58,929 nucleotides of DNA, taken from positions 1 through 58,929 of the IMG/VR virus record IMGVR_UViG_3300020400_000001, one strand, 5' to 3'. Below, one piece after another: positions 1 through 58,929 of the stretch. This stretch comes from a virus. Within the stretch, counting starts at the first letter, position 1, and every line of letters begins with the position of its first letter. A program made the translations under genes and the position numbers. The notes beneath the pieces were generated by a model. It was not told the DNA's origin. It searched no databases and was given only the letters and a program-made list of their open reading frames with translations.

Positions 1-20
1 AAACCGCCATCAGCCATCAT
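1..20. repeat. Terminal overlap, left copy
   Basis: The first 20 bases are identical to the last 20 (58910-58929). Joining the ends leaves one open frame intact, so this is an assembly overlap of a circular or circularly permuted genome and not a biological terminal repeat. Confidence 0.9.
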
Positions 21-311
21 AGAGGAAGGCATATCTCTATTATATACAGTTGGGGGGAGGATACTTGTAGTATCCTGAGACATACCTTCCAAGCCTTGCC
101 TACTAGGCATAGCAAATTCTTGAACCATTTCTTGTGCGACTGTAGTTTTAGGCATTGGCTCAGATGCTCTACTTCTCATATCAGTTCTTCTTTTTATTTC
201 TGATATAACTACAAAAGGTGGAAAGCGAGGGTCACTCCCATTAGCTAATTCTATTAATTGTTCATCAGGAATATACTCTAAATCTTTTGCTATCTCTACT
301 AAGTTGCTCAT
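1..311 (-). CDS. Virion-associated protein, N-terminal part (gene crosses the join)
   Basis: The ATG at 311-309 overlaps the stop of the 308-1264 gene (ATGA), which implies translational coupling. The frame stays open to base 1, giving 97 residues before the Met-Met encoded at 20-15. The same Met-Met begins the frame at 58929, so the whole protein is about 520 residues (97 plus 423). Sequence at the join reads M-A-D-G-G-L-V-G-Y, a glycine-rich motif often seen in internal or tail proteins of marine phages. I recognise no catalytic domain. A role as internal virion or tail protein is inferred from its place between the 318-residue protein and the giant polyvalent protein. Confidence 0.85.
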   Translation of the reverse strand, partial: MSNLVEIAKDLEYIPDEQLIELANGSDPRFPPFVVISEIKRRTDMRSRASEPMPKTTVAQEMVQEFAMPSRQGLEGMSQDTTSILPPTVYNRDMPSSMMADGG

Positions 312-1264
312 GCTTGTCCTCCACCGCCCGGTTGTAAAGCTCTATATATGCCAAGTCCTGTAAGACCTGCACCTGTAGCTTGCTGTAATAATCCGGGTTG
401 TCTTTGAAATGTTGATACTGTTTGGTCTGGTTTTATAGGTATGCCTTGTAAAACATTGCTAAAGAAACCTAATTGGTTTCTAGCAAAATCTCTTTGTCTT
501 GTAAAATCATCATAACCTATATCAAGACCAGCTTGTCGCATAGCTCTTTCTTGTTCTCCAATTCTACCTAATGCACCAATTCTAGCTAAAGCATCTTGTT
601 GAGTTAATGAACCTATATCTGCTAAAGAACGACTACCAGCCAATCCTAATCTATCTGCAGCTTGTCTTAATTGTTCTTCTTGTAAACCAACTTGTCTTTC
701 TCTAGCTAGTTGTTGCATAGCTAAATTAAATGCTCTGTCTTGTCCTTTAGTTTGTATATCATCAAGTCTTTGTCCTAAGTTCCTTTCTCTTTCTGATTGC
801 ATAATAGCTTCACGATAACCACCAAGACCGCCAGATTGTGCAGCTTTTGATGCTATTTGATTTCCTAAAATATTAGATGTTCTAATAGCTTCTCTTTGTG
901 CCATATCAATAACTCCCTGTTGATATGGATTCATAAACTGATTTATACCATCCTCAAAAGATAATCTTTCATAAGGATTAATATTAGTACCAGTATTAAT
1001 TATGTCTTGTATATTGCCACTAGCTTGTGTAAATTCTTCAGGTGTTCCTGCTGTAGCAAATCCTCTAGTCATAGCTTGAGATGTTGCTTCATCAGGTCCA
1101 AAACCAGCTAATCTTTCTCCTCCAAAAGGAGTATATTGCTGTAAGCTTTCTGACTCTGCTCTTCCTAGTAACCTTGTAAAATAAGGTTCTGCATATGCTG
1201 GAAGCTTAGTAGAAAAAACTTCTTGTCTTGCTGGAGTTCCTCCTCCACCTTTATATCTTCTCAT
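308..1264 (-). CDS. Putative internal virion protein (318 aa)
   Basis: This protein starts M-R-R-Y-K-G-G-G-G-T and is rich in Gln, Arg and Ala. Long helical stretches run from about residue 80 to 260, including R-E-R-Q-V-G-L-Q-E-E-Q-L, and a glycine-rich hydrophobic stretch lies at the C-terminus. No enzyme motif is visible. The start overlaps the end of the acetyltransferase-like gene by 14 bases, and the stop overlaps the next start (ATGA). Position late in the leftward operon, just before the very large polyvalent protein, suggests an internal core or ejection protein. That role is inferred from context only. Confidence 0.75.
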   Translation of the reverse strand: MRRYKGGGGTPARQEVFSTKLPAYAEPYFTRLLGRAESESLQQYTPFGGERLAGFGPDEATSQAMTRGFATAGTPEEFTQASGNIQDIINTGTNINPYERLSFEDGINQFMNPYQQGVIDMAQREAIRTSNILGNQIASKAAQSGGLGGYREAIMQSERERNLGQRLDDIQTKGQDRAFNLAMQQLARERQVGLQEEQLRQAADRLGLAGSRSLADIGSLTQQDALARIGALGRIGEQERAMRQAGLDIGYDDFTRQRDFARNQLGFFSNVLQGIPIKPDQTVSTFQRQPGLLQQATGAGLTGLGIYRALQPGGGGQA

Positions 1265-1730
1265 CTTTTACCTCAAAATTATATTCAAAAAAAACTGCTA
1301 ATTTTTTCCAGTCTTTATCTTTTATCCAATTCCAAAATCCTGCACGACCTATTCCTTCTATACCATCGCATCCATCTCTTTTACCAACTACTTCTAACTC
1401 TTCTATAAGAGTTTCTACCCAGTCCTCCATGTTATTTCCTGTTATATGCTCAAGACTTAACATAGCTTTGCCTGTTGGATAAATTACTTTTTGTGTCACT
1501 ACTATTCCTTTTATATCAAAAGAACCAGTATCAAATACTATCCAAAGTCTATGACTACCATTTAAACAATCATAAAAAATATCTTCAGGTCTAATGCGAC
1601 CATTAGAACGCTTGCAAGATTTTTCTAAATATTTTTTAGCACCTTCCCAAACTAAAACTAACTCGTCATTATTAACTATAGAAAAATTGTATTCTCCAGA
1701 AGCTTCGTTTTTTAATGCAACATCATTCAT
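1251..1730 (-). CDS. GNAT-like acetyltransferase domain protein (159 aa)
   Basis: The pattern resembles the acetyltransferase-like proteins found among podovirus late genes: a hydrophobic strand L-W-I-V-F-D-T followed by G-I-V-V-T-Q (about residues 60-80), Y-P-T-G-K-A, then a W-V-E-T-L helix and G-C-D-G-I-E-G-I-G-R (about 120-130). The substrate is unknown. It overlaps the 604-residue gene upstream by 4 bases and the 318-residue gene downstream by 14, so it is inside the virion-protein operon and may travel in or modify the particle. The fold assignment is by eye. Confidence 0.65.
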   Translation of the reverse strand: MNDVALKNEASGEYNFSIVNNDELVLVWEGAKKYLEKSCKRSNGRIRPEDIFYDCLNGSHRLWIVFDTGSFDIKGIVVTQKVIYPTGKAMLSLEHITGNNMEDWVETLIEELEVVGKRDGCDGIEGIGRAGFWNWIKDKDWKKLAVFFEYNFEVKDEKI

Positions 1731-3541
1731 GCTGGCAACACCTTACTATTGTCTATAGGTTTAGCTTGTTCTGTAGTTCCATATTTTTCTTTACGAACTC
1801 TTTCCATCATGTCATATAGTTCTTTAGCACCAGCATCTGAACTACCATCACCTAACATAGAAACTACATCTGCAGGAACTATAAATTCATCTTGAGACAC
1901 AGCTATAGTTTCTTTGCCTCCAATGTTTCCTCGAAGGTCATCATCCATACCGCCATTGCCTTTGCCTGCAATTAATCCTTCTGTTTGTGCATTAGGTATT
2001 AAAGACTGTAATACTTCTTCTCTAAGTGTTATGAATGCATCTGTTCCATACTTTTCTATAAATCTTTTAACAACTGTATCATCAGATGTTTCCCCCATAA
2101 TAAAAGCTTTTGCTTCTTTTATTAGTGGGTCAATAGCAGTTTCTCCGCCTTCGTTCATTCCTTGATATTCACCAAACTTAGGAACAAAAGCACCGCCTGC
2201 ATTAGGTATATTAAATGGATTTTGCACTCCTAAACTTGTTGTAATTTGGTCAAGAATAGAAGGAGAAGAAGAAGGTTCTTCATTAGTTAAATTTTCTGCA
2301 GTCATCAAAGCAGCAGGTGCGACTGGAGCTTGCACAGCTTCTTTTTCTAGTAAAGCTGGAGGTGCTACACCTGTATATTTTTGATAAGGGTCAATAACAT
2401 TTTGCGTAGGAACTCCTGTGCTTTCAACACCAAAACCACCCCTACTAACATTATCATAAATGTCATTAGGTATATTAGGATTTATAGTTTGAAATTCAGG
2501 TGCAGCACTACCCATAACAGTAGTAGCTGGAGGATTTAAAGTTGCTGGGTCAAAGTATAAAACCTCTGGATTTAATCCGGGCATATAATCTCTATTTACA
2601 GCATAAGGTCTTTTTTGTCTTGAGATTACCTGTGGTTTTGTATCGCCACCATCATTAAATTGTGTAAGACCTCCTGTAGCTGAATACAATATAGGCTCAG
2701 GTCTCATCATAGCTTCATATTCTCTTTCTAATAAATCTTGTCTATTGCCTTCTGCTAAGTCTTTTTCATATTGGTCTTGTGCTTGCATCATTCCTAAAGA
2801 AGTACCACCTATACCAATAGGTAAGTAAGCTGCTGGTTGAGAAGCACCTGCAGCTATGTTGTCAAATACAGAAGTAAATTTACCAAAACCTTCTGAACCT
2901 GATACAGGAGTAAAGGCATCTTTAGCAGATGTTAGTAAACTGGTAGAACCATCTTTTGCAGCTTGCAATGCTGATTTTGTGACTGCTTCTCCTGCAGCTT
3001 GTGAAGCTTCAGCTATACCAGCTTTTGTAGTGGCTGATAAAGCTTCATCAATTGTTCCTTGTACTAAAGCATCTGTACCAGCAGAGCCAAGTTCTTCTAA
3101 TGCACTACCTAAAGCTTGGTCTGTTAATGTTTCTACACCAGCTTCAGCAGCAGCTTTAGCTGTTCCTTCTGCTGCAACTTTTGATGCAGCTTCTGCACCT
3201 TTAGCAGCAGCACCAGCACCTTGTAATATAGAGCCAAAACCATATGATGTAAGACCTGCTGCAATTCCTTTTTTCAAATCGCCTTCTAGTATTCCGGTTG
3301 CAAGACCTGAGCCAAGACCAGCACCTACTGGTCCACCAAATACACCACCTACAATACTTGCAGCAATAGGTATCAAGTCTTTAAAACCAAAAGCTTCAGC
3401 TAATCCAGTTTGTGGATTAATAGTCATTGCACCCATTTGTGCTAACCCAGCAACTTCAGTTGGGTTCATATGCACAAGAGTAGTGTCTCCATATCTTCCT
3501 CTAGAAGCTATGTTTTTAACTTGGCTTTGAATTTTATTCAT
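1727..3541 (-). CDS. Putative internal virion / tail protein, Ala-Gly rich (604 aa)
   Basis: The start at 3541 is preferred over an upstream ATG because it lies just after the previous stop (3543) with GAGGA upstream. Residues of about 45-90 form Gly/Ala hydrophobic stretches (I-A-A-S-I-V-G-G-V-F-G-G-P-V-G-A-G), followed by about 130 residues of Ala-rich helix. The C-terminal third has G-G-M-D-D-D-L-R-G-N-I-G-G-K-E-T-I-A-V-S-Q-D-E-F-I-V-P-A-D, a pattern seen in structural proteins of marine phages. It could be membrane-penetrating ejection material. No enzyme motif is recognised. Confidence 0.75.
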   Translation of the reverse strand: MNKIQSQVKNIASRGRYGDTTLVHMNPTEVAGLAQMGAMTINPQTGLAEAFGFKDLIPIAASIVGGVFGGPVGAGLGSGLATGILEGDLKKGIAAGLTSYGFGSILQGAGAAAKGAEAASKVAAEGTAKAAAEAGVETLTDQALGSALEELGSAGTDALVQGTIDEALSATTKAGIAEASQAAGEAVTKSALQAAKDGSTSLLTSAKDAFTPVSGSEGFGKFTSVFDNIAAGASQPAAYLPIGIGGTSLGMMQAQDQYEKDLAEGNRQDLLEREYEAMMRPEPILYSATGGLTQFNDGGDTKPQVISRQKRPYAVNRDYMPGLNPEVLYFDPATLNPPATTVMGSAAPEFQTINPNIPNDIYDNVSRGGFGVESTGVPTQNVIDPYQKYTGVAPPALLEKEAVQAPVAPAALMTAENLTNEEPSSSPSILDQITTSLGVQNPFNIPNAGGAFVPKFGEYQGMNEGGETAIDPLIKEAKAFIMGETSDDTVVKRFIEKYGTDAFITLREEVLQSLIPNAQTEGLIAGKGNGGMDDDLRGNIGGKETIAVSQDEFIVPADVVSMLGDGSSDAGAKELYDMMERVRKEKYGTTEQAKPIDNSKVLPA

Positions 3542-3542
3542 A

Positions 3543-3878
3543 TTAGTCCTCGGATGTTTCACAGCCAAATGCATTGAAGCTTAAATTAGCTGTAGATGCA
3601 TATGCCCTTATTTTATCAGTTTCATTAAGAGTAATACCAATGACTATTGTGTCAGTTGTATTACCACTTAATGCTTTATCATAAATTAAAAAATCTTTGT
3701 TAGATGTTGCAGCACCAGTAGCAGATACTGAAAGTCTATATGTAGCTGCTCCTGAGTCTCTATTTGCTATTACTATTGAACTAACAGTAGTCTGATTAGA
3801 TGCAGGCACAACATATAAATCTGTTTCTGTTGTTGCGTTTGGAGCTATTTGCCCTAGTATCTTTAAAGTATCAGACAT
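3543..3878 (-). CDS. Small structural protein (111 aa)
   Basis: This compact beta-rich protein has Thr/Ser/Ala-rich strands such as T-T-V-S-S-I-V-I-A-N-R and Y-R-L-S-V-S, resembling small virion decoration or tail-knob proteins found near tail genes of marine phages. It overlaps the 68-residue gene upstream by 8 bases, and the next gene starts 2 bases after its stop. Function is not known; the virion role is inferred from context. Confidence 0.65.
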   Translation of the reverse strand: MSDTLKILGQIAPNATTETDLYVVPASNQTTVSSIVIANRDSGAATYRLSVSATGAATSNKDFLIYDKALSGNTTDTIVIGITLNETDKIRAYASTANLSFNAFGCETSED

Positions 3879-4077
3879 TACCTTTTGTACCCATTAATAA
3901 AAATTGATGCCTCTTTATTGCTTTAGATAAAGCTGCAGTTTTCATATTATCTATTGCAGCTAAATCATTAAATATATCTTGCAATATTTGTTCAATAGTT
4001 CTTCTTGTTACCAACTCATTGTCTATTTCATATTCATTGTTTGGCAAAGGTAAAGGTGGTGAAGATTTAGCAGCCAT
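3871..4077 (-). CDS. Small hypothetical protein (68 aa)
   Basis: The N-terminus is Pro-rich and polar (S-S-P-P-L-P-L-P-N-N-E-Y-E-I-D). It is followed by a helix, R-R-T-I-E-Q-I-L-Q-D-I-F-N-D-L. The start overlaps the stop of the 614-residue tail protein by one base, so the genes are coupled. It could be a small tail or chaperone subunit, but I do not recognise the family. Confidence 0.6.
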   Translation of the reverse strand: MAAKSSPPLPLPNNEYEIDNELVTRRTIEQILQDIFNDLAAIDNMKTAALSKAIKRHQFLLMGTKGNV

Positions 4078-5921
4078 TATTTTCTTCCATCAGTTTTAAT
4101 ATCAAATCTAGAGTCTCCTAATCTCCAACCAAAATCACCACCATTATTTTCTATACGCAAAGATACTTGTCTTGTTCTGCCTCTAGTATTTGTAAATTGA
4201 GTTGAAGGAGTAAGAGAAATGGTAGATAAAGTTGAGCGAGTTTCTGCAGGATACCTTCTTCCTTTTAAAGTTAAATTAACAGTATCGTTAGAATTACTTG
4301 ACCCTAAAAATTCAATATCAGGTATAACTTTTTTTACAAACATAAATGATTCTCCATCAGGGTCTAAGTCAATATCTGCAGACTCTATATAAGCATTGAA
4401 AGCAGTACCATCTGCTGTATTACCAGTTTCATGATTGTAAATATAGTTGTTGTTTGTATTATCTAGCTTTCCAGTTGCTAATGGAAAATCTAATAAAGGT
4501 GCTTGATTCCAAGCAGTTCTAGTAAAGTTATCTGCAGTAGTGCCTACACTCCAAACTTTTTCTGCATAGTTATAGGTCACATATCTATCTATTTCATTAC
4601 TACTTGCTGAAGGATAAAACCAAATAACTTCATTGTGAGTTTGATTATGTCCTGCAAAAATTTTAAATCTTTGTGATTTATTTATGTTACTAAATATATG
4701 GTCTAGCACAGTACAATTTATTCTTTCAATATTACCTGTCGCTCTGTAAAAAGCACCATCATCCATAAAAAATACCTGACCACCAACTGCAACACCAGCT
4801 TTAGGTGAAATCATTCCTATTCCTCTAGCTATTTCATTAAATGAAAAGTAAAAAGGACTTCCTACAAATCTCATAGAAAATACACTAGCATCTGTAAAAA
4901 CTAATGTTTCTTGTCTGGTTTGTACTGCACCAATAATTTGACTACCTGATGATAACTTAACACCGCCTGCAGAGTTAGTGGCTGATGGAGTCCAATCAAA
5001 CATATTTTCAGAATCAGACCATCTGACAAATAATGGGTCTACTGTACTGCTTCCTATTGGATTACATCCTAACGCTATTAAATGTCTATCAACATCAGAA
5101 GTCATAATTTGAAAAGCTGATATAGGACAATTACTAGCACCAGCTACAGAGCTAGCTAATATTGCTCTAGTTGCTACACCATTAGCAACTTGCCAAACAA
5201 ACAATGGTCCACCTCTTGGAACAGCTACTAAATCCTCTCCGAAATTATCTATACTCCACAATCTTAATTGACTAAATACTGCAACAGGACTTGTGCTACC
5301 CCATGTTCCTGAACCCCATGTACCTGCACCCCAACCTGAACCTGAAACAAAAACATCTAATCCTGAGCCATATAAATATGTACCAACTGTATTTGAACCA
5401 CCACCGCTACCACTATGGTTTGAAGCTTGAGCTAAAGTAATTGTATAAGTATTAGTTGTTGTACTTTGTATTTGATATTCTTGATTAAGAACAGAAGCTG
5501 TCACATTGCCACCTACAGTTGCTGCACCTGAAAATATTACAAAGTCTCCGGGATTTGCATTATGCGATGTATCATTTACTGTTAAAGTTGTAGAACCACT
5601 TGTTGCTGTAAAAGTCACATCACCTGCAGCAGTAGTATTATCAACAGGAGTAATATCATAAAAAGAATTACCTTCTTGCACATACCATTTAAGATGTGTG
5701 CCTAAAGCATTATAGCTTGCAAGTGTAGATGTTTTATAAGTGTGTAATGCTCTGCAAGTTCCTAAAAAACTATTAGTTGAATTTTTAGACCAACCACCTA
5801 TTTTTTCAGGTTTGCCAAATCTAAATCTAATTTTATCAGAGTCTAGCCAACCTCCTTCATTAGCATATGAAGTAAGTTCTTTATTTATTCCGGGTCTAAA
5901 TTGATATTTAACTAATGCCAT
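4077..5921 (-). CDS. Tail tube / tail-stabilisation protein of short-tailed phage type (614 aa)
   Basis: The opening (V-K-Y-Q-F-R-P-G-I-N-K-E, then G-G-W-L-D-S-D-K-I-R-F-R) is typical of a large beta-rich podovirus tail protein that acts like the P22 gp10 or T7 gp12 class. The body has many Ser/Thr/Gly strands and a late R-R-Y-P-A-E-T-R segment, and it ends with D-S-R-F-D-I-K-T-D. Length and position between endolysin and internal proteins fit a nozzle component. Homology to a named family is inferred from general pattern, not computed. Confidence 0.65.
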   Translation of the reverse strand: MALVKYQFRPGINKELTSYANEGGWLDSDKIRFRFGKPEKIGGWSKNSTNSFLGTCRALHTYKTSTLASYNALGTHLKWYVQEGNSFYDITPVDNTTAAGDVTFTATSGSTTLTVNDTSHNANPGDFVIFSGAATVGGNVTASVLNQEYQIQSTTTNTYTITLAQASNHSGSGGGSNTVGTYLYGSGLDVFVSGSGWGAGTWGSGTWGSTSPVAVFSQLRLWSIDNFGEDLVAVPRGGPLFVWQVANGVATRAILASSVAGASNCPISAFQIMTSDVDRHLIALGCNPIGSSTVDPLFVRWSDSENMFDWTPSATNSAGGVKLSSGSQIIGAVQTRQETLVFTDASVFSMRFVGSPFYFSFNEIARGIGMISPKAGVAVGGQVFFMDDGAFYRATGNIERINCTVLDHIFSNINKSQRFKIFAGHNQTHNEVIWFYPSASSNEIDRYVTYNYAEKVWSVGTTADNFTRTAWNQAPLLDFPLATGKLDNTNNNYIYNHETGNTADGTAFNAYIESADIDLDPDGESFMFVKKVIPDIEFLGSSNSNDTVNLTLKGRRYPAETRSTLSTISLTPSTQFTNTRGRTRQVSLRIENNGGDFGWRLGDSRFDIKTDGRK

Positions 5922-6365
5922 TTATACTTCGTGCCAAGGTTCTCCTTGAAAAAGTAAAGCTTCAGCCTCTCTTCTTCTTACTAATCCTTGTAATACTTCT
6001 CCTCCAGCCTTATTCCATCTCTTCATTTGATATGGAACTTCTTCATACATTTCTTTATTTAAAACTTTTAACATTGTAGAACTAGCTAAATTTGTTGGTC
6101 CTAAGTTATATGTCCAACATACTAGAGCATCAAACTGACATTGCTCTAATTCAACATCTACTAAATCCTCTACATACTGTTCAAATTCTTCTAGTTCAAT
6201 AGTCAAAAAAGATTCAGCTTCTTCTTTAGATATTTCCATGCCTTCAAATACATCTTTGGTATGACCCCAACCTATAGTCCAAATCCCAACGCTATCTTGA
6301 TAAGCTGTAAGTTCTAAGCCTTCAAATTTTTTTATAAGGGCAATACCCTCTTTAGATATTTTCAT
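5922..6365 (-). CDS. Endolysin, T4-type lysozyme (GH24), 147 aa
   Basis: This enzyme cleaves the glycan strands of peptidoglycan. From the chosen start (M-K-I-S-K-E-G at 6365) the catalytic triad aligns with T4 lysozyme: E15 in F-E-G-L, D24 in Y-Q-D-S and T30 in W-T-I-G-W-G-H. The start at 6365 has GAGGA upstream, overlapping the stop of the o-spanin gene; a longer frame from 6425 would add 20 residues before the conserved domain. There is no signal peptide, so export needs a holin, and several small membrane proteins lie upstream (10.2-11.5 kb). The spanins directly precede it, forming a normal Gram-negative lysis set. Confidence 0.93.
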   Translation of the reverse strand: MKISKEGIALIKKFEGLELTAYQDSVGIWTIGWGHTKDVFEGMEISKEEAESFLTIELEEFEQYVEDLVDVELEQCQFDALVCWTYNLGPTNLASSTMLKVLNKEMYEEVPYQMKRWNKAGGEVLQGLVRRREAEALLFQGEPWHEV

Positions 6366-6369
6366 TTTC

Positions 6370-6744
6370 TTATTCCTCGTTGGTAGTGACTTTTCTATAG
6401 TAGACCACAACTTCTTTAAGCTCATTTATATACCTCTTAAGTTCTTGCATATTGTAAGCCATCAACTCATAGTCAGGAATTGACATGGCTACAAATACTA
6501 TACGACCTTCTTCTTTTTTTACTCTTTCTAAAAACTCATCAACATTAAGCTCTGATACTACAAACCAATAGGGTTCGTTCAAATCTATCTCCCTAGGCAT
6601 AACTGGTTGAGCTATGTTTCTTTTGAGAGGTTTGCTTATTACATCTACTTGTTTAGGAATCAGGCTGCAACTGTAAGCCATCATCGAGACCATCAATAAT
6701 ACGACTATCTGCTTCAATACCATCAAATACTTCTTTAGTTCCAT
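6370..6744 (-). CDS. Putative o-spanin-like lipoprotein (124 aa)
   Basis: The N-terminus has a hydrophobic segment, I-V-V-L-L-M-V-S-M-M, ending in A-Y-S-C, a plausible but imperfect lipobox that would place it in the outer membrane. Its first 92 bases overlap the end of the i-spanin gene in another frame, the arrangement expected of Rz/Rz1 pairs. The remainder (Y-W-F-V-V-S-E-L-N-V, then Y-N-M-Q-E-L-K-R-Y-I and V-V-Y-Y-R-K) is longer than a usual Rz1 and resembles a domain found beside endolysins in marine phages. Translation could instead start at an in-frame ATG at 6723. Confidence 0.65.
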   Translation of the reverse strand: MELKKYLMVLKQIVVLLMVSMMAYSCSLIPKQVDVISKPLKRNIAQPVMPREIDLNEPYWFVVSELNVDEFLERVKKEEGRIVFVAMSIPDYELMAYNMQELKRYINELKEVVVYYRKVTTNEE

Positions 6745-7054
6745 TGTTCACCCTCTTTTCTATCAACCCCGGTTTAGCTGCTGCTAGCTTGCTAAGATTG
6801 TGTCTTTTAAAAATATCAAGATACCTATTCATCTCTAGTTGGATTTCTTGATTTCTTGATTGAAGTTCTACTAATCCTCGTGTTTGCATTTCAAAATCTT
6901 GCTGCATACTTTCTATAGCTTCTTTTTGTTCTTGGTCTCTTAACTCATATGCTCTGTTTAAAGATTGAAGAGAAGAATTTTGCCAATACAAAAATCCACA
7001 TATAGAAACCAAAACTGTTATAACTCCTAAAAGTATTTTACTCATTGACCACAC
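6653..7054 (-). CDS. i-spanin (Rz-like), 133 aa
   Basis: One N-terminal membrane anchor (I-L-L-G-V-I-T-V-L-V-S-I-C-G-F-L-Y-W, about residues 6-23) is followed by a long Gln/Glu coiled coil (about 28-85). The segment P-G-L-I-E-K-R-V-N-N-G-T-K-E-V-F is typical of phage inner-membrane spanin subunits. It would span the periplasm and fuse the two membranes with an outer-membrane lipoprotein partner at lysis. It overlaps the 63-residue lipoprotein gene upstream by 13 bases and the o-spanin gene downstream by 92. Confidence 0.8.
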   Translation of the reverse strand: MWSMSKILLGVITVLVSICGFLYWQNSSLQSLNRAYELRDQEQKEAIESMQQDFEMQTRGLVELQSRNQEIQLEMNRYLDIFKRHNLSKLAAAKPGLIEKRVNNGTKEVFDGIEADSRIIDGLDDGLQLQPDS

Positions 7055-7233
7055 ACCACAAAGATGCCATCAACTACTTGACAGTTATCATTCTTATCTA
7101 CAGTAATTGTTCCTGCAGTTGGTTTGCCTTGCTTCATAATAAAATTATTTGTAGCTTCATCATAAGCTACGATTGTTTCTGTACAACCTAATAAAAATGC
7201 AAATGTAATTATTGTTAATAATATTTTTTTCAT
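7042..7233 (-). CDS. Small lipoprotein (63 aa)
   Basis: A lipoprotein signal is clear: M-K-K-I-L-L-T-I-I-T-F-A-F-L-L-G-C, with the lipobox L-L-G-C and the Cys at residue 17. The mature 47 residues carry two more cysteines (C-Q-V-V-D and V-V-C-G-Q). It lies between the FecR-domain gene (4-base overlap) and the i-spanin gene (13-base overlap). It could be a small outer-membrane partner of the curli-like set or of lysis; neither role is proven. Confidence 0.7.
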   Translation of the reverse strand: MKKILLTIITFAFLLGCTETIVAYDEATNNFIMKQGKPTAGTITVDKNDNCQVVDGIFVVCGQ

Positions 7234-8351
7234 TGACTTTGTCTTATCACTATTACTGATGACCCTCCACCATTTACTTTTACTTGATTCATTACTCCAT
7301 CTTGTTCTAGTACAACTAAATAACTTTCTCCACTATCTATTTGTATAGATGTTGATTGTGCAACTTCTCTTGTAAGTTTTATTTCCTGACCCGAAACTAC
7401 TGTTGTTATCTGTGTTTTTTGGTCTTGTCCTATACTTGTGCCTTCTATATTTACAGCAGATATTGTTTGAGTAAGTTCTTCTTCATTATCTAAAACATCA
7501 AGCTCTGTAATTATATCAAGCAAATCTTCTAAAAAATTTACATTCAAAGCATCATAATCTAATTCTGTAAATTCTAATTCGTCTTTATCTAAAGAGTCAT
7601 CGGCTAAATAATCAATATCTAATTCACCAAAATCTAACAAGTTATCATCTTGCTTGCTTTCTGATTGCTCTTCTTCTTGTTCTTTATCTTCTTCTGGTGG
7701 TGCAATCAACAACATATTATTTATAAAATCTAAAGACAAATCTAATATAACTGGTTTACTTGGCATAGCTTCATAAACTCTAGTCGTTGTTGCTTGATAT
7801 GGTTTATTTAATATGACTGTTCCAATAGCAGTTGTAACTGATATTTCTCCAGAAGGATTACCATTTTCATCTGGTAATAATATAAATAAACTTTTACCAG
7901 TATCAGGTTCTACTGTAATTGTAAAATCTGTGCCTCGTATACCAACTACAGCAGAGTTGGTTTTTAATTTAATATTTTTTTTTGATATTGCATTAGTTAG
8001 ACTTGAAGTAAATCTAGCTGTGCCTTTTACAAAATTCAAAGCTAACTTTGAGTTATCTGGATTTGGGTCAAAAACAAACTCGTCTATAACAACCATAGAG
8101 TGTTCTGTAATTCTTATAGTTGTATCATCAACAAATCTTATGCCCATACGACCAGCTTCGGTTTGTGCTTTATCGTAAGACTGAATTCCAAAATCAGTAA
8201 CTACATCATAGTTCTTATCTCTTTCTATCCGAGCATATCCTGATACTTGTTCTACAGTTCCTATATCAACAACTTGTGCTAGTGCCTTGGTCGTTTTGAT
8301 TGACACAGAAAGTACCATTAGAACCAGAAGAAGTAATCTTAAGCCAGTCAT
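7230..8351 (-). CDS. Exported FecR-domain protein (373 aa)
   Basis: From 8351 a signal peptide is seen (L-R-L-L-L-L-V-L-M-V-L-S-V, cleavage likely after K-A-L-A). A FecR-type beta domain follows: G-T-V-E-Q-V-S-G-Y-A, G-M-G-I-R-F-V-D-type strand, L-N-F-V-K-G-T-A-R-F and V-V-G-I-R-G-T-D-F. The middle is a very acidic Asp/Glu/Leu repeat (about residues 225-285, L-D-F-G-E-L-D-I-D-Y style) and the C-terminus is a beta-rich tail. An upstream ATG at 8378 would add nine residues. The gene overlaps the curlin-like gene by 86 bases, suggesting a shared job at the cell surface or periplasm. Confidence 0.8.
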   Translation of the reverse strand: MTGLRLLLLVLMVLSVSIKTTKALAQVVDIGTVEQVSGYARIERDKNYDVVTDFGIQSYDKAQTEAGRMGIRFVDDTTIRITEHSMVVIDEFVFDPNPDNSKLALNFVKGTARFTSSLTNAISKKNIKLKTNSAVVGIRGTDFTITVEPDTGKSLFILLPDENGNPSGEISVTTAIGTVILNKPYQATTTRVYEAMPSKPVILDLSLDFINNMLLIAPPEEDKEQEEEQSESKQDDNLLDFGELDIDYLADDSLDKDELEFTELDYDALNVNFLEDLLDIITELDVLDNEEELTQTISAVNIEGTSIGQDQKTQITTVVSGQEIKLTREVAQSTSIQIDSGESYLVVLEQDGVMNQVKVNGGGSSVIVIRQSQ

Positions 8352-8973
8352 TATCAAGTGTACTTTGTTGTGTAACATTTATAGTTCTAGAGCCTCCAGT
8401 ATGAGTCAGATGAAAATATGCACCTTGGTAGCCATCTCCATCAAAAGTAACTGTATTATCAGAGCCACTAATGTTCATATAGTTTGTAGCTAAGTCTTGG
8501 TCAATAGAAGATGTTATGCTGTTATTTGAACCATTAATAGTCCAATCTAAATCTAGTGTAGATGCCATTGCATTAGTAGCTTGGTTCAAAATAAAAGCAT
8601 TTGAAGAGCCAGATACCTGTACATTTACATTTGAACTATCTGCACCATAAGTGTTATCTGGGTCTGTTTGCATAGCAAATGTATTGGAATCTCCTGTAAA
8701 TTCAAAGAAACCTGTATAGCTATCTGCATATATATCGCCTCTAAATAAATTAGAGTTACCTAGTTGGTTGATGTCCAAAGTCATTGTTGCACCATCTAAA
8801 TCTAAAGCGGTCATCGAACCAGCAGTTGCAGTTGAACCGCCAATTAAGTTTCCAGAACCTAATTGCTCTATATCTAAATTAGCTGTAGCTCCAGTTTGGT
8901 CAATAGATATTTCATTATCTGCAACAAAAATATTTATTGATAACAAAAATATAACTGGTAATAGTTTTATCAT
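8266..8973 (-). CDS. Secreted curlin-repeat-like protein (235 aa)
   Basis: A signal peptide (L-L-P-V-I-F-L-L-S-I-N-I-F-V-A) precedes repeats with curlin spacing, for example I-S-I-D-Q-T-G-A-T-A-N-L-D-I-E-Q-L-G-S-G-N and L-D-I-N-Q-L-G-N-S-N. The Gln-X-Gly-X2-Asn signature marks the amyloid-forming CsgA/CsgB family. Later repeats are more degenerate Ser/Asn/Gly strands, and two cysteines close the protein (C223 and C235). It lies directly downstream of csgG (4-base overlap), so it is the likely cargo of the CsgG pore. Whether it forms fibres is an inference. Confidence 0.75.
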   Translation of the reverse strand: MIKLLPVIFLLSINIFVADNEISIDQTGATANLDIEQLGSGNLIGGSTATAGSMTALDLDGATMTLDINQLGNSNLFRGDIYADSYTGFFEFTGDSNTFAMQTDPDNTYGADSSNVNVQVSGSSNAFILNQATNAMASTLDLDWTINGSNNSITSSIDQDLATNYMNISGSDNTVTFDGDGYQGAYFHLTHTGGSRTINVTQQSTLDNDWLKITSSGSNGTFCVNQNDQGTSTSC

Positions 8974-9773
8974 TCTTTATAACTCCAAAAATTTTTTTGA
9001 ATTCCTTTTTCTATAGTAGCTAATATTGCTTCTTCTATAGCAGACTGCAATGCTATTGTAACGCTTTCATTTTCAACATCACCATTTTCTATTTCTATTA
9101 GCTCTGTTCTATTTTCTATAAATCTAAATCCATCTTGATTTGTGCCAACACTAAGAATACTTTTTGTTATAGAAACTTCTATCAATACTCTGCCTGTTAA
9201 TACAGATACAGTTCTTAATGATAAAGTTACAGTATCTTGTTTATACTCTTTAGAAGCACCTATGCCTAATAACCTTGCACCTCTACCACCGCTTCTAGTA
9301 TTAGTTTCATAACCTATAATTGCACCTTCCATTATCAGACCTGCAAACATTAATGGCTTTAGCTTTTGTGGGTCATCAAAAGATTCTCTTGTGCTTCTTA
9401 TAAGCTGTCTTTCTTTTGTAAGATTATCTAAACCTACTCTTTCTACAACTTCAAAAAACTCTCCACCTGAAACTTCTTTTAATGTCTTTATAAGCAAAAC
9501 ATAAGGTGCTTGTGTAACTGCTGTACTGAATGTTGCAAAACTATTATTACTTCTTCTTTGTCCAGTTTGGTCTGTAAACGAAGTTGGATATACAGCAACT
9601 ATAGGTTTCTTTTTGGCAGCAGGCGTTGCAGTAATTTTTTTATTAATAACACCAACCCTTTCAGGATACTTTGATATTTCTTGATTAGGCAAAGCATCAT
9701 CATTAAAAACTGTACAGCTAGAAAGTAAAACTATTGAGAGGAAAAGTAATAACTGTTTGTTTATTATCTTCAT
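8970..9773 (-). CDS. csgG: CsgG, curli secretion channel lipoprotein
   Basis: CsgG is an outer-membrane lipoprotein that forms a nonameric pore for curli subunits. The lipobox L-S-S-C puts the lipidated Cys at residue 20. The core tracks E. coli CsgG closely: F-S-T-A-V-T-Q-A-P, M-E-G-A-I-I-G-Y-E, S-G-G-R-G-A-R-L-L-G-I-G-A, V-L-T-G-R-V-L-I-E-V and F-R-F-I-E. At 267 residues it is near the family length of about 277. It starts 56 bases inside the end of csgF, an overlap that favours coupled expression. Its placement among lysis genes is the unusual part. Confidence 0.95.
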   Translation of the reverse strand: MKIINKQLLLFLSIVLLSSCTVFNDDALPNQEISKYPERVGVINKKITATPAAKKKPIVAVYPTSFTDQTGQRRSNNSFATFSTAVTQAPYVLLIKTLKEVSGGEFFEVVERVGLDNLTKERQLIRSTRESFDDPQKLKPLMFAGLIMEGAIIGYETNTRSGGRGARLLGIGASKEYKQDTVTLSLRTVSVLTGRVLIEVSITKSILSVGTNQDGFRFIENRTELIEIENGDVENESVTIALQSAIEEAILATIEKGIQKNFWSYKE

Positions 9774-10260
9774 TAGTAACTGTTAGTGTAATATTTGTAG
9801 TGTCTACCTTATAATCAATAGTGTTTCCCTCTAACTCTATTGTTCCATTATCTTGTGGAGTCTCTCCAAATAATTTTTCTACAAGTTGTTGTGAAAGCTT
9901 TGCATAAACTCTAGTTTCAAAATTTCTTATAAATCTAGCTGTAGTGGTATTTTGTTCATCTCTTTCTGCTTGTTCTACTAAAGCTTCTATTTCTTCTTGT
10001 ATAGTTTTGTATCTAGTATGTTCTTGATTTTCTATTGTTAAATAATGTTGTGATGTATTGACACCAGAAAAACTAGGAGACTTAAATTTAAAAGTCATTT
10101 CACTAGCTAGTGCAAGATTTACACAAAAAGCTATAACAATAAACAAGCCAACATACATACAAATAATTAAAGCTAAATCTTTTTGCTCTGCTCTTTTTCT
10201 GGCAGCTACTTCTGCATTTGTAGGTCTGCCTCTTTTTCTTTTAATCTTTTCTTTGGTCAT
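9718..10260 (-). CDS. csgF: CsgF-like curli assembly factor with N-terminal AT-hook-like extension (180 aa)
   Basis: CsgF binds the CsgG pore on the cell surface and couples secretion to nucleation. Residues 55-66, M-T-F-K-F-K-S-P-S-F-S-G, match the mature N-terminus of E. coli CsgF (M-T-F-Q-F-R-N-P-N-F-G-G), and the C-terminus I-D-Y-K-V-D-T with V-I-T-F matches its final strands. Unlike host CsgF, the signal or membrane segment (about 29-52, ending A-L-A-S) is preceded by a basic stretch with K-R-K-R-G-R-P-T-N, an AT-hook-like motif. It overlaps the membrane protein gene upstream by 20 bases. Confidence 0.88.
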   Translation of the reverse strand: MTKEKIKRKRGRPTNAEVAARKRAEQKDLALIICMYVGLFIVIAFCVNLALASEMTFKFKSPSFSGVNTSQHYLTIENQEHTRYKTIQEEIEALVEQAERDEQNTTTARFIRNFETRVYAKLSQQLVEKLFGETPQDNGTIELEGNTIDYKVDTTNITLTVTNEDNKQTVITFPLNSFTF

Positions 10261-10591
10261 CTCTATCTGCCTTTGCTATTTTATCTTTTTGTACTAATTG
10301 CGGTACACCTAACATAGTCTTTAATAAAGTGTCTTGCCTAATTATTTCATTATCTACACTTCTTACTCTGTCTATAAGTGATACAAGTATACCTTGTTGT
10401 GCATCTAACTTTTGTTGCAATCTGCCTTCCATAGCTTTTAGCTGTTCATTTACTTTATCATCAACTACATCTATTTTAGATTCCATGCCATCTATAATTC
10501 TATTTATAAGCTTCCAAACAAAAATACCAAGTCCTAATGCTGCAGCAACAGGAAATCCTAACTCGGTTATTAGTCTTACAATATCATCCAT
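10241..10591 (-). CDS. Membrane-anchored coiled-coil protein, holin-like (116 aa)
   Basis: One hydrophobic helix (about residues 12-28, G-F-P-V-A-A-A-L-G-L-G-I-F-V-W) is followed by a coiled coil (M-E-S-K-I-D-V-V-D-D-K-V-N-E-Q-L) and a charged tail. This layout matches single-span phage holins of the BhlA/UviB kind and other small phage membrane proteins. It is placed immediately before csgF and after the nuclease gene (8-base overlap). It is the best holin candidate together with the small proteins at 11002-11503. The assignment is by topology only. Confidence 0.6.
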   Translation of the reverse strand: MDDIVRLITELGFPVAAALGLGIFVWKLINRIIDGMESKIDVVDDKVNEQLKAMEGRLQQKLDAQQGILVSLIDRVRSVDNEIIRQDTLLKTMLGVPQLVQKDKIAKADRDDQRKD

Positions 10592-11009
10592 CTACTGGCT
10601 CAAAGAGACCCATTTCAATTAGCTTGGTTCTATTAGCTTGATGTACAGCTTCTATTGCTGTTTTGTTTTGTCCAAAGTATTTTGCTGCTAAGTGTGCATC
10701 TACCATTGCTTCGTTTACATCTTCTCCATCACAAACAACTGTTCCTAATACTCTGCCAAACTTACCTTTTGAATCTCTAAGTTTAGTTCTTATTACAACT
10801 GTATCTGCACCTTCAACAGCCATTTTTAAAAAAGCTGCAGACATTTTGCCTCTAGCTTTTTCGTCTTTATCTCTAGTTCTTGACTCAGGTGTATCAATTC
10901 CAAAGAGTCTTACTCTTGTTTTATAAAGGACAGAAAAACCTAAATCTAGTGTCACATCTATAGTATCACCATCAACAACTCTATCTACTGTGCATTTATA
11001 TTCATACAT
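10584..11009 (-). CDS. Staphylococcal-nuclease-like (thermonuclease) protein (141 aa)
   Basis: The SNase fold signature is present: V-V-D-G-D-T-I-D-V (DGDT at residues 13-16), R-V-R-L-F-G-I-D-T-P-E (32-42) and a following G-K-F-G-R-V-L-G motif with the second catalytic Arg. Such enzymes hydrolyse DNA or RNA with Ca2+. No signal peptide is seen, so it would act in the cytoplasm or be released at lysis. Start and stop overlap neighbouring small genes by 8 bases each. A role in host DNA breakdown is inferred. Confidence 0.88.
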   Translation of the reverse strand: MYEYKCTVDRVVDGDTIDVTLDLGFSVLYKTRVRLFGIDTPESRTRDKDEKARGKMSAAFLKMAVEGADTVVIRTKLRDSKGKFGRVLGTVVCDGEDVNEAMVDAHLAAKYFGQNKTAIEAVHQANRTKLIEMGLFEPVDG

Positions 11010-11151
11010 TGTATTTCCTTTTCTCTTTTAAATATTTTAGATAAGCTTTCATATTTCTTTCTACTCTTCTATCTGCCCATATTTTTAAACTAATAAGACC
11101 TAATAAAAATAAAAGATTGATACCTATGCCTATTAGGAGGTCATTATCCAT
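11002..11151 (-). CDS. Small single-span membrane protein (49 aa)
   Basis: Starts M-D-N-D-L-L-I-G-I-G and has one membrane helix (I-G-I-G-I-N-L-L-F-L-L-G-L-I-S-L), then a strongly basic tail (R-R-V-E-R-N-M-K, then L-K-E-K-R-K-Y). The start shares a base with the upstream stop (TAATG), and the stop overlaps the nuclease start by 8 bases. The gene is too short for usual length cut-offs, but the perfect coupling argues it is real. Size and topology fit a pinholin- or holin-type protein; this is not proven. Confidence 0.65.
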   Translation of the reverse strand: MDNDLLIGIGINLLFLLGLISLKIWADRRVERNMKAYLKYLKEKRKYNV

Positions 11152-11330
11152 TAGTGCATAGAAACTTCTTTGCTATCATCTTCTATTGCAAGAAGTGAGT
11201 CTAACTCGCCAATAACTGTGACTCCTTTTCTTTTGGCAGTTTTTTCTGCTATTTCTCTACTCTCTGCAATAATATCTGGACCATCATGAGTTTCGCCTTT
11301 GTAAGTAAACTCTGTTAAAAATATTCTCAT
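11151..11330 (-). CDS. Small soluble hypothetical protein (59 aa)
   Basis: Starts M-R-I-F-L-T-E-F-T-Y and is a short alpha/beta protein with A-E-S-R-E-I-A-E-K-T-A and G-V-T-V-I-G-E-L. Its start overlaps the upstream stop (ATGA) and its stop overlaps the next start (TAATG), so it belongs to a tightly coupled chain of four small genes. The pattern (strand, then helix rich in E-S-x-E-x-A) resembles the small early proteins at 46892 and 48927. Function unknown. Confidence 0.6.
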   Translation of the reverse strand: MRIFLTEFTYKGETHDGPDIIAESREIAEKTAKRKGVTVIGELDSLLAIEDDSKEVSMH

Positions 11331-11503
11331 ATTACCCTCGCTAAAACCTCTATAGATGCCATTGTTGCATATAAGCCAACAATCAAAAGCTCTATGCGAA
11401 CAAACCTTTTGTTGCCCTCGTCAAGTCTTTTCTCTATGTTTTCGTATCTAATTGAACATTCTCTTTCGTGTGAATGTATTTTATTAAGTGCCTCGTTGCT
11501 CAT
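11327..11503 (-). CDS. Small protein with C-terminal membrane helix (58 aa)
   Basis: A polar, charged N-terminal helix (H-S-H-E-R-E-C-S-I-R-Y-E-N-I-E-K-R) is followed by one hydrophobic segment (I-E-L-L-I-V-G-L-Y-A-T-M-A). It starts 2 bases after the stop of the hydroxylase gene and overlaps the next gene with ATGA. The layout is reminiscent of small phage membrane proteins in lysis regions. Function is unknown. Confidence 0.6.
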   Translation of the reverse strand: MSNEALNKIHSHERECSIRYENIEKRLDEGNKRFVRIELLIVGLYATMASIEVLARVI

Positions 11504-11505
11504 AT

Positions 11506-12054
11506 TTATTTGTAAGGTAGTCTATCTATTACTAAATGTATTCTATCTATTTCGCTTTCGTTTCTAACGCCATGATTTTTTGTATTTTCTAATTCATAAA
11601 CATTACCCTTTTCAAGATAATAATCTGTATCTAAACATTTCATAAAAACCTTTGGATTGGTAATGATTGGTATATGGTATCTTCTTGTTTTAGAAAAAAT
11701 ATTTTCTCTACCACTTGGCGTATCTTGGTGTTCTCGAACACTACAGCCTGATAAAAGTTTTATAAACACAGCATTAATTAATTTTGCAGGTCCATGAATG
11801 CTATCAAGCTTTCTATTTATATCATCTAGTTCATTAGCAAATAAAATATATTCTTCGTGATATTCTATTTGATTAAATTCATTTGTTTCGTTTGGCTCAA
11901 ACTTTACTTTATTAGCTGCCCACTTGAGAGGTATACAACGAGTATCTTCATGGCAACCACCTCTTCTTTTAGTCCAAACTTCCCATCTAGCTTGAGTTAT
12001 AGGATTTAGTTTTTCAACAAAGACATCTGCATTAATAGAAAAAAGCTTTTCCAT
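11506..12054 (-). CDS. Aspartyl/asparaginyl beta-hydroxylase-like 2OG-Fe(II) dioxygenase (182 aa)
   Basis: The metal site is readable: H109-Q-D111 (R-E-H-Q-D-T), distal H161 (K-N-H-G-V-R-N) and R171 (R-I-H-L-V-I-D) for 2-oxoglutarate. R-Y-H-I-P-I at 125-130 is the other family landmark. Such proteins hydroxylate Asp or Asn side chains. The gene follows the second fibre module and overlaps its small adhesin gene by one base, so modification of fibre or host-surface protein is possible. No direct evidence for the substrate exists. Confidence 0.8.
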   Translation of the reverse strand: MEKLFSINADVFVEKLNPITQARWEVWTKRRGGCHEDTRCIPLKWAANKVKFEPNETNEFNQIEYHEEYILFANELDDINRKLDSIHGPAKLINAVFIKLLSGCSVREHQDTPSGRENIFSKTRRYHIPIITNPKVFMKCLDTDYYLEKGNVYELENTKNHGVRNESEIDRIHLVIDRLPYK

Positions 12055-12665
12055 TAATCAACAGTTATACCCCAAGGATATTGACTTGTTAGAGCAAAAC
12101 GAAGTTCCTGTTCGCTAAATTCATTTTCAATACTACCTGTAGCGGCTTCGCCACCTGATGCTGTTTTAACAACTCTGCAATAACCATTAGTACCAGATAT
12201 ATCTCCTGTAGTAGCATTATGAGAAAAACTTGCTCCGCCACCATATCCTGGAGCTACCGCCACTATGGCAAAACTAAAATCGTAATCTCCTTCTCCTTCA
12301 TCTTCCCAATCAGAAGCGGCATAATATCTTATTACTGAGCTTGTATTTGCTCCTATATTTACTACTCCTGCATCTATATATGGTCTGCCTTGATAATATC
12401 CCCTAGATGCACCATTTTGTCCTTGAACTACATTATCTCGTACAATACAATTTTGTGTACTAGCAGGTAATCCGTCCATATAAGCTCCTCGACATTGACT
12501 AAAACTTTTAGCTCCTGATGAACTTTTTTTAAATCCTGTAAGGTTTCTTATTCTTCGATTATTAAAATTTATTGTTGTACCGCTACTTCCGCCAGACTCA
12601 ACATGAATTTGATTTAAACTTATAGAGCCAGATGAAGGTAATGTTGTATTTTGAGCAAAAGGCAT
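12054..12665 (-). CDS. Fibre-associated adhesin-like protein, module 2 (203 aa)
   Basis: The N-terminus, L-P-S-S-G-S-I-S-L-N-Q-I-H-V-E-S-G-G, is a clear paralogue of the protein at 15691-16323. The C-terminal two thirds are Gly/Ser/Tyr-rich and differ from that paralogue, as expected of receptor-binding tips. It shares one base with the upstream S74 fibre gene and one with the hydroxylase gene. A tail-fibre tip role is inferred. Confidence 0.7.
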   Translation of the reverse strand: MPFAQNTTLPSSGSISLNQIHVESGGSSGTTINFNNRRIRNLTGFKKSSSGAKSFSQCRGAYMDGLPASTQNCIVRDNVVQGQNGASRGYYQGRPYIDAGVVNIGANTSSVIRYYAASDWEDEGEGDYDFSFAIVAVAPGYGGGASFSHNATTGDISGTNGYCRVVKTASGGEAATGSIENEFSEQELRFALTSQYPWGITVD

Positions 12666-13810
12666 TATTTATTTTCCTTTAATGTTTTAACTTCTTCTGA
12701 TAATTCTTTGATTGCCTCAACCAAAAGACCAACAGTATTGCCATATCTTATAGCTAAATGTTCTTCTTTGGTTTCTATATCTTTATGTGTATAAACAGCT
12801 TCTGGCAAAACTTCTTGTAAATCTTGAGCAACTAATCCTGTTAATCTATTACCATCTGATTTCAAATCATAAGTAATCCCTTTCAGTTGATTTACTTTTT
12901 CTAAGGCGTTATCTATTACATCAACATTTTCTTTTAAAGCTATATCAGAAGGAGAGCCATAAGCTGTAATATCTCCTGAAAATACTCCATTACCACTATT
13001 ATCAACTGAGAATCTACTTACGTTTGAATTATTATCAACACGAAAATTTCCATCGTATTTTATTATAGTGTTACTGTTAGTTGCAAAATAAAATCTTTCT
13101 CTACCTTCTGCAGAAGTAATCCAAGAATTATTACCAAAATTTACTGCTGAATCTAATTGACTTTGTATAGATGAAGTTACACCATCTAAATACTGAAACT
13201 CTGCATTTGAAACATTACCATTAGCTATCTTAGAGGCATCTATTGCAGCATTACTAGCAATACTTGAATCTGCTATAGTTATTGTGTTGTTAGCACCATT
13301 TATAGTTTTATTAGTAAAGGTTGCTGTTTCATCTGCTGTGATACCAAACTGTCCGCCATTTATTTTAGCGTTTGCACCTAAATCAATAGAGCCTAAAACA
13401 TCTATAACTGCTGCTCCTGAACCTGAACCTGTAAGAACAACCATTTTAGACAAACCATTACCTATAGTGACAGTAGCTCCACTACCTTGTTTGATTATTA
13501 TTGATTGACTACCACTTGTAGAATTTTTAATTACCATAGTTTTTGACATGGTAGTTGGATTTATTTCTAAAGTTCTTGTTGCAGATAATGTTGCAGAAGA
13601 TGTTACATCAATAAACATTCTTCTATATAAATTTGAAGCTTGGTCTACAGTTACAGTTTTATTTGCATCAGAGTCAAAAGTTGCTCCTGTGCCATAAGAG
13701 AAAGCTTCTCCTATTAATTCTAAATTTAAGTTTGTAGTATCACCCCATGTACCGCTACCTTCACCTGTAGCTAGTTCGGTTAATACTAAATCGTTATCAT
13801 AACTTGGCAT
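12665..13810 (-). CDS. Tail fibre with C-terminal S74 intramolecular chaperone, module 2 (381 aa)
   Basis: The N-terminal part starts Y-D-N-D-L-V-L-T-E-L-A-T-G-E-G-S-G-T-W-G-D, the usual fibre attachment opening in marine phages. Beta-rich repeats follow, then a peptidase S74 domain at about residues 285-375: S-D-I-A-L-K-E-N-V with Ser and Lys of the self-cleaving dyad, then G-L-V-A-Q-D-L-Q-E-V-L-P-E-A-V. The domain trimerises and cuts itself off after folding. The C-terminus is a coiled coil (E-A-I-K-E-L-S-E-E-V-K-T-L-K). Confidence 0.88.
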   Translation of the reverse strand: MPSYDNDLVLTELATGEGSGTWGDTTNLNLELIGEAFSYGTGATFDSDANKTVTVDQASNLYRRMFIDVTSSATLSATRTLEINPTTMSKTMVIKNSTSGSQSIIIKQGSGATVTIGNGLSKMVVLTGSGSGAAVIDVLGSIDLGANAKINGGQFGITADETATFTNKTINGANNTITIADSSIASNAAIDASKIANGNVSNAEFQYLDGVTSSIQSQLDSAVNFGNNSWITSAEGRERFYFATNSNTIIKYDGNFRVDNNSNVSRFSVDNSGNGVFSGDITAYGSPSDIALKENVDVIDNALEKVNQLKGITYDLKSDGNRLTGLVAQDLQEVLPEAVYTHKDIETKEEHLAIRYGNTVGLLVEAIKELSEEVKTLKENK

Positions 13811-13825
13811 AATTTACCTCTTTAT

Positions 13826-14542
13826 TTATGCGACCTCATTCCAATCTGGATTTTGAGTATCATTAACTGTACTCCAGTTAGGAGTTTGTGAGTCATTGAC
13901 AGGTGTAAAGTTTGAAGTCTGACTATCATCAACATCACTCCAAACTCTTACACTACTTATAGAACCTATTAGTGCTATACCATTAGGAGTTATAGTTGCA
14001 TTTCCTGATATAGTTTCATCTCCTAACGAAGATGTTGCTAATACACCTGTAGGTATAATTTTATTTTCTGTAATTAAAGATTCGTTACCTAAAGCTGTAG
14101 TAGCAGATACGCTTCCTATTTGTGCTGCAGTTACATTACAATCTGCAATTATTATTTCGTCTCCTAAAGCTGCAGTTTTACCTGAACTTGAAACACCTTG
14201 AACTGCACCACCAAATACAACAGCATTTCCTAACGCCATGTTACCAACTACATTCGTAACATTTACAACTGCACCTGCAATATTTTCTAGGTTGCCAACT
14301 GCACCTGTTGCTGATACTCCTGTTATAGGTGGTGTCGTAGTAGCTGCAAATGTTGTAGTTCCTAATCCAGATGTTGCTTCTACTCCAGAAATAAATTCAT
14401 GTAGTGTTGCACTTGCACTTATTACGACTGTTCCTACAGACATTACTGCTGCATTAGTTGCAACATTTACTATCATATCTGGACCAACTGTTGTTCCTAA
14501 AGATGCAAAGGGTGCTTGTGCAAATGTTGATAATCCAAACAT
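13826..14542 (-). CDS. Repeat-containing virion protein (238 aa)
   Basis: It is built from repeats of about 30-35 residues with the pattern A-L-G-D-E or A-L-G-N, such as G-V-S-S-S-G-K-T-A-A-L-G-D-E and V-S-A-T-T-A-L-G-N-E. These are beta-strand repeats typical of fibre or spike proteins of marine phages. The C-terminus has three copies of a short Asp/Asn/Trp motif (V-N-D-S-Q-T-P-N-W). It lies just upstream of the module 2 S74 fibre, so a fibre shaft or connector is likely. Confidence 0.7.
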   Translation of the reverse strand: MFGLSTFAQAPFASLGTTVGPDMIVNVATNAAVMSVGTVVISASATLHEFISGVEATSGLGTTTFAATTTPPITGVSATGAVGNLENIAGAVVNVTNVVGNMALGNAVVFGGAVQGVSSSGKTAALGDEIIIADCNVTAAQIGSVSATTALGNESLITENKIIPTGVLATSSLGDETISGNATITPNGIALIGSISSVRVWSDVDDSQTSNFTPVNDSQTPNWSTVNDTQNPDWNEVA

Positions 14543-14544
14543 AA

Positions 14545-14652
14545 TTAATTACAAAATTTTTTTTTAAATTCTTTTCTTAGTTTTTTTTCTTCTTCGATTT
14601 TTTTGTAAAACTTTTTATCTGCTTTACTTGTATCTAGTTTAAAGCCATTCAT
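14545..14652 (-). CDS. Possible very small lysine-rich protein (35 aa)
   Basis: An ATG at 14652 inside the end of the 350-residue gene opens a frame of K/E-rich residues (Y-K-K-I-E-E-E-K-K-L-R-K) to 14545, three bases from the start of the repeat protein. It fills an otherwise empty 96-base gap. No good ribosome site is seen, and the A-rich composition makes chance likely. Confidence 0.3.
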   Translation of the reverse strand: MNGFKLDTSKADKKFYKKIEEEKKLRKEFKKKFCN

Positions 14653-15691
14653 TTCCATCAGTAGGATATCTAACATATCCTTTTACTTGTTTTACTTCTA
14701 AAGTATTTTTGTCATAAACAATTCCATAAATCCATATAAAATCATTTTCTCTTTCTTCCGGTATAGGAAATGGATGACCATGTTCTGCACAAAACTCCTT
14801 CATAATATCTAGAGTAGTTACAAAAAAAACATCATACTCATCTGCTTCTGTACCATCTTCATTAAATATTTTTGCAAAGAAATGACTTTTATTTGCATAG
14901 TATGGTACAGGGGGTCTAGGTATAAATGTGTCTGGGTGTTTTTGATAGTTGCTTGTAAATTCATCATCTTGAATAACAACCTTTAATTGTTTTTTCCCAG
15001 ATACAACATTATATTTTATTGCATGCCAACCATTATATGTATAGCCAACTTTAGGTACATTGTACTCTGCTAGAGTTTCATCTGGCATTTCTATAAAAAC
15101 ATTGTACCAACTATAAGTTTTTTCATTTGTATAAGGAGGTCTTAATGGTGCATCTTCATGTGCAGTATAAGTGCCAATAATATTAAATCTATTTTGTTTC
15201 CAATCTCTATCTTTTCCAAAAACTTTTTCAACTTCATCTATCATTGGTTGTGCTTGCCATAAACCAATATTGTAGTCTGTTCTAACTAATTGTTTATTCA
15301 CATAAACTTCATCATAAGTATTTGGATTTTTCGGCACAGCCATATTATTTCTAATATTGTAATCATCAAGTTCTGGGTCAGGAGGAACAAGAGTTGAATC
15401 ATTAAGAAAGTTTTTATATGTTTCAACTTCCCAATTTTTTTGATAGTAAATGACATCATCACTATCTATAGAACATTTATTATCTTCTTTAGTAAGAGCT
15501 GCAGCACTATCTGTTTTATTCCATTCAAATCTAATATCTTCTTTAGATACAGGGTCTGTAACCCACATAGATAATCTTTGAAAAGGTTTGTCATCTTCAT
15601 CAACATCATTGTTAATTGCTACATCTGTTGAATAATCTTTTCTAGCTTGTCCTTGAACTTTTACAAATTGTTCTAGTTCTATCTTGCTCAC
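14639..15691 (-). CDS. Fibre-region protein of unknown family (350 aa)
   Basis: This polar, acidic protein is rich in Tyr, Asp, Asn and Pro, with segments like V-P-P-D-P-E-L-D-D-Y-N and T-F-I-P-R-P-P-V-P-Y-Y. I recognise no domain. It starts on the stop of the small adhesin of module 1 (shared base), in the position that the 2OG oxygenase holds after module 2. It could be a receptor-binding accessory or a second fibre tip. Confidence 0.65.
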   Translation of the reverse strand: MSKIELEQFVKVQGQARKDYSTDVAINNDVDEDDKPFQRLSMWVTDPVSKEDIRFEWNKTDSAAALTKEDNKCSIDSDDVIYYQKNWEVETYKNFLNDSTLVPPDPELDDYNIRNNMAVPKNPNTYDEVYVNKQLVRTDYNIGLWQAQPMIDEVEKVFGKDRDWKQNRFNIIGTYTAHEDAPLRPPYTNEKTYSWYNVFIEMPDETLAEYNVPKVGYTYNGWHAIKYNVVSGKKQLKVVIQDDEFTSNYQKHPDTFIPRPPVPYYANKSHFFAKIFNEDGTEADEYDVFFVTTLDIMKEFCAEHGHPFPIPEERENDFIWIYGIVYDKNTLEVKQVKGYVRYPTDGNEWL

Positions 15692-16323
15692 TACTGTCCA
15701 ATAAAAGTAATAATTGTGTTTGAGCCGGGAGCAGATATAGGAGATATTGCTCCTGTTGTATTGTTAGGTACAGTTTGCGTTCCTAAACTCCAATTCCATT
15801 GTTCAAAAGTGCTGTCGGAATAAGTCGCATCACTTCTGTTGTAAGTGGAGCTATTAACTTTAACTTTTTTAAAAGCAGCATCTGTATTTGCACACCCATC
15901 TGCACATTGTAAAATCATTATAGTTGCTGCAGGTTGAGCTGAAGATGAACTTCCATTAGCAGCAAAAGCATATATAGTTTTGTTGTTTAAATAGTCTGCA
16001 TCTTGATAATCATTCAAAGAGCCATAAGTATCAGTACCTGAAGGTCTTGTACCATTTGAGCCATTATATCCTCTATATCTTTCTGTATTAGCAGCTACAT
16101 AATCACTTCCTGCTGTATTTACAGTTGTTTGTCCTGTGGACATAGTTATAATCCATTTAGCTTTTTTGCCATACCAAGCATTCAATCCTCTTGAAGTATT
16201 AGCAGAAAAATCTCCTATATCTCTTATATCAGAATCATTCATTGAACAAGTTGTTCCAGAAGTTCCTCCTGCTTCAACATGAATTGCATTTAAATCTATT
16301 GCTCCTGATGATGGTAATGCCAT
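15691..16323 (-). CDS. Fibre-associated adhesin-like protein, module 1 (210 aa)
   Basis: The N-terminus (L-P-S-S-G-A-I-D-L-N-A-I-H-V-E-A-G-G) matches the module 2 protein at 12054-12665 while the rest diverges. Similar openings are common in fibre proteins of marine phages. Starts share a base with the upstream S74 fibre gene. The variable C-terminal part is the likely receptor contact. Confidence 0.7.
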   Translation of the reverse strand: MALPSSGAIDLNAIHVEAGGTSGTTCSMNDSDIRDIGDFSANTSRGLNAWYGKKAKWIITMSTGQTTVNTAGSDYVAANTERYRGYNGSNGTRPSGTDTYGSLNDYQDADYLNNKTIYAFAANGSSSSAQPAATIMILQCADGCANTDAAFKKVKVNSSTYNRSDATYSDSTFEQWNWSLGTQTVPNNTTGAISPISAPGSNTIITFIGQ

Positions 16324-17756
16324 TACTTATCCTCTAATTCTTTTACTCTAGCTGATAAATCTTTTACAGCTTCAATTAAGACTGCTGTTAATCTGCTGTA
16401 ATCTACAGACTTAGTACCCATTTCATCATCAGCAGTTAATACAATTTCTGGTAATATCTTTTCTACTTCTTGAGCAATAACACCTATGCTTTCTTTTTCA
16501 TCTCTGATGTAAGTGACACCTCTAAGTTGTTCTATTTTATCTAAACCATTTTCTATAGTTTCAATATTATTTTTTAGTCTTGCATCTGAAAAAGCTGTGA
16601 CGTTGTTATTAAAGGTTGCAGCACCTGCCTCTGAAGCATCTATAGTCAATGCTGTTATTTCAGTTCCCCCATCATTAACTCTAAATATCATGTCTTTATC
16701 TGACGTAGAAGCACGAAGTGTAAAGTTTGCTGAACCTAAATCTATTTGACCTCTTTCAGTACCACCATCAAGAAATTTTATATTTTCGCCATCTGCATCA
16801 AGAATAATATCTCCAGATACATCTAAAGTTAAATCTCCTGTTCTTGTAATTAAACCTCCACCAATATCAACAGAGCCATTAAACAAAGCTCTACCTGCAT
16901 CTGACATATCAAGTCTTAGTGCAGTTATAGTTGAGCCGCCATCATTACCATTAAATTTTATGTCTTTATCTTGAATAACAGCATCTATGTCAAAATCACT
17001 ACTGTTGTTCGCAAAATTACCCCATTGAGTTCCTGCATCTTTTAAAGCTATATTTCCACCATCTGCATCTAAAGATAAATTATCTGCGACATCAATAGTC
17101 ATAGAACCAGAAGCATTAGATATATCATTACCAGCAGCAAGTTGTAATCCACCACCCCCTAAAAGTCTCATTCTTTCTGTATTATTTGTTGCAAAAAGAA
17201 TTGGGTGATTAGTTGTTCTTTTAAGCTCTGCATAAAGAGAACTATCAGAATAAATTATAAAGTTTCTATTTCCCGGACCAGAACCCATGTCAATTCTAGA
17301 AGCTTGGTTTCCATCCATTTGTATACTAGCTACATTTGTTCCTTCTGTTACAGCAAGAACTGTTCCTGTAATGCCTAATCCCATAGGATTAGTACCTCTA
17401 TCTCCTATAGCTACATCTGAACTTCCAGAGCTTTCGTCAAAGAAAACAGTTTTACTTGCAGGTAAAGTACAAAAAACATCTTTAGTTCCAGCAGAAAAAT
17501 TAACTGCAGAGTCAGAGTTAGAGCTACTTATTATAGTAGTTCTACTTAAAGTGTCTGGAGAAGCATCAGTAACTGTGCCAATTCCTACTTCAAATTCATC
17601 TGCAGTTTGATGAACGATAGCGTAGTAAGTAGTATTAGAATTACCAATACCTGCTACAAAAGATTCAAAACCTGTTTCAGCACCTGCTAAATTTACTGTG
17701 CTAGTGCCTGTTGTGGTTGTTGTTTCCTTAACTCTATCGCTAAGAATAAATGCCAT
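16323..17756 (-). CDS. Tail fibre with C-terminal S74 intramolecular chaperone, module 1 (477 aa)
   Basis: The first 110 residues (F-I-L-S-D-R-V-K-E-T-T-T-T-T-G) match the common phage fibre opening with a Y-Y-A-I-V-H-Q-T strand. The shaft contains repeated segments such as L-D-A-D-G-x-N-I and S-D-K-D-M-I-F-R-V-N-D-G-G. The S74 domain begins near residue 390 with F-S-D-A-R-L-K-N-N-I and continues G-V-I-A-Q-E-V-E-K-I-L-P-E-I-V, and a coiled coil closes the protein. It is the longer paralogue of the fibre at 12665-13810. Confidence 0.9.
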   Translation of the reverse strand: MAFILSDRVKETTTTTGTSTVNLAGAETGFESFVAGIGNSNTTYYAIVHQTADEFEVGIGTVTDASPDTLSRTTIISSSNSDSAVNFSAGTKDVFCTLPASKTVFFDESSGSSDVAIGDRGTNPMGLGITGTVLAVTEGTNVASIQMDGNQASRIDMGSGPGNRNFIIYSDSSLYAELKRTTNHPILFATNNTERMRLLGGGGLQLAAGNDISNASGSMTIDVADNLSLDADGGNIALKDAGTQWGNFANNSSDFDIDAVIQDKDIKFNGNDGGSTITALRLDMSDAGRALFNGSVDIGGGLITRTGDLTLDVSGDIILDADGENIKFLDGGTERGQIDLGSANFTLRASTSDKDMIFRVNDGGTEITALTIDASEAGAATFNNNVTAFSDARLKNNIETIENGLDKIEQLRGVTYIRDEKESIGVIAQEVEKILPEIVLTADDEMGTKSVDYSRLTAVLIEAVKDLSARVKELEDK

Positions 17757-18187
17757 TAAGCTATTCTAATTATAGCGTTTGAAGCATCTGCTGTTGGAAA
17801 TTGAATTGTAAAGTCTCCATTAGTAGAAGTCTTATCTCCACCAAAAGCCAATACTGCAACTGCAGCATCATTAGATGCTGAGTCATTAAATATTAATGCA
17901 CCATTAGCAGTAATAGTTGAACTACTAAAAGTTAAATCTGCAAAGTCAGTAAATGCAGTAGTACCAGATGTGGTTGGGTCTACTCTAGTTAAAGCTCCAC
18001 CTTTAGCAGTATATCCTGTTCCTGAAACTTCATTACTTGTTGTGTATGCAGTAGTTGCTGCACCCAAAGAAGCACTACTTGTATATAGTGCTAAGTTAAA
18101 TGTACTACCGCCTGAGTTTTTAAAATTATGCACACCTTCTAAAAGTTCTTTTTTAAATGATGTACACATCGCTTGAGATATTGCCAT
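17756..18187 (-). CDS. Structural protein of the tail/fibre region (143 aa)
   Basis: A short helical opening (C-T-S-F-K-K-E-L-L-E-G-V-H-N-F) precedes a Thr/Ser/Ala-rich beta domain (F-N-L-A-L-Y-T-S-S-A-S-L-G). Proteins of this shape are common between the adaptor and fibre genes of marine phages. It shares one base with each neighbour. A role as virion decoration or tail protein is inferred. Confidence 0.65.
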   Translation of the reverse strand: MAISQAMCTSFKKELLEGVHNFKNSGGSTFNLALYTSSASLGAATTAYTTSNEVSGTGYTAKGGALTRVDPTTSGTTAFTDFADLTFSSSTITANGALIFNDSASNDAAVAVLAFGGDKTSTNGDFTIQFPTADASNAIIRIA

Positions 18188-18477
18188 TACAGCCTCCTTA
18201 TAATATCAGCCATATCTTTATGACCTTGTTTTTCTAAAAGACCTGCTACTGTGCTTCTATCAGAAGCTATAGCTTGTCTCATATATATTAAAATTACTTG
18301 AGCAATACTATTTCTAAAAGCATCAGCTTGTGCTTTGACCATTGGGTCTGCACTATCACTAATAGAAATTAATCTTTCAAGTATTCTTTCAGTCCAATAT
18401 TCAGGACTTAATCCTGTGTTTTCTGTTGCCACAACATTTACGCTTCCTACTTCTGGTTTTGTATCTACACTAATCAT
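18187..18477 (-). CDS. Small helical hypothetical protein (96 aa)
   Basis: Mostly helical after residue 25 (Y-W-T-E-R-I-L-E-R-L-I-S-I-S, then F-R-N-S-I-A-Q-V-I-L-I-Y-M-R-Q). It lies between the tail-tube-like adaptor and structural genes, with one-base overlaps on both sides. It could be a tail assembly factor. Family not recognised. Confidence 0.6.
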   Translation of the reverse strand: MISVDTKPEVGSVNVVATENTGLSPEYWTERILERLISISDSADPMVKAQADAFRNSIAQVILIYMRQAIASDRSTVAGLLEKQGHKDMADIIRRL

Positions 18478-19118
18478 TAACTTCTCTCTCTAGTAAATGT
18501 ACCATTGCTATATGTATCAATAGTATTATCTGCTTCACCAAGATTTTGCAACCTTGATATTGCTTGAAAATATCTTTTTTCATATTCAGCTTGTAATTCT
18601 GGATTACCCTTCATATAAATGTAAGCTTCAATAAGACAACCATATAGCAAAGCATTTGAAGCATTTTCTGATAGCCATGTTGTACCACTACCTGCTCCTG
18701 CGGTTATTGAAGCAGGTCTATAAAAGTAGTGTAGTTCAACTGAATAATTCTGGTCAGGAACAGGAGCAACAATAAAGGAATTATCATCGTATAGTGCATA
18801 ATGTTTTGGAACTCCTTGAGTTGTTGTATTTGGAAAAGCTTCTCTAATAAAATTTACATCTCTAAAATAAAGAAAGTCCATATTGTTATTAGCAATAACA
18901 GCAAGAGAAAAATTATCTAAAAAGTCAGATGGCGTTGTTAAAAACTGATTTCCAGAAGTTAAAGCACCTGTTACATTCTTTCTAAAGTTAGGAAGTCTTA
19001 CAGATTTTAATATTCTTTCTTCTGCTTGTTTAATAATCTGTGGCAAATCTCCTACAAAAGTAGTTTCAGAATTTTCCAAATAGTTTTTGATAAGAGTTTG
19101 TAATTCAGTATATGTCAT
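18477..19118 (-). CDS. Podovirus tail adaptor / tubular protein A-like (213 aa)
   Basis: The opening (M-T-Y-T-E-L-Q-T-L-I-K-N-Y-L-E-N) and I-K-Q-A-E-E-R-I-L-K-S-V-R, with L-H-Y-F-Y-R-P-A-S near residue 130, match the family of short-tail adaptors that attach to the portal. I place the start at 19118, just after the previous stop; a longer start at 19145 overlaps that gene. The C-terminal helix E-Y-E-K-R-Y-F-Q-A-I fits the family. Confidence 0.7.
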   Translation of the reverse strand: MTYTELQTLIKNYLENSETTFVGDLPQIIKQAEERILKSVRLPNFRKNVTGALTSGNQFLTTPSDFLDNFSLAVIANNNMDFLYFRDVNFIREAFPNTTTQGVPKHYALYDDNSFIVAPVPDQNYSVELHYFYRPASITAGAGSGTTWLSENASNALLYGCLIEAYIYMKGNPELQAEYEKRYFQAISRLQNLGEADNTIDTYSNGTFTRERS

Positions 19119-19122
19119 ATTT

Positions 19123-19938
19123 TTATGGGGTATTTGCTTGACCACCCATACCTGAGTGATTAGTGCAATAGTAATAAAGTGTTGGTGTTCCTACAGCAAC
19201 AGTTATTCTAGTATAAGCTCCTGCATTTCCGGGAGTTCCTACAGTTGTCACTCCTGTAGTATATTCTGTTCCTCCCGCATGAGTACCATTAGAAGTTGTA
19301 GAAAATCTTAATGGGTGATTATTATTAGAAGCATCAGATTGGTCAAATGTATATGTTTGTCCTTCTGATAAATTTAGTGTTGGATAAACAACTCCATCTA
19401 TATAAAATCTATTACCGCCTCCAAAAGATGCTACTGTAACTGTATAAGTAGTTCCCGCATTTACATCTAATGTTCCTAATTGTCCTAATGCTTGATTGCC
19501 TGAAACTAAATTAATACTTGAATTATGAAGAACTGTATAAGAACCTAGGAGACTAGTTAAACTATTACCAGTCAATGATACGTTAATATTAACAGAACTA
19601 GCTCCACCACCGCCACCGCTTGCTTCAGCACCAGTTATAACTACTTTACCTAATTTTGCTTGAAGTGCAGAGCCTGTGCTATTAACAGGATTAAAACCAT
19701 AATAAGAAGCAAAATCTTTTCTATTTGTATCTGGTCTAGGATTAAACAAACCTATTGAATCTGAAGTATCAACTTCGCCTAAACGAAACTGAGGATGGTC
19801 AGGGTCTAAACAATATGTGCAAACTCTATTACCAGTTCTCTTTTGGTCTTGTACTTCATATTTTAGTTCAGAAAGCTTATAAGTAAATCCACATCTATCA
19901 CAGATACCTAAAGCTTTTTTGCCTACTGCATATGCCAT
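19123..19938 (-). CDS. Zinc-ribbon plus cupredoxin-like virion protein (271 aa)
   Basis: Residues 1-70 hold a Cys4 zinc-ribbon-like site (C13-D-R-C16 and C40-T-Y-C43) shared with proteins near podovirus adaptor genes. Residues 160-267 look like a cupredoxin: G-Q-T-Y-T-F-D-Q-S near 193, H208 in N-N-H-P-L-R-F, then C258-T-N-H261-S-G-M264. The His...Cys-x2-His-x2-Met set is a complete type 1 copper ligand pattern like that of amicyanin. A Gly/Ser-rich linker joins the halves. Copper binding is inferred. Confidence 0.75.
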   Translation of the reverse strand: MAYAVGKKALGICDRCGFTYKLSELKYEVQDQKRTGNRVCTYCLDPDHPQFRLGEVDTSDSIGLFNPRPDTNRKDFASYYGFNPVNSTGSALQAKLGKVVITGAEASGGGGGASSVNINVSLTGNSLTSLLGSYTVLHNSSINLVSGNQALGQLGTLDVNAGTTYTVTVASFGGGNRFYIDGVVYPTLNLSEGQTYTFDQSDASNNNHPLRFSTTSNGTHAGGTEYTTGVTTVGTPGNAGAYTRITVAVGTPTLYYYCTNHSGMGGQANTP

Positions 19939-19940
19939 AA

Positions 19941-20630
19941 TTAGTAGCTATTCATATTAGGAACAAATTTTACTGAAGCTCTTTCTCTATCAGCTTCAGA
20001 AACTTCTTTCCATAATTCATCATATCTTGCTTTAATCATAGGAACTCTAGCTTGAGATTGTTCATTCTTACAAGCAATGTTAAATGCCAAAGCATAAGTT
20101 AAACATGGTAAATATCTTGCTGGCACATCTGTAGTTAAGCTAGCATTAGTTCCTGCATCTTCAATTTTTTTTATAAAGTCATATATCAAAGTATATGTTT
20201 GTGCAGAATCAGGTGTTGCCCATACTCCAATCTTTAAAGTCAAACCTTTGTCTACATAATATTGAGTAGGTTTAGATTGCAAAAGTTTTTTAGCTTGATG
20301 ATTATATTCAGTTCTACTTATTCTTGTGAGTCTTTGGTCAAACTGTTCATCTTGGTCTCCTGCATCTGTTCTTAGAACAACATCAACTATTTCTAAAGCT
20401 GCAGCATCTGCATCATATAAATTAGCACCTGCAGTAAGAGTAATACTACCTTGCTCTACCTTCCAAAGATTTAATCCCTTATTTTGCCATTCAAGAAAAA
20501 TTAAATCTAAAGCTCTCTTAGCTGTATTGTAATCACCACCTGACCTTAAATCTAAACCGCAGAGGTCATATGCTTCCTCCATGATTTCAGTTATATCTAA
20601 GTTGAATGTATTAGTTCCGCTAGTCGCCAT
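19941..20630 (-). CDS. Head-tail adaptor protein (229 aa)
   Basis: The N-terminus I-M-E-E-A-Y-D-L-C-G-L and I-F-L-E-W-Q-N-K-G-L-N-L-W, the central Y-Y-V-D-K-G and a C-terminal helix with Y-D-E-L-W-K-E-V-S-E-A-D-R-E-R match the helical adaptor common to short-tailed marine phages. It would sit between the portal and the tail nozzle. Its start overlaps the end of the small 40-residue gene by 11 bases. Confidence 0.75.
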   Translation of the reverse strand: MATSGTNTFNLDITEIMEEAYDLCGLDLRSGGDYNTAKRALDLIFLEWQNKGLNLWKVEQGSITLTAGANLYDADAAALEIVDVVLRTDAGDQDEQFDQRLTRISRTEYNHQAKKLLQSKPTQYYVDKGLTLKIGVWATPDSAQTYTLIYDFIKKIEDAGTNASLTTDVPARYLPCLTYALAFNIACKNEQSQARVPMIKARYDELWKEVSEADRERASVKFVPNMNSY

Positions 20631-20742
20631 ATCTAATTCTTATTACTGTTATGTCTCCTCGTTTTTCTTGGGTTACTATTCTTTGTTTTTTTTTACCAGA
20701 TTTTTCAATCTGCTGTTGCATATTAGTTCTAGATATTGTCAT
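20620..20742 (-). CDS. Small basic protein (40 aa)
   Basis: An ATG at 20742 overlaps the stop of the preceding gene (ATGA) and has GAGGT five bases upstream, so initiation is well supported despite the small size. The product is basic and polar (Q-Q-Q-I-E-K-S-G-K-K-K-Q-R). Its stop lies 11 bases inside the adaptor gene. A run of nine A encodes the three lysines. Function unknown. Confidence 0.65.
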   Translation of the reverse strand: MTISRTNMQQQIEKSGKKKQRIVTQEKRGDITVIRIRYGD

Positions 20743-20978
20743 CTGTACCTCGCTGTTTTCTTTGCAATGTTCTTTGGTTGTTTGACAAACTGTTTGCCTT
20801 TTTTAGTTCCTTTTCTTTTGGCTCTAGTTGTAGCTGCATATTCTGCAGAAGATAAAGCTTTTATAGCTTTTTCAGGTAAATATCGTTCACCAGTTTTAGC
20901 TGATGGCTTTCCTGATTTAGTTCTCCATTTTTGTTTAGTCCAATTTTTTAGAGACCTTTGAGATTTTTTTAAAGGCAT
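20739..20978 (-). CDS. Lysine/arginine-rich small protein (79 aa)
   Basis: Highly basic; key stretch W-T-K-Q-K-W-R-T-K-S-G-K-P-S, then G-E-R-Y-L-P-E-K-A-I-K-A-L and K-R-K-G-T-K-K-G-K-Q-F. The same sequence style is known from conserved small proteins of marine phages with no assigned function. It is part of a run of basic genes from 20620 to 22214, and it joins the previous gene by a one-base overlap. DNA or RNA contact inside the virion is a guess from charge. Confidence 0.7.
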   Translation of the reverse strand: MPLKKSQRSLKNWTKQKWRTKSGKPSAKTGERYLPEKAIKALSSAEYAATTRAKRKGTKKGKQFVKQPKNIAKKTARYR

Positions 20979-21277
20979 TAACTTCCAACTTTTTTCTGTG
21001 CTGCTTTATGTGCCTGAGAAAAAGTTTTGCCTTTTTTCATCATAGCAGTCATAGACTTCATATGTTTACTAGTATGATGTTCAGAATGTTTTCTCATTGT
21101 ATCTTGCTGTCTTTTAGTCAGGGCAGAAACATCAGCACCCTTTATCATAACTTTTTTTGAAGATGTTTTTTTTGTTGGACCTCCATCTTTCATAAATCCC
21201 ATTTTATTTCTTACATCATCAGGAAGTTTACTCAATCCTGTATTACCTTTAGGAACTTGTCTAAGTTGCTTTTTCAT
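20978..21277 (-). CDS. Lysine-rich small protein (99 aa)
   Basis: Starts K-K-Q-L-R-Q-V-P-K-G-N-T-G-L-S-K-L-P and continues with Lys/Met/His-rich helix (H-S-E-H-H-T-S-K-H-M-K-S-M). Net charge is strongly positive. It overlaps its upstream neighbour by 4 bases. Second member of the basic cluster; function not known. Confidence 0.7.
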   Translation of the reverse strand: MKKQLRQVPKGNTGLSKLPDDVRNKMGFMKDGGPTKKTSSKKVMIKGADVSALTKRQQDTMRKHSEHHTSKHMKSMTAMMKKGKTFSQAHKAAQKKVGS

Positions 21278-21465
21278 TTATACCCGCCTCCTTTTTCTTT
21301 ATAACGTTTAGCTAGCATTTGAGCTTTTCTCGCTGACCATTGACCCGGCTTACCGCCCTTGCTGCCAGCTTTAATTTGATTAAATAGTCTTTTTCGCATA
21401 GTAGGTTTTGTGTAATTACCTGCTTCATTGACTCTTGATTTAGATTTCTTTTGTCTACTCACCAC
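21274..21465 (-). CDS. Lysine-rich small protein (63 aa)
   Basis: The core Y-T-K-P-T-M-R-K-R-L-F-N-Q-I-K-A and the C-terminus S-A-R-K-A-Q-M-L-A-K-R-Y-K are seen as a small conserved family in marine phages. Strongly basic. Overlaps the neighbouring genes by 7 and 4 bases. Confidence 0.7.
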   Translation of the reverse strand: MVSRQKKSKSRVNEAGNYTKPTMRKRLFNQIKAGSKGGKPGQWSARKAQMLAKRYKEKGGGYK

Positions 21466-21752
21466 TTGACCTTGTCTGCCCAGTAAGCTGCTGACATCTT
21501 ACCTTTTTTAATATTCTTTGCATGACGAGCTTTGAAGGATTTTCGTTTTGCTTTCATTCTTGCAGACTCTCCAGCTTTTGGTTTACCTGCAGTCTTAGCA
21601 CCTTTCTGTCCAAACCTAATGGTTTTTACTTTGCTGCCTTCTTTAGCAACAACGATATGAGACTTCTTAGGATGATTAGGAGTACGCTTAGGTTTGTTAT
21701 AACCTGATACTCCTGCTCTTTTTAAACGAGAGTCCTTCTTAGCTCCTGACAT
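21459..21752 (-). CDS. Lysine-rich small protein (97 aa)
   Basis: Pattern R-L-K-R-A-G-V-S-G-Y-N-K-P-K-R-T-P then S-H-I-V-V-A-K-E-G and a C-terminus K-G-K-M-S-A-A-Y-W-A-D-K-V-K-W. About one third of residues are Lys or Arg. The family is widespread in phages but has no known role, as far as I can say. Coupled to both neighbours by overlaps. Confidence 0.72.
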   Translation of the reverse strand: MSGAKKDSRLKRAGVSGYNKPKRTPNHPKKSHIVVAKEGSKVKTIRFGQKGAKTAGKPKAGESARMKAKRKSFKARHAKNIKKGKMSAAYWADKVKW

Positions 21753-21907
21753 TATTTGCCTGTTTTACCACCACGAAACATTGCAGACATAGGTGCTTTC
21801 TTTTTCATAACTCCGCCACCCATATAAGTAGCTGCAGTTTGTTTTTTCATCTTTCCACCACCGCCATACATTTGTGGCTGTTTCTTTTTCATCATTCCAC
21901 CGGGCAT
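21752..21907 (-). CDS. Small Met/Gly/Lys-rich protein (51 aa)
   Basis: The start at 21907 (M-P-G-G-M-M-K-K-K) is chosen because GAGGT lies upstream; a longer frame from 21994 would run into the preceding gene. The sequence repeats Y-G-G-G-G-K-M-K-K and Y-M-G-G-G-V-M-K-K, an internal duplication of a Gly3-Met-Lys-Lys unit. It has no recognisable domain. Confidence 0.62.
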   Translation of the reverse strand: MPGGMMKKKQPQMYGGGGKMKKQTAATYMGGGVMKKKAPMSAMFRGGKTGK

Positions 21908-21914
21908 GATTACC

Positions 21915-22214
21915 TCACTTTTTTGTAGCAGCTTTCTTTTTAGCTGCGGGTTTTTTCTTAGTTGCTTTTTTCTTTGGTGTTTTGCCACCAACATAAGCTT
22001 CGTTTACATCAGGTGTTGAAGGGTCATCAGCCACATAGTGACCTTTAGCTGTTCTAGCTCTGACACCATTTAGTTCATCTGCTTTTCTTTGAGCATCTTC
22101 TAAATCAGGGTCAGGTCCAAATACAACTTCATAGATACCTTCTTCATTTGCTTGTAAAACAAAGTATTGTTGTGGAAAACCACTTGTAGAAATAATTGCT
22201 TTCTTAGTTGCCAT
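21915..22214 (-). CDS. Protein with histone H1-like lysine tail (99 aa)
   Basis: Residues 1-70 form a compact alpha/beta domain (Q-Q-Y-F-V-L-Q-A-N-E-E-G-I-Y-E-V-V-F). Residues of about 78-99 are a K/A/P tail (K-K-A-T-K-K-K-P-A-A-K-K-K) like the C-terminus of histone H1. This fits nucleic-acid compaction or neutralisation in the capsid. It starts the basic cluster, close to the capsid genes. Confidence 0.7.
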   Translation of the reverse strand: MATKKAIISTSGFPQQYFVLQANEEGIYEVVFGPDPDLEDAQRKADELNGVRARTAKGHYVADDPSTPDVNEAYVGGKTPKKKATKKKPAAKKKAATKK

Positions 22215-22223
22215 AATAACTCC

Positions 22224-22628
22224 TTAAGAATATATTTTTGTCATTTCAAGAGTAATAGAATAGGTATCCCCATTACTAGCACCCTTGGTTGTAAAAAGAA
22301 CGTCACCATTCTTTCCACTACCTGCATTATTCGGTATTCCGCCAAAGTCTTTAAAATCCATATGTCCATTACTACTTTCAGCTAGCTCTGCTACTAAAAC
22401 ATTAGTAGAAGCATTAAAAAATATTTGAACAGACATACCAACGATGGCATGACTTACTCTGAGTATTCTTACCTCAGAACAAGAACGACCTGCATTGTCT
22501 GTACCTAAAGTAGAAACATCTACTTTAGCAACTGCAGATTCACCTGTGCCATCGCTGACATTGGTAAACTTCATAACACAGTTTCTTACGCCATCTACTA
22601 TAGTCTGGCTGGTTACTGCATCTGCCAT
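22224..22628 (-). CDS. Beta-rich capsid-region structural protein (134 aa)
   Basis: Strands such as C-V-M-K-F-T-N-V-S-D-G and V-Q-I-F-F-N-A-S-T-N are typical of small virion proteins encoded between capsid and tail genes. It starts after AGGTAAATT. A capsid decoration role is possible, but no family is certain. Confidence 0.65.
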   Translation of the reverse strand: MADAVTSQTIVDGVRNCVMKFTNVSDGTGESAVAKVDVSTLGTDNAGRSCSEVRILRVSHAIVGMSVQIFFNASTNVLVAELAESSNGHMDFKDFGGIPNNAGSGKNGDVLFTTKGASNGDTYSITLEMTKIYS

Positions 22629-22637
22629 AATTTACCT

Positions 22638-23093
22638 TTAACTTAAGTTGTTGTTTTGGATATATAAGACTGTTGCTGTAGCTGCACCTGTTGTGCCATC
22701 TCCATTTGCTCCAGAAAAGTCTGCTAAGACTTGGATGTCAGAAGAACCTACATCGGTAGCTTCAGTATCTAAAGTGCCTCTAGTAGTTGCTAAAGCTTTT
22801 ACATTTTGTCCATCAATAAAAGCATTTGCATCTGCAGATGTACCAATAGAAACAGTTGCTGCACCACCATCATTATTGACAGTAGTTACATTTAATATGA
22901 CATCTATGATTTGTGAATTAGCTGGAACAGTAGCTACTACTTGGTCAGCAGCAGAAGCACCAATAATATCTAAGACTGCAGATTGTGCCATGACGACAGA
23001 ACCTACATTAGATACATCAGTACCAACAGTAGTTCCAGTTGTGTCTTTGATTGAACCAGCTTTAACTGGTCCTGAGAATGTTGTTGTTCCCAT
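22638..23093 (-). CDS. Beta-rich capsid-region structural protein (151 aa)
   Basis: A strong ribosome site (AAGGAGGG) precedes the ATG at 23093. The sequence has S-A-V-L-D-I-I-G-A-S-A-A-D-Q-V-V-A-T-V-P and V-T-I-D-type strands rich in Ala, Thr and Val. It is the first gene after the hairpin terminator behind the capsid gene. It is a likely virion decoration protein, by context. Confidence 0.65.
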   Translation of the reverse strand: MGTTTFSGPVKAGSIKDTTGTTVGTDVSNVGSVVMAQSAVLDIIGASAADQVVATVPANSQIIDVILNVTTVNNDGGAATVSIGTSADANAFIDGQNVKALATTRGTLDTEATDVGSSDIQVLADFSGANGDGTTGAATATVLYIQNNNLS

Positions 23094-23179
23094 TATTCCC
23101 TCCTTAAAGGAAAAACTCTATCATCTTGGGTTGTCTGCTAGGTCAGTTGATAGAGAAGTTAATTAAATCCTAGATATAG

Positions 23180-23204
23180 AAAAAGGGGAGACCGAAGTCT
23201 CCCC
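23180..23204 (-). terminator. Intrinsic terminator with UUCG loop behind the capsid gene
   Basis: On the minus strand GGGGAGAC-TTCG-GTCTCCCC forms a perfect 8-bp stem with a UUCG tetraloop, followed directly by TTTTT. It lies 10 bases past the capsid stop, so it should lower expression of the downstream late genes relative to capsid. Confidence 0.9.
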
Positions 23205-23213
23205 TAAATTCTA

Positions 23214-24125
23214 TTAGCTCGCTCCCGGACTTGCGTAGATGCCTAGAGGGTCTGATACACCAAAGGAGTATCTTTCTCTAGCTTTATATCTAACATTTCC
23301 AGTCTCGAAGTCACCATCCATGCTGGTTGTCATTGGACTTCTAACGAAGTGCTTCATTCCATCAGGAATATCTGTAGTAATGAAGAAAGCGTTAGTGTCA
23401 GTCAGGTAATGATTTACAACAAAACCTTCAGGAATTACTCCATTAGTTTTGATTGCATTGATGTCATTATCTGCAGTTCCAACTCTGTAGTCACTTTGAA
23501 GTAGTCTAGTTGCTACGAATTGAAGCTCAGAAGGTATGATTAACTTTCTTGCTCTAGCAGCAATCTTAAGACCTCTTTCATCTGTGTACTTACCAATTTG
23601 AATAATAGCATCTTCTAAAGAAGCTTCGTTCAAATCTGCACCAGTTGTTGGTCTGTTTGAGTTTGTACCACCATTAACAAGTGGGTGTGCTGTATTAAAT
23701 AAACTTACACCATCACCACTTTGGAAAGAACTAAAACCATTGTTAAGTGGTAATGCAGCTTTCACTTGTTTTGTGTACGCCATAGCACGAGCCAAAGCTT
23801 TGGTATATCTGGCAGAAAGTTGCACATAGAGGTTATCCTCCATTGCTTCTTCTGTTACAGCAAATCCCATTGCTATAGTTTCGTGTGTATATCTAGCGAC
23901 AAAAGACTCTTGTGCAGTATCATAAGTGATAGCCGAACCTTCGTCTTTTACTGGAGCAGCACCAAATCCTGACAGCTTTAACTCTTCTTCAAAACTTCTT
24001 TCAGAGTTTTCAGTTGTATAGATTTCCTCATGCTCATTGTCATGAGTTGCGTACTCTTCGCCAAAGAGGGCATTTAATCCCGGTAGGAGTTGCTTTAACT
24101 CATTTGCTCTTGAAATAGCAGCCAT
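23214..24125 (-). CDS. Major capsid protein, HK97-fold (303 aa)
   Basis: Shell protein of the head. It starts after AAGGAGAATAAATT and the reading is A-A-I-S-R-A-N-E-L-K-Q-L-L-P-G-L. Landmarks are H-E-T-I-A-M-G-F-A-V-T-E-E-A-M-E-D (about residue 80), F-N-T-A-H-P-L-V-N-G-G (about 140), L-I-I-P-S-E-L (about 195) and a C-terminal Y-S-F-G-V-S-D-P-L-G-I. These resemble Mu-gpT-like major head subunits. Scaffold and decoration genes sit upstream, and a UUCG terminator follows. Confidence 0.85.
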   Translation of the reverse strand: MAAISRANELKQLLPGLNALFGEEYATHDNEHEEIYTTENSERSFEEELKLSGFGAAPVKDEGSAITYDTAQESFVARYTHETIAMGFAVTEEAMEDNLYVQLSARYTKALARAMAYTKQVKAALPLNNGFSSFQSGDGVSLFNTAHPLVNGGTNSNRPTTGADLNEASLEDAIIQIGKYTDERGLKIAARARKLIIPSELQFVATRLLQSDYRVGTADNDINAIKTNGVIPEGFVVNHYLTDTNAFFITTDIPDGMKHFVRSPMTTSMDGDFETGNVRYKARERYSFGVSDPLGIYASPGAS

Positions 24126-24137
24126 AATTTATTCTCC

Positions 24138-24725
24138 TTAACCGATACCAGTTGCGTTTAACAACTGATGTCCTACATTAAACATTACGAGTACATCAGT
24201 TTTTGCATCACCAATCGCACTATCAGGACCTTCGACAAAGTCGATAATCTTTAAAGGTAGTGTATTGGTAGTGTTTGCTGTACTCCCATCGATTGCATTT
24301 TTGCTTGTGCCGATAGCTGTTGAGCCTGCGGTTTGAACAACTGCGACATTCTTGCCCAAGTCATCTTGAGTAAGAGCTTCGTCAGATTGCATCTGCATTA
24401 CTAAGAATGGGTCAGAAGCAACATATGCCATAATATCATCCGCAGCAGTTGATGCTGGGTAATATTGATTAAAAGTCGTTTGACCAGTTGAAGGGTCAGT
24501 ATAGGAACAACCTAAGAATACTCCAATAGGAGTCATGGCAGTTGTGCCAGTATCCTTTTGGATTGTAGTGTTTGGGTTGTTATCTGCCCACTTAACAAAG
24601 TCACCATAAAAAATATCTGTGCCAAAAGCATTAGCAATTTTATAGTGAGTAATCTTTGCATTATAAGCAGCCGATACTAAAGAGCCTACTGGTCTTGCAC
24701 CCATAGGTGAAGCTGTTGAAGCCAT
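24138..24725 (-). CDS. Capsid-associated decoration / head protein (195 aa)
   Basis: A Gly/Ala/Thr-rich beta protein: K-I-A-N-A-F-G-T-D-I-F-Y-G-D-F-V, then G-V-F-L-G-C-S-Y-T-D-P near residue 68. Proteins of this style lie next to the major capsid gene in podoviruses and stabilise or decorate the head. It is separated from the capsid gene by only 12 bases. Confidence 0.65.
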   Translation of the reverse strand: MASTASPMGARPVGSLVSAAYNAKITHYKIANAFGTDIFYGDFVKWADNNPNTTIQKDTGTTAMTPIGVFLGCSYTDPSTGQTTFNQYYPASTAADDIMAYVASDPFLVMQMQSDEALTQDDLGKNVAVVQTAGSTAIGTSKNAIDGSTANTTNTLPLKIIDFVEGPDSAIGDAKTDVLVMFNVGHQLLNATGIG

Positions 24726-24775
24726 AGTATTTTACTCCTCTGCAATATTGCAGAAAAAAATTATTAAATTAGACT

Positions 24776-25279
24776 CTAAGAGTCTTTACCAAAAGTCGTT
24801 TTTGATTTGCGTTCATATACTTCTTTAGTAGCCATCCTACTATCTTGGTCTTTAAAAAAGGTATTATCAACTGCTTCTATTTGTTGCTGTGCAATATTTT
24901 CAAAGTGCTTGTTCCTTTCGTCTACAACTTCCTTTGGTATTTTGCATAGCAATAAACCAGCGATTTCAATATTACCTTTAGTTGCCCATTCAGATTGATG
25001 GTCCATCATATGTACCTGAAGCTCAGGGTGGTCCTCCAAACGACAAGGTTGCCATCCTTCACGAAACCTTCTTGATACATTAGGATTATCACTATTCCCT
25101 AAAAGAGAAGTTCTAATCCATCTGAAAACCCAGCCATCTTGTGGCTCAGGGTCAGGTAGGTTACTTTCATTTTCCCAGTTCATTTTTCTCTGGGTAGCCT
25201 CTCGACTATCTAATCCCCTAGGGGAACGCTCTTGATTTGGAGATTCAATAATCTCTTCAGTTTTATTTTCGTCAGACAT
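24776..25279 (-). CDS. Hypothetical protein between scaffold and capsid genes (167 aa)
   Basis: A charged N-terminus (N-Q-E-R-S-P-R-G-L-D-S-R-E-A-T) is followed by W-V-F-R-W-I-R-T-S-L-L-G and G-W-Q-P-C-R-L-E-D-H-P. Similar proteins accompany capsid genes of marine phages, but I know no function. It starts on the stop of the scaffold gene (one-base overlap). It may be an assembly chaperone. Confidence 0.6.
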   Translation of the reverse strand: MSDENKTEEIIESPNQERSPRGLDSREATQRKMNWENESNLPDPEPQDGWVFRWIRTSLLGNSDNPNVSRRFREGWQPCRLEDHPELQVHMMDHQSEWATKGNIEIAGLLLCKIPKEVVDERNKHFENIAQQQIEAVDNTFFKDQDSRMATKEVYERKSKTTFGKDS

Positions 25280-26307
25280 TATGTTGCCTCCTTTAATAAT
25301 TGATTTGCATATTGCTCAGGACTAATTCCAAGTTGGCGAGCTAGCCTAACTTGTGTCTGAGTCAATCGTACTTGCGAGGGTTTTTTATTACTGCTTTCTC
25401 TCGATGCAGTTGCGACAACTGTTGAAGGTTGTCTTTTTGTTGGCTCTTCTGGTGCTTCCACACTTTCAGTAGCAACTCCAAAAAAATTTGGAAACTGGTT
25501 TCTCATAGCTATATCTACTTCTTCGTAGTATTTATCAGCTTGAGCAATGGGGTCTATTCCTTTGGCTTTTATGTTTTGGTCTACATACATTGCATAGCTA
25601 GTCATCTCTTTATGAACTGGCTCGCTTCCCATAAACCAAGGGTTCTTAGCTGCCCACTTTTGTAATTCAGGGTCTACCTGTTGTGGCTGAGAAGTTTCTT
25701 CAGCTTCAGGTATCACTAATTCTTTTTCAATCTCTTGTTGAACATTGGTTGCCATGTTAGTGGCTGTCTGTTCTGCTAGCACAGCTTTGGATAAAAGCTC
25801 TTGAGCCTCTGCCATTTTATCTGCATCGCCAGCTTCATAAGCAGTCTTGTACATTGCTTGTGCATTTTGTTTTGCCCACAAAGCATTGTTAGCTGCTTGT
25901 TTGTTTAAGACTTCTCCACCTTGGTCTACAAAAGCTTGTAGCTTTTGGTTTTCATTCATCAAGGTTTGTAATCTTGCTACAGCTTCTTGTGACTCTCTTT
26001 GCGCAGCTTCTTTAGCTCTACGCTCTTCATGAAAGTCATACTTAAGCTTATTAATTCTATCGCCTGCTCTTTTAGAATAATCAGTTATCTCTGCATCAAG
26101 TGCATCATCTGAAACTTCTGTTTCTGCAGTTTCGTCTTTAGGCGGTCTCCTATCTTCTTCAGGTGTATCGTCTACAACCTCTACTTCTAAACCTTCTACC
26201 ATAGAGGCATCTACTTCAGTAGTTTTGCCAAAGAATTTATCTTCTTCTGAGGTTATTGGTGTATCAGGTATATTAGGTTCTTCATGTATTATTTCTGTTT
26301 CGCTCAT
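25279..26307 (-). CDS. Scaffolding protein (342 aa)
   Basis: An acidic N-terminal half is followed by a long helical, Gln/Glu/Ala-rich coiled coil (about residues 90-190: R-R-A-K-E-A-A-Q-R-E-S, A-V-A-R-L-Q-T-L-M-N-E-N-Q-K-L). The C-terminus is basic (K-K-P-S-Q-V-R-L-T-Q-T-Q-V-R-L). This is the usual design of a head scaffold, placed directly before the capsid genes. It overlaps the GroES-like gene by 4 bases. Confidence 0.78.
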   Translation of the reverse strand: MSETEIIHEEPNIPDTPITSEEDKFFGKTTEVDASMVEGLEVEVVDDTPEEDRRPPKDETAETEVSDDALDAEITDYSKRAGDRINKLKYDFHEERRAKEAAQRESQEAVARLQTLMNENQKLQAFVDQGGEVLNKQAANNALWAKQNAQAMYKTAYEAGDADKMAEAQELLSKAVLAEQTATNMATNVQQEIEKELVIPEAEETSQPQQVDPELQKWAAKNPWFMGSEPVHKEMTSYAMYVDQNIKAKGIDPIAQADKYYEEVDIAMRNQFPNFFGVATESVEAPEEPTKRQPSTVVATASRESSNKKPSQVRLTQTQVRLARQLGISPEQYANQLLKEAT

Positions 26308-26684
26308 GCTCTTACTACTCCTGTTGGGTCATCAACGACTGCTTCCACAGTATCGTCATTTATTAAACGAAACTCTTGTCCATACATTACTATCCTAGTT
26401 CCAGAGTAAGCTCTAAAGATTACCCAGTCACCTTTCTTACACCAAGGCTCTGAAAATCTTTTTGTATCCTTATACGCATCTGGTCCTAGTTTCATAACAT
26501 AACCACAAATATTAGATACTTCTTCATCTCTTATTGTGGTAGATGCTTTGATAATACCACCATCAGTTTTTTCATCTGCTTGTGGCATAGCAACTAAAAT
26601 CTTCCATCCTTTAGGTTCAGGTAATTGTTTCCTTTTATCTTCTTCTACAGGTGGTGTGATTTCTTTCTTAATTGCTTCTGTCAT
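26304..26684 (-). CDS. GroES-like co-chaperonin (126 aa)
   Basis: The fold pattern of a Cpn10 subunit is visible: P-K-G-W-K-I-L-V-A-M-P (first strand), D-E-K-T-D-G-G-I-I-K-A (mobile-loop region), C-G-Y-V-M-K-L-G-P-D-A-Y, K-K-G-D-W-V-I-F-R-A-Y-S-G and I-N-D-D-T-V-E-A-V-V. Phage co-chaperonins adapt the host GroEL cage to capsid protein folding, and the position beside scaffold and capsid genes supports that. It has an extra N-terminal 25-residue charged segment. Confidence 0.82.
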   Translation of the reverse strand: MTEAIKKEITPPVEEDKRKQLPEPKGWKILVAMPQADEKTDGGIIKASTTIRDEEVSNICGYVMKLGPDAYKDTKRFSEPWCKKGDWVIFRAYSGTRIVMYGQEFRLINDDTVEAVVDDPTGVVRA

Positions 26685-26714
26685 ATTGCTTGCACGACTT
26701 TAGGAGTCGAGTTC

Positions 26715-26918
26715 CTATTCACGAGTATGTCTGTCTATCCAGTCAGCCAACTCTCTTTCTGCAAGGGCAATGCCCTCGATTATTCCAGAGAACCTTTTGT
26801 ATTCAGCAAAGTCTTTTAAGTTTCCTGCACTCAAATGGTCTCTGTGTTCGCTTTTAATCTCGCCAAGTCTATCTTTCAGAAACTCTGAAAGTGATTGCTC
26901 TTTGAAATCAATCGCCAT
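26715..26918 (-). CDS. Small helical protein (67 aa)
   Basis: The start at 26918 (M-A-I-D-F-K-E-Q-S) is inside the end of the portal gene (11-base overlap) and is better than an upstream ATG at 26930. The product is all helix: L-K-D-R-L-G-E-I-K-S-E-H-R-D-H-L, then E-G-I-A-L-A-E-R-E-L-A-D-W. Position between portal and co-chaperonin suggests a head assembly accessory. Confidence 0.62.
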   Translation of the reverse strand: MAIDFKEQSLSEFLKDRLGEIKSEHRDHLSAGNLKDFAEYKRFSGIIEGIALAERELADWIDRHTRE

Positions 26919-29391
26919 TATCCTTAGCACTTTGAACCAACTCTTTGGCTATGTCAAGTCCTAATTTGTAATCCTCTCGCTTTTTGCTATCTGTACGCTC
27001 TTCAAGTTCTAGCAAATCTCTAGCAATATCCTGACCTATCTTAACGCCAGCAATTTGCTCTTGTGATGAAATCCTTTCTCTTTCTATTTCATCTCTATTT
27101 TCTGCTTTCTCTGCATCAAGTTGTAGCTTCGCAGAATCAACAGCAATCTTTCTTTGTACATCAGCTTCTTTAACTGCAATCTCTCTATCTTTCATTTGCA
27201 GTAATGGGTCTTGTTGTTGTTCTTGTATTCTAGCTTGTTGTTGTCTAGCTTGAGATGTAATTGCAACTCTTTGTGCAGCTTCAGCTACTAAGTCAGATAT
27301 TCTCTTTTCAACTTCAGGAGGTATAGGTTCTCCTTCAGGTGGAAGTGGTATACCCATTTCTTCTTCTACTTGTTTTCTAAACATCATAGTTAAATGCTCA
27401 TTCACATATGCACTTGCATTAGCAAGGATGGCATTTTGATTTGGACTTTCTTCAAGCTGTTCAAGTATGTCTGCATTTTGTTGTGCAGCCACAATAGTTT
27501 CAATATGAGCTTCATGGTCTTGAAAGCTAAATGCTTTCACAGGTTTTCCATTAATTAAATTCTGTACTGCAGTCACAGGGTCTACTGGTTTAATATCATC
27601 TGTGTCAGGAATAATATCTTCTACATTCCTTATGCCAAGCGTTTCCAGCATTTGTCTATGAAGCTCAGGCATATTATAAATCTGTGGTGCAGATGTAGCT
27701 AACTGCATTGCAGCTTGATACTGCATAATTCTTTGTGCCATTGTTGAAGCATTAGGGTCAGATACTGGTAATACATCAACTCGGTTATCAAAATCTTCTA
27801 CCTTAATAAATTCATCATCATCCATTTCATATGGATATGCAGGCTGGGTAAAGTCTCTAACAATGCCTACAAGGATTTCAAATTCTTTTCTCATGGAAGC
27901 GTGAAGTCTTGCTTGTACTGCTGACATAACTTTCATGTTTCTTTCTAGTAAAGCAAGGGTAGTTCCTACTGGTGCTTGGTTATTCATGTCAGATACTTTC
28001 ATATCATTCATGCTAGCAAAACGCCTACCTTCTTCCACAATGTTTTGTAATAGTTGATACAAAGTTCCTGATGGTTCTTTGTATGGTAAGAAGGTTATAT
28101 TATCTCTAATAGCACCACCGGGAACATCAACATCCCTGAACTCTCCGGGCATGATAGGAGTATCATCGCCTTTTATTCTAAGACCTCTAGCCTTAAGACC
28201 GCCCGGTAAGTTAGATAATGTTCCAGCATCTACAAGTTGTCTTAAGATTGAGGTTGCTGATTTAGCTAAACCACCAACCATATGTATCAAACCAAAACCA
28301 TAGAAACCAAGACCCGGCAGGTATTGATAGTGAACAAAGTGCATACGCCTAAGTTTCTTAGGGTCATCCTGAAAATAATTTCTTCTGATACTTAATACTT
28401 GACCGCTAGGAAAATCAATAGATACAACATAAGGCAAAGCAATCCCAGTTTGTTTGCCATCAACCATATCTTCATAACCTTCTAAATCAAGGTCTACCTG
28501 CATTTCTAAAATAGTATGCCTATCATCGTAGTTATAAGTTCTACTTTCGCCAGTCATCTCGTCATACTTCTTGCGTATATCTGACTGATTATCTGCTGGC
28601 TCAGGTATATCTATGTCTCGATAGAATCCAGCTACTTGCATCTTACGAACTTCGTTAGATGATTTGTGCATTACATGAGTTGCACGCTGACAAGTTTCTA
28701 AATCACTTGCACCATAATTAACTACAACATCTTCTGCTGGTACAAAGATAGAAGCAGGTCTTTCTAAGTTAGGGTCATAATAAACTTTTCTAAATGCAGA
28801 ACCTGCTAAAGGTAAAGAGAATAACATCTTCTCTGTTTCGGTTCGGTACTCTGACATCTCATGTGTCAAAAGATAATTAAGATAATCTTGAACTCGACCA
28901 GCTTGCTTTGTTTTATCTTCTGTAAGCTTACCAACAATCTTTGTTCTTACTGGTCCTTGTGCTGGAAACATCTCCGCAATAGATTGCGATTGAAACCTAA
29001 TAACTGCTTCACTTAGCATTGGATGAAATACACCACAAGCTCCTGCCCAAGGTGTAGTTCTTTCTTCAATCTTCAAACCTAGTTGGTCTAAACCTTTGAC
29101 ATAGCTTTCTTCCCATTCGGAACGAGAGTCTTTGTCTGCTTGATACTGACTAATTAAATCACCACCTAATTCATTCAGGGTTGATTCATCCATAAAGTCA
29201 GCAAGGTTTGAATCAAAGTCCTCAGCCATTATGTTTTGTTTATCAGGCTCAAAATCTATAATCATCCCTCCATCATCGGTAGCTATTGCTACCGAATCAG
29301 GATTATCTATGGAGATTGATAATTCTTCTTGCTCAGGCATTTCGTCTGTACCAGCTATGGGAGTTGCTGGGTTATCTCTTTCTATTGCCAC
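26908..29391 (-). CDS. Portal protein, P22-like (827 aa)
   Basis: A ring of portal subunits forms the DNA gate and head-tail joint. Key stretches are W-A-G-A-C-G-V-F-H-P (about residue 112), F-Q-S-Q-S-I-A-E-M-F-P-A-Q-G-P-V-R-T-K, M-L-F-S-L-P-L-A-G-S-A-F-R-K-V-Y-Y-D-P and F-V-P-A-E-D-V-V-V-N-Y-G-A-S-D-L. The C-terminal 150 residues are a Gln/Glu/Arg helical barrel. The length is near the P22 family size with additional helix. It follows terL by 8 bases. Confidence 0.9.
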   Translation of the reverse strand: MAIERDNPATPIAGTDEMPEQEELSISIDNPDSVAIATDDGGMIIDFEPDKQNIMAEDFDSNLADFMDESTLNELGGDLISQYQADKDSRSEWEESYVKGLDQLGLKIEERTTPWAGACGVFHPMLSEAVIRFQSQSIAEMFPAQGPVRTKIVGKLTEDKTKQAGRVQDYLNYLLTHEMSEYRTETEKMLFSLPLAGSAFRKVYYDPNLERPASIFVPAEDVVVNYGASDLETCQRATHVMHKSSNEVRKMQVAGFYRDIDIPEPADNQSDIRKKYDEMTGESRTYNYDDRHTILEMQVDLDLEGYEDMVDGKQTGIALPYVVSIDFPSGQVLSIRRNYFQDDPKKLRRMHFVHYQYLPGLGFYGFGLIHMVGGLAKSATSILRQLVDAGTLSNLPGGLKARGLRIKGDDTPIMPGEFRDVDVPGGAIRDNITFLPYKEPSGTLYQLLQNIVEEGRRFASMNDMKVSDMNNQAPVGTTLALLERNMKVMSAVQARLHASMRKEFEILVGIVRDFTQPAYPYEMDDDEFIKVEDFDNRVDVLPVSDPNASTMAQRIMQYQAAMQLATSAPQIYNMPELHRQMLETLGIRNVEDIIPDTDDIKPVDPVTAVQNLINGKPVKAFSFQDHEAHIETIVAAQQNADILEQLEESPNQNAILANASAYVNEHLTMMFRKQVEEEMGIPLPPEGEPIPPEVEKRISDLVAEAAQRVAITSQARQQQARIQEQQQDPLLQMKDREIAVKEADVQRKIAVDSAKLQLDAEKAENRDEIERERISSQEQIAGVKIGQDIARDLLELEERTDSKKREDYKLGLDIAKELVQSAKDNGD

Positions 29392-29399
29392 TTAGTACC

Positions 29400-30896
29400 T
29401 CAGTAATAGTCTGCGACTTTATTATGTTCTAATGGTTCTTCTTCCTCGTCACTATCCAAAGGAATAAAACCACCTTGTCTAAATCTTAACAGAGCTTGCG
29501 TGCTGCTATCAACTAAATCATCATGTTCCATATTAGGAAATCCTGCAAACTCTTCGACAACTTCTTCTGCCCAACGAGTCTCAGGACACCATACTACTCC
29601 TGATGAAAATAAATCTGATACAGCATTTACTCTCGAAATCTTATCGTTACCTCTGCTTGGCGTGTACTCTTGTACTGGTATTCCTATAGCACGCAGTTCA
29701 AATATCAAAGGCATCCCTGCTGCTTTTGCCTCAACAATGAAAGCATCGGGTTTGAATTCTTTATACTTATCCATAGCTCTAACTTTTAGCTCTGGAAACT
29801 CTAGCCTATCTTTATAGGCATCTAGCAATATTACATTGGGTGCTAGCATCCCTTCATCGTTTTCTTTATAGAACACTCCCCATGTAGTACAAGCAGAATA
29901 GTCAGCACGCTGGTTTTTCATAAAGGCAGTATCCCAAGATTGTATTATAAACTCACAGTCTGGTGGATTTCTGCCTTCCCATGTTTTCCACCATTCCCTC
30001 TTAACCAAGGCACTCTCTTCTGCTGTAGGGTCTTGTTGATACTGTGCTTGCCATTTGCTATTAGGCAGTTCTGCTCTCAAAGCTTCTAATTCTGTAAGCG
30101 ACCAAAACTCTTCCCACAATGGATTACCTGAAGGCATGATGGCTGGGAGTTCTATTACTTCCCATTGGTCTGCACCACCTCGCTTTATGCTAGCATCTAT
30201 AACCTGACCAGTAAGGTCTCGCTGATGCCATCTTGTCATTACCACAACGATAGCACCATTCGGTTGCAAACGCTGTCTCGGTCCTGATGTATACCACTCG
30301 TAAGTTCTATTGAATACATTGACATCGCCACTCGCACCCTCTTGTTCTGAATGAGGGTCATCGATTATCAATAAGTCTGCACCTTTACCAGTAACCGCAC
30401 CGCCTACACCTATTGCAAAGTATTCGCCACCTTTGTTGGTATTCCAACGACCAGCAGCTTTGCTATCTGCTTGCAAACTGACATCAGGAAATATCTTCTT
30501 GTAGTCTTTGCTGTTCACAAGGTTTCTAACCTTCCTACCAAAGCCAACCGCTAATTCTGCAGTATGGGCAGTCTGGATTATCTTCTTATCAGGTGAACGC
30601 CCTAAGAACCACGCAGGAAGCAAATAAGAGGCGAACTCACTCTTGGTATGTCTAGGAGGCATATTAATAATTAAACGCTTTATCTCGCCTCTAGCGACCT
30701 TCTCGAAAGCCTCAGCCATTATCTCGTGATGTTTACCATGAATAAACGCTGACCACATCTCTTGTACAAAGTTTAGGTAGTTATCGTGGGATAACTCTCT
30801 CTGCTTCGCATCCTCGTATTCTTCAAGCAAATCCAATAGCTCTGCTTTCTGAGAATTACTAAGACTCCTTATCTGATTTAAAACATTTTGATTCAT
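29400..30896 (-). CDS. terL: Terminase large subunit (498 aa)
   Basis: This ATP-driven packaging motor with nuclease has Walker A at M-P-P-R-H-T-K-S (about residues 79-86), Walker B at L-L-I-I-D-D-P-H (about 175-182), the coupling segment V-V-V-M-T-R-W-H and the RNase H-type nuclease strand I-Q-S-W-D-T-A-F (about residue 325). A further acidic cluster is D-A-F-I-V-E-A-K-A-A-G. The length is typical of TerL. It is separated from terS by a 440-base gap holding G-tracts and repeats. Confidence 0.93.
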   Translation of the reverse strand: MNQNVLNQIRSLSNSQKAELLDLLEEYEDAKQRELSHDNYLNFVQEMWSAFIHGKHHEIMAEAFEKVARGEIKRLIINMPPRHTKSEFASYLLPAWFLGRSPDKKIIQTAHTAELAVGFGRKVRNLVNSKDYKKIFPDVSLQADSKAAGRWNTNKGGEYFAIGVGGAVTGKGADLLIIDDPHSEQEGASGDVNVFNRTYEWYTSGPRQRLQPNGAIVVVMTRWHQRDLTGQVIDASIKRGGADQWEVIELPAIMPSGNPLWEEFWSLTELEALRAELPNSKWQAQYQQDPTAEESALVKREWWKTWEGRNPPDCEFIIQSWDTAFMKNQRADYSACTTWGVFYKENDEGMLAPNVILLDAYKDRLEFPELKVRAMDKYKEFKPDAFIVEAKAAGMPLIFELRAIGIPVQEYTPSRGNDKISRVNAVSDLFSSGVVWCPETRWAEEVVEEFAGFPNMEHDDLVDSSTQALLRFRQGGFIPLDSDEEEEPLEHNKVADYY

Positions 30897-31005
30897 AGTA
30901 GGTACATACTAGATTAGTAGATACTAATTAAAAATTCTTTAGTGGGTATATAACTGAGTGGGTATATACTAAGTAGTAGGTATATCTACTGCTAGACTTT
31001 ACCAT

Positions 31006-31032
31006 ATTATAGGGTCTTAACATCAAAAGCAA
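31006..31032 (-). promoter_or_regulatory. Possible leftward promoter before terL
   Basis: On the minus strand TTGCTT and TATAAT lie 15 bases apart, about 110 bases upstream of terL. Spacing is short of the optimal 17, so the call is weak. Confidence 0.35.
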
Positions 31033-31053
31033 CATATAAATCAAAAAATATAC

Positions 31054-31228
31054 TATGGGGGGTGTAGGATTCCTACCCTGTTTCTACATTCGATTATATA
31101 TATGGATTAAAAAACGCTATCATTTTGCAATACAATAGGGGGGGGTACATGAAAACACAACATCAAATGTGTAAATCACTATGTATGTATGTTATGCAAG
31201 TACCTTGCTAGCGTATGGGGGGTGTGGG
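31054..31228. repeat. G-tract direct repeat pair
   Basis: TATGGGGGGTGTRGG is found at 31054-31068 and 31214-31228; a run of eight G lies between, at 31138-31145. On the opposite strand these are C runs. Role unknown. Confidence 0.7.
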
Positions 31229-31266
31229 TCTTTTGATTTCCTGACTTTCTAAAATCAAAGGGCGGG

Positions 31267-31283
31267 TGGTTAATTTTTAACCA
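31267..31283. repeat. terS-flanking inverted repeat, copy 1
   Basis: TGGTTAA-TTT-TTAACCA: perfect 7-bp arms, 3-base spacer. One of four copies around terS; a likely protein-binding site. Confidence 0.85.
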
Positions 31284-31307
31284 TCTGTTTTGGCTGGCTG
31301 ATTTGAG

Positions 31308-31324
31308 TGGTTAATCTTTAACCA
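31308..31324. repeat. terS-flanking inverted repeat, copy 2
   Basis: TGGTTAA-TCT-TTAACCA, perfect arms. It lies 18 bases (start to start) from copy 3, close to two helical turns. Confidence 0.85.
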
Positions 31325-31325
31325 T

Positions 31326-31342
31326 TGGTTAATCTTTAACCA
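31326..31342. repeat. terS-flanking inverted repeat, copy 3, over the terS stop
   Basis: TGGTTAA-TCT-TTAACCA. The terS stop codon (31338-31336) falls inside it. It is followed by GTTGG, as is copy 4. Confidence 0.85.
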
Positions 31343-31821
31343 GTTGGGTCTGTCGTTGTCTCCTCTAATAGAGCGATAATCTTCTCCTCTATATCCGATG
31401 CTATCTCTTCGCTATCTCTACTCTCTTTCACTTCGACTGTGTCTGTGAACAATCCGATTGTCTTTCCTAAAAGTTCTAAACTTCTGACTCTGCTTGCATC
31501 GCTGTCCGCTTCCTTACTCTCTGCCATTAGCCTTTCAAGAACATACTCTCTCGTTCGGACAGAGGATGCTACTGAGGACTGCTCTACCTTCTGAATTGCT
31601 CTTTGTATGCTTAGTGCAATCTTAGGGTTCGCCAGAAGCTTGCTCGACTCTGTCTCTGTCCATTTAGGCGGAGTGCCATCCTTTTTCATTTTTACATCAT
31701 AGACCTCACAGTAAGCATCTTTATATGTGTGCTTTCCTTTTATGATTAGGTCTACAAATTTTCTCTGCTTCGGTGTTAGGTCTGTTTGGTTCGGTACGAT
31801 TTTTAAATTGGGTTTTTTCAT
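31336..31821 (-). CDS. terS: Terminase small subunit (161 aa)
   Basis: This protein recognises phage DNA for packaging. The N-terminal helix-turn-helix region reads T-P-K-Q-R-K-F-V-D-L-I-I-K-G-K, then T-Y-K-D-A-Y-C-E-V-Y-D (about residues 16-45), as in TerS proteins of the Terminase_2 type. A coiled segment (Y-V-L-E-R-L-M-A-E-S-K-E-A) and an acidic C-terminus follow. No ribosome-binding site is visible: the 17-base inverted repeat (copy 4) sits 2 bases before the start. The gene opens the leftward late arm. Confidence 0.88.
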   Translation of the reverse strand: MKKPNLKIVPNQTDLTPKQRKFVDLIIKGKHTYKDAYCEVYDVKMKKDGTPPKWTETESSKLLANPKIALSIQRAIQKVEQSSVASSVRTREYVLERLMAESKEADSDASRVRSLELLGKTIGLFTDTVEVKESRDSEEIASDIEEKIIALLEETTTDPTG

Positions 31822-31823
31822 GG

Positions 31824-31840
31824 TGGTTAAATTTTAACCA
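31824..31840. repeat. terS-flanking inverted repeat, copy 4, before the terS start
   Basis: TGGTTAA-ATT-TTAACCA lies 2 bases upstream of the terS ATG, where a ribosome site would be. As DNA it can act as an operator; as RNA it can form a hairpin over the start region. Confidence 0.85.
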
Positions 31841-31846
31841 GTTGGA

Positions 31847-31870
31847 GAAAATATTCCTAGTCAGAGTTCC
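31847..31870. repeat. Dispersed quasi-palindrome, copy 1
   Basis: GAAAATATTCCTAGTCAGAG, a variant of the element. It lies between the divergent late (terS) and early arms. Confidence 0.6.
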
Positions 31871-31903
31871 TCTGAAACTACTATCTTTTTGCTTACTAAA
31901 TGC

Positions 31904-31931
31904 TTGCTTGCACATATGAGAGGTATATAAT
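31904..31931 (+). promoter_or_regulatory. Early rightward promoter
   Basis: TTGCTT at 31904-31909 and TATAAT at 31926-31931 are 16 bases apart, a sigma-70-like pair. Transcription should start near 31938, at or next to the ATG at 31939. It heads the early arm in the divergent region opposite terS. Confidence 0.5.
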
Positions 31932-31938
31932 TAGACAT

Positions 31939-32046
31939 ATGAAGAACAGATTTAAACAGACACGAAACAAGCGACACGATTTGTCGCTCTCTCGTGGACA
32001 AAATATGGAGGGTAGAAACAATAGACCAGTAAAGATTTTTATTTGA
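31939..32046 (+). CDS. Small basic peptide, possibly leaderless (35 aa)
   Basis: A frame from ATG 31939 gives M-K-N-R-F-K-Q-T-R-N-K-R and ends V-K-I-F-I. It has no ribosome-binding site at normal distance, but it begins 8 bases after the -10 box, so a leaderless message is possible. A 6-bp hairpin (GCGACA/TGTCGC) lies within the frame. It could also be part of the structured leader. Confidence 0.42.
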   Translation: MKNRFKQTRNKRHDLSLSRGQNMEGRNNRPVKIFI

Positions 32047-32335
32047 CCGCTTGCGGAAAACACCTAGGGAAGGTGGCAAGCGTGGAGTCAATCCTTGGCT
32101 CTCTAACTCAGGAAGGAAAACTCGCAGACAGGCTGACGAGGCGTGAAAGTAAGGACACCTCTGACCGACAGCGAAACAAGACTATCACTTGTTAGCACGA
32201 AACAAGATGTCGCAAAATGTAAATGATGGTCACTAACGAGTGACGATTGGATAGACATAAAGTGACCTATCCGACTCTGAGATGAGAATAAAAAAACATT
32301 TATGTAAAACAAATTCCTTAAAGAAAATTTTTTGT
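32047..32335 (+). ncRNA. Structured untranslated leader region
   Basis: No open frame is present for about 290 bases. Stable helices are seen: CGCTTGC/GCAAGCG (near 32047-32080) enclosing CACCT/AGGTG; GTCACT-AACG-AGTGAC near 32231; GGATAG/CTATCC near 32249; and CTTGTT/AACAAG near 32190. The string CGAAACAAG recurs. It may be a leader RNA or a separate small RNA; its function is not recognised. Confidence 0.45.
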
Positions 32336-32360
32336 GAGGGATGGCGCTTTGCTATCCCTC
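32336..32360 (+). other. Stable hairpin before ribozyme 1
   Basis: GAGGGATGGC and GCTATCCCTC pair over 10 bp (one G-T), with a 5-base loop. There is no T run, so it is not a standard terminator. It lies 12 bases before the predicted cleavage point of the ribozyme. Confidence 0.75.
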
Positions 32361-32364
32361 GCAA

Positions 32365-32417
32365 TATCTGTCGCAAGGTGTGTGCCTTGCCTGAAGAAGC
32401 GAAAGCAGAAACAGATA
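32365..32417 (+). ncRNA. Hammerhead ribozyme-like RNA 1 (type III layout)
   Basis: Stem III strands are TATCTGT (32365-32371) and ACAGATA (32411-32417). After the GUC triplet (predicted cleavage after C32372) stem I is GCAAGG/CCTTGC with loop TGTGTG. The core CTGAAGA (32391-32397) is followed by a short stem II (GC-GAAA-GC) and GAAA. All hammerhead core bases are present. The 10.1/11.1 pair is A-A, which is not canonical. It sits in the leader of the gene at 32449. Confidence 0.78.
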
Positions 32418-32448
32418 CTTTTAACTTTTAATTTTGCAGAGGTGCATT

Positions 32449-32565
32449 ATGAAAAATTTCTATATCAGAAATATCAAGGTGAACAGAGATAGCAGAAAGC
32501 AATCTGTTCGTAAATTTAAAAACAGTTCTCGATACTGGGAAGCACAATCCAAGGAGGTGGTCTAA
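32449..32565 (+). CDS. Small basic protein (38 aa)
   Basis: A ribosome site (GCAGAGGTGCATT) precedes the ATG at 32449. The product is Lys/Arg/Asn/Ser-rich (I-R-N-I-K-V-N-R-D-S-R-K) and its stop overlaps the next start (TAATG). It is the first gene after hammerhead 1. The leader end TTTTAACTTT...GAGGTGCA is shared with the genes at 33235, 34461 and 37187. Confidence 0.68.
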   Translation: MKNFYIRNIKVNRDSRKQSVRKFKNSSRYWEAQSKEVV

Positions 32566-32843
32566 TGGCGGAACTACAAAAAAACATGCTGACTATAGAG
32601 GAACGAGACGAGTTGCAGAATAAACTCATAAGAGATATTCAGACAATACTCATGCAAGCACATATGCTAGAGAAATGGTCGGAGATACTAAAAAGACTCG
32701 ACACTCTAAGCTACGATGCTGTCTATGATTTGATGGATACTTTTCTAAAAACTTCTCGATACTCTGAGAGCGCTAAGTTAAAGACAGTAGATTTTCTTAC
32801 TGTCCTTGCGGAACGAATGAGTGAAGATGGGAGGTGGTCATAA
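32565..32843 (+). CDS. Early helical protein (92 aa)
   Basis: AAGGAGGTGG gives a very strong start site. The protein is helical (E-E-R-D-E-L-Q-N-K-L-I-R-D-I-Q-T, then W-S-E-I-L-K-R-L-D). The 37366 product has a similar pattern (M-D-E-R-V-A-L-K-N-E-V-S-D-L-L, then I-D-R-L-D-G-I-S), so the two look like distant paralogues. Function unknown. Confidence 0.68.
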   Translation: MAELQKNMLTIEERDELQNKLIRDIQTILMQAHMLEKWSEILKRLDTLSYDAVYDLMDTFLKTSRYSESAKLKTVDFLTVLAERMSEDGRWS

Positions 32844-33100
32844 TGAAAGATTTTTATGTGACTAAAGAGACAGTCGAAGTTCTCGAGTATAGAGGTTTTC
32901 GTATCCGAAAAATAATTACTCGTTCTGAGAAGTTTGGAACAGAAGTTTTTTACCATGCAGAGTATAAGAGGGATAGCGAATGGCATAACGAATATTTGTT
33001 ACCGACTTATTCTTGTGTGCGTGACTGGATTGACGAGCAACACGAAAGCGAGGACTTTCAAGAATGGGAGAAGGAAGTTTGGAATAATCCGAATTTCTAA
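32843..33100 (+). CDS. Early hypothetical protein (85 aa)
   Basis: The start at 32843 (TAATG junction, GGGAGGTGG upstream) is preferred to 32834. The small alpha/beta protein has R-G-F-R-I-R-K-I-I-T-R, W-H-N-E-Y-L-L-P-T-Y and an acidic, Trp-rich C-terminus (F-Q-E-W-E-K-E-V-W). It is the last gene before hammerhead 2. Confidence 0.68.
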   Translation: MKDFYVTKETVEVLEYRGFRIRKIITRSEKFGTEVFYHAEYKRDSEWHNEYLLPTYSCVRDWIDEQHESEDFQEWEKEVWNNPNF

Positions 33101-33110
33101 TCCATTTGAG

Positions 33111-33136
33111 GAGAGGGTTGAGCAATCAATCCTCTC
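33111..33136 (+). other. Stable hairpin before ribozyme 2
   Basis: GAGAGGGTTGA-GCAA-TCAATCCTCTC forms an 11-bp stem with a GNRA loop. It lies 15 bases before the predicted cleavage point, between the 33100 stop and the ribozyme. Confidence 0.85.
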
Positions 33137-33144
33137 TCTCAAAA

Positions 33145-33202
33145 AACTGTCATCGAGGTGTGTGCCTCGGTCTGATGATGGAACAAAAGTTCCGAAACAG
33201 TT
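33145..33202 (+). ncRNA. Hammerhead ribozyme-like RNA 2 (type III layout)
   Basis: AACTGT (33145-33150) pairs with ACAGTT (33197-33202) as stem III. GUC is the triplet, with predicted cleavage after C33151. Stem I is ATCGAGG/CCTCGGT with loop TGTGTG; core CTGATGA is at 33172-33178; stem II is GGAAC-AAAA-GTTCC; then GAAA. A single U between core and stem II is unpaired. It lies in the leader of the MoxR-type gene. Confidence 0.82.
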
Positions 33203-33234
33203 CTTTTAACTTTCACAATTTGCGGAGGTGCAAT

Positions 33235-34311
33235 ATGAGTGAAGAAAATAAAATGATGGAAGCCTCTCCATCTAAAGCTTTGAGGCTATTAAACAATGTC
33301 GTGAGTGCTGGAAAAGTTCCGATGCTCTTAGGCGGTGTTGGTGTTGGTAAATCTGCGATAGTAAATGAGTTCGCTCAGGTGCTAGCTGGAGATAGAAAAA
33401 TCGTTGAGACAATTAGACCTAAGAAAGACGAGTTCGGTTCGCTTGATTTTAGAGCGAGTCTGTATGAGACGATTGAGTTGGGTGGTCTACCTTTCATTGT
33501 AAATGGAGAACAGAAGAGAGCGTTTCTCGGAAATCTTCCAGTCAGTGGAGAGGGTCTACTTTTTATTGACGAGTTCGCTCAAGCGACTGCGGATATGCAG
33601 AAGCTTCTCGGACAGTTGGTTCATGAGAGAAGGCTGGGAGAATATGTCATGCCTGAAGGCTGGCATATTGTCATGGCTGGAAACAGAGCGAGTGATAGGT
33701 CAGGTGCTAACAAGATGCTTGCTCATATGACCAATAGGCTGGCTCTGATTAATTTCAAGCATGATGTTAATGACTGGCTCGTTTGGGGTTCTCAGGCTGG
33801 TGTTCATTCCTCTATCTTAGGGTTCATAAATTTTATGCCTAAGTTGTTATGGAAGTTCGATGCCAAGGATAGTAATCCTCAACCTTCTCCAAGAGCATGG
33901 TCGAGACTGTCTGACATCATGAAGGCAATGCCTGAGAGTGACAAAGACTTGATGCCTTTCCACGCTCAGAGCAATGTCGGTATCGAGGCTGGATTAGAAT
34001 TTATGAATTTCATAAATCTATCTCAGGATATTCCGAACCTTGCAGACATTGTCGATGGCAAGAAGGTCGATGTTCCTGAGACCATGGGTCTGCAATATGC
34101 GACAGCAGTTGCGTTGGTCTCTGCCATCCAAGATGCAGACGAGAAGTTGAAGCCTTCATACTTCGATAACTCTCTGAAATGGATTGATACTTTTCCATCG
34201 AAAGAGTTCGCTGTCTTTTTCATGAGAGCGGTGGTCGGTGTCTGCCCTGAGTTGAAAAACACCAGCACCTATTCAGTTTTCATTTCTGAAAATGACAAGG
34301 TGTTAATCTAA
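33235..34311 (+). CDS. MoxR-type AAA+ ATPase (358 aa)
   Basis: The start at 33235 follows TGCGGAGGTGCAAT; the longer frame from 33106 would run through the ribozyme. Walker A is G-G-V-G-V-G-K-S (residues 33-40) and Walker B is L-L-F-I-D-E-F (108-114), followed by a sensor-like G-N-R-A-S-D-R near 152. MoxR proteins act as chaperone-like ATPases with VWA partners, and such a partner is encoded at 35426. Its target in the host is unknown. Confidence 0.85.
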   Translation: MSEENKMMEASPSKALRLLNNVVSAGKVPMLLGGVGVGKSAIVNEFAQVLAGDRKIVETIRPKKDEFGSLDFRASLYETIELGGLPFIVNGEQKRAFLGNLPVSGEGLLFIDEFAQATADMQKLLGQLVHERRLGEYVMPEGWHIVMAGNRASDRSGANKMLAHMTNRLALINFKHDVNDWLVWGSQAGVHSSILGFINFMPKLLWKFDAKDSNPQPSPRAWSRLSDIMKAMPESDKDLMPFHAQSNVGIEAGLEFMNFINLSQDIPNLADIVDGKKVDVPETMGLQYATAVALVSAIQDADEKLKPSYFDNSLKWIDTFPSKEFAVFFMRAVVGVCPELKNTSTYSVFISENDKVLI

Positions 34312-34323
34312 ATCAGACTGGTG

Positions 34324-34354
34324 GGGGGAAATATTACTAGTCAATATTTCTCCC
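34324..34354 (+). other. Stable hairpin before ribozyme 3, made from the dispersed element
   Basis: GGGGGAAATATT pairs with AATATTTCTCCC over 12 bp (one G-T) with loop ACTAGTC. It is copy 2 of the dispersed quasi-palindrome, here in the hairpin position. The predicted cleavage point lies 21 bases later. Confidence 0.8.
34327..34353. repeat. Dispersed quasi-palindrome, copy 2
   Basis: GAAATATTACTAGTCAATAT with strong dyad symmetry, between the MoxR gene and ribozyme 3. Confidence 0.85.
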
Positions 34355-34367
34355 TACTCAGTTTCAG

Positions 34368-34422
34368 AAACTGTAATCGAGTGGGTACTCGGTCTGATGA
34401 TTGCAAAAGCATGAAACAGTTT
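34368..34422 (+). ncRNA. Hammerhead ribozyme-like RNA 3 (type III layout)
   Basis: AAACTGT (34368-34374) pairs with ACAGTTT (34416-34422). The triplet is GUA, with predicted cleavage after A34375. Stem I is ATCGAGT/ACTCGGT, giving a short GGGT loop (or the 6-base TGGGTA loop if the last pair opens). The core CTGATGA is at 34394-34400; stem II is TGC-AAAA-GCA with a U-U pair at its base; GAAA follows. It lies in the leader of the gene at 34461. Confidence 0.8.
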
Positions 34423-34460
34423 TTTTAACTTTCTTTAAATTAATTTTGCGGAGGTGCAAT

Positions 34461-35426
34461 ATGAAAAAGAAAATCAAAATAGATACTATCTTTCAAGATA
34501 CTTTTACGAAGGTCAGGTTTTATTCGTCTGCCATTAGTGGTATCAAAAAAGATAGCTTTGCGAGTGAGGAGTTAGCCAGCAATAAAAATGCTGTCGCTTC
34601 TCTCGTTGGTGTTAATAAAAAAATCTTCGGTAGAGATATTAATAAAGAGTTCCGAAAAATTCAGAATGAATTTAGAAAGAAGTATCTTTATAAATATACT
34701 CACGCTTGGCAAGATGGCGAGGGCATGGCATCTGAATGGAGGATAGTCTCCAATGAGAAGCTTGATACTTTGCTTAATGGTTACGAAGAGTATGAGGCTA
34801 AGTTCTCAGAGTTGGTCAATGAGATTAAGACTGATTATCTTAGACTCATCCAAGAGGGCATGGCTAAACTTGGTAAGCTTGCGAATGAGCAAGACTACAA
34901 AGAATGGCATCAAATTGAAAAGAAATTTGCTTTCAATATAACGACTGACTTTTTCAGTTCTTATGACACAAGCAATGACGAAAGAATTCATGCGGATGCT
35001 AAGAGGAGAAAAGCGATAGAGAACAATGTCGCTTCTCGTTATGAGTCTAACTTCAAAGTGCTAGCAGAGAAGATGAAAAAGGACTTGGAGGGTTCAATAA
35101 CTAACATCATCAATGCTCTAAAGAAAGATGGCTCAGGTAAATCCTTTTTCAAGGACAGCGTGTTTCAAGGTCTTAAAGACCAAATTGAAACTAACAGAGA
35201 CCTGAATAAAAAACTCTTTCAAAGCGAAGAGATTGACAAGGCTATTCAAGTTTGTGTCGAGTCTCTCGCTTCAGTAAATGACATCGACTCTCTGAGAGAC
35301 AAAGGCGATATTGGAAAAACCAAAAGAGCAAAAGTCACTCAGGACATGGAGAAGGCTAAGTCAATTCTTAATCAGAATACGCTTGGCAAAATCTTTTCAG
35401 GTGCTGGATTAGAGGAGGGCAAGTAA
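34461..35426 (+). CDS. Helical protein between MoxR and VWA genes (321 aa)
   Basis: The start at 34461 follows TGCGGAGGTGCAAT. The protein is mostly long charged helices (E-F-R-K-I-Q-N-E-F-R-K-K-Y, then V-L-A-E-K-M-K-K-D-L-E-G). No enzyme motif is visible. Its stop shares a base with the VWA start, and MoxR lies just upstream, so it is likely the third subunit of this system. I do not recognise the family. Confidence 0.72.
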   Translation: MKKKIKIDTIFQDTFTKVRFYSSAISGIKKDSFASEELASNKNAVASLVGVNKKIFGRDINKEFRKIQNEFRKKYLYKYTHAWQDGEGMASEWRIVSNEKLDTLLNGYEEYEAKFSELVNEIKTDYLRLIQEGMAKLGKLANEQDYKEWHQIEKKFAFNITTDFFSSYDTSNDERIHADAKRRKAIENNVASRYESNFKVLAEKMKKDLEGSITNIINALKKDGSGKSFFKDSVFQGLKDQIETNRDLNKKLFQSEEIDKAIQVCVESLASVNDIDSLRDKGDIGKTKRAKVTQDMEKAKSILNQNTLGKIFSGAGLEEGK

Positions 35427-36973
35427 TGAGTAGCTACGATAAATCTCAGAGGTCTCTTCATGGTGGTCTTTCTGCTAATGAAGTAATGCTCAAGGCGAAA
35501 AACAAATTGATGAATTCTGAGTCAGGTCTTGCATCAATTCTTTTGAGTCTGCCCTTGGAAGAGGATAGTTCTTTTGACACCATGGCAACCAATGGCGAGG
35601 TCATAAAATACAATCCTGATTTTGTCCTCGGTCTACCGATGGAAGAAATCAAAGGTGTCCTCATTCACGAGGCTCTTCATGTTGTATGGGGTCATCATCT
35701 TAGAAGAGGCGATAGGCATCCGAAGCTTTGGAATATTGCTACTGATTATGCAATCAATGGCTATGAAGTTTATAAGCTTGGGAAACAGTTGCCTCAAGGT
35801 GCATTGCTCTCGCATAGATACCTAAACAAAGATGGCTCTATCATGGATGCGGATACCATTCATGACATCTTGTTCGATGACGATGAGGCTCTTCAAGAAG
35901 CTATCGATGATATGCAACAGCAGATGGGCGATGACTCTGACGAGAACGAAAGTCAGGGTCAGGGTCAGGATGACAATCAAGATGAGTCTGAAGAGGATAC
36001 TCAAGGCTCAGGCTCAGGCGATGGCGATGAGGAAACCGATGAGGAAACCGAAGGTCAGGGTTCAGGCGGAAATGCAGATGGAGATGCGGAGACTGGTGAT
36101 GATGAAAATATTACTGGTCAGGGTTTCTCCGATGAGCGTTCTCCTGAGACCAATGAGTCAGGGAAGATTGACTTGAATGATTTGCCTCAGATGGCTGGCG
36201 GTGTCTTTGACATGACTAACGAAGATGGCTCTCAGTTTTCTGAAGATGAGTTGCAAGAGCAGATAACTAAACTTGATGCTCAAGTAATGATGGCAGAGAA
36301 AGTTCAAGGCATGATTAATTCAGGCGAAGGCTCAGGGATTGATTATCTCGGAGGTCGTAAGTCTGAGTTGGTTGAGCAAGTTGTTCCTTGGGAGGATATG
36401 TTTAGAGATATGTTCACTCAGGTTCAATCGAACAATAACACTTGGTCTATGCCTAATCGCAGACACATGGCTCGTGGTATCTATATGCCTAGTAAGGACA
36501 AAGAACCATCAATCAAAAATGTCGTGATGCTGGTTGATGTTTCAGGTTCTACTGAGGGTGATAGAGACTCATTCATTACTGAGGCTCTCGCTATCCTCGA
36601 AGAGTTTCAGGTCAAGAAACTCATGGTCAATAGGTATGCTGGTGTCGCTCTCAGAAATGAGCAAGGCGAATACTTCGATGTCTACGATACTGACCAAGGA
36701 GATGAGATGCCTGATAAAGATGAAATCAATTTTGCTGGGTCAGGGTGGACTAACTTCGATGCGCCATTCAATGCTGTCGAAGAGTTCCTCGACCTTGATG
36801 AGATTGATTTGATTGTTCACTTCTCGGATGGAGAGGGAAGCTTCGAGCAAGAACATGATGCCTTGCTTGATACTCCTATCTGTCATGTCTTTAGCTATGG
36901 TCAGGATGGCAGTAGCTATGGCGGTAATGAGATTGAAGAGTCAGGTTTCGGAGAAGTTATCTACATGAGTTAA
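35426..36973 (+). CDS. Metallopeptidase-like (DUF2201-type) plus VWA domain protein (515 aa)
   Basis: The N-terminal domain has a zinc peptidase-like helix with H81-E-A-L-H85 and a following D-R-H-P-K-L-W-N-I-A-T-D-Y. An acidic Gly/Gln/Asp/Glu linker spans about 160-245. The C-terminal VWA domain has the metal site D371-V-S-G-S375 (V-D-V-S-G-S-T) and later F-S-D-G-E-G. MoxR plus VWA pairs are known in bacteria as ATP-driven chaperone-like or conflict systems. A copy of the dispersed element (36104-36130) is inside the linker. Confidence 0.85.
   Translation: MSSYDKSQRSLHGGLSANEVMLKAKNKLMNSESGLASILLSLPLEEDSSFDTMATNGEVIKYNPDFVLGLPMEEIKGVLIHEALHVVWGHHLRRGDRHPKLWNIATDYAINGYEVYKLGKQLPQGALLSHRYLNKDGSIMDADTIHDILFDDDEALQEAIDDMQQQMGDDSDENESQGQGQDDNQDESEEDTQGSGSGDGDEETDEETEGQGSGGNADGDAETGDDENITGQGFSDERSPETNESGKIDLNDLPQMAGGVFDMTNEDGSQFSEDELQEQITKLDAQVMMAEKVQGMINSGEGSGIDYLGGRKSELVEQVVPWEDMFRDMFTQVQSNNNTWSMPNRRHMARGIYMPSKDKEPSIKNVVMLVDVSGSTEGDRDSFITEALAILEEFQVKKLMVNRYAGVALRNEQGEYFDVYDTDQGDEMPDKDEINFAGSGWTNFDAPFNAVEEFLDLDEIDLIVHFSDGEGSFEQEHDALLDTPICHVFSYGQDGSSYGGNEIEESGFGEVIYMS
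36104..36130. repeat. Dispersed quasi-palindrome, copy 3, inside the VWA gene
   Basis: GAAAATATTACTGGTCAGGG is translated as E-N-I-T-G-Q-G in the low-complexity linker of the VWA protein. Confidence 0.8.
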
Positions 36974-36989
36974 TCTCAATGAGCGTTCT

Positions 36990-37036
36990 GAGAGGAGGTT
37001 TTTAGGGTGGTACTAAACCTTAGCCTCCTCTCTTTT
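36990..37036 (+). terminator. Hairpin with T run before ribozyme 4
   Basis: GAGAGGAGG pairs with CCTCCTCTC, with inner pairing TTTAG/CTAAA, and the stem is followed by TTTT. It fits an intrinsic terminator after the VWA gene and also sits in the hairpin position of the ribozyme leaders, about 46 bases before the predicted cleavage point. Confidence 0.8.
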
Positions 37037-37074
37037 CGCCAGCGAGAGAGCCTCTATGGAGGTCGAATTCAGGA

Positions 37075-37158
37075 AACTGATAGAGAAAATGTGTGTTTTC
37101 TCCTGATGACTCAATATGAGAGCGTGTAAGCGTTGGTTCAAAAGAACCGAAATCAGTT
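37075..37158 (+). ncRNA. Hammerhead ribozyme-like RNA 4, with an insertion
   Basis: AACTGAT (37075-37081) pairs with ATCAGTT (37152-37158). The triplet is AUA, with predicted cleavage after A37082. Stem I is GAGAAAA/TTTTCTC with loop TGTGTG, identical to ribozymes 1 and 2. The core CTGATGA is at 37103-37109, GAAA at 37149-37152. Between core and the stem II hairpin (GGTTC-AAAA-GAACC) lie 25 extra bases, including CTCA-ATA-TGAG. It may be less active or differently folded. Confidence 0.68.
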
Positions 37159-37186
37159 CCTTTTAACTTTCAAATGCGAGGTGCAT

Positions 37187-37366
37187 ATGAAAAAAATATA
37201 TGAAAAGTTTTTGAGTCTTTTCAAAACTCAAGTGGTGGAAGATAAATCTTATTATCTTTCGTATGAGAATGGTGGTGTTCTTGTTTTGCACAATCCTGTG
37301 GAACAGGGAGGAGAAAATATTACGAGTAATATTTCCTCAAGCGTCACAAAAACTGGAGGTGCGTAA
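37187..37366 (+). CDS. Small early protein (59 aa)
   Basis: The start at 37187 follows TGCGAGGTGCAT. The protein reads M-K-K-I-Y-E-K-F-L-S-L-F, a middle Y-L-S-Y-E-N-G-G-V-L-V-L-H and a tail E-N-I-T-S-N-I-S-S. That tail is encoded by copy 4 of the dispersed element. The gene ends on the next start (TAATG). Confidence 0.65.
   Translation: MKKIYEKFLSLFKTQVVEDKSYYLSYENGGVLVLHNPVEQGGENITSNISSSVTKTGGA
37313..37338. repeat. Dispersed quasi-palindrome, copy 4, inside a coding region
   Basis: GAAAATATTACGAGTAATAT, with almost perfect dyad symmetry, translated as E-N-I-T-S-N-I-S. Confidence 0.85.
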
Positions 37367-37665
37367 TGGCAGAAGTAAAAGAAACAATGTTGTACATGGA
37401 TGAGCGAGTTGCTTTGAAGAATGAGGTAAGTGATTTGCTTGATACTATTTCTGTGATAGCTGATGACTTACTTTCTTATCAAGAAAGTATCGACAGACTA
37501 GATGGAATTAGTCTAGATAAAGTGAAAGACCTGAAAAGGTCACTTGTGACTTTCTCTAACATCTGCGAGGGTGGAGTTGTCGAAGCGTGTCAAGTTGCTC
37601 AGGCATCACTTGGTTTCTTAATAAGAGAAATTGAGGAAGATAGAGAGCAAGGAGGTTCGCTATGA
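37366..37665 (+). CDS. Early helical protein (99 aa)
   Basis: ACTGGAGGTGCGTA precedes the start. It reads D-E-R-V-A-L-K-N-E-V-S-D-L-L, then L-S-Y-Q-E-S-I-D-R-L-D-G-I-S-L. It resembles the 92-residue protein at 32565. Overlaps the next gene by 4 bases. Function unknown. Confidence 0.68.
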   Translation: MAEVKETMLYMDERVALKNEVSDLLDTISVIADDLLSYQESIDRLDGISLDKVKDLKRSLVTFSNICEGGVVEACQVAQASLGFLIREIEEDREQGGSL

Positions 37666-37922
37666 GTGATACAGTTCTTAAATTGTCAAAGCAAAGACAC
37701 AAAATCTTAGAAAAGTCTGCAAGGAAGGTGGACATTCTGCTCACAATTCCGATGGAAGAAGCTATAGCAATGGCAACACTTCTTGAGGTCTTGATTGAGT
37801 CTGCTAGTGGGTCAGAGCCTTTGGAGTTTTGGAAGAGTGATGAGCAAGTTGTAGAGATTTGCAATTCAGTTTTGAAATTTCTCGACAAAGCAGAAGTAAA
37901 AGTCTCGGAGGTTTCCCAATGA
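37662..37922 (+). CDS. Early helical protein (86 aa)
   Basis: Basic N-terminus (L-S-K-Q-R-H-K-I-L-E-K-S-A-R-K-V-D) and acidic helices (M-E-E-A-I-A-M-A-T-L-L-E-V-L). It overlaps both neighbours by 4 bases (ATGA), so it is co-translated with the ADP-ribosyltransferase-like gene. Confidence 0.68.
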   Translation: MSDTVLKLSKQRHKILEKSARKVDILLTIPMEEAIAMATLLEVLIESASGSEPLEFWKSDEQVVEICNSVLKFLDKAEVKVSEVSQ

Positions 37923-38932
37923 GTATCATTTCAAAGGCTAATCCTACATGGTTGAATAGGGATGTTATTAGAGAACATTTCAGTACCATGCCTCATGGAG
38001 GTGTTCACAAAGCGGAAGGCTTCGGAGATGTTGAGAATAGATACAACACTATAGAGTCTACTGCTCTTTACATGACTTCCATGCTTGACTATGTAGATGT
38101 CAATGGAGAATGGATTGATAGGTTCATTGATGAAGATGTTTTGCTCGAAGAGTTAAAGGCTCATGTGCATGACCTTCATGGCAATCCTGATGAGTTGGAA
38201 ATGGATGATACGCTCGAAGATAATCTCATGTTTAATTGTCATAAGCGTGACTATGGAGAGCGTGGTCGTTTCATGCTTCATCATCCTTGCTTAATCTCTA
38301 TCGTGTATCCATCTACAAGGTGGCATATCCATGAAACTAATCTCAGATACTGGCTCAAGGTTTCTGCTCTGAGAAAAGCTTATCTTGAAAAAGATGTTGA
38401 TGCTTATCTCATAAATATAGAGAGACCTTATCGAGTGCCTGAGTTTGTTCGTTGGTGCTTACATGACCAGCAGAAAAACAATGCTAATCCGAGTGAATAT
38501 ACTGAGCATTGCAATCTTTCAAAAGAAAAATATTGGGAGGTTGTTCGCTGGTTGTGGACTGATACAGAGAATGTCTATGAACATTTTGTTCCTTGGATGG
38601 CTCTGATATTAGACCACGATGCGAAAGACATAAGACTCATGATGGATAAAGAAGATAGGGAAACCTTTGACCATTTACCTGACGAGTTCTATGTCTATCG
38701 AGGTGGAGAACACGAGCATATGTCTTGGACTTTAAGCAAACAAAAAGCTGAATGGTTTAGAGATAGATACGAAGGCTTGCGAGACTGCAAGCTTTTTGAA
38801 AAGAGTATCAAGAAAGATGAGGTGCTTGCTTATATCAATGCAAGAGACGAGGCAGAGATTATTCTCAGACCTCCAACCGAAACCTTTGTTGATTTCTGTA
38901 TCGAAGAGCAATTCAGAATAACGAAAGCATAA
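37919..38932 (+). CDS. Putative ADP-ribosyltransferase (337 aa)
   Basis: The C-terminal 90 residues carry an R-S-E type layout: R261 in F-Y-V-Y-R-G-G, S-W-T-L-S (about 269-273) followed by K-A-E-W-F, and E311-A-E313 in A-R-D-E-A-E-I-I-L. These positions fit NAD-binding Arg, the STS strand and the catalytic ExE of mono-ADP-ribosyltransferases. The first 250 residues are of unknown function. Phages such as T4 use ARTs to modify host proteins early in infection. The start at 37919 overlaps the previous stop (ATGA). Confidence 0.65.
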   Translation: MSIISKANPTWLNRDVIREHFSTMPHGGVHKAEGFGDVENRYNTIESTALYMTSMLDYVDVNGEWIDRFIDEDVLLEELKAHVHDLHGNPDELEMDDTLEDNLMFNCHKRDYGERGRFMLHHPCLISIVYPSTRWHIHETNLRYWLKVSALRKAYLEKDVDAYLINIERPYRVPEFVRWCLHDQQKNNANPSEYTEHCNLSKEKYWEVVRWLWTDTENVYEHFVPWMALILDHDAKDIRLMMDKEDRETFDHLPDEFYVYRGGEHEHMSWTLSKQKAEWFRDRYEGLRDCKLFEKSIKKDEVLAYINARDEAEIILRPPTETFVDFCIEEQFRITKA

Positions 38933-38955
38933 AAAAAACAAGGAAGTAAAAATTA

Positions 38956-39004
38956 GCGGAGGCTATGTGGTATTAATTTACTGCATAGTCTCCGCTTTTT
39001 TTTT
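38956..39004 (+). terminator. Intrinsic terminator ending the first early block
   Basis: GCGGAGGCTATG pairs with CATAGTCTCCGC (12 bp, one G-T), followed by nine T. It lies 24 bases past the ART-like gene. Confidence 0.92.
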
Positions 39005-39022
39005 GGTCAAAAATCCTCTCCC

Positions 39023-39050
39023 GAAAACTATTACTGGTAAATATTTTTTC
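39023..39050. repeat. Dispersed quasi-palindrome, copy 5
   Basis: CTATTACTGGTAAATATTTT, reversed with respect to copies 1-4. It lies 46 bases before the DnaA-like boxes. Confidence 0.85.
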
Positions 39051-39095
39051 ACCATCTCGTGTACGCTTGGTGGAGATTATGGTCAGAAAATTGAA

Positions 39096-39127
39096 TGTGG
39101 ATAATTCTGTGGATAAGCTGTGAATAG
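39096..39127. other. Three tandem DnaA-box-like sites (candidate origin)
   Basis: TGTGGATAA occurs at 39096-39104 and 39108-39116, the exact reverse complement of the DnaA box TTATCCACA. TGTGAATAG at 39119-39127 is a one-mismatch third site. Starts are 12 and 11 bases apart, about one helical turn, so DnaA could bind as a filament. No phage polymerase or initiator is seen, which fits use of the host DnaA. Confidence 0.7.
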
Positions 39128-39228
39128 TTTGACGAGGTGCAAGCCGATTGCTATACTGGTTGAACAGCGACAGAGATTGTCGTTATTAAGAAGTGTTTTA
39201 ACGACACCTCCTAAGAAAGTTAAAAGTT

Positions 39229-39261
39229 GAGAGAGGTAATAGACTGCCTCTCTCTTTTTTT
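39229..39261 (+). terminator. Intrinsic terminator in the origin-like region
   Basis: GAGAGAGG-N10-CCTCTCTC followed by seven T. It insulates the origin region from the promoter at 39366. Confidence 0.9.
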
Positions 39262-39307
39262 GTACAATGGGTTATTGGTTTATTTTTTTCATACCAATTC
39301 TCCCAAT

Positions 39308-39353
39308 GAGGAGGTACTAGTACAATAAAATAATTCTTCTCTAGTGCCTCCTC
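39308..39353. other. Long hairpin between terminator and promoter
   Basis: GAGGAGGTACTAG and CTAGTGCCTCCTC pair over 13 bp with one G-T; loop of 20 bases. No T run follows. Purpose unknown. Confidence 0.7.
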
Positions 39354-39365
39354 TCTAAATTAAAA

Positions 39366-39394
39366 TTGAATTACTGATAGCATTTCTCTACAAT
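39366..39394 (+). promoter_or_regulatory. Sigma-70-like promoter, leaderless start
   Basis: TTGAAT (39366-39371) and TACAAT (39389-39394) are exactly 17 bases apart. The ATG of the next gene at 39401 is 7 bases after the -10 box, so the transcript should begin at or within 1-2 bases of the start codon. Confidence 0.65.
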
Positions 39395-39400
39395 AGCATT

Positions 39401-39712
39401 ATGTATGCAGTTGTAAGACACACTTACGAATTAGATTTGCCTGAACCTTTTGTTAAATCTTCTCAAAAAAGTATAGGGAGATGGGTGCATAAGGTGTGGG
39501 TACATGACTCCGAGTTAGATGCGATTGCTCATGCGATTAAATTACTTGACGAACCTCTGTTGAAACATGATGAGTGGGCGATGGATATTGCTATAGAACA
39601 GTTAAAAAATAATAGGTTCTATCAGTTGGGTAAAGAAAGCGTAGCGATAGCAGAAGTAGAACCTTCGCCTGACATAGTGTACTTACATGATGACGATAAC
39701 AAAATTAATTGA
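39401..39712 (+). CDS. Early protein of unknown function (103 aa)
   Basis: Reads M-Y-A-V-V-R-H-T-Y-E-L-D-L and has a helix A-I-A-H-A-I-K-L-L. No family recognised. No ribosome site upstream is possible if transcription starts at the promoter mapped here, so a leaderless message is expected. It precedes the RHH gene by 9 bases. Confidence 0.65.
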   Translation: MYAVVRHTYELDLPEPFVKSSQKSIGRWVHKVWVHDSELDAIAHAIKLLDEPLLKHDEWAMDIAIEQLKNNRFYQLGKESVAIAEVEPSPDIVYLHDDDNKIN

Positions 39713-39721
39713 GGAGGCTAT

Positions 39722-40084
39722 ATGGCTGAGAAAAATTTATATATTAGGTGTGATGAAGAAACCTATGTGAAGGCAAGAGAGTTGGCACAAAAAAATCTTC
39801 GCTCTTTAAACAGACAAGTAATTCATTTAATCAATGAAGCTTATGATAGCGTTGTGAAATCAGAACCGCAGATTGCAGAACCACAACCTATCCAAGCAGA
39901 ACCACAACCTATCCAAGATGAAGAAGATGACAAGTATATTGATGGTGTTTTAAAAACAGATATATACAAATATAGAGACGATGTTCCTCGTGAAATCTTA
40001 GAAGAGTGGGAAAGTCAGGGTAAGCTTACTCAGTCAGGTTTAAAAAAGCTTTCTGAAATAAGGAAATTGGACTCGTCTGACTAA
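39722..40084 (+). CDS. Ribbon-helix-helix DNA-binding protein (120 aa)
   Basis: Residues 4-45 look like an Arc/MetJ fold: L-Y-I-R-C-D-E-E-T-Y-V-K-A-R-E-L-A (strand plus helix A) and R-S-L-N-R-Q-V-I-H-L-I-N-E-A-Y (helix B). A Pro/Gln tandem repeat follows (E-P-Q-P-I-Q-A then E-P-Q-P-I-Q-D). It may be the regulator that binds one of the repeated palindromes. Its 3' end overlaps the end of the minus-strand gene at 40026. Confidence 0.72.
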   Translation: MAEKNLYIRCDEETYVKARELAQKNLRSLNRQVIHLINEAYDSVVKSEPQIAEPQPIQAEPQPIQDEEDDKYIDGVLKTDIYKYRDDVPREILEEWESQGKLTQSGLKKLSEIRKLDSSD

Positions 40085-40550
40085 GATACCAAAAGTTTAG
40101 CATTGCATCTGAGCAATCAATCACACTATCAAGTTGCGACTGAGTAATCCTATCAGGGTTCTCAGTCATGACTTTCCAAAACTCTTTCTCCTTCTTACTT
40201 CCACAATCCTCAACCAATCTGTTTTGAACTTGGCTTAGTACAAGTGGTTTTGTATTGACGCTGGGAGAACTATTACTGGTAAATATTTTGTCAAGGTCGC
40301 CAGCCGAACTCTGTGGAAAAACTCCTGACCTAGAAATCAAACCTAAATATTTATCACAAACATTGTGTTGTTTCTCGTTGATTAGTTGTTCGGTATAAAG
40401 CTTGTCGATAATATGCTGGTCAAAGACTATGGCTCTACCAACCTTGGTATTGTCAATGCTTCTAACTTCTACCTTGTGTCTCAGATGTAGATAGGAATTT
40501 CCTACATCATTTACGATTAGAACTTCCTCAGAAATCCCAGTCGAAGTCAT
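40026..40550 (-). CDS. Hypothetical protein of the inverted replication island (174 aa)
   Basis: I choose the start at 40550 (M-T-S-T-G-I-S-E-E), which overlaps the primase-helicase by 23 bases; a longer frame would overlap by 56. It reads A-I-V-F-D-Q-H-I-I-D-K-L and W-K-V-M-T-E-N-P-D-R-I-T. No domain recognised. Copy 6 of the dispersed element is inside it. It converges on the RHH gene (59-base tail overlap). Confidence 0.6.
   Translation of the reverse strand: MTSTGISEEVLIVNDVGNSYLHLRHKVEVRSIDNTKVGRAIVFDQHIIDKLYTEQLINEKQHNVCDKYLGLISRSGVFPQSSAGDLDKIFTSNSSPSVNTKPLVLSQVQNRLVEDCGSKKEKEFWKVMTENPDRITQSQLDSVIDCSDAMLNFWYLSQTSPISLFQKAFLNLTE
40265..40292. repeat. Dispersed quasi-palindrome, copy 6, inside a coding region
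   Basis: CTATTACTGGTAAATATTTT, same orientation as copy 5; read on the minus strand as K-I-F-T-S-N-S-S. Confidence 0.85.
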
Positions 40551-42348
40551 CTTCTTGTTCTTCAATCTCTCCATACCTACCATTTACTGGATTATAATTA
40601 AGCTTAACACAGCCGAGTTTAGCGTTCCAATACCACCTTGCCTTGGTGCAATGTATTTCGACAGCCTCGTTGCCTCTATGGACTGCTAGGCAGACATCAG
40701 GCTTGGTACTCCATGCCATCGACTTAGCTATATCAAGCGGTGTTGGGTGTCCTACTTTTTCTTTGTTGAATGGTTTGCTCGGATGTGCCACGAACCAAAC
40801 CAAACAATCTGTTTGCTTGGCAAAGAGTTGCACCTTGCTCAACATATCGCTGACCATATCTGTTTCTAAAGCATAAGACTTATCGGTATGTATAAAGTTG
40901 AATGGGTCTATTACTAACATCCTACATCCCATCCTTTGGATACTTGCTTGTGCTTTATCAAGGATAGCTTCTATTGTCGGTAATCCTCCATCCAAATAAT
41001 CTTGGAACAATATGTGTTCCTCTATCCATGCGGAAGCATCATTCCTTTCTGCCTCTGTCATTCTTTCATTGTGTCCTTTGAAAAATGGCTTGCCAGTTAG
41101 TATCTGAGCGAGTTGCACGCTGTGAAATGAGGGCGGTTTTTCAAAGCTAGCATAACAAGTTTTCCAACCATACAGCTTGCCAGCATTGACTATCACTTGG
41201 TCGAGGAAAGCAGACTTCCCATGACCAGCCCATCCAGTCACGACATAAAGCTGACCAGTCTGAAGTGTGAACAAATCATCCAAGGACTTTATTCCAGTTG
41301 ATATACCTGAAGGCTTGCCATCTTTGTACAAACTCTCGAACTCATCTGAGTAATGCTTCATATTGTTCAATCCATGTAAAGGAATGGGTTCTGCATTGAG
41401 GACTTGCTTCCTCAGAGTTGCCTCGTCTGTATTGATAAGTAATTCATTGGCATCTTTGTATCCTTTGTAATCAACACGATAGCACTTTGCTTTCCCAATC
41501 CTTCTGCTCAATTCGTGAACCAAACAATCTCCAGCAGTATCAGTATCTGAGGCTAGTATTATCTTGTCATACTTGTCTAACAAATCTTTATCATTCCAAA
41601 CATACTTGAACCTACCATCTTCACTTGGGTCTACCTTCCCATCAGTAATCTTGTTAGGACTTCCATTTGGCACAGAGAAAACAGAGACATCCATATCTGC
41701 ATCCAAGAAAGCTTGCTTGATTGACAAGGCATCCATCTCTCCTTCTGTTATAACCAATCCCTCAATCCTTTTACTTTCGTCTCCTTCCTTTCCCCACAAT
41801 TTGCTAGCAGAATTTGTCCACCAAAAGTCTTTCTTGCCATTGGCTGTACGCCATTTACAAGCAGAAACTTTTCCGTTTTCCCAGTATGGAAAACCTATTA
41901 CCAGTAAATGTTTTGTCTCCTCCCAGACACAATCCATTTTTTTGGCGGTATCTAAATCAATCTTTCTATTGCCCAACCATTGTTCAATCTTCTGCTCGCA
42001 CTCCGATAGCTTCTCTTCTTTTATTGTGCCTATAGATATGCTTCCTCCTTTGGAACTCATGATACTTAAACTACCACTTGTTGTTAGTGTGGCTGATGTT
42101 GTTGAGTCGCTTACTATTTCCATACTTCTTTCTCCTTTTCTAGATATGCCTCCCTTGATATTACAATGATGGCAGTAATAGGTAATCATATCTATGCTAA
42201 TGTTCACACTCAAAGGTGTGTCCTTTTTGTTTTTCTTTCTTTGGCTGGAACAGTTAGGGCAAATGATTTTGTATTGACCTACCTTCAGACCTGATGTCCT
42301 TGGGTTGCTATCAATATGCTGGCGAATTTCTTTCTTTTCCATTCTCAC
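40528..42348 (-). CDS. DNA primase-helicase, T7 gp4-like (606 aa)
   Basis: It unwinds DNA and makes primers. Zinc-finger cysteines are C30, C33, C59 and C62 (C-P-N-C, C-H-H-C). The Toprim region has V-I-T-E-G-E-M-D-A and A-S-D-T-D-T-A-G-D. The RecA-like helicase has Walker A G-W-A-G-H-G-K-S (about residue 377) and Walker B M-L-V-I-D-P-F-N. GGAGAG lies upstream of the start. It is on the minus strand, against the early arm around it, and is the only replisome enzyme seen. Confidence 0.93.
   Translation of the reverse strand: MRMEKKEIRQHIDSNPRTSGLKVGQYKIICPNCSSQRKKNKKDTPLSVNISIDMITYYCHHCNIKGGISRKGERSMEIVSDSTTSATLTTSGSLSIMSSKGGSISIGTIKEEKLSECEQKIEQWLGNRKIDLDTAKKMDCVWEETKHLLVIGFPYWENGKVSACKWRTANGKKDFWWTNSASKLWGKEGDESKRIEGLVITEGEMDALSIKQAFLDADMDVSVFSVPNGSPNKITDGKVDPSEDGRFKYVWNDKDLLDKYDKIILASDTDTAGDCLVHELSRRIGKAKCYRVDYKGYKDANELLINTDEATLRKQVLNAEPIPLHGLNNMKHYSDEFESLYKDGKPSGISTGIKSLDDLFTLQTGQLYVVTGWAGHGKSAFLDQVIVNAGKLYGWKTCYASFEKPPSFHSVQLAQILTGKPFFKGHNERMTEAERNDASAWIEEHILFQDYLDGGLPTIEAILDKAQASIQRMGCRMLVIDPFNFIHTDKSYALETDMVSDMLSKVQLFAKQTDCLVWFVAHPSKPFNKEKVGHPTPLDIAKSMAWSTKPDVCLAVHRGNEAVEIHCTKARWYWNAKLGCVKLNYNPVNGRYGEIEEQEDDFDWDF
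41889..41917. repeat. Dispersed quasi-palindrome, copy 7, inside primase-helicase
   Basis: CTATTACCAGTAAATGTTTT, a variant lying in coding DNA; read on the minus strand as K-H-L-L-V-I-G-F. Part of the match may reflect protein sequence alone. Confidence 0.6.
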
Positions 42349-42351
42349 TCT

Positions 42352-42404
42352 CCTATATACTTACTATGTATATACTTACTAAAATACTTACTAAGTACCT
42401 ACTA
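42352..42404 (-). repeat. Iteron-like direct repeats upstream of primase-helicase
   Basis: On the minus strand four units appear in a row: TAGTAGGTACT, TAGTAAGTATTT, TAGTAAGTATATACA and TAGTAAGTATATAGG. They directly precede the ribosome site of the primase-helicase. Spaced direct repeats of this kind are common initiator or regulator sites. Confidence 0.6.
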
Positions 42405-42653
42405 CCACTTACTATCTACCATGCGATTGATTTCATTCGCAAGAATTTTTCTAGACACAAGCGGATAATCATAAAGGTTCTTAACAGCCTCCAAGATATT
42501 CTCAGAATTAATCTCATACCTCATGCAGAGTTTCTTGAAAGACTCTGACTGGAAATACTCAATAGCTTCTGTGGAAATATCTAGGTTTTTGGAAGCGATG
42601 TCTCGTATTGCTTGTTGCAAAATTTTTTTATCGAGATGCTTACCAAAATCCAT
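42402..42653 (-). CDS. Small helical protein upstream of primase-helicase (83 aa)
   Basis: The ATG at 42653 gives M-D-F-G-K-H-L-D-K-K; an upstream TTG start at 42689 would add 12 residues. Helices L-Q-Q-A-I-R-D-I-A and L-E-A-V-K-N-L-Y are clear. Its last codons are part of the iteron-like tract. It may be a DNA-binding or replication accessory protein, but the family is unknown. Confidence 0.58.
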   Translation of the reverse strand: MDFGKHLDKKILQQAIRDIASKNLDISTEAIEYFQSESFKKLCMRYEINSENILEAVKNLYDYPLVSRKILANEINRMVDSKW

Positions 42654-42754
42654 GAGAGGCAGTATAAATTTTTTTTTACTTTTTTTCAAACTTTACCGCC
42701 ACACTTCTCATTTTTCGTGTATAGTATAGGAATATTATATACACATTAACTACT

Positions 42755-43006
42755 ATGAAATACGAAATTGAAAAAGATGTGCCGATGCCTGAGCGTAATT
42801 TGAGAGGGAAACCTATCAAGTACGACTTGCCTCTTATCCAAATGGATAAGGGAGACCATATCTTTATCAAGATTAGTAAGTCTAAGATTGATAAGGAAAT
42901 CAAGATAATAAGAAACGCTGTTCATAGGTTTAAATCTGTGCGACTCGATATGTCGTTCTCTGTTATTAAGATGAAAGGTGGTGTTGGTATATGGCGAACT
43001 AACTAA
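42755..43006 (+). CDS. Small early protein (83 aa)
   Basis: The layout M-K-Y-E-I-E-K-D-V-P-M-P, Y-D-L-P-L-I-Q-M-D-K-G-D and a C-terminal G-V-G-I-W-R-T is common among small proteins of marine phages. Function unknown. It restarts rightward transcription after the inverted island; an AT-rich promoter-like region lies at 42715-42740, without a clear -35 box. Confidence 0.65.
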   Translation: MKYEIEKDVPMPERNLRGKPIKYDLPLIQMDKGDHIFIKISKSKIDKEIKIIRNAVHRFKSVRLDMSFSVIKMKGGVGIWRTN

Positions 43007-43025
43007 CTTTATAAGGGAGGCTAAA

Positions 43026-43844
43026 TTGGAAACAAATCAAATCAAAAATGGTCAGATGTTTCAGAAAGTAAATGAGACAGACCGCAATGGTGGTGGTGGA
43101 CTATACGAAGTATTGGACATTACTGTAAATAAAATCAGAGACTATGAAGTAGGAGTAGCTATCATTGGTAAGGTAGGCACTACTGACACTATGGCTGTCC
43201 AGCTATCTGACCTGACTAATCACAGACAGTTTAGATTTAAAGGCGAGGCATCTTTAGAAGTCATCAAAGTACATAGACTTAAGTATGCAGATGGCACGAT
43301 AGACATTCTCTCAGAGAAACTCTTGAGTACATCGAAGGTTGATAATGTAAAAGAAGTTATCAATGCTGAGGCTGAGAAGAAATCTAGACCAGTCACAGTT
43401 TATAATATTACAAACAACCAGCGAGACACAGCCATGTCGAAAGCCTTCGCAGATGCAGAGGTCAAGAAATCCAAGGCTGTTGAGAAGCAAGAGCAACCTG
43501 AAGAAAAGGATGCAGAAGTTGTTTTGACTTTCGATTGCAAATCGATAGCGTTCTGTACTTATCATGACCTTCATGTCATAGGTCAATTCTTGAAGGGTCA
43601 TCCTGACAGAATGACTAACTGCCATACTAGGTTTAAAAATGCTTCTAGCAAGATTGCACACCAGCAAACTCTTGATAGGTTTAGGGATGGCAACATAAGT
43701 CTCAGGGATTTAAGAAGATACTCGCACAGCACTACAAGAAACTTAGGCTCTACTCTAAGCTTGGCTGGAGTTGTGACTAGGATAGCTAAAGCAGTTGTAC
43801 AGCTTGGCACTCCTATAGAGAAGAAAGACTTCGGAGTTGAATGA
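43026..43844 (+). CDS. Early protein with likely TTG start (272 aa)
   Basis: An ATG at 42978 lies inside the previous gene and would be a poor start. A TTG at 43026 has AAGGGAGG five bases upstream and gives (M)-E-T-N-Q-I-K-N-G. No catalytic motif is visible; a C-terminal R-F-R-D-G-N-I-S-L-R-D-L-R is basic. It could be a DNA-binding early protein. It overlaps the next gene by 4 bases. Confidence 0.65.
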   Translation: METNQIKNGQMFQKVNETDRNGGGGLYEVLDITVNKIRDYEVGVAIIGKVGTTDTMAVQLSDLTNHRQFRFKGEASLEVIKVHRLKYADGTIDILSEKLLSTSKVDNVKEVINAEAEKKSRPVTVYNITNNQRDTAMSKAFADAEVKKSKAVEKQEQPEEKDAEVVLTFDCKSIAFCTYHDLHVIGQFLKGHPDRMTNCHTRFKNASSKIAHQQTLDRFRDGNISLRDLRRYSHSTTRNLGSTLSLAGVVTRIAKAVVQLGTPIEKKDFGVE

Positions 43845-44155
43845 TGGGAGGATATGGCGAAAGATATGATGACTTGGGCGAAAGACAAGTCTCTCGTTGC
43901 ATCAAGGTCATTCAAAGAATTAGGAAGAAGAACAGACCTTTATTTGCTGAGGACTTCTATACTCTTGACGACAAGGTCAAGGATATAGTTAAGGAAACCG
44001 ATAGGCTAAGGAGAAGGATAGAAAGACTTGAAACCAAACGAGCAGAGTTGAGGGCGGACTTCAACCTCAGATGGTTCGGTGTAAAGTATTCTCCTTCTAC
44101 TTGGACATATTGGGCGGAAGCGATTAGAAGGTTCTTTTCTTTGCCACAAGATTAA
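43841..44155 (+). CDS. Early coiled-coil protein (104 aa)
   Basis: Basic helix R-L-R-R-R-I-E-R-L-E-T-K-R-A-E-L-R and Y-G-E-R-Y-D-D-L-G near the start. It begins ATGATGG on the previous stop and ends on the next start (TAATG). It is the gene directly before the exonuclease. Function unknown. Confidence 0.65.
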   Translation: MMGGYGERYDDLGERQVSRCIKVIQRIRKKNRPLFAEDFYTLDDKVKDIVKETDRLRRRIERLETKRAELRADFNLRWFGVKYSPSTWTYWAEAIRRFFSLPQD

Positions 44156-45045
44156 TGAAGTACACTAATAAGAATAACTTGCCTGAAGAGATTGTTCGTG
44201 CTGTCCAGCAAGATACATACTCTAAGGGCAAAGCTTCTATTAGTGTGACTGGATTACTCTCTGCACCTCGACCTAATATCTTGGCGAGAGAACATCACAG
44301 CGAATTAGTTGTTGATGTATCAGACGAGATATGGAAGATATTAGGAACAGCTTCGCACTACATAATGGAACAAGCAAACATCGGTCACGAAGGAACGATA
44401 ACCGAAGAGCGTTTGTACTGGAATGTGCGAGGCTGGACTATCTCAGGACAGTTTGACTCGATGTCATTGAAAGACTCTACTCTTAGAGATTTGAAGGTCA
44501 CTTCCTCATGGACTGTGATGCACGCTCTGAAGGAAGGGAAGATTGAATGGGAACAACAGTTGAATTGTTATGCTTGGTTGTACAAGAAAAATCACAACAA
44601 GGATGTTGAGAAGTTGGAGATTATAACTATCAATAGAGATTGGTCTGAAAGACAGAAGCAGAGAAGCGGTGGGGATTATCCTGATGCTCAGGTATCAGTA
44701 ATACCTATCAAGCTTTGGACTGAAGAAGAGCAAGAAGAATTCATTGTGTCTAGAGTCAAGGCACATCAAGAGGCAGATGCTGACTATCTTATTAGTAAGG
44801 AGTTGCCCTTGTGTACTGACGAGGAACGATGGAAACAAGCTGACTCTTACAGAGTATTAAAGAAAAACAGAGTACGAGCAATTCGTATTCTGAATACCGA
44901 GGAGGAAGTGAACGATTTTATTAACGAACAAAACGATAAAGATTTGTATGTGGACTTTGTCAAAGGCGAGAGTCGTAAGTGTAAAGACTACTGCAATGTC
45001 TCACAGTTTTGTAATCAATACGCTATGGAGGTAGCCGATGGATGA
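44155..45045 (+). CDS. PD-(D/E)XK exonuclease, RecB/Cas4-like (296 aa)
   Basis: Catalytic layout: H68 (T-A-S-H-Y-I), D101 (S-G-Q-F-D-S), D112-L-K114 (R-D-L-K-V-T-S) and Q135-x3-Y139 (Q-L-N-C-Y). Cysteines in P-L-C-T-D-E-E and the C-terminal C-K-D-Y-C-x5-C could hold a 4Fe-4S cluster, as in Cas4 or AddB. With the DUF1071-like annealing protein at 45417 it forms an exonuclease/annealing pair for recombination. Confidence 0.85.
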   Translation: MKYTNKNNLPEEIVRAVQQDTYSKGKASISVTGLLSAPRPNILAREHHSELVVDVSDEIWKILGTASHYIMEQANIGHEGTITEERLYWNVRGWTISGQFDSMSLKDSTLRDLKVTSSWTVMHALKEGKIEWEQQLNCYAWLYKKNHNKDVEKLEIITINRDWSERQKQRSGGDYPDAQVSVIPIKLWTEEEQEEFIVSRVKAHQEADADYLISKELPLCTDEERWKQADSYRVLKKNRVRAIRILNTEEEVNDFINEQNDKDLYVDFVKGESRKCKDYCNVSQFCNQYAMEVADG

Positions 45046-45424
45046 AAATATAACTGGTAATATTTACCTAATCACCACGACTTGTCGTGATGGTTTTCAC
45101 GAATACTATGACAAAGCAATGGTGTCTAGTAAATACAAATGGGGAGAACATCCCAAGGCTGAGGATGATGTGACTGAGCAATGTTATCTTTCTTGGAACT
45201 ACTCAAGTTGTCAGGATGCTGACAATCAGAACTGGTACACAGATGGAAACAGACTAATCAGAATTGACGAGGTTAGAAAACTTAAGAAGTCTGAAGCTAA
45301 GGTTATGCAGAAGCATGGAGTTGCTTATTGCTATGACCTTGATGACATCATACGAGGACAGTTGCCTGACCTAGAGGCATACTGGAATGAGCAAATGGAA
45401 ATGGAGGCAAATGCAAATGTCTGA
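45038..45424 (+). CDS. Early protein between exonuclease and annealing protein (128 aa)
   Basis: Its first residues, M-D-E-N-I-T-G-N-I-Y, come from copy 8 of the dispersed element. Other features: W-N-Y-S-S-C-Q-D-A-D and Y-D-L-D-D-I-I-R. GGAGG lies 7-8 bases before the ATG. Overlaps both neighbours by 8 bases. No recognised domain. Confidence 0.65.
   Translation: MDENITGNIYLITTTCRDGFHEYYDKAMVSSKYKWGEHPKAEDDVTEQCYLSWNYSSCQDADNQNWYTDGNRLIRIDEVRKLKKSEAKVMQKHGVAYCYDLDDIIRGQLPDLEAYWNEQMEMEANANV
45044..45068. repeat. Dispersed quasi-palindrome, copy 8, at a gene start
   Basis: GAAAATATAACTGGTAATAT, overlapping codons 3-10 of the gene at 45038. Confidence 0.8.
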
Positions 45425-46097
45425 CTATAAAGAAATATGGGAGACATTGTCTCAAGTAGATGTCTCAGAATATGTGGAAGAGAAGATGAACTTGTCTTAT
45501 CTTTCATGGAGTAGGGCATGGTACTTACTTTGTCAGAATTATCCTGATGCTAAGTATTTGTATCATGAGCCGAAGAAATTTGAGGATGGCACTTTAGAAG
45601 TTGCTGTCACTATAACCATTGGCGAGTGTAGTCGTTCTGCTACCTTGCCAGTTATGGACTACAAGAACAATAGCATAATCAATCCTGATAGTAGGCAAAT
45701 CAACGACAATAAACAGAGATGTTTTACGAAGGCGATTGCCATGTTCGGATTGGGTATATCATTGTATATGGGTTTCTCGGATGACTTGCCTGACGAAAGC
45801 AAGGACAAGAAGTCTGAGGAAGTAAAAAAGAAAACAGCTAAGAAGGTTGTCAAGATGAAAGAAGAACAGCCTCAGAAAGAAGAAGAGCCAGCTTATGATG
45901 AAGCTTGGGCGGAAGCTTTCGTTGAGGGAATGTCTTTGATTATCACAGCTTTTGATAACACCGAAGAACTCAGGTCGAACTACAAGTCTAATGCAAAGCA
46001 TATCGCTGTATTGGGCGAGAAGTTTCCTGACCACAAGGAAAAGTTAGATACGCTGTTCACAGATAAAGCCGAAGAACTTAACAAGAAGGAGGGTTAA
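45417..46097 (+). CDS. Single-strand annealing protein, Sak/DUF1071-like (226 aa)
   Basis: The N-terminal half carries the family pattern: L-S-Y-L-S-W-S-R-A-W-Y-L-L, Y-P-D-A-K-Y, the strand L-P-V-M-D-Y-K-N-N and the closing I-N-D-N-K-Q-R-C-F-T-K-A-I-A-M-F-G-L-G. A Lys/Glu-rich linker follows, then a C-terminal helix domain. It would anneal ssDNA made by the exonuclease at 44155. Start at 45417 (ATGTCTGA overlap) is preferred; 45411 is also possible. Confidence 0.83.
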   Translation: MSDYKEIWETLSQVDVSEYVEEKMNLSYLSWSRAWYLLCQNYPDAKYLYHEPKKFEDGTLEVAVTITIGECSRSATLPVMDYKNNSIINPDSRQINDNKQRCFTKAIAMFGLGISLYMGFSDDLPDESKDKKSEEVKKKTAKKVVKMKEEQPQKEEEPAYDEAWAEAFVEGMSLIITAFDNTEELRSNYKSNAKHIAVLGEKFPDHKEKLDTLFTDKAEELNKKEG

Positions 46098-46098
46098 T

Positions 46099-46419
46099 AT
46101 GGCAGACGAAAGACCGCAAAGCGATGGTGCAATCTATCAGAACAATTTCAAAAAGACTGATAAACAGCCTGATTGGACTGGGAAGATTGAGATACACAGA
46201 GACACTCTGAAAGAGTTGGTAGAGAAAGTTAAGACTGGAGAACCAGCAGAACTCAGAGTAGCTTTATGGGATAGGACTAGTAAGAATGGCAACGACTACA
46301 AGTATGCTCGTCTTGATATTCCTATGAAACAAAATACTGAGACTAAAGCTGAAGAGCCGAAGCCTGAAGAGGAGAAGCGAACTCATCCAGTCTTGGAAGA
46401 TATTGATGTGCCATTCTAG
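46099..46419 (+). CDS. SSB-like small protein (106 aa)
   Basis: Beta-rich core (W-T-G-K-I-E-I-H, E-L-R-V-A-L-W-D-R-T and Y-A-R-L-D-I-P) and an acidic tail ending E-D-I-D-V-P-F. That ending resembles the protein-binding tip of bacterial SSB (D-D-I-P-F). Placement after the annealing protein supports an ssDNA-binding role. It does not show a clear full OB-fold by eye. Confidence 0.6.
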   Translation: MADERPQSDGAIYQNNFKKTDKQPDWTGKIEIHRDTLKELVEKVKTGEPAELRVALWDRTSKNGNDYKYARLDIPMKQNTETKAEEPKPEEEKRTHPVLEDIDVPF

Positions 46420-46424
46420 TTGTT

Positions 46425-46640
46425 ATGGAATTTGAGTATGACAGCAAGATAGGTTTTGAAGAGAACTTCAAGCTTTGGTACAACGAGAACTCTAGGGAAA
46501 GGAGGGCATATAACCAAGAGCCTCATCCTTTTCCTATTGGCAAAAGGATTTTCACAGAACTCTATGGTAATAGAATTCTTGAAAAGAAAAACTTAACTAA
46601 TTTTTTTGGAGGTGCAGATGGCACAGAAACAGAGAAGTAA
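46425..46640 (+). CDS. Small early protein (71 aa)
   Basis: Reads M-E-F-E-Y-D-S-K-I-G and has F-P-I-G-K-R-I-F-T-E-L-Y in the middle. No clear ribosome site. The end overlaps the next gene by 23 bases. Unknown function. Confidence 0.55.
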   Translation: MEFEYDSKIGFEENFKLWYNENSRERRAYNQEPHPFPIGKRIFTELYGNRILEKKNLTNFFGGADGTETEK

Positions 46641-46899
46641 TCTACCATCATACGATGGCTATCATAAGATATTCGATAGGATATATGGGATAGTAGAAAG
46701 GAGATTTGAATTTGAGGTTCATGAAGTTTTAGAAACTGTATTCAATGAACTGGAAAAGAAAGAAGAACCTAGCTACTCAGCAATCAAGGATATGATGGAT
46801 GCACTTAAGCAAAGGACTATCAGAGAACTTCAAGACTTTGAATGTGAGATAGGAGAATTGCTTGAAGGCAGAGCATCAATGGGGGTCGATGATGGATAA
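46618..46899 (+). CDS. Small helical early protein (93 aa)
   Basis: GGAGGTGCAG gives a strong start at 46618 (M-A-Q-K-Q-R-S-N). Helices F-E-V-H-E-V-L-E-T-V-F-N-E-L and D-M-M-D-A-L-K-Q-R-T-I follow. Function unknown. Confidence 0.65.
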   Translation: MAQKQRSNLPSYDGYHKIFDRIYGIVERRFEFEVHEVLETVFNELEKKEEPSYSAIKDMMDALKQRTIRELQDFECEIGELLEGRASMGVDDG

Positions 46900-47032
46900 G
46901 ACATTTATAGTGAAGGGAAGTTTTGAGTTTGAAGTAGAAGCTGAAACTTATGAAGATGCGATTGAAGAAACTAACGACAAACTAAATCTATCTAACATTG
47001 AATTTGAAGTTGAGGAGGTAGGGAATGAGTAA
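46892..47032 (+). CDS. Very small acidic protein (46 aa)
   Basis: Starts M-D-K-T-F-I-V-K-G-S and consists of a strand, F-E-F-E-V-E-A-E-T, then a helix, Y-E-D-A-I-E-E-T-N. It overlaps both neighbours by 8 bases. The strand plus E-x-x-x-D-A helix is also present in the products of 47025 and 48927, so these may be one small family. Confidence 0.6.
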   Translation: MDKTFIVKGSFEFEVEAETYEDAIEETNDKLNLSNIEFEVEEVGNE

Positions 47033-47297
47033 AGGACTTTACACATTTGAGCAATCTATCAATAGGATTGAAGAGATAACAGTTGAAGCTGAAAGTCTTG
47101 AAGATGCTAGAAGGCAAGTAGACCTAGCTGATGATGAACAATGGGAAGTTGTCTATAGCGAAGGAGTTGATTTGGTTTGTGTCTGTACACCAGCCATGAG
47201 AGACGAGATAGAAGATGCAGAAATTGTCGAAGAGAACGCTGACAAATATCAAGCTATCAAATCTGACAACGCAGATTTTTTCACGCAGAAACTTTGA
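47025..47297 (+). CDS. Small acidic early protein (90 aa)
   Basis: GGAGGTAGGGA gives the start. I-T-V-E-A-E-S-L-E-D-A-R-R-Q-V-D fits the strand-helix pattern of the 46892 and 48927 products. The stop lies inside copy 9 of the dispersed element. Unknown function; strong negative charge. Confidence 0.65.
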   Translation: MSKGLYTFEQSINRIEEITVEAESLEDARRQVDLADDEQWEVVYSEGVDLVCVCTPAMRDEIEDAEIVEENADKYQAIKSDNADFFTQKL

Positions 47298-47310
47298 CCA
47301 GTAATATTTT
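47288..47310. repeat. Dispersed quasi-palindrome, copy 9 (inverted)
   Basis: Minus-strand AAAATATTACTGGTCAAAGT. It spans the end of one gene and the spacer before the next ribosome site. Confidence 0.8.
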
Positions 47311-47321
47311 ATGGAGAAGCT

Positions 47322-47459
47322 ATGGACAAGACTGATTTCACAAACCTAAAAAGGTATTTGACTTTGCTTGATAACTGCATCGGAAGTTGCAACAAAGCAA
47401 CAGAGTATGCAAAGCAGAAAGTTTGGCAAGAAGTAGAAAGACTTGAGGGGGAAGCATGA
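47322..47459 (+). CDS. Very small helical protein (45 aa)
   Basis: GGAGAAGCT precedes the ATG at 47322, and the stop overlaps the next start (ATGA). Sequence M-D-K-T-D-F-T-N-L-K, C-I-G-S-C in the middle (two cysteines) and Y-A-K-Q-K-V-W-Q-E-V near the end. Below usual length cut-offs but well coupled. Confidence 0.6.
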   Translation: MDKTDFTNLKRYLTLLDNCIGSCNKATEYAKQKVWQEVERLEGEA

Positions 47460-47797
47460 GCGAAGAAGTAATAGAGAATTGGCAACACATGATTAGAAAG
47501 TTAGCACCTCTAATCGAAGATGCGATGGTTCAAGTACATACGAAAGAAGCGGAGGTCAAGCAGTTGCAAGCTGTGTTGAAGCTGAAAGCTTTGGATAGTG
47601 GTATCAAAACCAATAGCGGTCAGGAGACTTATGCCGAAGCATCGGAAGAGTTGAAGGATGCTAGGATAAAAGTTGGGGTAGCTAAAGGAACACTCGAAGC
47701 TATACGAGTAAAGCTGAAGAGTCTTGAGGTTGGCTATGAAGTTTGGCGAACAAGAGAAGTTTCTCAGAGGAGAGAACAAGCTAGGTATGGTGCTTAG
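47456..47797 (+). CDS. Coiled-coil early protein (113 aa)
   Basis: Nearly all helix: E-V-K-Q-L-Q-A-V-L-K-L-K-A-L and L-E-A-I-R-V-K-L-K-S-L-E. It has no recognised domain. Coupled to the 45-residue gene by ATGA. Confidence 0.65.
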   Translation: MSEEVIENWQHMIRKLAPLIEDAMVQVHTKEAEVKQLQAVLKLKALDSGIKTNSGQETYAEASEELKDARIKVGVAKGTLEAIRVKLKSLEVGYEVWRTREVSQRREQARYGA

Positions 47798-47936
47798 ATT
47801 TAGTTGGTACTTTGCTAACATCATACCTAGTCAAGTCGTTCTTTGGCATTTGCGCCATGTTATAACGACTCTAAATAATATAACTAAAACGATGCCAGTC
47901 AAATTTTCGGTGTGGGAGTTTTCTGACTATAACTAA
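47787..47936 (+). CDS. Possible small protein (49 aa)
   Basis: An ATG at 47787 overlaps the end of the coiled-coil gene and opens M-V-L-R-F-S-W-Y-F-A-N, aromatic and hydrophobic at the start. It fills the gap before the HNH gene. The ribosome site is poor; this could be non-coding. Confidence 0.4.
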   Translation: MVLRFSWYFANIIPSQVVLWHLRHVITTLNNITKTMPVKFSVWEFSDYN

Positions 47937-47955
47937 AACTCCCCTACTTAATTAC

Positions 47956-48267
47956 ATGAAAGGAAAGACACCGACTAAAGAAGAACAGAAACATATGGAT
48001 AGAGTAAGAGCGTTGGGTTGTATTGTGTGCCTCAATAATGGGTATCCAAATACACCAGCAGAAATACATCACATCATAGATGGCGAAAGAAGTCATATGA
48101 AAGTCTTGCCTTTGTGTGCAATCCATCATAGAAATGGCAGTCACAATCCACCGATAAGCAGACATCCAAACAAGAAAAGATTTGAAGAAGCATATGGAAC
48201 AGAAGAAGAATTGTTAGTACAGGTTGGCGAGTTGTTGGAAGAAAATATTACTAGGAATAGTTTATGA
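47956..48267 (+). CDS. HNH nuclease, Ref-like (103 aa)
   Basis: A zinc-bound HNH layout is visible: C22-I-V-C25, the E-I-H38-H39-I core, C54-A-I-H57-H58 and N-P-P-I-S-R-H near 65. The arrangement resembles the recombination-enhancing nuclease Ref of phage P1 and related small HNH proteins. Its C-terminus (E-N-I-T-R-N-S-L) is encoded by copy 10 of the dispersed element. Confidence 0.8.
   Translation: MKGKTPTKEEQKHMDRVRALGCIVCLNNGYPNTPAEIHHIIDGERSHMKVLPLCAIHHRNGSHNPPISRHPNKKRFEEAYGTEEELLVQVGELLEENITRNSL
48241..48263. repeat. Dispersed quasi-palindrome, copy 10, at a gene end
   Basis: GAAAATATTACTAGGAATAG, encoding E-N-I-T-R-N-S of the HNH protein and ending at the next ATG (48264). Confidence 0.78.
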
Positions 48268-48608
48268 AACCACAATCTGCAAAAGCAAAAGGAAGGAATT
48301 TACAGAAATGGTTTGTAGAAAAACTGGTGGAGTTTTTGAAACTAGACGAAGAGGATTTAGAGTCAAGACCTATGGGTAGTCAAGGCGAAGATATAATCAT
48401 GGGTAAGCAATCAAGAGATGTCTTTCCCTATAGTATTGAATGTAAGAACCAAGAAGCCTTGAATGTATGGAAAGCTTACGAACAAGCTACTGAAAACTGC
48501 AAGGGGTATGAACCTTTGGTAGTAATCAAAAGAAACAGAACAAAGCCACTCGTTGTCGTGGATGCAGAACACTTTATTAAATTATTTATGGAGGTAAATG
48601 ATGAGTGA
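48264..48608 (+). CDS. Resolvase-like PD-(D/E)XK nuclease (114 aa)
   Basis: Core pattern: S-R-P-M-G-S-Q-G-E42-D43-I-I, then Y-S-I-E59-C-K61-N with the E-x-K metal site, and A-Y-E-Q-A near 72. Small nucleases of this form cut branched DNA in phages. It is coupled to the HNH gene (4-base overlap) and sits in the recombination part of the early arm. Confidence 0.72.
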   Translation: MKPQSAKAKGRNLQKWFVEKLVEFLKLDEEDLESRPMGSQGEDIIMGKQSRDVFPYSIECKNQEALNVWKAYEQATENCKGYEPLVVIKRNRTKPLVVVDAEHFIKLFMEVNDE

Positions 48609-48927
48609 AAAACAAATGAAAATGGGCGATGAGTCTATTCCACAATACAACTTCTCTGTTGATGTTGTAGAACAGACTGTCGATTTAAGAAACTTTACTA
48701 TCGAAAGCACCAATCCTTTGGGCGATGATGAGATGGATGAGGTCATTGAAGCTTTGTCTCAGGTAGATATAAATACTGAGGGAAGTTCCATCCACTATAG
48801 AAACGATAAAGGCAACGACATATTCGTTATCTTTCGTGGCACAGAGTATGGCGATGATGCTCAGATAAGTATAGAAAACTTCATTAACTTTGAAGATACT
48901 AACGAATTGGGTAGGTCAGTTAAATAA
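48601..48927 (+). CDS. Small acidic early protein (108 aa)
   Basis: GGAGG lies 6-8 bases before; 48598 is an alternative start one codon earlier. Reads M-S-E-K-Q-M-K-M-G-D-E and later V-E-Q-T-V-D-L-R-N-F-T-I. It is beta-rich and acidic. It ends on the next start (TAATG). Family unknown. Confidence 0.62.
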   Translation: MSEKQMKMGDESIPQYNFSVDVVEQTVDLRNFTIESTNPLGDDEMDEVIEALSQVDINTEGSSIHYRNDKGNDIFVIFRGTEYGDDAQISIENFINFEDTNELGRSVK

Positions 48928-49127
48928 TGGCTAACAAAGTAAAGGTCATCATGCTAGAAAAGACTTACCAATGCTACCATGTAGATGCTGAGTCTCTAGA
49001 AGAAGCTGTCGATAAACTCATGGATGGGTTAGACAATGAAGGCAAGCCAATCGAGGATGGTATCGAAAGGACTTGGCGAGATATTGAAGAGACAGAATTC
49101 ATGGATGAAAACTATCTAGAGATATGA
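48927..49127 (+). CDS. Small early protein (66 aa)
   Basis: The strand-helix pattern Y-Q-C-Y-H-V-D-A-E-S-L-E-E-A-V-D-K-L matches the 47025 product (A-E-S-L-E-D-A). The C-terminus is acidic. Overlaps the next gene by 4 bases. Function unknown. Confidence 0.63.
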   Translation: MANKVKVIMLEKTYQCYHVDAESLEEAVDKLMDGLDNEGKPIEDGIERTWRDIEETEFMDENYLEI

Positions 49128-49471
49128 GTCTACTAGCGGAACAACTTAAGGAAGAACTTGAAGAACGAAAGAGACATTGGTGGGATTGGCATAAGAAAAA
49201 TCCTCAAGTGTGGGAAGCGTTTGAAGAGTACACGCTAAGAGCGATACAGTCAGGAAGGAAACATTATTCCCAATGGGCGATTATCAATCGGATACGCTGG
49301 GATAGAGAGATAGAAACTCAAGGAGGAGACTTCAAGATTAGTAATGATTACATATCTTTCTATGCTAGGTTGTTCCATGCTAGGCATCCACAACACAAAG
49401 GGTTCTTTAGAACCAAACCATTCAAAGAAGAAAAGTTAATAGAAAAACTAAATGAAACTTTAGACTTCTAA
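49124..49471 (+). CDS. Conserved phage hypothetical protein (115 aa)
   Basis: The pattern N-P-Q-V-W-E-A-F-E-E-Y-T, Q-W-A-I-I-N-R-I-R-W and I-S-N-D-Y-I-S-F-Y-A-R-L-F, then G-F-F-R-T, is a known small phage family of unknown role. It is the last gene of the rightward arm; a hairpin follows. Confidence 0.72.
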   Translation: MSLLAEQLKEELEERKRHWWDWHKKNPQVWEAFEEYTLRAIQSGRKHYSQWAIINRIRWDREIETQGGDFKISNDYISFYARLFHARHPQHKGFFRTKPFKEEKLIEKLNETLDF

Positions 49472-49479
49472 ACAAAAGT

Positions 49480-49521
49480 CCTAGCTGGGTATTCTTTAAG
49501 GATTGTTCAAACCTAGCTAGG
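49480..49521. terminator. Hairpin at the convergence of the two arms
   Basis: CCTAGCTGGGT and AACCTAGCTAGG pair over 11 bp with a 20-base loop. There is no T run, so termination would need another signal. The region lies between convergent arms. Confidence 0.5.
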
Positions 49522-49541
49522 CACTAATCCAAAACAACTCC

Positions 49542-49685
49542 CACCTGCGACCCAGATTTTTTAGCTCCGAAGAAAATATTACCAGTTATAGTTTGTGCTT
49601 TAAGGCTTTCAGTTCTGCTGATTTCTGGCTGTCACCTGCAACCCAGATTTTTCGAGCTTTGAGAAAATATTACTGGTCAATGTTT
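49542..49685. repeat. 53-bp direct repeat pair in the convergence region
   Basis: Two copies of about 53 bases at 49542-49594 and 49633-49685, about 80 percent identical by eye, both starting CACCTGC and containing ACCCAGATTTTT and then the dispersed element. Spacing is 91 bases. No gene lies in 49472-49709. Confidence 0.85.
49572..49594. repeat. Dispersed quasi-palindrome, copy 11
   Basis: GAAAATATTACCAGTTATAG, inside the first 53-bp repeat copy. Confidence 0.8.
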
Positions 49686-49686
49686 C
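49663..49686. repeat. Dispersed quasi-palindrome, copy 12
   Basis: GAAAATATTACTGGTCAATG, inside the second 53-bp repeat copy, 24 bases before the stop of the giant gene. Confidence 0.85.
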
Positions 49687-49709
49687 ACACTCTGGTGTTT
49701 CACAGATAG

Positions 49710-52700
49710 TTATTGATTTATGAAAGTTTCTATTTTGGTACGAAGATAAGGTACTTTGGATAGTCTTGCATTTCTAGCAAGGTCAAGTTGCATAAGCAAT
49801 TCTTTTTTTACTTCGTCTGAGATAGTCTCGTCTCTTTTGATTGCATCTCTTCTATCTCTGTATCTTTTCATATACCTATCGATACGCAACACTTGAGGTC
49901 TGGTTTCTATCAAGCCTTCATTGTTGGCTCGAAATGTTTGGACTTCTTTAAACATACCTCTTTCTTTCAGTTCATTGATAGTTGCAATGGCTCTATTGCT
50001 TTCCTCTCTTAGTTCATAGAATTGTTGCTGAACACCAGCACCTACTTCAGAGGCAAATATACGCTTCAGGAGAGGCAATCTATCTATAGTAGGGGTCACT
50101 ATGTCTTTACCAGTCACGCCTCTTGTGACCGCATCTATGAGGCTCAGAATGTAAGTACCTATAGTTCCGCCATATCCACTCAAAGCATATTCAAGTTTCA
50201 TAGGAGAAATGTTCAAGCCTTGTCCTATTAATCTAATGAATTCGTTTGTTTGAGGTGTGGCTTGTAGCCTAGGTTCTAAGCTTCTTTCTATATAATCAGG
50301 TACAACACGATTACCAGTAAAGCCACTTCTATTATTTATGTATGCTTCATAGAAAGGTTTGATAGCTTGGAAACCAAAGATGTCTACCATAAATGTTTGA
50401 GTCAATGCCCTTGAAGATGTTCTGCTTAAATCTTCTAAGCTTGATTGACCCATTAGAACATCTGCTATTCTCTCAGGTAAAGTCTTGAACAAAACTCCTA
50501 CTTCAAAAGGTACTGGTATTTTTAAAGGTGGGAGTCCTTCAGATGAAAAGATAAACCAGTTGTCATCTCTTTCTTCTCTTCTTCTTGCTCTGTACTCATC
50601 CTTGTCACTAACCATTGCATAATAAAGTAGTGTAGCCATTGCAAGCAATCCACCTCTTAATGCAAATCCTTTGATAATATTATTACGAATTTGGTTATCT
50701 GAGGTGACAGCAGCTCCCGGGCTGCCTGCAGAATATTTACCAGTCATACTTCTGTACAGTACATCTAGTCCTTGTATTCTTGCATTTAAGAATGGAATAG
50801 CTGTTGTAATAATAGACATAATTGGATGCCCACCTCTTCTTGAGAAGTTAATTATTTCTGATGCTTGGAAAGCCGCTTCGGTGTGACTGCCAGTAGCTTC
50901 TAAAACTTTTTTATAAACACCTAATCTTGTTGCACCATCTGACTCATAAGTTTTTCTGCCTAAATAATCCCATACTTTTATCATGGCATCTTTAGGATTA
51001 AGACTACCATTCTCTCCAAAGCCAGCCTCTTTTACTTTCTTGTCAAAAAATCTAACTGCATCTACAGAGTCTGCTGAATAATCGTATCCTCCAAGGACAC
51101 CAAATCTTTCTAGCTCTCTTAAATCCGTAGCACCAAATAGTTGAAAATTTCTAAAGGTATCTATGACAGGTGTTATGCGAGAACCACTTGTTACAGAAGC
51201 TGACATTGTATCTCTCAACATATTAATAAGTATAAATCCGGGGTCTCTTGTGACTGTTTCTCTAAGTAGAGTTGCAGGCATACCTAGGAAAGTAGATATA
51301 ACTCCCAAGTCATCTTGTATGCCGAGTGTTCTTAAGCCTTCAAAGTAATATGGGTCAGCTACTTGAAAGAATTTTTTTCTACCATCTACAAATACTGGAA
51401 TAATATCTATGCCTTGTGCTTTATCAGATGGCACTTCTCTTGCGCCTAATTCTAAATCTCCATCAGCATTATCTACTCTTGATAGGAGATGGTTTCTCAT
51501 AAGCTTTTGTGCAGCATCGTTTCTCATTCCAGCAGTAAGAATTGCTAGTTGATTTCTTAGAATAGCTTCAATAGGTCTGACATTAACAGCTTCTTGCTTA
51601 CCTCTCATGGGTATGGCTAGAGGATTACCACCAAGTATTCCGCCACCTATATTAGGTGCATTAACTTTGCTTTCAGCTTCATTAACCATGGCTCTATAAA
51701 AAGGATAGTAAGAAGCATCATCCTTCCATATCTGTGCAGTAGACCTAGTCTCAATAATATTTTCAGGTTGTAGTCCTTTAACACTATTAAACTGTTCAGC
51801 AAGTAATAATAACTTAGCATCCGAAGCATCTTTTGCTGACTCAATACCATTGTCTAATAAAGCTTTTCTTATTTCAGGTATTGGTGCTAAGTCAGAAATC
51901 ATTCCAGTATCTATACCAAACTGTATAGTCTTTGCATTTATCTCTGTAAAAATATCCCAAGCTTCTTTAACTTCTTTGTATTCATTTCCTATAGCTAGAG
52001 CTTGTTCAATCTTAGCTACAGTTGCATCTAAGTCTATCTCTCCATCTTCTTTATTAACTTGTAAAGGTATTGGTTGTCCTTTAACTAACTTGCCATTTTC
52101 ATCATACTGATTTTTATCTAAGATAGTTTTACTTCTAATACCTACTCCATAAGTACCAAAAAGTTTTTCAGCATCTATGCTTTCTTTCTGTGCTAAGTCA
52201 TATAATCTTCCAAAAGCATTTATAAAATTTAATCTTCCATCTATTTCAACAGAAGCTAATCCATTCTTCATGGTCATAAAACCATCTTTAATTACAGATG
52301 CAAAAATACCTTTAGCTTTATCTGTCCACAACATAGCTTGGTATGCACCAGTCTCTGCAAATCTTTCTATGTTTTCTAAATCTGGATTAGCTGCAACATT
52401 CTTTTTAATACCTTGTAGTTCTTTGTTGTACTTATCAATGATTGCTGCTCTCAAAGATGTAAGCCATCTACTTGGATTTCCAAAAACAGTTCCTTCTGAT
52501 ACTCTTTCCCAAAAAGATAAAGGTGCATCTTCTATTTGTCCTAAAGCATCATCAACTATTTTTTCATGTTCTTTAGGTACAGGTTGTTTATCTATTCTAA
52601 AAGTAGGTAAGTCTTTATAGCTTTCATCATTTTCTTGTTCTATTTCATATGCAACTTTTTGCGCTAAGTCACTTGCCTTATTATTAAATCTAGGCACAGC

Positions 52701-55700
52701 TTCTGAATAAGTCTGTTCATTTTCTTTTTCTATAAAATCTTTAGCTTCTTTTATTTTTGCTTGCTCTTGTGCCAATGTTTCTTCTTTGGCTGAGTCTAAC
52801 TCTGCAGTTGGTTTGGAATAAACAACATCTGAAAAACCTAATCTACCGCTAGTAAGTTCTATATCTCCATATTTATCTGCAATAAAACCAGTTCCTAAGT
52901 TTTGCCAAAAGTCTAATGCAGAAGGTGTTATGTTTATTATGTTAAGTTTTTCTTTGCCATCTACTATATTAGGATTAGTAGACATAATAGTTTCAAGAAT
53001 AGCTTTAGCTATCCCATTGCCTTGTTGATTTTGGTCTATAAAAATATTTTCTAAATGAGTAATGTTTCCATCTTCATCTCTACCTATTGAAACTCCACCA
53101 ACTAAATCTGCTGGTGGTGAAGGTCTAAGATAAGCAGGGTCATCAGGAGATATATTGAGAGAGTCGTTTATTTCTTTAGCTACTAATACTAATGGAGTGT
53201 TGTAATTAAATGTAAGTTTTTCTCCTAGCTTTTCATTAAAGAAACCAAATTGTTTAAAACCAAGTAGTGCGTTATGCACAGGATTAGAAAAAAGAATATC
53301 TCTTATTTCATTACTAGGTTTGGCATAAACTTCATATAGTTCATATGTTCTATCAAAGATAAGGTCTGCTGCAAAAGAAGGATTAGTTTCAGTTGATTGA
53401 CCAGTCTTACTTAAAACAATATCTGTACTAACTCCATTTAAATCAACAGTAGCTTCTATCTTTTCATTGAGTCCACCTTTATCTTTAAAGTCTACAGATT
53501 TTTGTGGACTAATTTTTCTATTAAATGTCGGAAGGTCTACTATTTTTTCAGGGAAAAATCCCCATCTACCCCAGCCTCCATTACCATCCCAACGAAGTTC
53601 TCTTGCTCTTATAGTATATTCATGAAGTTTTGATGGAGTCTTGCTAGACATTATTATGCCCATTAAGTCTCTATCAATAAATTCATCTGCTTGGTTTCTA
53701 AGTCTTTCAGCAGTTAAATCAATAGCACCTGTTCTTTCAATATCTTGTTGTCTTAATCTTTCTCTTTCTGCTTCTCTAATTTGCTGTCGTGTTATTTGTG
53801 AATCTTTTACAAGTTGTACAGCTTCTGTTCTAAGAGGAGTTACTAAGTCTCCTTCTCGCAAATCTCTTTGTGGTGCAGCTTGATACACAGTTATACGAGC
53901 ATTAGGATTACCTTGTGCCTCTTGCAATGCTTGAAAAAATTGTTGCTCTTCTGCTAAAAGTTGTAAGCTATCTTTAATATATATAGCTTCATCAGTCTGT
54001 GGGTTTACCAAAGACTCCATTCCATTTTCTTCTACATATTTATTTATTTGACCAAATCTATTTCTATAAACAGAATAAATTTGAAACTCATTTGGGTCAT
54101 AAAGATTTCCGCTTACACCAAATGTTCCATACTGACCAAGTAATCCTTTGTAAAATTCTTTATCAGAAGTATTTTCATTTAAATTATCTGCAGGCGGACC
54201 ATACTGTGGAGGAACTAAATCAGCTACATGACCTGTAGAATTATCTCTATCTAATTTGAAAGCTTTAGGTTCATCAATAACATCTTTCAATGCTACTTTA
54301 ATAGGTTGTTCTCTTTCACCATCAGTATCTCCAGTAGCTTGAGGAGTATTCAAACTAGCACCAGCACCTACCAGTTGGTTAATCAGTATCATAGAGTCAT
54401 TAGCTGACCTAATTTTGTTTCTATCTCTTCTACCTATAACACCAGCTTCTATATCTTCTAGAATTTTATAAGGATTTCTAAAGTCAGAAATATAAATGCC
54501 ATTGAACATCTCTCTTATAAAATCAAAAAATCTTTGTACTCTAGTTCTTTGTGTACGATTTAAACTGCTTGGGTCTTTTGTATAAACTCTAAAAAACTCT
54601 GCAACAAATTCTTCATCAACCGCATAAGGTGGTAGCTTAAGTTCATCAACATAGTTTTTCTTTATTTTCTTTTGAACATCTTGAGGCAAAGCTGCTTTGG
54701 CTTCTTTAACTAATTGTTGATACTCTCCTTCTGTAAATAAACCTAAATTCCTCATAGCATGAATGACTTCATGGTTTAAATCTTGTACCATCTTTTCTTC
54801 TAAAGCAGGCATTCCACCAAAAGGCATCCCACCGGGATTAATACTAGCCATGTAAAAGAGCATTGTCTTATGTGCTTTATTGTATTCAGCATCTGGTTTT
54901 TCAGTACCTTCTTTAAAACCAATAACATTACCATTATCATCTCTAACAGCATTTTGCATACCCTTGTAATAATCGGTAATCTTTATCCTGACATCTTTAC
55001 TTAGACCTAGCTTCCTTAATCTTCGGTCTAAAGCTTTTGCTAAAGTATCATAGCTTTCTAAAGTAATTGGTGGTGGTAAAGTTAATACAGGTTTTGGTGG
55101 ACCAAATACTAACTTATCAACTTCTTCAGGAGTAAGTTGTGTTTGCTCTAATCTTTCTATGTATTCACCTTGAGTTTCATTATCAGGCGTAGCATTTTTA
55201 GATTGCTCTAGTTTATAGTTTGGATTGCCAAGAACTCGATTGCCTTTTTTTATAGCACGCTTACTAAATAATAAATCTTTTTTAAACTTATCTCTTTGTG
55301 TTTTAGTATTAACTAAATTTTGAGAATCAAAGTAAGTCTGTATTTCTCTATCAGTAATAGCACTATTTTGATATTGATTAGCAAAAGCATTTAATTGTTG
55401 CTCTGTATATTGTCGAGGCATTAAATCAGGTATAGAAGTTGGAGAGTCAAACCTAGGCAAAGCACCTAGTCTAGTCATCAACATTTCTTTTTGACCTAAG
55501 TTCATCTTAGAAAACTTAGCTTCGCCTGTAATAGTTTTTCTAATAAACTCAAACTCTGGACCAGTAATATTTCCTTTAATATTCTTAGCAGCTAATATTT
55601 GTTTGAACGCTGCTGGCGATACATCAATAGTATTATCTTCTCTTCTGCCTACTTCATTCAACAAACCATACTGTGCATCTAATTCAAAAAGAATATTTGC

Positions 55701-57656
55701 TCTATCTCTCATTAATTGATTAAAGTCAGCAGGTTTTAAAATTCTTTTTACTTCGTCTATTGTGTAATAACTTTTCTTACCAAAACCTTTTTTATCTGCT
55801 CTATTTTGGAAATCATTTAACAAACTAGAATTTTCTTCAGACAATAATGCTTCTTGCAAAGGAGATACTATCTCTCCATTTTCATATCTTTTTATGAGTT
55901 CATTTGCTTTTTCTGCACCAAACTCTCTTGTAAGTTCTTTCTTAAGTTGTGTTTTAGATTTCTTTTTATCTTGATATTCTGCAGGTATCTCATCTAATTT
56001 ATAAACAGGTTTTAATAAATTAATTTCTGATTCTAATCTTTCCCTAGCTTCTAAGTTTCCATCGCCTCTAGTCAAAGCATCTATTAACTCTAAAGTATTA
56101 ACAGATTTTTCTAACTCTTGTATTCTTTCAAAATCTTTTATCTGCCTTCTTCTTTCACCACTTACTACAGAATCAAGAAGCGCAACTCTCCTTGCATCTA
56201 ATATATTTCTTTTAGGGTCATATAAAATTTGTAGCAATCTTTTCATACTGCCACTTTCTGAAAATCCATTTATGCCAGCTATTTGAACTGCAATATTATT
56301 TATGTAATTAGTTCTTAAAGTTTCCTGTACTTCTAAAGCTTTATTAGAAGCTTCTTCTAAAGAACCAAGCACATCAACTTCTTCAGGTGGTGGTGGTCTA
56401 TTTTCTATCTGCACCTTTGGTATTAAAACTCTTGAAGTTTCATAAACAATTCCACTATCAACACCTACAACTGAAGAAGAACCATCCTCATTTTGTACAA
56501 CTTGTACTTCTTCTAATACAGGTAGTTCTTGTTTAGGCTCTGGAGTTGTATCATCTAATACTTCTTCGGCAACAGGTGGTTTATCTTGTACTATAGGTGT
56601 AGCTTCAAAATTAATATCTTTTGCTTGTTGTCTTTCTTGTTCTCTAGCATCACCCATTATTTTTCTAGAGTCTAATTCTTGTTCAACATCTATAGACTGA
56701 CCTATTTTATTTTTACCCATAAAACCACGAAGAACTAAATCAGCAGTAGCACCTACAGCACCACCAGTCATTGCACTATCTAAAAATGACTCTCCTATTT
56801 TTAAATTTTCGTTGTACATATTTGCAGCTATTGCATCTTGCATAATTTCAGCTACACCTTCTTGCAATCCTTCTACTCCACCAGTTGCAGCAGCAGACTT
56901 TAATCTATCAATGACATTTAATTTTTGTCCATCAGATTTAGTTAAGCTTTTTAATAATCTAGTAGGTGCAAATATTTCAGTAGCACCTACTGCACCACCA
57001 AATATTTCTGAAAATATTTCTTGTGTTGGATTTACACTTTCACCTTCTAGTTCTGCTCTTTCAATTCTACTGCCTTGCTCAGATATACCAGTTGGTACTG
57101 CAAATCCTAATGTTGCATTTCTTCTTGCTCTATTTAATCTAGTAGAAACTTCTTCTAATTCTTTAAGAGTTTTTGTTAGCTGTGTACCACCTTGAGTTTT
57201 TGCAAGCCTTTGTAATTGTGAAGCTTTGCCTGCAAGACCTGTAAGTTTTCCAACAGCAGTACCCGGAATCAAAAAAGAACCAAAAGAACCTAAACCTTGT
57301 CCAAACTGTGTACTAAACTTATCTTCATATCCTTTTGCTGGTTTTAATAATTCTAGTTCTCCAATAAAGTCTTGAGCATTTCTTAACGAATCTCCTATTG
57401 CAGAGTCATTGCCAATATCAAATATATTTACTACACCCTCAAGACCTGATAAAAGACCTTGTCCTAATCCTCTAGGTATACCTTTAGCTACCTCTAAGAC
57501 ATTTCCGCCTAGAGTAGTTTCGGTAGGTTCTTGGTATTGGGTAAAGTTATCGGGGTACTCTTGAGCAAGAGTATTTTGAAGCCTTATATAATAATCTCTA
57601 TCTGCATCTGCTGGAACATCTACATATCTTCCATCAGGTAAATTATATCTTGGCAT
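49710..57656 (-). CDS. Giant polyvalent internal-virion-type protein (2648 aa)
   Basis: It opens M-P-R-Y-N-L-P-D-G-R-Y-V-D, the usual start of large phage proteins injected with DNA. Visible parts: a hydrophobic Gly-rich region (about 65-160); a metallopeptidase helix with H962-E-V-I-H966; an ART-like strand near 1255 (I-T-V-Y-Q-A-A-P, then E-G-D-L-V-T-P); an acetyltransferase-like region near 1515-1590 with Q-Q-G-N-G-I-A-K-A; and a C-terminal part from about 2140 (D-P-G-F-I-L-I-N-M-L-R-D) like the LPD38 domain of polyvalent proteins. It would protect or aid the injected genome. Domain limits are by eye. Confidence 0.85.
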   Translation of the reverse strand: MPRYNLPDGRYVDVPADADRDYYIRLQNTLAQEYPDNFTQYQEPTETTLGGNVLEVAKGIPRGLGQGLLSGLEGVVNIFDIGNDSAIGDSLRNAQDFIGELELLKPAKGYEDKFSTQFGQGLGSFGSFLIPGTAVGKLTGLAGKASQLQRLAKTQGGTQLTKTLKELEEVSTRLNRARRNATLGFAVPTGISEQGSRIERAELEGESVNPTQEIFSEIFGGAVGATEIFAPTRLLKSLTKSDGQKLNVIDRLKSAAATGGVEGLQEGVAEIMQDAIAANMYNENLKIGESFLDSAMTGGAVGATADLVLRGFMGKNKIGQSIDVEQELDSRKIMGDAREQERQQAKDINFEATPIVQDKPPVAEEVLDDTTPEPKQELPVLEEVQVVQNEDGSSSVVGVDSGIVYETSRVLIPKVQIENRPPPPEEVDVLGSLEEASNKALEVQETLRTNYINNIAVQIAGINGFSESGSMKRLLQILYDPKRNILDARRVALLDSVVSGERRRQIKDFERIQELEKSVNTLELIDALTRGDGNLEARERLESEINLLKPVYKLDEIPAEYQDKKKSKTQLKKELTREFGAEKANELIKRYENGEIVSPLQEALLSEENSSLLNDFQNRADKKGFGKKSYYTIDEVKRILKPADFNQLMRDRANILFELDAQYGLLNEVGRREDNTIDVSPAAFKQILAAKNIKGNITGPEFEFIRKTITGEAKFSKMNLGQKEMLMTRLGALPRFDSPTSIPDLMPRQYTEQQLNAFANQYQNSAITDREIQTYFDSQNLVNTKTQRDKFKKDLLFSKRAIKKGNRVLGNPNYKLEQSKNATPDNETQGEYIERLEQTQLTPEEVDKLVFGPPKPVLTLPPPITLESYDTLAKALDRRLRKLGLSKDVRIKITDYYKGMQNAVRDDNGNVIGFKEGTEKPDAEYNKAHKTMLFYMASINPGGMPFGGMPALEEKMVQDLNHEVIHAMRNLGLFTEGEYQQLVKEAKAALPQDVQKKIKKNYVDELKLPPYAVDEEFVAEFFRVYTKDPSSLNRTQRTRVQRFFDFIREMFNGIYISDFRNPYKILEDIEAGVIGRRDRNKIRSANDSMILINQLVGAGASLNTPQATGDTDGEREQPIKVALKDVIDEPKAFKLDRDNSTGHVADLVPPQYGPPADNLNENTSDKEFYKGLLGQYGTFGVSGNLYDPNEFQIYSVYRNRFGQINKYVEENGMESLVNPQTDEAIYIKDSLQLLAEEQQFFQALQEAQGNPNARITVYQAAPQRDLREGDLVTPLRTEAVQLVKDSQITRQQIREAERERLRQQDIERTGAIDLTAERLRNQADEFIDRDLMGIIMSSKTPSKLHEYTIRARELRWDGNGGWGRWGFFPEKIVDLPTFNRKISPQKSVDFKDKGGLNEKIEATVDLNGVSTDIVLSKTGQSTETNPSFAADLIFDRTYELYEVYAKPSNEIRDILFSNPVHNALLGFKQFGFFNEKLGEKLTFNYNTPLVLVAKEINDSLNISPDDPAYLRPSPPADLVGGVSIGRDEDGNITHLENIFIDQNQQGNGIAKAILETIMSTNPNIVDGKEKLNIINITPSALDFWQNLGTGFIADKYGDIELTSGRLGFSDVVYSKPTAELDSAKEETLAQEQAKIKEAKDFIEKENEQTYSEAVPRFNNKASDLAQKVAYEIEQENDESYKDLPTFRIDKQPVPKEHEKIVDDALGQIEDAPLSFWERVSEGTVFGNPSRWLTSLRAAIIDKYNKELQGIKKNVAANPDLENIERFAETGAYQAMLWTDKAKGIFASVIKDGFMTMKNGLASVEIDGRLNFINAFGRLYDLAQKESIDAEKLFGTYGVGIRSKTILDKNQYDENGKLVKGQPIPLQVNKEDGEIDLDATVAKIEQALAIGNEYKEVKEAWDIFTEINAKTIQFGIDTGMISDLAPIPEIRKALLDNGIESAKDASDAKLLLLAEQFNSVKGLQPENIIETRSTAQIWKDDASYYPFYRAMVNEAESKVNAPNIGGGILGGNPLAIPMRGKQEAVNVRPIEAILRNQLAILTAGMRNDAAQKLMRNHLLSRVDNADGDLELGAREVPSDKAQGIDIIPVFVDGRKKFFQVADPYYFEGLRTLGIQDDLGVISTFLGMPATLLRETVTRDPGFILINMLRDTMSASVTSGSRITPVIDTFRNFQLFGATDLRELERFGVLGGYDYSADSVDAVRFFDKKVKEAGFGENGSLNPKDAMIKVWDYLGRKTYESDGATRLGVYKKVLEATGSHTEAAFQASEIINFSRRGGHPIMSIITTAIPFLNARIQGLDVLYRSMTGKYSAGSPGAAVTSDNQIRNNIIKGFALRGGLLAMATLLYYAMVSDKDEYRARRREERDDNWFIFSSEGLPPLKIPVPFEVGVLFKTLPERIADVLMGQSSLEDLSRTSSRALTQTFMVDIFGFQAIKPFYEAYINNRSGFTGNRVVPDYIERSLEPRLQATPQTNEFIRLIGQGLNISPMKLEYALSGYGGTIGTYILSLIDAVTRGVTGKDIVTPTIDRLPLLKRIFASEVGAGVQQQFYELREESNRAIATINELKERGMFKEVQTFRANNEGLIETRPQVLRIDRYMKRYRDRRDAIKRDETISDEVKKELLMQLDLARNARLSKVPYLRTKIETFINQ

Positions 57657-57657
57657 A

Positions 57658-58929
57658 TTATGATTTAGTTCCTGCTGTTAAAGCATTGTTCAAAGCATCG
57701 GTATCATTTGAACTTGGACTTTTGCCTACTAAAGCTGAAAAAATTGTATCACTTACATTATTTATTTCTCTCATCAATCTAGTTCTTTCAGACTCAGTAG
57801 ATGCTTCGGTAAATAAATCTTTAAGCTCTCCTAAGTATTTAACTAAATCTGAGTTCTTAGAGTTTCTAGCTGCTGTAATAGATACATCTAATTTTTTCAA
57901 AGCTATATCATAATTAGCTTTGTCTTTAATATTAGCTCTTAAGTCTGCTCTATAATCTTTATCTTCTTGTTTTTGTCTGCCTTTAATAGCCATTAATTGC
58001 TGAGGCAATCCTGATAAATTTTTAAATAGTTCTTGAGGTGTTGCAGAGCTTCCTATAGCAGAACCTAAAGTCATAAGAACATTTGCATTAAGTTCTTGTT
58101 GTCTTTGTGCTGCAGTTGGCGGTTTAGGTGGTTCAGGCAACTCTAATTGAGGATTAGCTGATGCAAGTCCAGATGGTTTATCAGCAGGAGGTGTTTCTCC
58201 AAAAACAATAGGAGGTTCATCTCCTTTATTATTATTATCTTTTGGTGGCACAAAATCTTCAGGAACTTTTGGTCCGGGAGAAACGCCTTCTAATATTTCT
58301 CCTGCAAAACTTCTTCTATCAGACATTCTTCCAAAAGGAGAATCAACTTTTGGTTGAGCTAAAAAGTCATCTGACCTTCTCAAAACACCAGCTATTTGTA
58401 TGTCTCTTGGTCGAGAAAATCTAGCTAAACCGCTACTCAAAATTTTTGATATTTTTTGTTGCTCTTCTTCACTAGTTATACCACGCTCTTCTAATAATCT
58501 ATAAAGACCTTGTTCAGAAAAAGGAACATTACCCTCTATAGAAGGTGTATACATAAAAGTATTACTAAGCGCAGTTTGATTGCCAGTTTGATAACTAGTC
58601 AAGCCACCTTCTTGTTTTTTATTCTTAGGTTTATCTGTGGGTCTCCTTACATCTGGTGTAAAATTATCTCTTCTGCCAAGTAAATAATTAGATATTTGTT
58701 GTGGGTCAGGTACGTATCTAAAAAATTTATTAAGAAGAAAGTTATCAGGGTTATTTATAAGTCTACCTATTTGTTGGCTTTTTCTAAAACGCTCTAAATC
58801 AGACATTGATTCACTAAGACTTTTTGGATTAGTTGGACCTAATTCAGCACCAGCTAATTTATTTATTGCATTACGAAATTTTATTTCGTCTCCGCTAGCA
58901 TAACCAACCAAACCGCCATCAGCCATCAT
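57658..58929 (-). CDS. Virion-associated protein, C-terminal part (gene crosses the join)
   Basis: This is the remaining 423 residues of the gene starting at 311. It begins at the shared Met-Met (58929), continues A-D-G-G-L-V-G-Y-A-S-G-D, and has a Pro-rich middle (L-P-E-P-P-K-P-P-T-A) before helices Q-R-Q-Q-E-L-N-A-N-V-L-M-T-L. It ends 1 base before the start of the giant gene. Function unknown; it is likely part of the ejected core. Confidence 0.85.
   Translation of the reverse strand: MMADGGLVGYASGDEIKFRNAINKLAGAELGPTNPKSLSESMSDLERFRKSQQIGRLINNPDNFLLNKFFRYVPDPQQISNYLLGRRDNFTPDVRRPTDKPKNKKQEGGLTSYQTGNQTALSNTFMYTPSIEGNVPFSEQGLYRLLEERGITSEEEQQKISKILSSGLARFSRPRDIQIAGVLRRSDDFLAQPKVDSPFGRMSDRRSFAGEILEGVSPGPKVPEDFVPPKDNNNKGDEPPIVFGETPPADKPSGLASANPQLELPEPPKPPTAAQRQQELNANVLMTLGSAIGSSATPQELFKNLSGLPQQLMAIKGRQKQEDKDYRADLRANIKDKANYDIALKKLDVSITAARNSKNSDLVKYLGELKDLFTEASTESERTRLMREINNVSDTIFSALVGKSPSSNDTDALNNALTAGTKS
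58910..58929. repeat. Terminal overlap, right copy
   Basis: Same 20 bases as 1-20. See the left copy. Confidence 0.9.

Follow-up and report, generated by a model that had tools for sequence, protein, structure and literature searches.

The closest described systems are the hammerhead clusters of Perreault et al. (2011), which flank phage genes with several copies per genome and are active both in vitro and in E. coli (PMC3088659). Processing of polycistronic or long transcripts was proposed there as the likely role; one element, HHphage, precedes an early halovirus gene by 13 nt, and a 5' end had been mapped close to its cleavage site (PMC3088659). The same paper describes the U10.1-U11.1 mismatch as a natural active variant and names phage PaP3 among the active variants, while matches mispaired at 10.1-11.1 were dropped from the final alignments unless activity had been measured (PMC3088659). 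A Watson-Crick pair at 10.1-11.1 is the usual consensus and a filter in curation, but it is not strictly defining, as active natural U.U exceptions have been published (PMC3088659).

The DNA analysed here, called the window, is a whole IMG/VR virus record of 58,929 bases. Judging by the terminase, portal and capsid genes on its - strand, its source is a tailed phage, and the hammerhead region used as a blastn query found no match among GenBank phages. The window carries four hammerhead-like elements, all on the + strand and each ahead of a + strand gene: copy 1 at 32365-32417, copy 2 at 33145-33202, copy 3 at 34366-34424 and copy 4 at 37075-37158, which bears out the original prediction. In having several copies flanking coding-strand genes within a phage genome, it resembles the clusters described in 2011 (PMC3088659). 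The serial arrangement had been called unusual; the copies are real, but it is less unusual than was thought because such clusters have already been published (PMC3088659). Self-cleaving RNAs in phage genomes also include the HDV-like theta ribozymes of gut phages, but these have another fold and, according to the title of the source, a role in tRNA-based recoding (PMC10879173), whereas no tRNA genes are predicted in the window.

From 5' to 3', each copy has one strand of stem III, then U16.1 and a residue 17 other than G, a stem I that is closed, the CUGANGA box, stem II, and finally GAA followed by the other strand of stem III; the core bases C3 U4 G5 A6 N7 G8 A9 and G12 A13 A14 are present in all four. 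The A15.1-U16.1 pair is followed by a non-G residue 17 throughout (triplets GUC, GUC, GUA and AUA). Triplets and stems agree with the original description, apart from stem I of copy 2, which is longer than was given (ATCGAGG/CCTCGGT), and the loop TGTGTG said to recur in three copies is found in copies 1, 2 and 4. It was also fair to call the base of stem II noncanonical in every copy, as the Watson-Crick pair 10.1-11.1 is absent from the window copies: copy 1 has A.A (class A.A/C17), copy 2 an extra U before G-C (U-bulge + G-C/C17), copy 3 U.U (U.U/A17) and copy 4 a 25-nt insert (insert/A17). Cleavage is predicted at 32372^32373, 33151^33152, 34375^34376 and 37082^37083, giving the same 5' ends (32373, 33152, 34376 and 37083) as had been forecast. 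In unconstrained RNAfold predictions the three-way hammerhead junction is the MFE structure of copies 1, 3 and 4 and the centroid of copy 2, with fold z of -5.6 to -5.8 for copies 1-3 taken with their upstream hairpins and -4.2 for copy 4. A descriptor consisting of pairing in stems I and III, CUGANGA and GAAA, with stem II not required, had 4 matches in the window against 1 in 60 shuffled windows; in 1.43 Mb of shuffled loci it had 2 matches.

Compared with RF00008 (Hammerhead_3, clan CL00010), the elements share the core, the three helices, the open stem III, the NUH site and a short paired stem II. In contrast to that family, the base of stem II is occupied by A.A, a U bulge, U.U or an insert in the copies of the window, their scores stay far below the gathering cut-off of 48.5 bits, and the stem I loop UGUGUR is common to the present set. 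The search with Rfam hammerhead models that had been suggested as a check gave a divided result: no model reached its gathering cut-off in the window, no hammerhead was reported over 5.6 kb even at E<=10 and none at gathering in 9 relative loci, whereas copy 3 reached 16.6 bits against RF00008 on a 91-base stretch and L030, a relative whose core and stem II are fully canonical, reached 45.4 bits (E 1.9e-9). The lack of Rfam hammerheads at gathering in the window and its relatives is due to an RF00008 cut-off that is too high for this set; as even the canonical relative falls below it, the cut-off is a poor test here and the silence of Rfam does not count against the elements. With a covariance model built from the relatives, copy 3 scored 65.7 bits (E 1.4e-17), a value that is partly circular since one ortholog of copy 3 is in the model, copy 1 scored 55.5 bits (E 2e-14) and copy 2 42.7 bits (E 1.7e-10), while copy 4 was matched only partially (16.5 bits, E 0.022) because of its insert. 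The next match of this model in the window, at 44808 (E = 0.64), was rejected as a further good copy, as it has no closed stem I.

The relatives comprise 344 distinct copies from viral and bacterial contigs. Some loci were retrieved through protein similarity to the ATPase or the VWA/DUF2201 gene product, with no RNA pattern involved; others came from scanning viral contigs and genomes for sequence patterns. In 33 non-window copies, 97.6% of the cells in 15 helix pairs were paired and 164 cells were double-changed, against 45.7 in shuffles. Because the descriptor selected stems I and III for pairing, the clean evidence of covariation comes from stem II (90.9% paired in the same copies, with double changes in 3 of 4 pairs) and from orthologous sites; at that of copy 2, stem I in relatives reads ATCGAGG/CCTCGGT, ACGAGG/CCTCGT or AGCAAG/CTTGCT. 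In an independent test with a scan pattern fixing only CTGTC..GTGTG..CTGATGA, GAAACAG followed at 48 of 54 sites with a paired stem I (at least 5 bp) versus 2 of 53 with an unpaired one, and one of these two is a real copy that had been misparsed. When the core letters were left free, the protein-fetched loci had CUGANGA or CUGAAUGA, and GAA, at 10 of 10 unique sites, and over the core-free sites of all loci U16.1 was constant and G17 occurred in 1 of 165. Avoidance of G at residue 17 is demanded by catalysis and not by structure alone. With regard to a possible tertiary contact between loops I and II, the stem I loop UGUGUG or UGUGUA recurs strongly across the set and loop II is purine-rich. 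The same stem I hairpin is found in only 1 of 236 within-locus copy pairs. Three covarying helices, with stems I and II closed and stem III open, have the type III layout. The type III identity first proposed from the letters of the window is supported by the helix covariation, the core that was not imposed, the lack of G at residue 17 and the relative at 45.4 bits, and the copies are almost certainly real type III hammerhead variants.

The elements are placed in gene leaders. Of 108 clusters, 89 have an ORF start no more than 60 nt away (control 34%) and 11 fall inside an ORF of at least 60 aa (control 54%), and the median distance from the ribozyme end to the ORF start is 26 nt. The records tested have 1-5 copies each, and even where the proteins share as little as 26-30% identity, the MoxR ATPase, g34461 and VWA genes are still preceded by a copy. 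In the window the start codons (ATG 32449, 33235, 34461 and 37187) are about 30-36 nt downstream of the respective copies, and the ribosome-binding sites lie outside the ribozyme. A stable 15-bp hairpin (32333..32363, + strand as are all features here; MFE fold) ends 1 nt short of stem III of copy 1, and a ribosome-binding site with a small ORF of 38 aa follows the copy (32438..32563). The ORF preceding the next hairpin ends at 33100; this hairpin (33105..33143, MFE fold) again ends 1 nt short of stem III, and behind copy 2 is the gene for a MoxR-like AAA ATPase (33235..34311; PHROG 1297, E 1.4e-70). Located 3' of the ATPase stop at 34311, the third hairpin (34316..34363, MFE fold) ends 2 nt short of stem III of copy 3, which is followed by g34461 (34461..35426), a gene whose 321-aa product had no match in Pfam and PHROG and whose homologs, down to about 27% identity, also carry a hammerhead in the leader. 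The same segment includes a DUF2201/VWA-type metallopeptidase-like gene (35426..36973; PF13203, E 6.8e-40; PHROG 1314). Copy 4, with three adjacent hairpins in place of stem II, precedes a small ORF of 59 aa (37187..37366).

Two phage groups can be set beside this locus. The PaP3/LUZ24 group (Bruynoghevirus, Pseudomonas phages) likewise has the U.U/A17 class in a phage gene leader and the loop UGUGUG, but the annotated start codon falls inside its stem III of about 4 bp, and the element is found at a single place per record. The Schitoviridae (N4-like phages) have homologous MoxR ATPase and DUF2201-type genes, but in Ebordelon, pVa5, Pollock and Presley the model search had no match out to about 8 kb from the hit gene. 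Near the hit gene in CRP-7 and phage G there was no match either, and Schitoviridae and CRP-7 were rejected as sources of orthologous hammerheads for lack of any over that distance.

The hairpins found 1-2 nt before stem III in copies 1-3 of the window belong to a wider pattern. A stable hairpin flush to stem III, defined as at least 6 contiguous bp ending within 6 nt of the minimal stem III, is present in 109 of 213 clusters versus 6.6 in shuffled sequence, 69 of them at exactly 0 nt, and in a comparison with random positions of the same contigs the numbers are 69 of 125 versus 5.8. This region was untouched by any search pattern. About half of the clusters are without such a hairpin by the criterion used, and it cannot therefore be required. 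Coarse-term searches of the open-licence literature found no phage leader hammerhead with a flush hairpin and no covariation of 10.1-11.1 with residue 17, and within this limited search both the hairpin and the stem II/residue 17 pattern appear to be undescribed so far. The accessible text of 2011 describes neither of them, and the U.U and A.A classes (156 of the 344 distinct copies here) would have been largely dropped by its pairing filter (PMC3088659).

It is probable that the copies function as self-processing intergenic or leader elements with protected mRNA ends. Four type III hammerheads, three of them credible and one attenuated or dead, would process the early-region transcript between genes. 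In copies 1-3 the order is the previous stop codon where present, the stable hairpin, the stem III strand, the cleavage site, the stem I hairpin, the core, the ribosome-binding site and ATG. A cut after residue 17 would leave the upstream mRNA with the hairpin, about 5-10 nt and a 2',3'-cyclic phosphate, and the downstream mRNA with a 5'-OH and the stem I hairpin just ahead of the start codon, which would protect the two new ends against exonucleases and against decay dependent on a 5'-triphosphate or monophosphate. One long transcript would in this way become separately stable segments, namely the ORFs 32449-33100, the ATPase 33235-34311, the genes 34461-36973 and the part from 37187 on. There is no gene upstream of copy 1, and this copy could consequently only trim the leader. 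A further possibility is that the flush hairpin stacks on the short stem III and aids folding. While the sequences show the anatomy, the covariation, the conserved core, the position in leaders, the flush hairpins and the pattern of stem II base and residue 17, we infer that the RNAs cut, which ends result and how the stability of the mRNAs is affected; copies 1-3 are quite likely to be active. The proposed function extends that put forward for phage clusters in 2011 (PMC3088659).

The short distance from the ribozyme end to the ORF start (median 26 nt) would also suit control of translation, in which the uncleaved ribozyme restrains initiation, cleavage releases it and differences in rate time or dose expression. 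Such control would agree with the Bruynoghevirus leaders, where the annotated ATG is within the 3' strand of stem III, and with the alternation along operons of classes with different expected rates. However, the ribosome-binding sites of the window are outside the ribozyme and look accessible in both states, and the flush upstream hairpin would be left unexplained, which makes this explanation unlikely. We give even less weight to the possibility that the elements are decayed or purely structural, RNAs that once were ribozymes and now persist as folds stabilising the mRNA, hardly cleaving or not at all. While the noncanonical stem II base in all window copies, the interruption of copy 4 and the lack of an Rfam call in the window could be read in that direction, the core bases and the absence of G17 are kept although neither was imposed, the mismatches in stem II are for the most part U.U, A.A or U/A bulges and not a random assortment, and PaP3, from the group with a U.U/A17 copy, is listed among the active variants (PMC3088659).

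The noncanonical base of stem II is no mark of decay: U.U, A.A and the U bulge turn up in many lineages and follow a pattern with the base at the cleavage site. Before any targeted scans, C17 was found in 0 of 32 U.U clusters versus 42 of 51 G-C clusters, and this is not an effect of ascertainment because the earlier scan pattern favoured C17. Four whole-collection scans followed, and the later counts are shaped by the two of them that give lower bounds: by contigs, 7 have C17 with U.U, at least 119 A17 with U.U, 48 A17 with G-C and at least 120 C17 with G-C. Among distinct cores, U.U goes with 4 C, 126 A and 9 U (n=139) and G-C with 119 C, 37 A and 3 U (n=159), and Fisher tests of stem II base against residue 17 give 4e-42 for distinct cores and 5.6e-25 for clusters, p-values that ignore descent. 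Exceptions with U.U/C17 occur in L311 and L312. At the copy 3 site, L018-L020 carry G-C.

The association is real, and its cause may be coupling or descent. A direct structural reason for the pattern is conceivable, since in the hammerhead structure the A9-G12 pair sits immediately on top of the 10.1-11.1 pair and G12 has been proposed as the general base for the 2'-OH of residue 17. Alternatively, U.U with A17 or U17 may come from one old lineage that had both changes and was spread by recombination, and on trees of three downstream genes the stem II base is seen to switch independently, with support, only about 8 times; residue 17 follows in about 4-5 of these and is unchanged in the rest, too few for significance. 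Yet in these contrasts residue 17 never changed the opposite way, in the pairs L179/L208 and L242/L244 all three bases switch together with no other differences in the compared positions, and within the clade of the window the site of copy 3 is varied (U.U/A, bulge/A and bulge/C). We see descent as a serious possibility for the pattern but lean against it, a judgement that concerns the pattern alone and stands outside the weighing of alternatives to self-processing. The three gene trees neither favour nor exclude a one-lineage origin of U.U/A17.

Copy 4 differs from the other copies of the window. It has no flush hairpin, and its stem II segment of 39 nt, which includes the 25-nt insert, is predicted to fold into three adjacent hairpins, the last being the usual stem with an AAAA loop. 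The segment is nearly invariant in the window and 8 relatives, while an A-U pair of stem I in the window is G-C in relatives. Insertion after A6 has been associated with low activity (PMC3088659). In a distant clade the equivalent site bears CUGAAUGA, and with the insert in the window the site before this gene has a different weakening lesion in each of the two clades. The site may be slow by selection or decayed; the predicted copy 4 ribozyme may be slow or dead, and we are somewhat doubtful that it is active at a useful rate.

The function of phage hammerheads, first reported in 2011, has not been settled. The flush hairpin offers a concrete and testable one, paired end formation on both mRNAs. 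More tentatively, and we rather doubt that it holds in full, a widespread composite of flush hairpin, type III hammerhead and ribosome-binding site would replace a terminator and promoter, a single cut giving hairpin-protected 3' and 5'-OH ends, with at least two catalytic grades in which the stem II base (G-C or U.U) must match residue 17 (C or A/U) and a cleavage rate set for each gene. The stem II/residue 17 pattern amounts to a natural experiment on the best-studied small ribozyme, and the results show that a large class of phage ribozymes is missed because of curation filters and Rfam cut-offs.

A hammerhead of the class with a U.U mismatch at the base of stem II and an A at cleavage-site residue 17, to which copy 3 of the window belongs, was found in Bruynoghevirus phages of P. 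aeruginosa (1102-1155 of locus L512 and 1498-1552 of locus L514), and the annotated start codon lies inside its stem III; about 70 phage records have it. At the site equivalent to copy 4, the hammerhead core of two collected loci (L020, 3960-4020; L021, 9613-9670) contains one additional A (CUGAAUGA).

A type I hammerhead-like element without annotation is present in the cultured Xanthomonas phage RiverRider (MG983743, Schitoviridae), near 17.8 kb of the genome (approximately 7995-8050 in locus L305). Its parts are, in order, GCCAAT, CTGATGA, GTCC-GTTA-GGAC, GAA, ACACAC-TCT-GTGTGT, A and ATTGGC. Here, too, a strong hairpin is found upstream, and the element has an ORF on one side and a tRNA cluster on the other.

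An imperfect palindrome resembling AATATTACTGGTAAATATT has six matches in the window against 0.22 expected (34330-34348, 39027-39045, 40269-40287 and 49666-49684, and on the minus strand 47290-47308 and 50732-50750), and a related motif occurs 226 times across all loci against approximately 2 expected. The palindrome was seen within intergenic hairpins, including one upstream of copy 3, and also within genes.

Upstream of copy 1, a noncoding region of about 500 bases (31822-32330) with divergent operons on either side contains CACGAAACAAG repeats; it may act as a promoter region or encode a structured RNA. The gene at 35426-36973 matches a DUF2201 metallopeptidase-like domain in Pfam and PHROG 1314, labelled HNH endonuclease, in PHROG; this label has spread to phage records and is probably wrong. 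The ORF of 2648 aa at 49710-57656 (minus strand) ends in an LPD38 domain at its C-terminus, and an internal part of it weakly matches GNAT acetyltransferase.

Single bacterial MAGs hold nine (L222/L292) and thirteen (L248/L296) hammerhead copies, several of them sharing one contig and often followed 3' by a conserved sequence resembling AAAGATCTTTGA or AGTTCTTT. These MAG contigs probably belong to phages of uncultured bacteria.
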